From the IMG/VR virus record IMGVR_UViG_3300021959_000518, positions 1-20,639 of that record: a stretch of DNA of 20,639 nucleotides; one strand, written 5' to 3'. This document shows, piece after piece, positions 1-20,639 of the stretch. The notes under the pieces are model-generated. The model worked only from the letters and a program-made list of their open reading frames with translations, searched no databases and was not told the origin of the DNA. Each line of letters begins with the position of its first letter. Position 1 is the stretch's first letter. The stretch is from a virus. The position numbers and the translations under genes were made by a program.

Positions 1-764
1 GCTAAACCATCTACTGGAACATCTGTAGCACTTCCATAAGGGTCTGTTATTGGACTAACACCATCATTTAAGTCCCCAGAATCAAAAGCTAATCTAAAAC
101 CATTAGTGCCATATGAGCCAGTATATGCTTTAGGTATCCATACTCCGTTCTTTAGCTCTCCAAATTCATCTAAATATCCATCAGTATCACTATCGCCTAT
201 TGCTATGCCATCTAGAAAATTAACCTCTGCCATATAACCATCAAAAAAACTTGTAGGGGATGCTAAATATCTTGCTCCAACTGAATGACCTATATTTGCA
301 TTAATTTTATAATGACCAGATGTTGCTGATGGTGCTGTATTTGTTGTTAAACTTTGTAAAGTTCCATTTACATAAATTTTTACCCTATCTGATGAAGAAA
401 CTTCTGTTACATCTAAAATTACAACAATGTGATACCAAGCAGATGGGTCACGAAACAATGCTTCAGTTTGAACATCTGCCCTTACAGTACCACTATCTTC
501 AGCTTTAAAAATAAGAACATCATTATTAAAAAGAATGTTAGTCCAATTATTTGAAGCAGTACCTGCACCAAAAAGACCCTCAAGTATACTAATATTACTC
601 ATTTTAATCCAAGCACTCCAAGTCCAAGTACCCCTATCCCCTGCACTTGGTGTTCTAGTTAAATAAGCACTACTGCCATCATCAAATCGCAATGACTGAG
701 TAGCTACACCATTGTAAAAATCAGCACCACTATTGTACATCCATTGTGAAGAACCAAAAGGCAT
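1..764 (-). CDS. LamG/concanavalin A-like lectin domain tail protein (3' end outside window)
   Basis: The start ATG at 764 is preceded by AGGAGCG at a normal distance, and the frame stays open for 254 codons to the window edge, so the C-terminus is missing. The N-terminal part contains SLRFDDGSSAYLTRTP followed by TWTWSAWIKM, the opening strands of the LamG/concanavalin-like jelly-roll found in many marine phage tail proteins. Further on come WYHIVVILD, VKIYVNGTLQ and FFDGYMAEVNFLDG, which are the typical strands and the loop near the end of that fold. Such domains bind glycans, so a role in host-surface recognition at the tail tip is likely. It lies 8 bases after the tail-fibre gene, in the same leftward operon. 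Family assignment is firm; the exact tail part (fibre, spike or appendage) is not. Confidence 0.85.
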   Translation of the reverse strand, partial: MPFGSSQWMYNSGADFYNGVATQSLRFDDGSSAYLTRTPSAGDRGTWTWSAWIKMSNISILEGLFGAGTASNNWTNILFNNDVLIFKAEDSGTVRADVQTEALFRDPSAWYHIVVILDVTEVSSSDRVKIYVNGTLQSLTTNTAPSATSGHYKINANIGHSVGARYLASPTSFFDGYMAEVNFLDGIAIGDSDTDGYLDEFGELKNGVWIPKAYTGSYGTNGFRLAFDSGDLNDGVSPITDPYGSATDVPVDGL

Positions 765-772
765 TATCGCTC

Positions 773-2065
773 CTAACTAAAAGCTAATTGTGGTGTGCCT
801 AACAATATACGACCTGATGCGACCACTATATAAGGCACTACATCTGTGGCACTTGCTGTACTAGATAAAGTCAATCCTGCACCACCTGCTGTTTCATAAT
901 CTGTTCCTAAAGATACTGTTCTGCCACCAGTTGCATCTTGTATAAATGTTATAAATCCAGACTGACCTACTTGCTCTGTTGTTGGATTGTCAAGTGTTAC
1001 GTTTCCAGTTAATGTCAACACAAAGTTTTGATTAGCTCCAAAGTCTAGCGTAACATTACCAGTATTAGTTGTGTCTGTGTCTGTAGTTGCTAGTGCAGTA
1101 CCAGTTACTGATATGCCAGTTGAGGTAGTGTTTAGTTTTTGTGAACCATAATGAAAAAGTTGAGCTTCTCCAGTAGAACCATCTGCTAGAAAATATGTAG
1201 CCAAACCTCCTGAACCATCGTCTGATTGTATAAAGACATCGTGGTCATCTTTAGCATTTCGTATATATAAATGATTAGGGCTATTATTATCTATATATGA
1301 ATCAATTCCATTGTGATAAATCTGTAAGTCAGAATCTGCACCAAAGATAGCTTTGCCATCATCAGCAAATGTGGCGTTACCTGTTACGTCAATGCCTGTT
1401 GAGTTGGTGGCGAGTTTTGGTGAATTGTCGTAATAAAGTGTAACTGCACCATTTGCGATAGCATTAAAATATGTTTCGCCAGTTGATGTTGCTTGAAGCT
1501 CTAAGTTCTCTCCATAAATTTTAAGATTTCCTGTACCTCCATCACTAATAATACTTTCAGTACCAGTGTGATAAATCTGTAGGTCATCGCCAGTACCAAA
1601 ATTAAGCTTCACATTGTCAGCTAAATTTAGGTTTAGTAAAGAAAAAGCATCAACAACAGCAGCGGTTGCTCCTGCACCATCCATATATACTGCTTTGGTT
1701 TGTCCACTTGGTATAGTAACATTAGAGCCACTTCCTTGCGATATATTAATAGACTGATCACCAGTAGTGGCGTTTTCTATATATTGAAGTCTGGATACAG
1801 TATTTGGTGCGATTGTTAATGTTCTTGTCGCAGTAAGTGTCGCTGAAGATGTAACCTTAAAATACATCGCTCTAGCAGGGTCAGTTGCCCCATCTGCTAT
1901 TGTCGCAGTGTCGTCTGCATCACTTGTAAAGCAGTCTTCTGTACCATAGCTAAGTCCTTCGCCAATCAATTCTAGATTGGTGTTTGTTATTGTGCCCCAA
2001 GTTCCTGCTGCATCGCCAGTTCCTAGCTCATTTAACCTAAGATCATTAACATATGTGCTTGCCAT
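773..2065 (-). CDS. Tail fibre-like protein with two internal repeats
   Basis: This 430-residue protein has no signal peptide and is rich in Thr, Ser, Gly, Asn and Asp, as phage fibres are. The N-terminal part (about 1-140) starts MASTYVNDLRLNELGTGD and resembles N-termini of uncharacterised marine phage virion proteins. Residues 153-231 and 239-324 are two copies of a unit with the signature FG-x(3)-DLQIYHxG and the ending STGIxVTGxA, a motif recurring in cyanophage and pelagiphage fibres. The C-terminal part (about 336-430) contains LTLTGNVTLDNP, FITFIQDATGGRTVSLG and a DVVPYIVV strand, typical of a fibre end domain. It starts one base after the stop of the preceding gene, with AAGGAT as ribosome site. 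Receptor binding is inferred from composition and neighbours. Confidence 0.8.
   Translation of the reverse strand: MASTYVNDLRLNELGTGDAAGTWGTITNTNLELIGEGLSYGTEDCFTSDADDTATIADGATDPARAMYFKVTSSATLTATRTLTIAPNTVSRLQYIENATTGDQSINISQGSGSNVTIPSGQTKAVYMDGAGATAAVVDAFSLLNLNLADNVKLNFGTGDDLQIYHTGTESIISDGGTGNLKIYGENLELQATSTGETYFNAIANGAVTLYYDNSPKLATNSTGIDVTGNATFADDGKAIFGADSDLQIYHNGIDSYIDNNSPNHLYIRNAKDDHDVFIQSDDGSGGLATYFLADGSTGEAQLFHYGSQKLNTTSTGISVTGTALATTDTDTTNTGNVTLDFGANQNFVLTLTGNVTLDNPTTEQVGQSGFITFIQDATGGRTVSLGTDYETAGGAGLTLSSTASATDVVPYIVVASGRILLGTPQLAFS
1094..1609 (-). repeat. Two tandem ~80-residue repeats inside the tail fibre gene
   Basis: Positions 1373-1609 and 1094-1351 encode two related units (residues 153-231 and 239-324). 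Both contain DLQIYHxG near the start and KL-x-T-x-STGI-x-VTG at the end. Part of the similarity is still visible in the DNA: tgataaatctgta occurs on the plus strand near 1315 and near 1570. Fibres often change length by gain or loss of such units. Confidence 0.7.
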
Positions 2066-2066
2066 T

Positions 2067-2498
2067 TTAGTCTATCCTTACTATTGCTGTAGTCCCTGCT
2101 GCTGGAAAAACAATTCTGAATGTACCACTTGAAACTGTAAAATCGCCACCAAAGTTCAAGACTGCTATTGCTTTATCAGCGTTAGTAGAATTGTAGATTA
2201 ATGCTCCTGCAGCAGTAAAACTTGCACTTGTCCACTCTGGATCATCAGCATCAAAGTATGCAGTTCCACCTGAAGCTGATGCATTTGCAGTTGCTACAGT
2301 TTGAGTTGTCAATGTAACACCACCTGCAGTGTATCCAGTTCCACTCACCTCGTTAGTTGCACTATATGCAGTTGTGGTCGCATCTATTGTTGCAGAACTT
2401 GTGTAAAGAGCTATCTTTATAGTGTCTGACGCTAGATTGTGACCTTCCTGCAATATTTCTGACTTAAAAGAAGTCGCCATTGCTTGTGTTATAGCCAT
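2067..2498 (-). CDS. Virion structural protein (marine phage family, role unknown)
   Basis: The 143-residue product opens MAITQAMATSFKSEILQEGH and continues with IKIALYTSSATIDATTTAYS and GTGYTAGG. I recognise this pattern from uncharacterised virion proteins of marine and other tailed phages that sit between head-tail connector and fibre genes. The protein is rich in Ala, Thr and Gly, with alternating hydrophobic strands, and so is probably all-beta. A strong GGAGG lies upstream of the ATG, inside the 3' end of the preceding gene. The last codons (TAAaATG) leave one base before the fibre start, which suggests coupled translation. It could be a small tail or fibre-attachment component. Coding status is certain; function is not. 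Confidence 0.75.
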   Translation of the reverse strand: MAITQAMATSFKSEILQEGHNLASDTIKIALYTSSATIDATTTAYSATNEVSGTGYTAGGVTLTTQTVATANASASGGTAYFDADDPEWTSASFTAAGALIYNSTNADKAIAVLNFGGDFTVSSGTFRIVFPAAGTTAIVRID

Positions 2499-2501
2499 TT
2501 G

Positions 2502-3128
2502 TTAAATACCTCCTTCGTATTCTGCTGTATAATTACGTTGCATTTCTTGTTGAAACAAGGCTATTGCTTCATCAAATTGTGCTTTATACAAGTTTACACT
2601 ATCGGGTGCCTTTAGAAAAGAGGAACTTTCATATAGGCAAGCTGACAATAAAACTTGCTCTGCATTGTCTCCTATCCAATTATTAGCGTTGGATGTTGAC
2701 AATCCTGTTTCTAGACCCACAAAATCTACCTCATATGCAAGTGTTGCTGAAGGTACTGGGCCCAGTAAAATTGTAACGCCAGTTGTGTCTGCATCTTTTG
2801 TGGCGTACATAAAAGGTGTACCTTGTGTAGATGCATTTGGCACATAATCTCTAAGATATGAATCTATTCTATGGTTTAAGTATATTACGTCACTATCTGC
2901 TTTAGTTACAGAGACTTGCCTAATCATTCTAGCGTTGGCGACTGCATACTCTGCAGTACCTATTACAAGGTTACCAGATTGCTTTTGTCTATAACAAGGC
3001 AAGCTAGGCAATCTACTAAATATCATAGATTCAGCTTGCGTTATAATATCAGGAATGGAATTTTGAAATTCTGTACTGTCGTCTTCCATAAAGTTTTGTA
3101 TGTTTGATACTAAGCTTGTGTAATTCAT
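2502..3128 (-). CDS. Head-tail adaptor-like protein (SU10-type adaptor family)
   Basis: This 208-residue protein begins MNYTSLVSNIQNFMEDDSTE and continues IPDIITQAESMIFSRLPSL, an alpha-helical opening typical of phage adaptor (connector ring) proteins such as those of the SU10-like group. The middle (about 50-140) is beta-rich (GTAEYAVANARMIRQVSV, TILLGPVPS). The C-terminal helices (about 155-200) contain the NAEQVLLSACLYESSSFL and YKAQFDEAIALFQQEM segments seen in the same family. Such proteins form the ring below the portal and pass DNA to the tail. Its ATG directly abuts the stop codon of the upstream gene (TAAATG). A second adaptor-like gene lies at 3956-4630. Family similarity is from memory of sequence pattern, so moderately sure. 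Confidence 0.65.
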   Translation of the reverse strand: MNYTSLVSNIQNFMEDDSTEFQNSIPDIITQAESMIFSRLPSLPCYRQKQSGNLVIGTAEYAVANARMIRQVSVTKADSDVIYLNHRIDSYLRDYVPNASTQGTPFMYATKDADTTGVTILLGPVPSATLAYEVDFVGLETGLSTSNANNWIGDNAEQVLLSACLYESSSFLKAPDSVNLYKAQFDEAIALFQQEMQRNYTAEYEGGI

Positions 3129-3956
3129 TTATTCACCCCATGATCCTTCGCTCCAAGCATTTTCACCCCATCCTTCGTTTACTGATAAAGTAAATGTGCC
3201 TATAGCTCCTGTTCCAGCCAATCCAGTTTCGATAGCTTCAGATACACCAACTTCTTCACCTATATTGCCAGTCGCACCTAAACCACTTAATCCAGTGACT
3301 TGTAATTGTACATTACCATTGCCAGTCTCGTTAGTAAATCCAACTGATCCAGTTCCAGCAACTCCAACTTCATTTATTTCTGATACTGGTGTTTCAGTTC
3401 CTATAGCACCAGTTCCAGCAACTCCACTTTCAGTAATCTCAGATTCTGGTATAGACGTTCCAATTGCTCCTACCCCAGCTTCTCCACTTGGGTTTTTCTC
3501 TAGCTCGAATGCTTCAGTGCCAGTTGCACCAGTTCCATTCACACCAGTTACTGATACATCAAGAGTGATAAATAATGTTGCATTTCCTATATTTCCATTA
3601 CCTGACACACCAGATACTGTTTTAGTTGCATTAATTATTAAGCCTAAATAACCAATTGCACCTTGACCTTTTATCCCAACGCCAGTTTGTGAACGCTCAA
3701 CCCTAGATGCAAATATGTTTTGTGAATAACCAAAATATATATCTACATTTTCAGGATCATTGTCTGGTCTTGGTTGGAATAATGCAGTAGCATCTACAAC
3801 ATTTTTGGCTGGCGTTAATTGTGGGTGCTTCGGTTCCCATTCGCTAGGTTCAACTCGCAAACCATCCCAAGTCGTCTTAAGATCAGTGTATTTAATCTTA
3901 AAACCACTTCTATCGCTTATAGCTACAGATTTTTTACCACTAGCTAATTTTGCCAT
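3129..3956 (-). CDS. Glycine-repeat virion protein with tryptophan-rich tail
   Basis: The 275-residue protein has three parts. Residues 1-70 form a compact domain (AISDRSGFKIKYTDLKTTW, then EWEPKHPQLTP and ALFQPRPD) that I recognise as recurring at the start of virion proteins in many tailed phages. Residues 91-254 hold eight imperfect copies of GxxGxGxxG, as in GVAGTGAIG, spaced 20-24 residues apart. The last residues contain GWGENAWSEGSWGE, a W-G motif also common in marine phage tail proteins. Its start overlaps the stop of the preceding adaptor-like gene by one base (TAATG), and its own stop abuts the next start. The repeats suggest an elongated beta structure or fibre. Exact role unknown. 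Confidence 0.7.
   Translation of the reverse strand: MAKLASGKKSVAISDRSGFKIKYTDLKTTWDGLRVEPSEWEPKHPQLTPAKNVVDATALFQPRPDNDPENVDIYFGYSQNIFASRVERSQTGVGIKGQGAIGYLGLIINATKTVSGVSGNGNIGNATLFITLDVSVTGVNGTGATGTEAFELEKNPSGEAGVGAIGTSIPESEITESGVAGTGAIGTETPVSEINEVGVAGTGSVGFTNETGNGNVQLQVTGLSGLGATGNIGEEVGVSEAIETGLAGTGAIGTFTLSVNEGWGENAWSEGSWGE
3195..3686 (-). repeat. Eight GxxGxGxxG protein repeats
   Basis: Within the 275-residue protein, glycine repeats begin at residues 92, 116, 138, 158, 178, 198, 222 and 245. The central ones are exactly 20 residues apart, and GVAGTGAIGT and close variants recur. The intervening segments alternate polar and hydrophobic residues. Confidence 0.75.
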
Positions 3957-4630
3957 TATGTCATATTCAACGCAGTTGGCTGAACCCTCAAGCTAACTCC
4001 ATCATTGTCACTTGATGCCGCAAAGTTAAAAGACCTTTCATACATCTCATTTAGTAACTGAAATTTCTCTGGTGCATATTTCATAGCTAGTTTAGAAGCT
4101 AACCCAGCACATATTGTGTCGTTCCATCTATAAGGTATGTCTGCATCTTGGTTAGATAATGTTACATCTTCTAATTGGTTCATAGCCCAATAAACTAAAG
4201 AATATGTAGATGTATTAGGTACTGACCAAAAGTAAATGACTGGCGTGTATTGTCTATCTATCATATACTGACTAGGTTTTCCTGCAGTATCTTTGTTAGG
4301 CAACTGATTGTATTCTTGTATTGTAACTCTATTGATAATTTGATCTGTATTACTTGAGCTATCTCTAATTACTGCATCTAATATGTCTATAGTTCCTACA
4401 GGAAGTGTATAGCTTGTAGTTCCATTAACTAATGGCAATGTGTTTTGTGAGACAGTCCAATAATTAATACCTCTGTTAGCAAACTCAGAAAACAATAAAT
4501 TCATGCTTCTACGAGCAGATATAGCTTGATCTCCAGTTCGAGTCTGAATATCTAATCCACATCTCTCATAAGCCTCAGTAATTATTTCTTCTACGTTAGG
4601 TCTAAATGAAACTGTTCCAGAGGTCGCCAT
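3956..4630 (-). CDS. Head-tail adaptor / tail accessory protein (P22 gp4- or T7 gp11-like)
   Basis: The 224-residue protein carries, at residues 13-55, VEEIITEAYERCGLDIQTRT followed by ARRSMNLLFSEFANRGINYW. This is the helical signature of the adaptor proteins that dock under the portal in short-tailed phages (P22 gp4-like, T7 gp11-like). A beta insert follows (LPLVNGTTSYTLPVGTIDIL), then GKPSQYMIDRQ, and a C-terminal helical part includes the RWNDTICAGLASKLAMKYAP segment typical of this group. The ATG at 4630 is preceded by GGAGC, two bases after the previous stop. Together with the 208-residue relative it would build the connector; which of them contacts the portal cannot be told here. Confidence 0.75.
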   Translation of the reverse strand: MATSGTVSFRPNVEEIITEAYERCGLDIQTRTGDQAISARRSMNLLFSEFANRGINYWTVSQNTLPLVNGTTSYTLPVGTIDILDAVIRDSSSNTDQIINRVTIQEYNQLPNKDTAGKPSQYMIDRQYTPVIYFWSVPNTSTYSLVYWAMNQLEDVTLSNQDADIPYRWNDTICAGLASKLAMKYAPEKFQLLNEMYERSFNFAASSDNDGVSLRVQPTALNMT

Positions 4631-4632
4631 AT

Positions 4633-5430
4633 TTAAGCTCCATCATTTTGTATATATATAATTTCTAGACCTGCTGAAATATCAAAACTTACACTACCAG
4701 AGGAGGATAATGCCCTTACTTCAATATCTGATTTTTCTTCAATCTTTATAGGAATTGAAAATGTTTCTTCAACGTGCATACCTGTTGTTAAAGATTTAAC
4801 ATCTTTCGATTGAAAAACTTCTCCATAAGGTCTTACTGCTAATACTAATTTACAGACTGCAGGAGTATTAGAAGTAGTTCCATTAGATACATCATATTGA
4901 ATAAGGTAAGCAGTATATCCTGCAGGAACTGTCCAAAGAGCCATCAGACTTTGATTTTCTCCTGTTACTCCATTTATAGAAGCATAAACATTAGCAGGAA
5001 CACCTGTTGTAACTGTGCCTGTGCCTGCATATATAACACCTGCATTTGAACCACCACTTCCTGCAGACCTCACAATCATTCTATTTATTCTTAAATATTC
5101 TTTAGTGGTGTTTACTGCAGTCTGACCATTTAAAGTAATTGTTTCATTTATCTCATTATAGTCAGCATCTAAACCAAATAACTCAACTATCCTTGCACCT
5201 GTTCCTGCTGAAGTATCTGCTGTAGATGAGCTTGAAACTTTTAATACTGTAGTTGCAGTTAGATAGCTATAAAGCCCACCTTCTGCCCATATTGTTTCTA
5301 AACTATTACCAACAGTTGTATTGTTACCAAACTTAAAAATAGATTTATGAAATGAAATTTGATTACGAGCTACTTGAAGATAAAATGGCTCAGTAGTGCC
5401 CACCCTACTAATTGAAGATACTTGAGCCAT
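4633..5430 (-). CDS. Virion structural protein (conserved in marine phages)
   Basis: The 265-residue product starts MAQVSSISRVGTTEPFYLQV and contains VLKVSSSSTADTSAGTGAR, LNGQTAVNTT and YAGTGTV, a pattern I recognise from uncharacterised structural proteins of marine podo- and siphoviruses. The protein is predicted beta-rich throughout, with no signal peptide and no membrane segment. The C-terminal part (VEETFSIPIKIEEKSDIEVR followed by SGSVSFDISAGLEIIYI) resembles a jelly-roll-like end. A clear GGAGA ribosome site precedes the ATG. It lies between the small post-capsid proteins and the adaptor-like gene, so a head-completion, tail or appendage role is possible; the sequence does not decide. 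Confidence 0.75.
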   Translation of the reverse strand: MAQVSSISRVGTTEPFYLQVARNQISFHKSIFKFGNNTTVGNSLETIWAEGGLYSYLTATTVLKVSSSSTADTSAGTGARIVELFGLDADYNEINETITLNGQTAVNTTKEYLRINRMIVRSAGSGGSNAGVIYAGTGTVTTGVPANVYASINGVTGENQSLMALWTVPAGYTAYLIQYDVSNGTTSNTPAVCKLVLAVRPYGEVFQSKDVKSLTTGMHVEETFSIPIKIEEKSDIEVRALSSSGSVSFDISAGLEIIYIQNDGA

Positions 5431-5441
5431 ATTTATTCTCC

Positions 5442-5855
5442 TTAATACTCTTTAGCTACCCTTAAGATTACTTGGTAGGCATCACCCGCAGCAGCAGACC
5501 CAGTTGTAGTGAACTTAATATCACCAGTTGGGCTTGTGCCATATGATGAGCTTGAAGGTAGTCCTCCAAACTTTTCAAAGTTGTGATAGCCTTGTTGACT
5601 TTCTGCTAGGTGCATGACAATAACATCTGTGGTAGCGTCTGCTAACACTTCTACTGTCAATCCCTCAACAATCCACCAACACTCAAGTATTCTTACGCCT
5701 GTGCATGTTTCGCCATTGGCGTTCTTAACCAAAGACGATACATCAATCTTCGTAACTGCACTTTCATTGCCAGTATCGACATACTGATATTGAAAAGCGA
5801 ACACAGCCTCACGAGGGTTATCAGCTATCGTAGTTGTTGTTACGATATCAGCCAT
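5442..5855 (-). CDS. Conserved phage structural-module protein, unknown role
   Basis: The 137-residue protein (start MADIVTTTTIADNPREAVFA) has a strong GGGGG-type ribosome site. Features visible are FAFQYQYVDTGNES, a WWIVEG segment near the middle, SQQGYHNFEKFGGLPSS, and a C-terminal strand YQVILRVAKEY. It looks like a single beta-sandwich domain. It is encoded between the capsid genes and the adaptors, with 11 bases to the next gene. I recall similar short proteins from marine phage virion modules but no assigned function. A minor capsid or head-completion protein is possible. Confidence 0.65.
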   Translation of the reverse strand: MADIVTTTTIADNPREAVFAFQYQYVDTGNESAVTKIDVSSLVKNANGETCTGVRILECWWIVEGLTVEVLADATTDVIVMHLAESQQGYHNFEKFGGLPSSSSYGTSPTGDIKFTTTGSAAAGDAYQVILRVAKEY

Positions 5856-5868
5856 TGTTACCCCCTAA

Positions 5869-6078
5869 TTAGCTTAATGCGGCGCCTACTGCAGTTACCC
5901 AAGCAGAACCTGTGTTAATTACTAAACAATATTCATCATTACCAGCACCATTGTCACTAATAATGTAAACTGTTCCTTCAGCAGTATTGGCTGCGGTAGG
6001 TAAATCAGCAGTTGCTACTACTGGATATTCAAATGCGTTATTGGACTTTACTGGTCCTGTAAAAGTTGATCGAGCCAT
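5869..6078 (-). CDS. Small conserved structural-module protein
   Basis: The 69-residue product opens MARSTFTGPVKSNNAFEYPV and then reads VATADLPTAANTAEGTVYII, with a short beta end (CLVINTGSAWVTA). The form (a STFTGPVKS start followed by a hairpin domain) occurs in small proteins or fibre modules of marine phages. GGAGA precedes the ATG. This is the first gene after the capsid terminator, so it is probably expressed at a lower level than the capsid gene. Function unknown; a small fibre-like or decoration protein is possible. Confidence 0.65.
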   Translation of the reverse strand: MARSTFTGPVKSNNAFEYPVVATADLPTAANTAEGTVYIISDNGAGNDEYCLVINTGSAWVTAVGAALS

Positions 6079-6130
6079 GTATTTCTCCTTGTCGTGGCTA
6101 GTGTCTGCTTACGCAGTCAAGGTTAATAGT

Positions 6131-6157
6131 AAAAGGAGAGGAGACTAGCCCCTCTCC
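6131..6157 (-). terminator. Intrinsic terminator after the major capsid gene
   Basis: Read on the minus strand just after the capsid stop codon, the sequence forms a perfect 7-bp stem, GGAGAGG paired with CCTCTCC, around a 9-base loop, followed at once by TTTT. It sits in the 92-base gap between the capsid gene and the next minus gene, as expected for a partial terminator that sets capsid mRNA above downstream mRNA. Confidence 0.75.
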
Positions 6158-6170
6158 AAGTGCGAGGTTC

Positions 6171-7073
6171 TTATGCTGCACCTTCTGTACCAAAAACACC
6201 ACGCCAGTCAGTGAAACCAAAAGAATATCTTTCTCTCACTTTATAACGAATGTTTCCAGTTTCAAAGTCGCCTTCCATGCCCTTTTTCATTGGGCTTCTT
6301 TGGAACATCTTAAGTCCATCAGGAACATCAGTCTTAACAAAGAATGCATCACTGTCTGTTAATCTTCTCATCACATGATAGCCTTGTGGTAAGTATCCAC
6401 CAGACTTGATAGCGTTGAGATCGTTATCAGCAGTTCCTGTCCTTAATTGGCTCTCAAGTAATCTTTCAGCTACGAAAGTATAAGCAGTTGGAATAATAAG
6501 CATTGTGCCTTGTGCAGCAATTCTTAATCCTCTGTCATCCTTCATATCTGCAATGTTTATCAAGATACTCTCTAAAGATGTCTCTGATAAATCAGCCGCA
6601 GTAGCTAAAGTGTTACTTTGGTTACCGTTTTGAGTTGGGTGCGATATGCTCAATAATGAAACGCCATCGCCACCATTTGTTGAAGTTGCGTTATTTAAAA
6701 CATTTGCTGCTTTGATTTCTTTAGTAGAAGCCATAGACCTAGCTAATGCTTTTGTATAACGAGATGCGATTGACCCATAAAGACCATCTTCTTCAGCTTC
6801 TTCAGTAACTGAGAAAGCTAAAGCAATAGTTTCATGCTGATATCTAGCAGTCCACTGTTGAGATGCACTATCGTAACTTACGCTTGCACCTTCGTCTTTA
6901 GTTGGAGCCGCTCCAAAACCTGTCAACAATACATCTTCTTCAAAAGCTTTTTGAGATGTGTTGCTTTCAAATACTGCAGCATACTCTGGTGGGTAACTGT
7001 CATATTCTAAGCCGAACAAGGTATTTAAACCAGGCTCAAGCATTTTTGCAAATTGTGCTCTATTCATTGCCAT
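6171..7073 (-). CDS. Major capsid protein (HK97-fold, Mu gpT-like)
   Basis: The 300-residue protein starts MAMNRAQFAKMLEPGLNTLF, close in form to the N-terminus of Mu gpT-like major head subunits. It continues with YDSYPPEYAAVFE, the SVTEEAEEDGLYGS segment, ARSMASTKEIKAANVLNNA (spine-helix-like) and AISHPTQ-like LSISHPTQNG. The C-terminal RERYSFGFTDWRGVFGTEGA is typical of the capsid P-domain end. It self-assembles into the icosahedral shell around the scaffold. Length is normal for an HK97-fold subunit without a long N-terminal delta domain, consistent with a separate scaffold gene upstream. GGGAGA precedes the first ATG; a second ATG two codons later could also be used. The gene is followed by an intrinsic terminator. 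Confidence 0.9.
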   Translation of the reverse strand: MAMNRAQFAKMLEPGLNTLFGLEYDSYPPEYAAVFESNTSQKAFEEDVLLTGFGAAPTKDEGASVSYDSASQQWTARYQHETIALAFSVTEEAEEDGLYGSIASRYTKALARSMASTKEIKAANVLNNATSTNGGDGVSLLSISHPTQNGNQSNTLATAADLSETSLESILINIADMKDDRGLRIAAQGTMLIIPTAYTFVAERLLESQLRTGTADNDLNAIKSGGYLPQGYHVMRRLTDSDAFFVKTDVPDGLKMFQRSPMKKGMEGDFETGNIRYKVRERYSFGFTDWRGVFGTEGAA

Positions 7074-7087
7074 TGTTTAAATCTCCC

Positions 7088-7642
7088 TTATATTCCAGCA
7101 CTATCTTTGAGCAAGTGCTCATTGATAAGAACTTCCATTATTGCATTTGCACCAAAGGCGTTGTCTGGAGCATCATACAGAGCTATGATCTTAGTGGTTG
7201 CAGTACCTGCCGCCATAGTCCCTGATATTTCAAATCCAGATTGTCCTGTAGTTGCAGAACCAGCACCAGCAACAACATCAGCACAATTACCAATGTTTGT
7301 CTGAGCAGTAGTTCCTGCAGATTGAGCTTTAAACACAGTATAAGGATCATCATAAACATAAGCTTTAATATCTGTAGCTACAGTTCCTGACGGCCAGTAC
7401 TGTGAGTAAACATATGAGCCATCTGAAGCAGTGTATGATACTCCTGCGAAAACGCCTATATTATTTACTTCTGTGGCAGTGTGAGGTGTTATTACACCAT
7501 CTGCAGTGATTATGCAGAGATCACCAGTAAAGATGTTCTCAGCTAAACCTGAAGTAATTGTATATACATTTGCACGAGAATAACCATTACCACTAAGATG
7601 ACGAACGGGTACAAACCCAAAAGCAGCATCAACATTTGCCAT
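7088..7642 (-). CDS. Putative capsid decoration/head protein
   Basis: This 184-residue protein begins MANVDAAFGFVPVRHLSGNG, an opening I recognise from proteins encoded directly before the major capsid gene in many marine phages. The body is beta-rich (VYTITSGLAENIFTGDLCII, NIGVFAGVSYTASDG, DDPYTVFKAQS), in the style of small head-decoration domains. The C-terminal part contains KIIALYDAPDNAFGANAIME followed by VLINEHLL. The position between scaffold and capsid genes supports a head role. GGAGA precedes the ATG. Decoration or cement function is inferred from position and fold appearance, not from a diagnostic motif. Confidence 0.7.
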   Translation of the reverse strand: MANVDAAFGFVPVRHLSGNGYSRANVYTITSGLAENIFTGDLCIITADGVITPHTATEVNNIGVFAGVSYTASDGSYVYSQYWPSGTVATDIKAYVYDDPYTVFKAQSAGTTAQTNIGNCADVVAGAGSATTGQSGFEISGTMAAGTATTKIIALYDAPDNAFGANAIMEVLINEHLLKDSAGI

Positions 7643-7663
7643 TTTTTATCTCCTAGTTAATAG

Positions 7664-8146
7664 TTAGTCTTCCATAGCAGACAATTGTCTGCCACCACTA
7701 ACTGAACTCTTCCTCTCTTGATAGATTCGTTGTCCAGTTCTTTGCCCTAATGCATCAAGGTCGCCTGCAAGTGATTCGTTTTGCTCTACGTTCCTGTTAG
7801 AATAATAAGCTTTCATCTGCTTATGTTTATCTTCAGGCATTTCGCAAAGCAACATTCCTTCAATTCCAATACAACCTTCCCACTGTCCATGATTTATAGT
7901 TGGGAACAACTTACTTTTCACAGTACTAGCAGGGCGAGCTTCCCACCCTTCACGCATTCTTTTAAATACGTTATCTGGTGTGTCCTTCCCCTGAATCGAG
8001 GTAGCTACCCATCGTTGAACATAACCAGGTCTCGGTTCTGGTGCATCCAACAACGCTGGTGGTGTCCAATGTGTCTGAGGTCTTGACTCCTCGTCTCGAA
8101 CACCTGATCGGGTTTCACTTGCTCTTACATTTCTATTTTCAGCCAT
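7664..8146 (-). CDS. Conserved head-module protein, unknown function
   Basis: The 160-residue protein has a polar, disordered-looking N-terminus (ENRNVRASETRSGVRDEE), then a conserved core with PRPGYVQRWV, IQGKDTPDNVFKRMREGWE and GQWEGCIGIEGMLLCEMPED, and a polar C-terminus. I know this core from proteins encoded between scaffold and capsid genes of marine phages. It carries no recognised enzymatic motif. A good AGGAG site lies inside the 3' end of the scaffold gene, and the ATG is two bases beyond the scaffold stop, so the two are probably translated together. It may assist head assembly. Confidence 0.7.
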   Translation of the reverse strand: MAENRNVRASETRSGVRDEESRPQTHWTPPALLDAPEPRPGYVQRWVATSIQGKDTPDNVFKRMREGWEARPASTVKSKLFPTINHGQWEGCIGIEGMLLCEMPEDKHKQMKAYYSNRNVEQNESLAGDLDALGQRTGQRIYQERKSSVSGGRQLSAMED

Positions 8147-8148
8147 GA

Positions 8149-9072
8149 TTAACTCCTTTGACTTTTCTGTATTTCTGAAGCGTACTTTTTCAAGCCAGCC
8201 TCATCATTAATTCCAAGCTCTCTAGCCATTCGTAACTGATCCTGCGTCATGCGAACCCTATTACCTCTGTACGATGAGCCACCCGTAGTTGGTGATACTA
8301 TTTTTCTACTTTTACTTCTCGTACTTTGGTCGTTACTTGATACTAACTCTGGAAAGACTTTTTGTAAACGACTATTTAATGCACTGTAATATTCATCAGA
8401 ATTTTTGTCATATCCCTCTAAATCTAACTGTACATCAATAGCCCTAGCTGCTGCCGTTTCTCTTTCATATCCTTGTGCATTAAACCATTGGTTTTGTTGC
8501 CACCATCCCATAGCTTTAGGTGGTGCTGGATTGACTGCTGCTTGTTGTGCTCTCCCCACTGTAGGCGACTGCGTTTGTTGTTGTTGCCTAAGTTGGTTTT
8601 GCATTTCGTTAACTCTGACTGCGGCTCTCATATCAGCTAATTGCTCAGAAAATGCTACTTGTGCATCTGTATCACCTTCTTCCACAGCCTTTTTTAAAGC
8701 TTCTTTTGTTAACGAATAACGTCTATCAAAGTCACCTTGTAGTTTAGCGTTTTGTTGTTGCTCAGTTGTGCTTTCAAGTCTTTCAAGTCTAGCTTTAAGG
8801 GTTGCTGTCTCTTCTTGGTATTTCTTTGCTTGTAACTCTGCTTCCCTTCTTTGTGCAGATAACTTACTAAATCTAGCTTGTATAGTTTTGCTAAATTTTT
8901 CTTTTTCTTCTTCTGCTGTTTCTTCTTGACTTTTTTCTTCGACTTCAGATTCAGCTTTAACTTCCTCTTTATCGTCTGCTATTTCAATTTCAAAATCTTC
9001 TTTACTAGCTTTACGCCTAGTTTCCTCGATTTCTTTTTCAATCTCTTCCATTGGATTTGAGTTTTCGTTCAT
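8149..9072 (-). CDS. Capsid scaffolding protein
   Basis: The 307-residue protein is highly charged. An acidic N-terminal region (about 1-60, many Glu and Lys) leads into a long predicted coiled coil (about 60-135) with FSKLSAQRREAELQAKKYQE and TLKARLERLE. A Gln-rich linker follows, then a helical C-terminus with MTQDQLRMARELGINDEAGL. This acidic/coiled-coil/basic-end layout is that of phage scaffold proteins, which fill the prohead and are then removed. A GGGGG ribosome site precedes the ATG. The gene order co-chaperonin, scaffold, conserved protein, decoration, capsid supports the call. No protease domain is seen in it, and no separate prohead protease is encoded nearby. Confidence 0.85.
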   Translation of the reverse strand: MNENSNPMEEIEKEIEETRRKASKEDFEIEIADDKEEVKAESEVEEKSQEETAEEEKEKFSKTIQARFSKLSAQRREAELQAKKYQEETATLKARLERLESTTEQQQNAKLQGDFDRRYSLTKEALKKAVEEGDTDAQVAFSEQLADMRAAVRVNEMQNQLRQQQQTQSPTVGRAQQAAVNPAPPKAMGWWQQNQWFNAQGYERETAAARAIDVQLDLEGYDKNSDEYYSALNSRLQKVFPELVSSNDQSTRSKSRKIVSPTTGGSSYRGNRVRMTQDQLRMARELGINDEAGLKKYASEIQKSQRS

Positions 9073-9084
9073 AACTACCCCCTA

Positions 9085-9492
9085 TTAAACGTATGCTGTT
9101 ACATCTACGCCATTTGGCAAGATGCTTGTAACTTCGTCATCATTGAGCAGTAGAAACCTTACGCCATTTATTGTGAGCTTTTGCCCAGCATATTTGCCAT
9201 AAGTAACTCTATCGCCAACCTTTGGTTTGTTGTAAATACGCCAACTTGCCCCACTTTCTCTTTCTCTGTAAGCAAGTTCACCAATAGCAGCAACAATACC
9301 ATGAGCAGTTAAGTATGCTTCGTTTTCTTTTGCTTTTTCTGGTAAAATAATGCCACTTTTAGTTTTTTGTTTGGCTTGGTTTGGTTGTATTAAGATTTTC
9401 CAACCCATTGGTGTTGGTAGTTGGTGTGAACCGATGGTAGCCTTAGACTCTTCATCAGTGTATAGCTTCGCTACGTCATGTTGATGAGACAT
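9085..9492 (-). CDS. groES: GroES-like co-chaperonin
   Basis: The 135-residue protein has the GroES fold signature. LPTPMGWKILIQPNQA (about 25-40) matches the first beta-hairpin of co-chaperonins. KTKSGIILPEKAKE (about 43-56) matches the mobile loop, with IIL in the place of the GroEL-binding hydrophobic tripeptide. Then come HGIVAAIGE, KVGDRVTYGKYAG and RFLLLNDDEVTSIL, as in GroES. The N-terminus (about 1-24) is an extra extension, and an insert (about 74-88) sits where host proteins have a shorter loop. It would cap host GroEL to help fold capsid or other virion proteins, as T4 gp31 does. It lies directly upstream of the scaffold gene, and GGAGA precedes its ATG. Confidence 0.9.
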   Translation of the reverse strand: MSHQHDVAKLYTDEESKATIGSHQLPTPMGWKILIQPNQAKQKTKSGIILPEKAKENEAYLTAHGIVAAIGELAYRERESGASWRIYNKPKVGDRVTYGKYAGQKLTINGVRFLLLNDDEVTSILPNGVDVTAYV

Positions 9493-9494
9493 GT

Positions 9495-9692
9495 TTATTC
9501 ATCTCCTTGATCTAATTTAGTTAAGGTTTCATCGATAATAGCACAGGCGTCTTCTAATCCTTGTGCTATCCCGACGTCTTTTTGGTATGAATGAAAGTCT
9601 GTTTCTCTACCTTCAATCATCTTCTCTGCTATCGCAGATTTCTGTTCTCGTAGATTGTTCTTTATTCTCTTCAGCAGTTCGATTGTGTTCAT
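9495..9692 (-). CDS. Small conserved phage protein, unknown function
   Basis: The 65-residue product (start MNTIELLKRIKNNLREQKSA) is predicted fully helical and is moderately charged. Its ATG is preceded by GGAGAGG at 9 bases. It ends two bases before the GroES-like start, so it belongs to the head operon. The segment GIAQGLEDACAIIDETLTKL looks like a helical hairpin seen in small phage proteins near head genes. The first 80 bases also code, in another frame, for the end of the 48-residue ORF at 9613-9759. No function can be given. Confidence 0.7.
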   Translation of the reverse strand: MNTIELLKRIKNNLREQKSAIAEKMIEGRETDFHSYQKDVGIAQGLEDACAIIDETLTKLDQGDE

Positions 9693-9759
9693 TTAACTTG
9701 ACCTCTCCAGACATAGATACGCCAGTTACAACAACCTCTACATCTTTATTTTTTTCCAT
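9613..9759 (-). CDS. Possible small ORF (48 aa), overlaps next gene
   Basis: This frame starts with ATG at 9759, preceded by AAGGAAAG, and encodes MEKNKDVEVVVTGVSMSGEV followed by a polar tail. The start lies 14 bases inside the preceding lysine-rich ORF. The 3' half overlaps the 65-residue gene by 80 bases in a different frame, which is unusually long for this compact but otherwise orderly genome. The first 24 residues, outside the overlap, look like a real beta strand segment (VEVVVTGVSMSGEVKL). It may be genuine, or a short peptide whose tail is only the result of a missing stop. A longer version from 9807 lacks a ribosome site. Confidence 0.45.
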   Translation of the reverse strand: MEKNKDVEVVVTGVSMSGEVKLNEHNRTAEENKEQSTRTEICDSREDD

Positions 9760-9817
9760 ACTTCTTTCCTTTTTTCTTGACAACTTTTTTCTTAGTTTTT
9801 TTGCCATACATTTTCAT
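9746..9817 (-). CDS. Tiny lysine-rich protein (23 aa)
   Basis: The ATG at 9817 has an ideal AAGGAGAC ribosome site 7 bases upstream. The 23-residue product starts MKMYGKKTKKKVVKKKGKKY, and more than half of its residues are lysine. Very short lysine-rich peptides of this type recur in marine phage genomes and also occur elsewhere in this window (for example at 18178-18351 and 19778-19918). Possible roles are nucleic-acid neutralisation or binding to acidic host or virion proteins; none is shown. It is the first ORF behind a candidate promoter at 9873-9900. Confidence 0.6.
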   Translation of the reverse strand: MKMYGKKTKKKVVKKKGKKYGKK

Positions 9818-9872
9818 TTTTTTGTCTCCTTTTGACATTAAAGATGGAAATTGTGATCTATTCATGCAAACT

Positions 9873-9900
9873 ATAATAGCTGATATAGAATAAAAGCCAA
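9873..9900 (-). promoter_or_regulatory. Candidate sigma70-type promoter for the head operon
   Basis: On the minus strand TTGGCT (9895-9900) and TATTAT (9873-9878) are separated by 16 bases, upstream of the tiny lysine-rich ORF that opens the head module. The match is four of six bases at -35 and five of six at -10. The gap of 86 bases without a gene is one of the largest in the leftward operons, which supports a regulatory role. In AT-rich DNA such matches also arise by chance. Confidence 0.35.
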
Positions 9901-9903
9901 ATA

Positions 9904-10221
9904 TTATTTTTTTATATCTACAATTGGGTCAGCCATAGGGCTTTCAGAATAAACGTATCCAACTGATTGTTTGATAACTTTCCCATGCTCTATTTCATTG
10001 ATTGCTTTAGGGTCATCTTCAAATACATGACCTCCATCTGTTTCGTCACTATTAGGATTAAGGGCGTCTTTACAAGCTTTTGAAAATTCATAATTAGGGT
10101 AGTTGTTTGCATTAAGGCAGTCAGTGCATGATCTAGGGGCATATCTTTTCTCAACAACTCGCAGTCTAGTGCCACATTGTTTGCAGAAGTCAAATTTATT
10201 TTTCCCAACTGTAGAAGACAT
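9904..10221 (-). CDS. Small zinc-ribbon-like protein
   Basis: The 105-residue protein has C13-x-x-C16 (FCKQCGTRLRV) and C32-x-x-C35 (SCTDCLNANN), a four-cysteine arrangement typical of a zinc ribbon or small treble clef. The rest is acidic and polar (VFEDDPKAINEIEHGKVIKQ) with no further motif. I chose ATG at 10221; a TTG at 10230 closer to AAGGA is also possible and would add three residues. The gene overlaps the 3' end of the endolysin gene by 26 bases. A DNA- or RNA-binding or regulatory role is a guess from the zinc ribbon alone. Confidence 0.65.
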   Translation of the reverse strand: MSSTVGKNKFDFCKQCGTRLRVVEKRYAPRSCTDCLNANNYPNYEFSKACKDALNPNSDETDGGHVFEDDPKAINEIEHGKVIKQSVGYVYSESPMADPIVDIKK

Positions 10222-10672
10222 GATCAGCAATTATCCTTACCTTACGCTTGGCGTCAGCCCAATAAGGTCTAACATAAATTGCATGATAATGTGTGGCATC
10301 TTTCACTAAATCTATATTATCTAAATGCCCTTCATGTATAGACTTAGCTAAATGTAAAGAATATTTCCAAGATTGCAAATCTTTTGGTTTATCTGATTTA
10401 CCATCACACCACCAACTAAACTGACATTTGTTTTTTATTGGCTCATTGTTTTTGTATTTACCTTGTAGGACTACGCCACATATTGTGTTTGGAAACCTTT
10501 CGTCTTTAACCCTATTTATAGTTACCATTGCCACAGCTAACTTGCCCAATGTGGGCTGATTTCGTGCTTCGTGGTATATATTAAGGGCTAAGCAGTTAAC
10601 CTCATCACTGCGACAGTTATGGGCGAACATCGTGACTACTGCTAAGATTGTCAGCGTTAAAAGTATCTTCAT
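10196..10672 (-). CDS. SleB-type cell wall hydrolase (endolysin) with signal sequence
   Basis: The 158-residue protein starts MKILLTLTILAVVTMFAHNC, a short Lys-led hydrophobic segment that looks like a signal peptide or signal anchor. The mature part holds NCLALNIYHEARNQP (about 26-40) with the catalytic-type Glu35, then KLAVAMVTINRVKDERFP, the CQFSWWCDG motif (83-91) and DATHYHAIYVRPYW (125-138). This is the pattern of the SleB/CwlJ-like cell wall hydrolase family, lytic transglycosylases that cleave murein. With secretion the enzyme acts in the periplasm at the end of infection. A GGGAGG ribosome site precedes the ATG. It precedes the zinc-ribbon gene in a small leftward operon behind the divergent promoter at 11253-11281. 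No holin is apparent beside it. Confidence 0.85.
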   Translation of the reverse strand: MKILLTLTILAVVTMFAHNCRSDEVNCLALNIYHEARNQPTLGKLAVAMVTINRVKDERFPNTICGVVLQGKYKNNEPIKNKCQFSWWCDGKSDKPKDLQSWKYSLHLAKSIHEGHLDNIDLVKDATHYHAIYVRPYWADAKRKVRIIADHVFYSWEK

Positions 10673-10707
10673 AATAAACCTCCCAGTCTATTAGATTGTT
10701 TATTTTA

Positions 10708-10923
10708 CTAGTTTTGCCTCCTTGTTTCTACAAAATTAATCACATCTTCCCAATCAAACGAGGTATACATTGTATTATACCCACGTTTTATCATTGTATT
10801 TCTTACCTCAAATGGGATGCCAATGTCAGAATCCCCTTCGCTAGTTATTTCCATATAGTCATGACGATATGTTTTTTCGTCTACCTTTTTCCAATTTATT
10901 GGTATTACTTTTGCTTTTAACAA
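10708..10923 (-). CDS. Hypothetical protein, TTG start
   Basis: The 71-residue product reads MLKAKVIPINWKKVDEKTYR, then a mixed charged domain ending FDWEDVINFVETRRQN. It starts at a TTG with a perfect AGGAGG five bases upstream; that site overlaps the TAG stop of the preceding gene, so translation is likely coupled. No ATG in this frame gives a better start. No membrane segment and no known motif; I do not recognise the family. Confidence 0.65.
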   Translation of the reverse strand: MLKAKVIPINWKKVDEKTYRHDYMEITSEGDSDIGIPFEVRNTMIKRGYNTMYTSFDWEDVINFVETRRQN

Positions 10924-10932
10924 TATTACCTC

Positions 10933-11082
10933 CTATGGTCTGTAAATTACAAATTCAGTTTCTAATTTATGTGCTAACTCTTTTAAAATCTCATAAGCCT
11001 CTTGAGTTTTAGGTGTGCACTTTTCTACACCTTTATCTTCTATTAAATTAGTTATATGAATTAATGCTTGTACTTCTTCCAT
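10933..11082 (-). CDS. Small hypothetical protein (49 aa)
   Basis: The product starts MEEVQALIHITNLIEDKGVE and ends KLETEFVIYRP; it is predicted mostly helical with one Cys. An AAAGGAGGATATTAAT leader gives an excellent ribosome site inside the end of the upstream 41-residue gene, and the two are one base apart (TAAtATG). Its stop lies within the ribosome site of the next gene. The tight packing supports a real gene. Family not recognised. Confidence 0.6.
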   Translation of the reverse strand: MEEVQALIHITNLIEDKGVEKCTPKTQEAYEILKELAHKLETEFVIYRP

Positions 11083-11083
11083 A

Positions 11084-11209
11084 TTAATATCCTCCTTTTG
11101 AAAGTTTCTTGTCGAATTGTCTTTGCTTTTTATTACCTCTTTTCTTTAAAGCCTTTTCCCAACCTCTACTTGTTGAGTGTACTTTTGACTTTCTATCTTT
11201 AACTTTCAT
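11084..11209 (-). CDS. Small basic protein (41 aa), first gene of leftward unit
   Basis: The product begins MKVKDRKSKVHSTSRGWEKA and ends QFDKKLSKGGY; about a third of its residues are Lys or Arg. A GGAG site lies six bases before the ATG, and the candidate promoter at 11253-11281 is just upstream, so this is the first gene of the unit leading to the endolysin. Small basic proteins of this type are common in marine phages, and some may bind nucleic acid. No specific function can be assigned. Confidence 0.6.
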   Translation of the reverse strand: MKVKDRKSKVHSTSRGWEKALKKRGNKKQRQFDKKLSKGGY

Positions 11210-11252
11210 TTTTTACTCCAAATTTTGTTAATCGTTTTTCGTCTATTTAATT

Positions 11253-11281
11253 AATATAATATATGTAAATACATATGTCAA
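11253..11281 (-). promoter_or_regulatory. Sigma70-type promoter, leftward
   Basis: On the minus strand a perfect TTGACA (11276-11281) is followed after 17 bases by TATATT (11253-11258), one mismatch from TATAAT. It lies 44 bases before the 41-residue ORF start, in the largest non-coding stretch of the window. A 16-bp inverted repeat fills its spacer. Confidence 0.75.
11261..11276. promoter_or_regulatory. Inverted repeat, candidate operator
   Basis: ATATGTA and TACATAT form a perfect inverted repeat with 2 bases between the arms. It occupies the spacer between -35 and -10 of the leftward promoter, where a bound dimeric repressor would block RNA polymerase. Because the DNA is AT-rich, a chance palindrome cannot be excluded. 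Confidence 0.45.
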
Positions 11282-11316
11282 CATCTAATTTGGGTTTATT
11301 TAACATTTTTTATGGG

Positions 11317-11345
11317 TTGACATTGTTTTTTGTTTGTGATAGAAT
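11317..11345 (+). promoter_or_regulatory. Sigma70-type promoter, rightward
   Basis: TTGACA (11317-11322), a 17-base spacer and TAGAAT (11340-11345) give a near-consensus promoter 35 bases ahead of the first plus-strand gene. It is back to back with the leftward promoter: 35 bases separate the two -35 boxes. Confidence 0.8.
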
Positions 11346-11379
11346 CATTTCAACGAACAACTAAATAAGGAAAAACAAA

Positions 11380-11613
11380 ATGAGTAAATACAAAAACTTT
11401 CTAATGGATATAGAAGAAACAATTACCAATAACATCACTGTTAATATGGTTTCAGAATCAGAAAATGTTACTGAGTTATTTGATATAACTTGTAATAAAA
11501 TTAAGAAACTTAGCAATGGGCAATTTATCGTAGGTGCATATGACGACATGATTAAGGATGTTTGCCATTGGGCTTGGGATGAGTATTGGTCACGATATAA
11601 GGAGGGTTGCTAA
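11380..11613 (+). CDS. Hypothetical protein, first gene of plus-strand island
   Basis: The 77-residue product starts MSKYKNFLMDIEETITNNIT and ends with an aromatic segment (HWAWDEYWSRYKEG). It is predicted helical and acidic, with two Cys in the second half besides the one at the end. A purine-rich AAGGAAAAAC leader precedes the ATG. The stop overlaps the next start by one base (TAATG), so the two are co-translated. It is the first gene behind the strong rightward promoter and is therefore likely expressed early or constitutively. I do not recognise the family. Confidence 0.7.
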   Translation: MSKYKNFLMDIEETITNNITVNMVSESENVTELFDITCNKIKKLSNGQFIVGAYDDMIKDVCHWAWDEYWSRYKEGC

Positions 11614-12080
11614 TGGAGGTGGATTACAGATATCACGATGGTGGTAGGTCAAAGTATTTTAAAGGTAATGCTGGGGATTGTGTCGTAAGGGCAATCTCCA
11701 TCTCTACCAATATTGACTATAAGGTTATTTATGACGAGTTATACCAACTCAACAAAGACTATAAGAAGTCACGAAATAACAAAGTATCTAAGAAAATGAA
11801 AAGTGCCACACCTAGAAATGGCAATTTTAAAAAGGTGTATCATGATTATATTCTTGGAAAAGGTTATCGATATGTGCCATTGATTAAGTTTGGTTCTAAA
11901 GAGAGGACAAGACTTGACCAACTGAGTAAGCTCAAGAACATTATTGTCTGCATAAACAATCACATGATGACAATGAAAGATAGTATTGTTTACGATACTT
12001 GGGATACTAGGTACTCATATTGGGAAGGTGTCAAAGCTATTAGGACTGTAAACGCTTATTACGAGAGGTTAGAGGCATGA
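11613..12080 (+). CDS. Probable papain-like cysteine peptidase-fold protein
   Basis: The 155-residue protein has GDCVVRAISISTNIDYKVIY (about 21-40), with Cys23 at the start of a helix; INNHMMTMKDSIVYDTWD (about 114-131), with His117 on one strand and Asp128 on the next; and VYHDYILGKGYRYVPLIK between them. The order Cys, His, Asp is that of papain-like and C39-like peptidases and their relatives, and a phage family with GDCVVRA and a later H-x(10)-YDT pattern is known to me as uncharacterised. I placed the start at ATG 11613, seven bases after GGAGG and overlapping the previous stop; a TTG at 11607 is less likely. It could be a protease, amidase or deubiquitinase-like enzyme acting on a host or foreign protein. 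Confidence 0.65.
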   Translation: MEVDYRYHDGGRSKYFKGNAGDCVVRAISISTNIDYKVIYDELYQLNKDYKKSRNNKVSKKMKSATPRNGNFKKVYHDYILGKGYRYVPLIKFGSKERTRLDQLSKLKNIIVCINNHMMTMKDSIVYDTWDTRYSYWEGVKAIRTVNAYYERLEA

Positions 12081-12292
12081 CAATGATGAGTATGATAAAA
12101 GGATACACCTCAGTATTTCAGTGCATAGGTGACGCTTATATCTCTAGAGATGCACAAAGGTTTTATTATGGGTATCTTCTTTGTATTAGAGCTAAGACTA
12201 ATATTAAGGCTTTGCATAAATACTTAATTAATAGACATAACTTTAACAGAATTATTTGTGCCAAGTTGTTAAGAAAGGCTAGGGTAAAATGA
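12077..12292 (+). CDS. Small basic hypothetical protein
   Basis: The 71-residue product (MTMMSMIKGYTSVFQCIGDA...) is rich in Tyr, Arg and Lys and ends LLRKARVK. The start overlaps the peptidase-like stop by four bases (ATGA), a common sign of coupled translation. Several ATG codons follow closely, so the true N-terminus may be a few residues later. No signal peptide or known motif. It is likely co-expressed with its neighbours; function unknown. Confidence 0.65.
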   Translation: MTMMSMIKGYTSVFQCIGDAYISRDAQRFYYGYLLCIRAKTNIKALHKYLINRHNFNRIICAKLLRKARVK

Positions 12293-12420
12293 AAGGTTTT
12301 GTAATTACAATTACGCTTTTATTATCTTTAAGTTCTTGCACCTACAAACACCAAGTATCCAAATGGGATAATAGCGTCTTATTAGGAACGATTGTAGGCA
12401 CTTTAGTAAGTTTGAACTAG
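12289..12420 (+). CDS. Tiny lipoprotein (43 aa)
   Basis: The product starts MKGFVITITLLLSLSSCTYK. A Lys-led hydrophobic stretch ends in the lipobox L-S-S-C with the lipidated Cys at residue 17. The mature part is only about 27 residues and ends in a second hydrophobic run (VLLGTIVGTLVSLN). The start overlaps the previous stop (ATGA). The stop codon shares the palindrome CTAG with the stop of the facing 946-residue gene. Small phage lipoproteins often block superinfection at the outer membrane or act in lysis (Rz1-like). Rz1 proteins are usually proline-rich, which this one is not, so superinfection exclusion is the better guess, but unproven. Confidence 0.7.
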   Translation: MKGFVITITLLLSLSSCTYKHQVSKWDNSVLLGTIVGTLVSLN

Positions 12421-15257
12421 GTAGCATTAGCTTGGGTGCTAGGCATATTGCTTAGTGCCCCTAATTGCTCCTCTAATCCTATTGCGGTTCCAGCACCCAT
12501 AGTAAATAGAGATAATCCCTTTAGAACTTTTTCCCTTAACTCTGGTGTAATTTTGATTGTGACTGATTCTTGTTTTTGTGTAGCATTTCTAAAATCAGCA
12601 TTATCTTGGGCTTGCTCTAAGGTTTTAAAGGATGCAACTGGTTTATCAGTGCCAACTTCTTTAACCATATATAATCTATCAAGTGGTGTTTCGCCCCTCA
12701 TCATTACTACTGTATGTAAATTCTTGGGTCTAATTTCTACCATAGCCTTAGTCACATTTTCTTTTCCTGCCACTTTTTTTGCCATCGCTGGTATTACATT
12801 ATCATAGTGATTATATAAACCTTCATTGCCCCATCTATCAACTTGAACTTGTCCAGGTGAAAAGGACACACTATCATGACCTTCTTTTACTGCTCTTTGT
12901 AGCAATCTTTTAATACCAACCTTTGTCCAGTCTTCAGTTTTTTCCACCAAATCCCCACCAGGGACATTGCCCATCATTTTGTTACCAGTTTCAGTAATAT
13001 CATTTCTTAAATCATCAGCGTAACCCGCAAATGTGTCTAAATCTGGAAATTTATTACTTCCTTTTAAATCATATCTCTCGTATTGAATATCTTGCAAAGC
13101 AGAACGTAACCGATTAATTTGTTGTTCCTCACTCATTTCATTAAACTTTGGTGGGAAACCATCCAAATCATCTCTGCCAAGTGGATACCTTCTATCATTA
13201 TCTATTATTCTCATCAGATTAAACATTTCAACATCACTGGAACCTTTATAATCTGGATCACTTATGAAGTCCAAGTAATCTGATAATTTCATAGTTTTAA
13301 ATTCTTCAGGAATCCTACTATTATCTACGTCAAGAAATTCTTCTAAATCAGCCCTCAGTCTTTGTATGCTAGTTCCTAGCAATCTGTCATCACTCAACAT
13401 ATTAGCTTGATCAGTGGCAAGTTTTAATTCGCTTGGTGATAAATCGCTTCTGAAAGGCACTCTGATTATTGGTTTGTCTGGATTAGCTCTTTTGTAAAGC
13501 TCTTCTTGTTCGTAACTTTTTAATTTGATTGGTATGTTTTTAAACGTATTAATTAACTCTGAGTTTAAACCATTCATTTTCTCTTCTAATTTAGCGTATG
13601 AGCGGCTGCCTGGTGCAAAGCCCCTTCGTCTTCCAGCTTGCCCTCTATCTGATTGTAGCTCTTCTACATATAAGGTTTTGCTACCATCATCCAAAGTTCT
13701 ATCTTTAGTTCTAACGTGAACTATTGGATTATAGTTTGGAAAGTGGGCTGGGTTTATGTAGTCATCTACTGCATCATACTCACCACTTTGAGCTAATGTA
13801 GGATTATTAGACTGCTTACCCAGTACAGCTTCTTTGTAATTAGAGCCACCTTGTTGTGTGCTCTCTGAAAATCTAGCATCTTTAGCTACATAATCGCCAT
13901 TTTGTATGGCATAACTTTCTGTCTGCACTATGGCTTCGTTTATGTTTCCTCTCTCAGCTATCTCATTAAATCTATATGCATCCATATCATCTCCACTATC
14001 TCTGAACCCCTTATATTGTTCTGATTGTGTGATATCAAATATGTCTGCATCTTTATCAAATGTAAGAAAGTTTTGACCATCATCGTCATAAACTATTCTG
14101 TAACCCGTCTTCGTATCTTCCAAAACTTTTGTAGGATTTACTAGCTCTGTTTCTGCTCGTGTTTTATCTGATACATTTAGACCTTTGTTTAGTTCATCTA
14201 TTTCATAATTACTAAATTTATTATATGAAGGTGTTTCTGATATTTTGTCAGCTATATTCTCAAATATAAGGCTTGAACCTTCTGCAACTGGATTGTCTTG
14301 ATAAACATCCTCGTATAATTGTAGCTTATTTAAATTAATTTTGGTTAATATGTCTTTTTTTGTGATTGGTCTGCTTGTAACTTTAAATAGTTCATCAAGA
14401 CCAGTGTCAAATAGCTCAGTTTCAGAAATGCCTTGCCCTTTGAAAAAATTCTCAAAGTCTTTGCCACTTCCTTTTGTTTGTTTCATCTTATTAGCAAGCT
14501 CTTCTGACTTGTAGTAAAAGCCAAAATCATCTAACTTTCTTGGGTTTGTCATAACCATATTAGGTGGCATTCTTCGAGTGCTTGCTAACATATTAGGTTC
14601 AGCTTTAGGTAACGCCCCTATGGTTGGTGCAGATACTTCTGTATCACCTTTGATTTTGCCTGCTAAAGATTTAGCAAAATTTTTAAATTTTTTTAATATT
14701 GGTTTAGCTAAATAAGCAAACCCCATACCCTCTACTGCCCCAGATGCCATATCAAATAATGGTATTGCTACTTCTGGTCTATCTAGATATGTTTGAAATG
14801 GTTGCCTCATAAAACTTAGTGATGCCATTTGTCTTTTAAATGCATTTGGTTCAGCTTTTATTAGTGCTCTTTGCCCTTCTTGGGCAGCAAACAATGAACC
14901 TATAGGCGTAGCATCAACAAGACCAATACTGTCTTCTGTGCCAGTAAATGATTCTGTTGTATCTTTAAGCGTTCTTCTGCCTTCTCGAACATCTTTCCCT
15001 ACAATACCTTTTGATTTCAAATATTCTAAAGCTGACCGCACATTTTTTTGACTTGTATCTCTCATGGTAGGATTATAAGCTGGCTCTAACATGTAGCCTT
15101 GAGATTGTTGTATGTACTTTTCCAATTGATTTAGGGGTACGCTAGAGTTGTATATCATAGAAGCATATCTAGGGTTTTCAAACACACTTGGCTCTACGCT
15201 TTGTGCTTCCCTTAGCCTATTCTCTCTAAAAAATCTATCTAGCTCAGTCTCAGCCAT
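12417..15257 (-). CDS. Large polyvalent protein (946 aa)
   Basis: This is the longest gene in the window. Residues 1-200 are mostly helical and include a hydrophobic stretch near 165-190. Around 248-320 the pattern YYKSEELANKMKQTK, GQGISETELFDTGLDEL and ITKKDILTKINLN is that of a domain repeatedly found in large polyvalent proteins of phages and plasmids. Residues 473-548 (NYKEAVLG, then PIVHVRTKDRTLDDGSKTLY and VEELQSDRGQAGRRRGF) and 775-830 (EDWTKVGIKRLLQRAVKEGH, FSPGQVQVDRWG, LYNHYDNVIP) continue a second such domain. The C-terminus has a short hydrophobic run (LSLFTMGAGTAIG). These proteins are thought to be packaged and delivered with DNA. The start abuts the previous stop (TAAATG). Activity unknown. 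Confidence 0.75.
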   Translation of the reverse strand: MAETELDRFFRENRLREAQSVEPSVFENPRYASMIYNSSVPLNQLEKYIQQSQGYMLEPAYNPTMRDTSQKNVRSALEYLKSKGIVGKDVREGRRTLKDTTESFTGTEDSIGLVDATPIGSLFAAQEGQRALIKAEPNAFKRQMASLSFMRQPFQTYLDRPEVAIPLFDMASGAVEGMGFAYLAKPILKKFKNFAKSLAGKIKGDTEVSAPTIGALPKAEPNMLASTRRMPPNMVMTNPRKLDDFGFYYKSEELANKMKQTKGSGKDFENFFKGQGISETELFDTGLDELFKVTSRPITKKDILTKINLNKLQLYEDVYQDNPVAEGSSLIFENIADKISETPSYNKFSNYEIDELNKGLNVSDKTRAETELVNPTKVLEDTKTGYRIVYDDDGQNFLTFDKDADIFDITQSEQYKGFRDSGDDMDAYRFNEIAERGNINEAIVQTESYAIQNGDYVAKDARFSESTQQGGSNYKEAVLGKQSNNPTLAQSGEYDAVDDYINPAHFPNYNPIVHVRTKDRTLDDGSKTLYVEELQSDRGQAGRRRGFAPGSRSYAKLEEKMNGLNSELINTFKNIPIKLKSYEQEELYKRANPDKPIIRVPFRSDLSPSELKLATDQANMLSDDRLLGTSIQRLRADLEEFLDVDNSRIPEEFKTMKLSDYLDFISDPDYKGSSDVEMFNLMRIIDNDRRYPLGRDDLDGFPPKFNEMSEEQQINRLRSALQDIQYERYDLKGSNKFPDLDTFAGYADDLRNDITETGNKMMGNVPGGDLVEKTEDWTKVGIKRLLQRAVKEGHDSVSFSPGQVQVDRWGNEGLYNHYDNVIPAMAKKVAGKENVTKAMVEIRPKNLHTVVMMRGETPLDRLYMVKEVGTDKPVASFKTLEQAQDNADFRNATQKQESVTIKITPELREKVLKGLSLFTMGAGTAIGLEEQLGALSNMPSTQANAT

Positions 15258-15719
15258 TTAGAACCTATACTCTATATTTGCCCCAATATTTTTTTCTTTT
15301 CCAAGTGGCGTTCCATCCACTGGATCAAAGTAATATGGGTTTATTTGACCTTGTATATTTAAACTTGTGTTTTCTGTAATTGGTATACCTAAATACGCCC
15401 TTAACTGATCAACTGTTAATCCTTGACCAAACTGTTGCCTTGAAGGAGCACCATAAACTTGTAGCTCTTCTGGAAATTTAACTTGACCTTCCATAAAATT
15501 ACCACTACCACCCATGCCAAATACAGTAGGCTGACCTTCAACCATTGATGGAGCTTCAAAATTTAAATCCACACTACCACTAGCTTTGTTTTTTATTTCT
15601 GTGATGTTAGGAGTGCTAGTTGGCAAATTAACTGCAAATTGATTTACAGAACGCCCACCACTAATATCAACTTGTGGTGCTTTCATTTTTAAATTACTAA
15701 AAAAGCTTTTAATATCCAT
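15258..15719 (-). CDS. Hypothetical protein with outer-membrane-barrel-like C-terminus
   Basis: The 153-residue protein lacks a signal peptide. Its N-terminal part is polar and low in structure (SGGRSVNQFAVNLPTSTPNI, VFGMGGSGNFMEGQVKFPEE). The C-terminal third has alternating strands: TENTSLNIQGQINPYYFDP, then KEKNIGANIEYRF. The last ten residues, with Gly, alternating hydrophobics, Tyr and terminal Phe, match the beta-signal found at the end of outer membrane barrel proteins. Overlap with the next gene upstream is one base (TAATG) and its stop abuts the 946-residue gene. It may insert into or interact with the outer membrane during ejection, or the match may be accidental. Confidence 0.6.
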   Translation of the reverse strand: MDIKSFFSNLKMKAPQVDISGGRSVNQFAVNLPTSTPNITEIKNKASGSVDLNFEAPSMVEGQPTVFGMGGSGNFMEGQVKFPEELQVYGAPSRQQFGQGLTVDQLRAYLGIPITENTSLNIQGQINPYYFDPVDGTPLGKEKNIGANIEYRF

Positions 15720-15913
15720 TACACTTGTCCTGCTGATAGTGTTCTAGCCAATATCTCTAGAGTTTCCTGAAAGCCTTTATCTAGCTTCTTAGCTGCAGTA
15801 GCAAATTTCTTTGGGCTTACCTCATCTGATTCCAAGCCTTTTGATTCTAAAAATTTCTTAGCAGCTCTTATTTCAGCGTTAGCTACTTTTTTTATTTTTG
15901 TTCTTTTAGCCAT
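15719..15913 (-). CDS. Small basic helical protein (64 aa)
   Basis: The product opens MAKRTKIKKVANAEIRAAKK and continues FLESKGLESDEVSPKKFATA with a helical end (FQETLEILARTLSAGQV). It is Lys- and Ala-rich and probably a helical bundle of two or three helices. It overlaps both neighbours by one base (TAATG at each side), so it is translated with them. It may be a packaged or nucleic-acid-associated small protein; I do not recognise a named family. Confidence 0.65.
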   Translation of the reverse strand: MAKRTKIKKVANAEIRAAKKFLESKGLESDEVSPKKFATAAKKLDKGFQETLEILARTLSAGQV

Positions 15914-16980
15914 TATTTATCCTCACCAAAGTCTATGCCAATTCTTTTTGGGTTTAGCGGCCCGTCCACATTCTCTGATCCTCTTAGATATCTTACATCA
16001 GCGGCGATGAAAGGTCTATTAGATAGATAAGCTTCTACCATTCTATGATTACCCTCAGTTATAAAAGGTACGCCATCTTCCCTCACATGTATTAATATTC
16101 TGTCTCCACCTTTTTCTGCACCTTGATAGCCTTTTTCTTTTATGGATTTTTTTAGGCTTTCCAATCTGGGCCCAGACATTCTATATTTTTCTTCTTCAGC
16201 ATGACCTTTAATGTTTATAAGCTCTTGGGGGCTAAACTTAACATTATCAGCAAAACCTGTTATACCACTCACTAGTCCTATAGGGTCATTGCTTGGGTTT
16301 GATGCTTTGTATTCATTGTTTTCCCTAATCTTTTTAGCTATATATGTTTCACCAGTTATTGCATCTAAGAATGGTGGATTATCTATTCTGATAGTAGCAC
16401 CCTTTCTTAAATCATTGAATGATTGTGGCAATGCACCATAGGGGTTTTCTCTAAATGCAATGCTATAATCTTCGCCATCTCGCCCAAATTCTCTAATTGT
16501 CATTGCTTCTACATCAAGATCATTCATCAATTTCTTTTCAGCCATGCCTGTAATCAAAGGTCTGTTTGACTGTTTCATGTAAATCATATTTAGATTAGCA
16601 AGTGAGCTAGATATTCCTTTAGCATCTTTCTGTTCAAGAAATTTTTTAGCTAGTTCAAAATCTTGTTTAGTATTAGGTATTTCGTTCTTTTCTAAATTAC
16701 TTATTTCTTTTTTTATCCAATTATATGATTTTTCCAAACTATCTTTGTCTCTAATATCTAAAATACTGTCAGGCATTTTTGTTGTTCTTAATATACTTTC
16801 ATCTGCTTTATATAATTCAGCGTATGTTTTATCTGGAGAATAGAATACTGCACCTTCGTTTGGAAAACTATATTTTGGTTTTTCAAAACGATACAATTCA
16901 TTTGGAGAAGGCAACGCACCTATCTTGTTTCCAAGAGCGTCTACTACATTCTCAATACCTTTTGCAATAATATTTTTCAT
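15913..16980 (-). CDS. Two-domain protein: ART-like N-terminus, ParB-like C-terminus
   Basis: This 355-residue protein starts MKNIIAKGIENVVDALGNKI. At 29-58 it has LYRFEKPKYSFPNEG and AVFYSPDKTYAELYK, which looks like the first part of an ADP-ribosyltransferase-like fold (substrate-loop strand and YFSxD-type segment). The C-terminal part (about 271-333) has SGPRLESLKKSIKEKGYQG, ILIHVREDGVPFITEGNHRM and VEAYLSN, with the G-x-HR-type motif (EGNHRMVEAY) of ParB/sulfiredoxin-like domains. ParB-like domains in phage polyvalent proteins may bind nucleotides or cut DNA. The start overlaps the upstream stop (TAATG). The ParB-like part is fairly secure; the ART-like part is tentative because catalytic positions cannot be placed with certainty. 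Confidence 0.65.
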   Translation of the reverse strand: MKNIIAKGIENVVDALGNKIGALPSPNELYRFEKPKYSFPNEGAVFYSPDKTYAELYKADESILRTTKMPDSILDIRDKDSLEKSYNWIKKEISNLEKNEIPNTKQDFELAKKFLEQKDAKGISSSLANLNMIYMKQSNRPLITGMAEKKLMNDLDVEAMTIREFGRDGEDYSIAFRENPYGALPQSFNDLRKGATIRIDNPPFLDAITGETYIAKKIRENNEYKASNPSNDPIGLVSGITGFADNVKFSPQELINIKGHAEEEKYRMSGPRLESLKKSIKEKGYQGAEKGGDRILIHVREDGVPFITEGNHRMVEAYLSNRPFIAADVRYLRGSENVDGPLNPKRIGIDFGEDK

Positions 16981-17747
16981 TATGTGCTTTCATCTAGTCC
17001 AGCTAGTGCACCCAAGCCAACTGCAGTAGTCGCTGGTGGTATTATAGATGCATATATATTGCCTTTGTCTGCCTTTTCAGGATCAAATTGTGCAAACACA
17101 CTTCTTACATTGCCCTTCTCTGGATAAAATAAACCAACTGTCCTATTGCCAAATCTTGCTGTTTCGTTAGTTAGAAAACCCTCAAAACCCAAATCTTTTA
17201 TAGCTTTACTTATGTCTGGCTCTTGCAACTTGAAAGGGTCTCCAATCTTTGTGTCCATATCTAAGCTTTGACCTAATTCTTTTTCTAACATTTCTTGGTG
17301 TTGTGGGTTTTTGTAGTTATAAACATTATCTATTTTTAATTTTACTGGATATATTCTGGAGCTTTCGTGAGGTAGATAGTAAGTAAGACCACCTTTATTA
17401 ACAGGCATACCACCCTTAAGTGCAAATCCTTCTGTGTATCTTGGGTCTTCGCTAAAATATGTTACTGGCTCACCTACTCTTCTTTCTCTAAAGCCTCCAA
17501 AAGCTGTTCTGTCAGAAGCTTGAGGTACAAATTCCATAATGTTCTTTTCTGGACTACCATGATAGAAAGTCTTAGGATCAAAACCTCTTTCCATTAATTC
17601 TTTCTCAGTTGGTAGGTTACCTAGCTCTCTTAATTGTTCTTCAGTAGGCATAGCATCTAAAACTTCACCAGCACCTTGATATGGCACTACATCTTTGCTT
17701 CTTACGCCCTTGTTAATTAATTTTGCAAATACACCAAATGGGTTCAT
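16980..17747 (-). CDS. ADP-ribosyltransferase-like polyvalent protein
   Basis: I place the start at ATG 17747 (255 residues), one base after the upstream stop; an in-frame ATG at 17876 would add 43 residues lying inside that gene. At 61-65 FYHGS matches the NAD-binding His of H-Y-E type ADP-ribosyltransferases, and at 95-100 PVTYFSE with DPRYTEGFA matches the Y-F-S/T strand. The late motif VRSVFAQFDPEKADKGNIYA (214-233) is a well-known ending of this domain in phage and toxin proteins. It would transfer ADP-ribose to a host protein or nucleic acid. A short hydrophobic end (237-250) may help membrane passage. It sits in a row with other polyvalent genes, suggesting injection with the genome. 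The target is unknown. Confidence 0.75.
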   Translation of the reverse strand: MNPFGVFAKLINKGVRSKDVVPYQGAGEVLDAMPTEEQLRELGNLPTEKELMERGFDPKTFYHGSPEKNIMEFVPQASDRTAFGGFRERRVGEPVTYFSEDPRYTEGFALKGGMPVNKGGLTYYLPHESSRIYPVKLKIDNVYNYKNPQHQEMLEKELGQSLDMDTKIGDPFKLQEPDISKAIKDLGFEGFLTNETARFGNRTVGLFYPEKGNVRSVFAQFDPEKADKGNIYASIIPPATTAVGLGALAGLDEST

Positions 17748-17748
17748 C

Positions 17749-18006
17749 TTACCAAGCCTTACATGACCAATATCTAGCTTTTGTCTTCGATCCTGGATTG
17801 TCACAGTTATGTCTAGACCTAAAGCTTTTTCTATTGCCCTTTTGGGTTTTCTTGATTCGCATGTTTGGATCACCAAATGTCACACGCTTTACCTTATCAC
17901 CATCCATAACGTAAACAACTGACTTCTTCTTGCCATAGGATGTTTCGCCTTTAGCTATTCTTCTAGGCTTATTTAGAGATACACTTTTACCTTTATACTT
18001 AGCCAT
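17749..18006 (-). CDS. Small conserved marine-phage protein (85 aa)
   Basis: The product starts MAKYKGKSVSLNKPRRIAKG, carries VVYVMDGDKVKRVTFGDPNM in the middle, and ends with RSRHNCDNPGSKTKARYW and a final C-K-A-W. The ending with NCDNPG and YWSC, with two Cys and one His, is a signature I recognise from many marine phage genomes, but without known function; the Cys/His residues could bind a metal. The protein is strongly basic. It overlaps the previous gene by 8 bases and precedes the ART-like gene by one base. Its constant position next to structural or polyvalent genes suggests a virion-linked or DNA-binding role, unproven. Confidence 0.75.
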   Translation of the reverse strand: MAKYKGKSVSLNKPRRIAKGETSYGKKKSVVYVMDGDKVKRVTFGDPNMRIKKTQKGNRKSFRSRHNCDNPGSKTKARYWSCKAW

Positions 18007-18178
18007 TAGCTTTCTTTGCCTTCTTTTTGGCTGCTGCCGATAAATCTTTCATATGTACTAAATATTTACTGTTTGCAGTATGTTTAGCACCTGACATAAC
18101 TTTACCTTTAGCATCCTTGTGAGTTGCCCCAGTGTACTTAGTACCATCTTTAAAATAATGATTAACGCCTTTTGCCAT
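17999..18178 (-). CDS. Small conserved basic protein (59 aa)
   Basis: The product reads MAKGVNHYFKDGTKYTGATH, then KVMSGAKHTANSKYLVHMKD and a basic tail KKKAKKANG. The pattern HYFKDGTKYTG...H and later GAKHT is one I recall from short proteins of marine tailed phages, function unknown. The start overlaps the preceding stop by one base (TAATG) and its own end overlaps the following gene by 8 bases. The end is rich in Lys. It forms a coupled set with the two neighbouring basic proteins. Confidence 0.7.
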   Translation of the reverse strand: MAKGVNHYFKDGTKYTGATHKDAKGKVMSGAKHTANSKYLVHMKDLSAAAKKKAKKANG

Positions 18179-18351
18179 TATGATTTCCTTGTTTTTTTCT
18201 TCTTTTTCTTTTCTTGTTTTGCTATTTTAGTAAAAGTGCCTTTTTCTGGTGCTCCTTTTTGACCTTTTTTCCTCATCTTTTCACCACTGCCTGCTTCTAT
18301 TCTTTTTCTCTTAGCATGTATGTTAGCGTATAATCCTGGTTTTTTAGCCAT
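18178..18351 (-). CDS. Small lysine-rich conserved phage protein (57 aa)
   Basis: The product starts MAKKPGLYANIHAKRKRIEA and continues GSGEKMRKKGQKGAPEKGTF, ending in a run of six lysines. LYANIHAKRKRI...GSGEKMR...GAP is a very widespread small-protein signature in marine and other tailed phages, often beside head or tail genes, with no established function. A strong AAGGAGG precedes the ATG. It is the first gene left of the small plus-strand island, so transcription must either read through the island or start in the 77-base gap at 18352-18428. Confidence 0.8.
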   Translation of the reverse strand: MAKKPGLYANIHAKRKRIEAGSGEKMRKKGQKGAPEKGTFTKIAKQEKKKKKKTRKS

Positions 18352-18370
18352 AATACCTCCTTATATTGGG

Positions 18371-18399
18371 TTGACTTATCTCTTGTTTTATTTTACTAT
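18371..18399 (+). promoter_or_regulatory. Candidate promoter of the small plus-strand gene
   Basis: TTGACT (18371-18376) is one base from consensus. Seventeen bases later TACTAT (18394-18399) follows, overlapping a TATAAA at 18397. The gene with its AAGGAG site begins 30 bases downstream. Nine bases around the -35 (TGGGTTGAC) are identical to those of the promoter of the larger plus-strand island (11313-11321). Confidence 0.55.
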
Positions 18400-18428
18400 A
18401 AAAGATTAAAAATGCACAAGGAGATATT

Positions 18429-18602
18429 ATGGAAGACCCACATAGCTTTAGATCATTTATAAATGAAAAATTAACACATTTTGTTAGTCTATTAGGTGAT
18501 GAAACTTTGACTGTGGAACAAGAAAACACATTAGATAGTATTGATAGATACATATGTAATGAAACTGGTATAGACATTAAAAAATTTCCTAATTACGATT
18601 AA
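18429..18602 (+). CDS. Single-gene plus-strand island, hypothetical protein (57 aa)
   Basis: The product starts MEDPHSFRSFINEKLTHFVS and ends GIDIKKFPNYD; it is acidic and helical, with one Cys. AAGGAGATATT gives a strong ribosome site and a promoter-like sequence precedes it, so it is preferred over the minus-strand ORF that overlaps it (18344-18577), which has no ribosome site. It sits between two leftward genes. Its TAA stop shares the palindrome TTAA with the stop of the facing 392-residue gene, as in the larger island. Family not recognised; an accessory moron-type gene is likely. Confidence 0.7.
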   Translation: MEDPHSFRSFINEKLTHFVSLLGDETLTVEQENTLDSIDRYICNETGIDIKKFPNYD

Positions 18603-19777
18603 GTCAACAATCCAAGAGCACCCATTCTATCTATAAACTCTTGATTAACTGGTTGCACCATCCTTTTTGTTTCCATAAATCTTCTATCTCCACCTATTGG
18701 AAATCCTTCGTTACGCCTTATTTTCAATGCATCTGTGTAAATGTCACTTGTTTTTAAAGGTTTTTTAAACTGTGAAACTCTATCTCCAAATAAAGCTGAT
18801 TCATATGTCTCATGTGTTTTATCTGTAATATTTTCAGGTTTTCTATTAACATCAATTCTTGCCATAACTTTTCCTGCTTGATCTCCTGATCCTGTTCCAA
18901 AAAAATCTACATGACTAGTTGCTGCTCTAATACTTGGCACATCTGGAAAACCTAAATCTCTATATTTTGCTTTGTCTAGTGTTTGAGCTAATGTTTTTCT
19001 TGCTTCTCCACCACCATCACTTATTAGTTTACCACTTTCATCAAATGTTGCTTTTTTATTTAAATATGACCTTATATTTTTGCTATCTATACCAGGCCAG
19101 TTAGGAATAAGTTTAGACATTTCTTCATCTAATATTTTTTTAGAATTTTTTGTTACTTTAAACCCATCCATTAATGCAAGTATTGTGTCTGATACTTGTG
19201 TAGAATAGTCGTTAGAACTACCACCCATTGGTTGAAAAACGCCATAAATGTCTACACCTGGCTCTAGTATTTCGCCAGTCTTAGGATTTTTAACTTGTCC
19301 ACTAGCTTGTTCTGCATACTTTCTTATTATTTCAAGAACTTTTGGATTTGATGCCCAAATCTTATTTGCCTTTACATTATCTGGGTTAAGCATAAATTCA
19401 AAGCCACCTTGCTGATTAGTAGCTTTAGTTAAAGGTATTTCATTAACTTCTAATAATGAACCAAATCCCAATGATCTATCGCCAGGAAGATTTACAAGTT
19501 TTGCTTTGTCTTTAAATAACTTTAAAAAATTTACTACAGGTGGTGTGATTAATTTTTTATCAATAACATGAGTAGCACCCATTTCTTCAATAGGCACTCC
19601 TAACATAGGCACTTTGTATCTACCAAACTCTGTATCCAACATTTTATTAGAAGTCGAGAACTTTGATCCTATAGGCACATTTTCATAGTAATCTTTTTTG
19701 AGCTTGTTTAAAACACCAAGATCATCTATGTAACGCAGTCCACTTTTTACAATGGGTTGAAGTACTCCAGTTGCCAT
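18599..19777 (-). CDS. Polyvalent-type protein (392 aa), putative injected protein
   Basis: The protein starts MATGVLQPIVKSGLRYIDDL. At 99-145 it has GDRSLGFGSLLEVNEIPLTK followed by NQQGGFEFM and later KIWASNPKV, the pattern (GD..., NG-like VNEIPL, QGG-FEF, WAS) of a conserved domain of phage large polyvalent proteins. A second part (about 175-300) has IYGVFQPMGGSSNDYSTQVS and a GEARKTLAQTLDKAKYRDL segment, and the C-terminus includes IGGDRRFMETKRMVQ and LGLLT. The start directly abuts the preceding stop (TAAATG). With the 946-residue and ART-like genes it makes a set of separately encoded polyvalent domains. Biochemical activity is unknown. Confidence 0.65.
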   Translation of the reverse strand: MATGVLQPIVKSGLRYIDDLGVLNKLKKDYYENVPIGSKFSTSNKMLDTEFGRYKVPMLGVPIEEMGATHVIDKKLITPPVVNFLKLFKDKAKLVNLPGDRSLGFGSLLEVNEIPLTKATNQQGGFEFMLNPDNVKANKIWASNPKVLEIIRKYAEQASGQVKNPKTGEILEPGVDIYGVFQPMGGSSNDYSTQVSDTILALMDGFKVTKNSKKILDEEMSKLIPNWPGIDSKNIRSYLNKKATFDESGKLISDGGGEARKTLAQTLDKAKYRDLGFPDVPSIRAATSHVDFFGTGSGDQAGKVMARIDVNRKPENITDKTHETYESALFGDRVSQFKKPLKTSDIYTDALKIRRNEGFPIGGDRRFMETKRMVQPVNQEFIDRMGALGLLT

Positions 19778-19918
19778 TTATGCCATCTTAGATTTAGTCT
19801 TTTTCTTTTTCTTTTTAAACATAGCTAGTTTTTTAAAATCAGCACCAGTCAACTTGTTCTTTGGCTTTGCCATGTTAGCAATCTTTTTTTGTTTTGATGA
19901 ATATACTTTTCCTGGCAT
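19778..19918 (-). CDS. Tiny lysine-rich protein (46 aa)
   Basis: The product reads MPGKVYSSKQKKIANMAKPK, then NKLTGADFKKLAMF and a basic end with six lysines in a row. MPGKVYxSKQKKIA...NKLTGADFKKL is a small-protein type I recognise from marine phages. GGGAG precedes the ATG, two bases after the upstream stop, and the TAA stop is followed immediately by the ATG of the 392-residue gene. The ORF is too short for most gene callers. Function unknown; nucleic-acid binding inside the head is conceivable because of its charge. Confidence 0.75.
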   Translation of the reverse strand: MPGKVYSSKQKKIANMAKPKNKLTGADFKKLAMFKKKKKKTKSKMA

Positions 19919-19920
19919 GA

Positions 19921-20202
19921 TTATAATCTCCCATAATAAAGTTCAGTTGCACCATATACTTTAAGTTTTTTCATAAGATCAGGAATATCGCTGGCAAAAA
20001 AATCAAAGTTATGTCCACTTGCATAATATCCATTACCCTCTTTAAAAACACTAATAGCATCTTCTAAATTTGGACCGATGAATTGAGCTATTACTCCATA
20101 ATCCTCACCCACTTGCTCAACCCTACCTTCTGGCATATCAGTTAATGGGCTAGCCTTTTGTAAATTTGCTAAAGCACCAATGTCATTGGGTACATTTTGC
20201 AT
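19921..20202 (-). CDS. Hypothetical protein (93 aa)
   Basis: The product starts MQNVPNDIGALANLQKASPL and contains PEGRVEQVGEDYGVIAQF, GNGYYASGHNFDFFASDIPD and a C-terminal YGATELYYGRL. It is predicted to be a small alpha/beta protein without membrane segment. It begins two bases after the preceding stop and ends two bases before the tiny lysine-rich ORF. I do not recognise it. Its position upstream of polyvalent genes suggests it belongs to the same expression unit. Confidence 0.65.
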   Translation of the reverse strand: MQNVPNDIGALANLQKASPLTDMPEGRVEQVGEDYGVIAQFIGPNLEDAISVFKEGNGYYASGHNFDFFASDIPDLMKKLKVYGATELYYGRL

Positions 20203-20204
20203 AT

Positions 20205-20492
20205 CTACATTCCTATCTTTGGTGAACCATGACCAAGTATCTCATCCATGACGCTTCGCATATCGCCACTATCTACTTTCATGACCTTGACCTTAACGTC
20301 TCCATCCATTTCTTCGTAATCCTCTTCTTCCTCTTCTTCGTCTGGAAGCATCATTCCTTGATAACATAACAATAGAAAGTTAACTAACTGATCGTCAGAT
20401 AGCTCTAAACCTGGTGCATTATGAGGAAAACCCATCTTTTCCATGAAAAGTTCAGCGTTCTCTTCCATGTTCTCTATGTTGATATCAGCCAT
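20205..20492 (-). CDS. Acidic hypothetical protein (95 aa)
   Basis: The product starts MADINIENMEENAELFMEKM and has a helical part (LELSDDQLVNFLLLCYQGMM), then a strongly acidic stretch with six consecutive Glu, and a C-terminal part SGDMRSVMDEILGHGSP. A GGAG site precedes the ATG, which overlaps the end of the upstream gene by 8 bases. Acidic proteins of this size occur near portal and terminase genes in phages, but no specific function can be read. It may balance the many basic proteins encoded nearby. Confidence 0.65.
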   Translation of the reverse strand: MADINIENMEENAELFMEKMGFPHNAPGLELSDDQLVNFLLLCYQGMMLPDEEEEEEDYEEMDGDVKVKVMKVDSGDMRSVMDEILGHGSPKIGM

Positions 20493-20639
20493 ATTTTTCT
20501 CCTATAAGTTGCTTGATATTAGATACAAAACCCAAAGCGTAACAAATCCCTTCGCCCACTTTACTTATTACCTTAACTACCTTGCTCTTCTTACCATATC
20601 TTCCCTTGGATAAGTCATAAGCCATTTGTTTAGCCCAAG
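20485..20639 (-). CDS. C-terminal end of an unknown protein (5' end outside window)
   Basis: The frame is open from the right window edge to a TGA at 20485-20487, giving 50 residues that end KVVKVISKVGEGICYALGFV and SNIKQLIGEKYG. The stop overlaps the next start by 8 bases. An internal ATG (MAYDLSKGRYGKK...) without a clear ribosome site makes it more likely that the gene begins outside the window. The segment is basic with one short hydrophobic part. Too little is visible to name it. Confidence 0.5.
   Translation of the reverse strand, partial: WAKQMAYDLSKGRYGKKSKVVKVISKVGEGICYALGFVSNIKQLIGEKYG

Follow-up and report, generated by a model that had tools for sequence, protein, structure and literature searches.

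Phage morons and similar accessory loci have been described by Juhala et al. (2000) and Cumby et al. (2012), as cited in PMC7067206. The PeSL mobile regulatory cassettes of T4-type phages are known from Arbiol et al. (2010) and Comeau et al. (2014), as cited in PMC4177764 and PMC4503421. The locus considered here is located in a 20.6-kb virus record (20,639 nt, IMGVR_UViG_3300021959_000518), the whole of which was analysed and is referred to as the window. The phage is marine and related to the Roseobacter phages CRP-901 and CRP-902, with which it shares the order of the virion genes (87% identity of the MCP to this group; 77% identity between TerL of CRP-901 and that of G005, a near-complete relative of the window). 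G005 encodes a Toprim/DnaB-type primase-helicase, whereas a primase-polymerase has been reported for CRP-901, and the window therefore represents a neighbouring, not identical, phage group.

The preliminary description of the window had pointed to four coupled plus-strand genes (A to D) running against an otherwise leftward genome. The coordinates, strand and junctions of these genes (TAATG between A and B, ATGA between B and C and between C and D) proved to be exact. Comparison with relatives revealed that they are real genes, preceded by a promoter of a shared family, and that the cassette to which they belong is absent, replaced or located elsewhere in some relatives, with its core inverted in one of them. 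It is probable, in our view, that the island forms the rightward half of an accessory cassette read in both directions from promoters of phage type, and that such cassettes, or single arms of them, have been gained, lost, moved and inverted at the promoter units. The features of the locus are listed in Table 1.

Table 1. Features of the two-armed cassette and the A-D island (positions in the window)
Feature	Position	Strand	Characteristics
Whole two-armed cassette	about 9803..12420	.	Replaced by an insert of ~0.9 kb in L345; lacking in CRP-901/902
Zinc-ribbon-like protein	9904..10230	-	Sub-threshold DZR match; kept beside SleB
SleB-type cell wall hydrolase (predicted endolysin)	10196..10672	-	Hydrolase_2 E=1.9e-23; PHROG endolysin
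Three small leftward-arm genes	11084-11209, 10933-11082, 10708-10923	-	Vary among relatives
Leftward promoter TTGACA-17-TATATT	11253..11281	-	TGTAnnTACA dyad in spacer; matrix score 41; unit profile E=1e-18 (in the profile seed, E-value not independent)
49-bp divergent core with both -35 regions	11273..11321	.	Identical but inverted in L037
Rightward promoter TTGACA-17-TAGAAT	11317..11345	+	Extended -10 (TG upstream), followed by the shared 5'UTR ACGAACAAC (11353)
Gene A	11380..11613	+	77 aa; dN/dS 0.15-0.19; kept in 5/5 near relatives
Gene B	11613..12080	+	155 aa; phrog_3754; predicted papain-like (C39/Josephin-like) thiol hydrolase fold; Cys23, His117, Asp128/Asp131; dN/dS 0.09-0.16
Gene C	12077..12292	+	71 aa; predicted four-helix protein; dN/dS 0.03-0.10
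Gene D	12289..12420	+	43-aa lipoprotein candidate, lipobox LSSC; dN/dS 0.08-0.40

All five near relatives carry A to D in unchanged order, and each of these genes is under purifying selection in the comparison with them. This conserved order, together with dN/dS values of 0.03-0.40, identifies them as real genes and not chance frames. The leftward orientation of the surrounding genome holds for most of the fragment, but not for the phage group as a whole, since near-complete relatives carry a rightward block of ~8 kb (3508-11400 in G005), and the window itself contains a second rightward gene (18429-18602, 57 aa), which follows a promoter-unit-like site (region 18368-18602, plus strand). CRP-902 has a homolog of the latter, gp71 (39% identity), as its lone rightward gene; this 77-aa gene had been considered as a counterpart of A, which was rejected because of its match to 18429-18602.

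Several other features of the surrounding genome deserve mention. The product of the minus-strand gene at 16980-17876 resembles ART-PolyVal, the ADP-ribosyltransferase of polyvalent proteins, at a level below the threshold (E=2e-5), and its neighbour (15913-16980) has a similar-looking segment at its start. The gene adjoining the island (12417-15257, minus strand) encodes a 946-aa protein that could be placed in no family; it is 45-63% identical in relatives whose adjoining genes reach 92-98%, and is therefore unusually fast-varying or exchanged. In the tail region of G005 (23445-25636; L098:4015-5176), two 2OG-Fe(II) oxygenase genes adjoin each other.

The near-consensus promoter reported ahead of the island is present and strongly conserved in the near relatives, but as a bare consensus match it is not significant (the window has two sites matching 11/12 or better, versus 1.2 expected). 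It is conservation that makes it count: despite differences in the genes alongside, each of the five near relatives retains the -35 and -10 regions and the 5'UTR intact. The promoter lies directly upstream of A-D, on the strand opposite to that of both neighbours, and the four genes would thus form a transcription unit of their own, as expected of a moron. The leftward promoter, only 36 bp from the rightward -35 region and directed towards the three small genes, SleB and the zinc-ribbon gene, makes the island one arm of a divergent pair. Further promoters of like make were found in the relatives; they consist of GGGTTGAC, a TGTAnnTACA dyad in the spacer and an AT-rich -10 region, followed by ACGAACAACAAAAT-GGAG before the start codon. 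With a matrix built solely from promoters outside the window, the leftward promoter scored 41, compared with at most 18 in shuffled sequences. A profile of the ~90-nt unit (nhmmer) matched the leftward promoter at E=1e-18, a value that, like those of some of the other sites, is not independent, because these sequences were included in the seed. The rightward promoters, which were absent from the seed, were matched at E=6e-4 in the window and at E=8e-6 to 6e-9 in the near relatives.

Copies of the unit number from one to six per genome or contig, with several in the longer related genomes, and stand before different gene groups, including those of the rightward early-type block of the relatives, where they are found beside PD-(D/E)XK nuclease, ERF and DUF932 genes. 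The profile search detected no unit in CRP-901/902. Since both promoters of the window belong to the unit family, the promoter of the island is of the phage group's own type and not foreign; what had been taken for an independent promoter is one copy of a phage-family unit. No other copy has diverged as far, however, and the spacer dyad is missing from it; judging from these differences it may be regulated differently from other units. The dyad occurs between the -35 and -10 regions of most units (window 11253-11281, minus strand; G005 6394 and 8254; G006 208 and 21984), and its form suggests an operator for a regulator.

The right boundary of the cassette is sharp: the stop codon of the last rightward gene, whether D or c77, overlaps that of the converging leftward gene (CTAG, as for D in the window, or CTAA). 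Only a weak hairpin with no good T run was found behind D (12430-12444), and no terminator-like site is present in 11206-11384.

What changes among the relatives is larger than the island. In L345 the flanking gene order is that of the window (identities of 92% for MCP, 79% for GroES and 42% for the 946-aa gene). In place of ~9803-12420, however, L345 has 0.9 kb that carries a single promoter unit followed by two different rightward genes. Neither CRP-901 nor CRP-902, which resemble the window in their virion genes, contains the zinc-ribbon gene, SleB, A, B, C or D anywhere in its genome, and the annotated lysozyme of CRP-901 lies in the tail region, elsewhere than the SleB of the window. In G006, the tail genes and the end of the rightward block flank the SleB/B module, and other rightward genes occupy the old junction. 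Gene content also varies on a smaller scale: L003 and L004 carry an extra small gene ahead of A, and the gene c34 is leftward in these two and rightward in G010. Finally, L037 has a 49-bp stretch, with both -35 regions, that agrees with the window at every position but is turned round with respect to the two arms (it scored 127 in the inverted and 58 in the direct alignment, with shuffles at 30 or less); this core was found in six contigs of the whole viral collection. The absences refer to relatives other than G018 and the contigs ending at SleB, whose junctions fall at contig ends. Taken together, these rearrangements indicate that the mobile unit is the two-armed cassette, or its arms, and not the 1.1-kb island alone. 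The comparison at this junction, which the preliminary description had proposed, thus bears out variable presence (with absence in L345 and CRP-901/902), but for a two-armed unit, and all five near relatives keep the island in place.

These observations bear directly on the original view of the island as a classical moron, i.e. 1.1 kb of foreign, rightward DNA that brought along a promoter and a terminator, placed between two leftward genes and acting in superinfection exclusion through D. The opposite strand, the separate promoter, the accessory-type products, the absence of the cassette from CRP-901/902 and the lipobox of D all agree with such a unit. We nevertheless regard it as unlikely, because the SleB arm belongs to the stretch whose presence varies, the promoter is of the phage family's own type, the site behind D is no more than the weak hairpin, and D is confined to the nearest relatives. 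Moreover, foreign origin inferred from base composition was rejected: the GC content of the island (~33.8-33.9%) is not deviant, as it lies within the range of the window (mean 36.6%, sd 2.9%). The accessory-type genes with a promoter and their variable presence therefore stand, the deviant composition and the size of the mobile unit do not, and “moron-like” is a fair term for the behaviour of the cassette.

The GC content of the island also matches that of the rightward block of G005 (34.6%), which raises the question of whether A-D are ordinary early genes, displaced from this block, with plain housekeeping roles and no special mobility. B is found inside early-type operons in other phages (L115-L120), and the near relatives all keep the island in place. 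Such an origin appears very improbable, however, in view of the replacement between the same boundaries in L345, the two orientations of c34 and the extra gene in L003/L004, and the inverted core of L037.

B is a member of a large and widespread family. It has no Pfam or NCBIfam model, and searches of Pfam, NCBIfam, PADLOC and PDB sequences with the island proteins gave nothing useful; phrog_3754, by contrast, matches B and all 66 aligned members of its family. The family comprises 385 loci in viral contigs and 77 in bacterial and archaeal assemblies, and in Polynucleobacter it is mostly a single-copy chromosomal gene (44 of 61 genomes tested). Among the Polynucleobacter assemblies (L202-L235), the gene of L203 adjoins those of purA and malate synthase, and in a planctomycete (L258:3989-5182, and similar loci) the domain is fused to DUF2786 in proteins of ~400 aa.

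The preliminary description had named B a probable cysteine peptidase-fold protein, and this is supported by a confident AlphaFold2 model (pLDDT 91.6) and by the alignment, in which Cys23 and His117 are invariant (66/66 each) and Asp128 (65/66) and Asp/Asn131 (64/66) nearly so. As the search patterns held the Cys motif but not His117, the latter is the freest test of these residues. In the predicted structure the Cys stands at the start of a helix and the His and Asp on later strands, which is the order of papain-like enzymes, and the best PDB matches (Josephin-2, staphopain and a C39 peptidase domain) are of this class, although none is significant (best E=0.1); a viral model that bears the name Peptidase C39 gave E=0.033. 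B thus resembles the papain-like cysteine peptidases in the arrangement of these residues and in its weak best structural matches, but differs from them in that no sequence-profile match to these peptidases was found and no oxyanion-hole Gln is apparent. A papain-like fold of B is likely, and hydrolase activity would be putative. A literature search for papain-like early proteins of phages returned nothing bearing on this family. In GBK2 a B-family gene lies among early-type genes near that of RecT. Since the gene is also chromosomal in Polynucleobacter, a purely anti-host role of B is not a given.

A was found only in the clade of the window and in L037 (70% identity). C is represented by 63 loci in viral contigs, often adjoining B or SleB, and a shorter form follows B in L021, L024, L033 and L037; its AlphaFold2 model (pLDDT 81) has four helices. 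A resemblance of C to the clamp-loader collar or other helical bundles was not used, as it appeared only at E above 1. D, the tiny lipoprotein of the preliminary description, remains a candidate for one: like bacterial lipoproteins it has a Lys, a hydrophobic stretch and a lipobox ending in Cys (MKGFVITITLLLSLSSC), and the lipobox and Cys are kept in all five near relatives. Among more distant relatives D was not found.

A candidate lipoprotein beside an endolysin could also point to host lysis as the purpose of both arms. SleB would then be the endolysin, D a small lysis lipoprotein of the outer membrane, and B an enzyme that regulates lysis or takes part in it by processing. In many relatives SleB does adjoin B or C; both arrangements occur, and the genomic location varies. 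However, B lies far from any SleB in L115-L120, where it belongs to early-type operons, as well as in unrelated phages, its sequence has no signal peptide, most neighbours of SleB occur without D, and relatives of the L033 type have B without D. A joint lysis module is therefore improbable.

Under the preferred reading of a two-armed accessory cassette, two back-to-back copies of the promoter unit would drive the SleB endolysin arm to the left and A-B-C-D to the right, the latter being read early by the host RNA polymerase. B would be a cytoplasmic thiol hydrolase of the papain-like type, directed at a protein of the host or of its defence, with C as its partner, and D would act at the envelope. 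A-D is thus viewed as a probable early host-interaction arm, which may serve host takeover, counter-defence or exclusion. Exchange could proceed by annealing at the repeated promoter units, through an ERF-type recombinase such as that seen in a relative. Several points weigh against this reading: the rightward promoter is the most diverged copy, the PDB matches of B are non-significant and an oxyanion-hole Gln is not apparent, B is also chromosomal in Polynucleobacter, and the near relatives all keep the cassette in place. A bolder proposal, which we consider quite unlikely, is that the 49-bp core is itself an active exchange element, with which the phage group would re-wire and trade two arms, one for lysis and one for host takeover, the latter centred on a new papain-like effector family. 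The ends of the core are the two -35 regions in inverted repeat, so it could flip or be swapped with neither promoter being broken.

Whatever the role of its products, the cassette links a marine phage group to a widespread family of proteins with a predicted papain-like fold, which is represented by no Pfam or NCBIfam model and is chromosomal in free-living freshwater bacteria. Like a phage moron, as presented in PMC7067206, the island is a small group of genes that runs counter to the lytic genes on either side, has a promoter to itself and is present in some relatives only. In contrast to a moron, the cassette is two-armed with an endolysin, has a phage-type promoter, a GC content that is not deviant and no clear terminator; the isolated relatives show no sign of lysogeny (PMC10149686). 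The promoter unit shares with PeSL a repeated conserved promoter before shuffled small gene groups. It differs from them in having no terminator stem-loop (11206-11384), and in its one to six copies, divergent pairs, inverted core and different phage group. The cassette may be considered a sequence-level example, outside the T4-like phages, of reused promoter units marking the sites at which accessory modules are exchanged.
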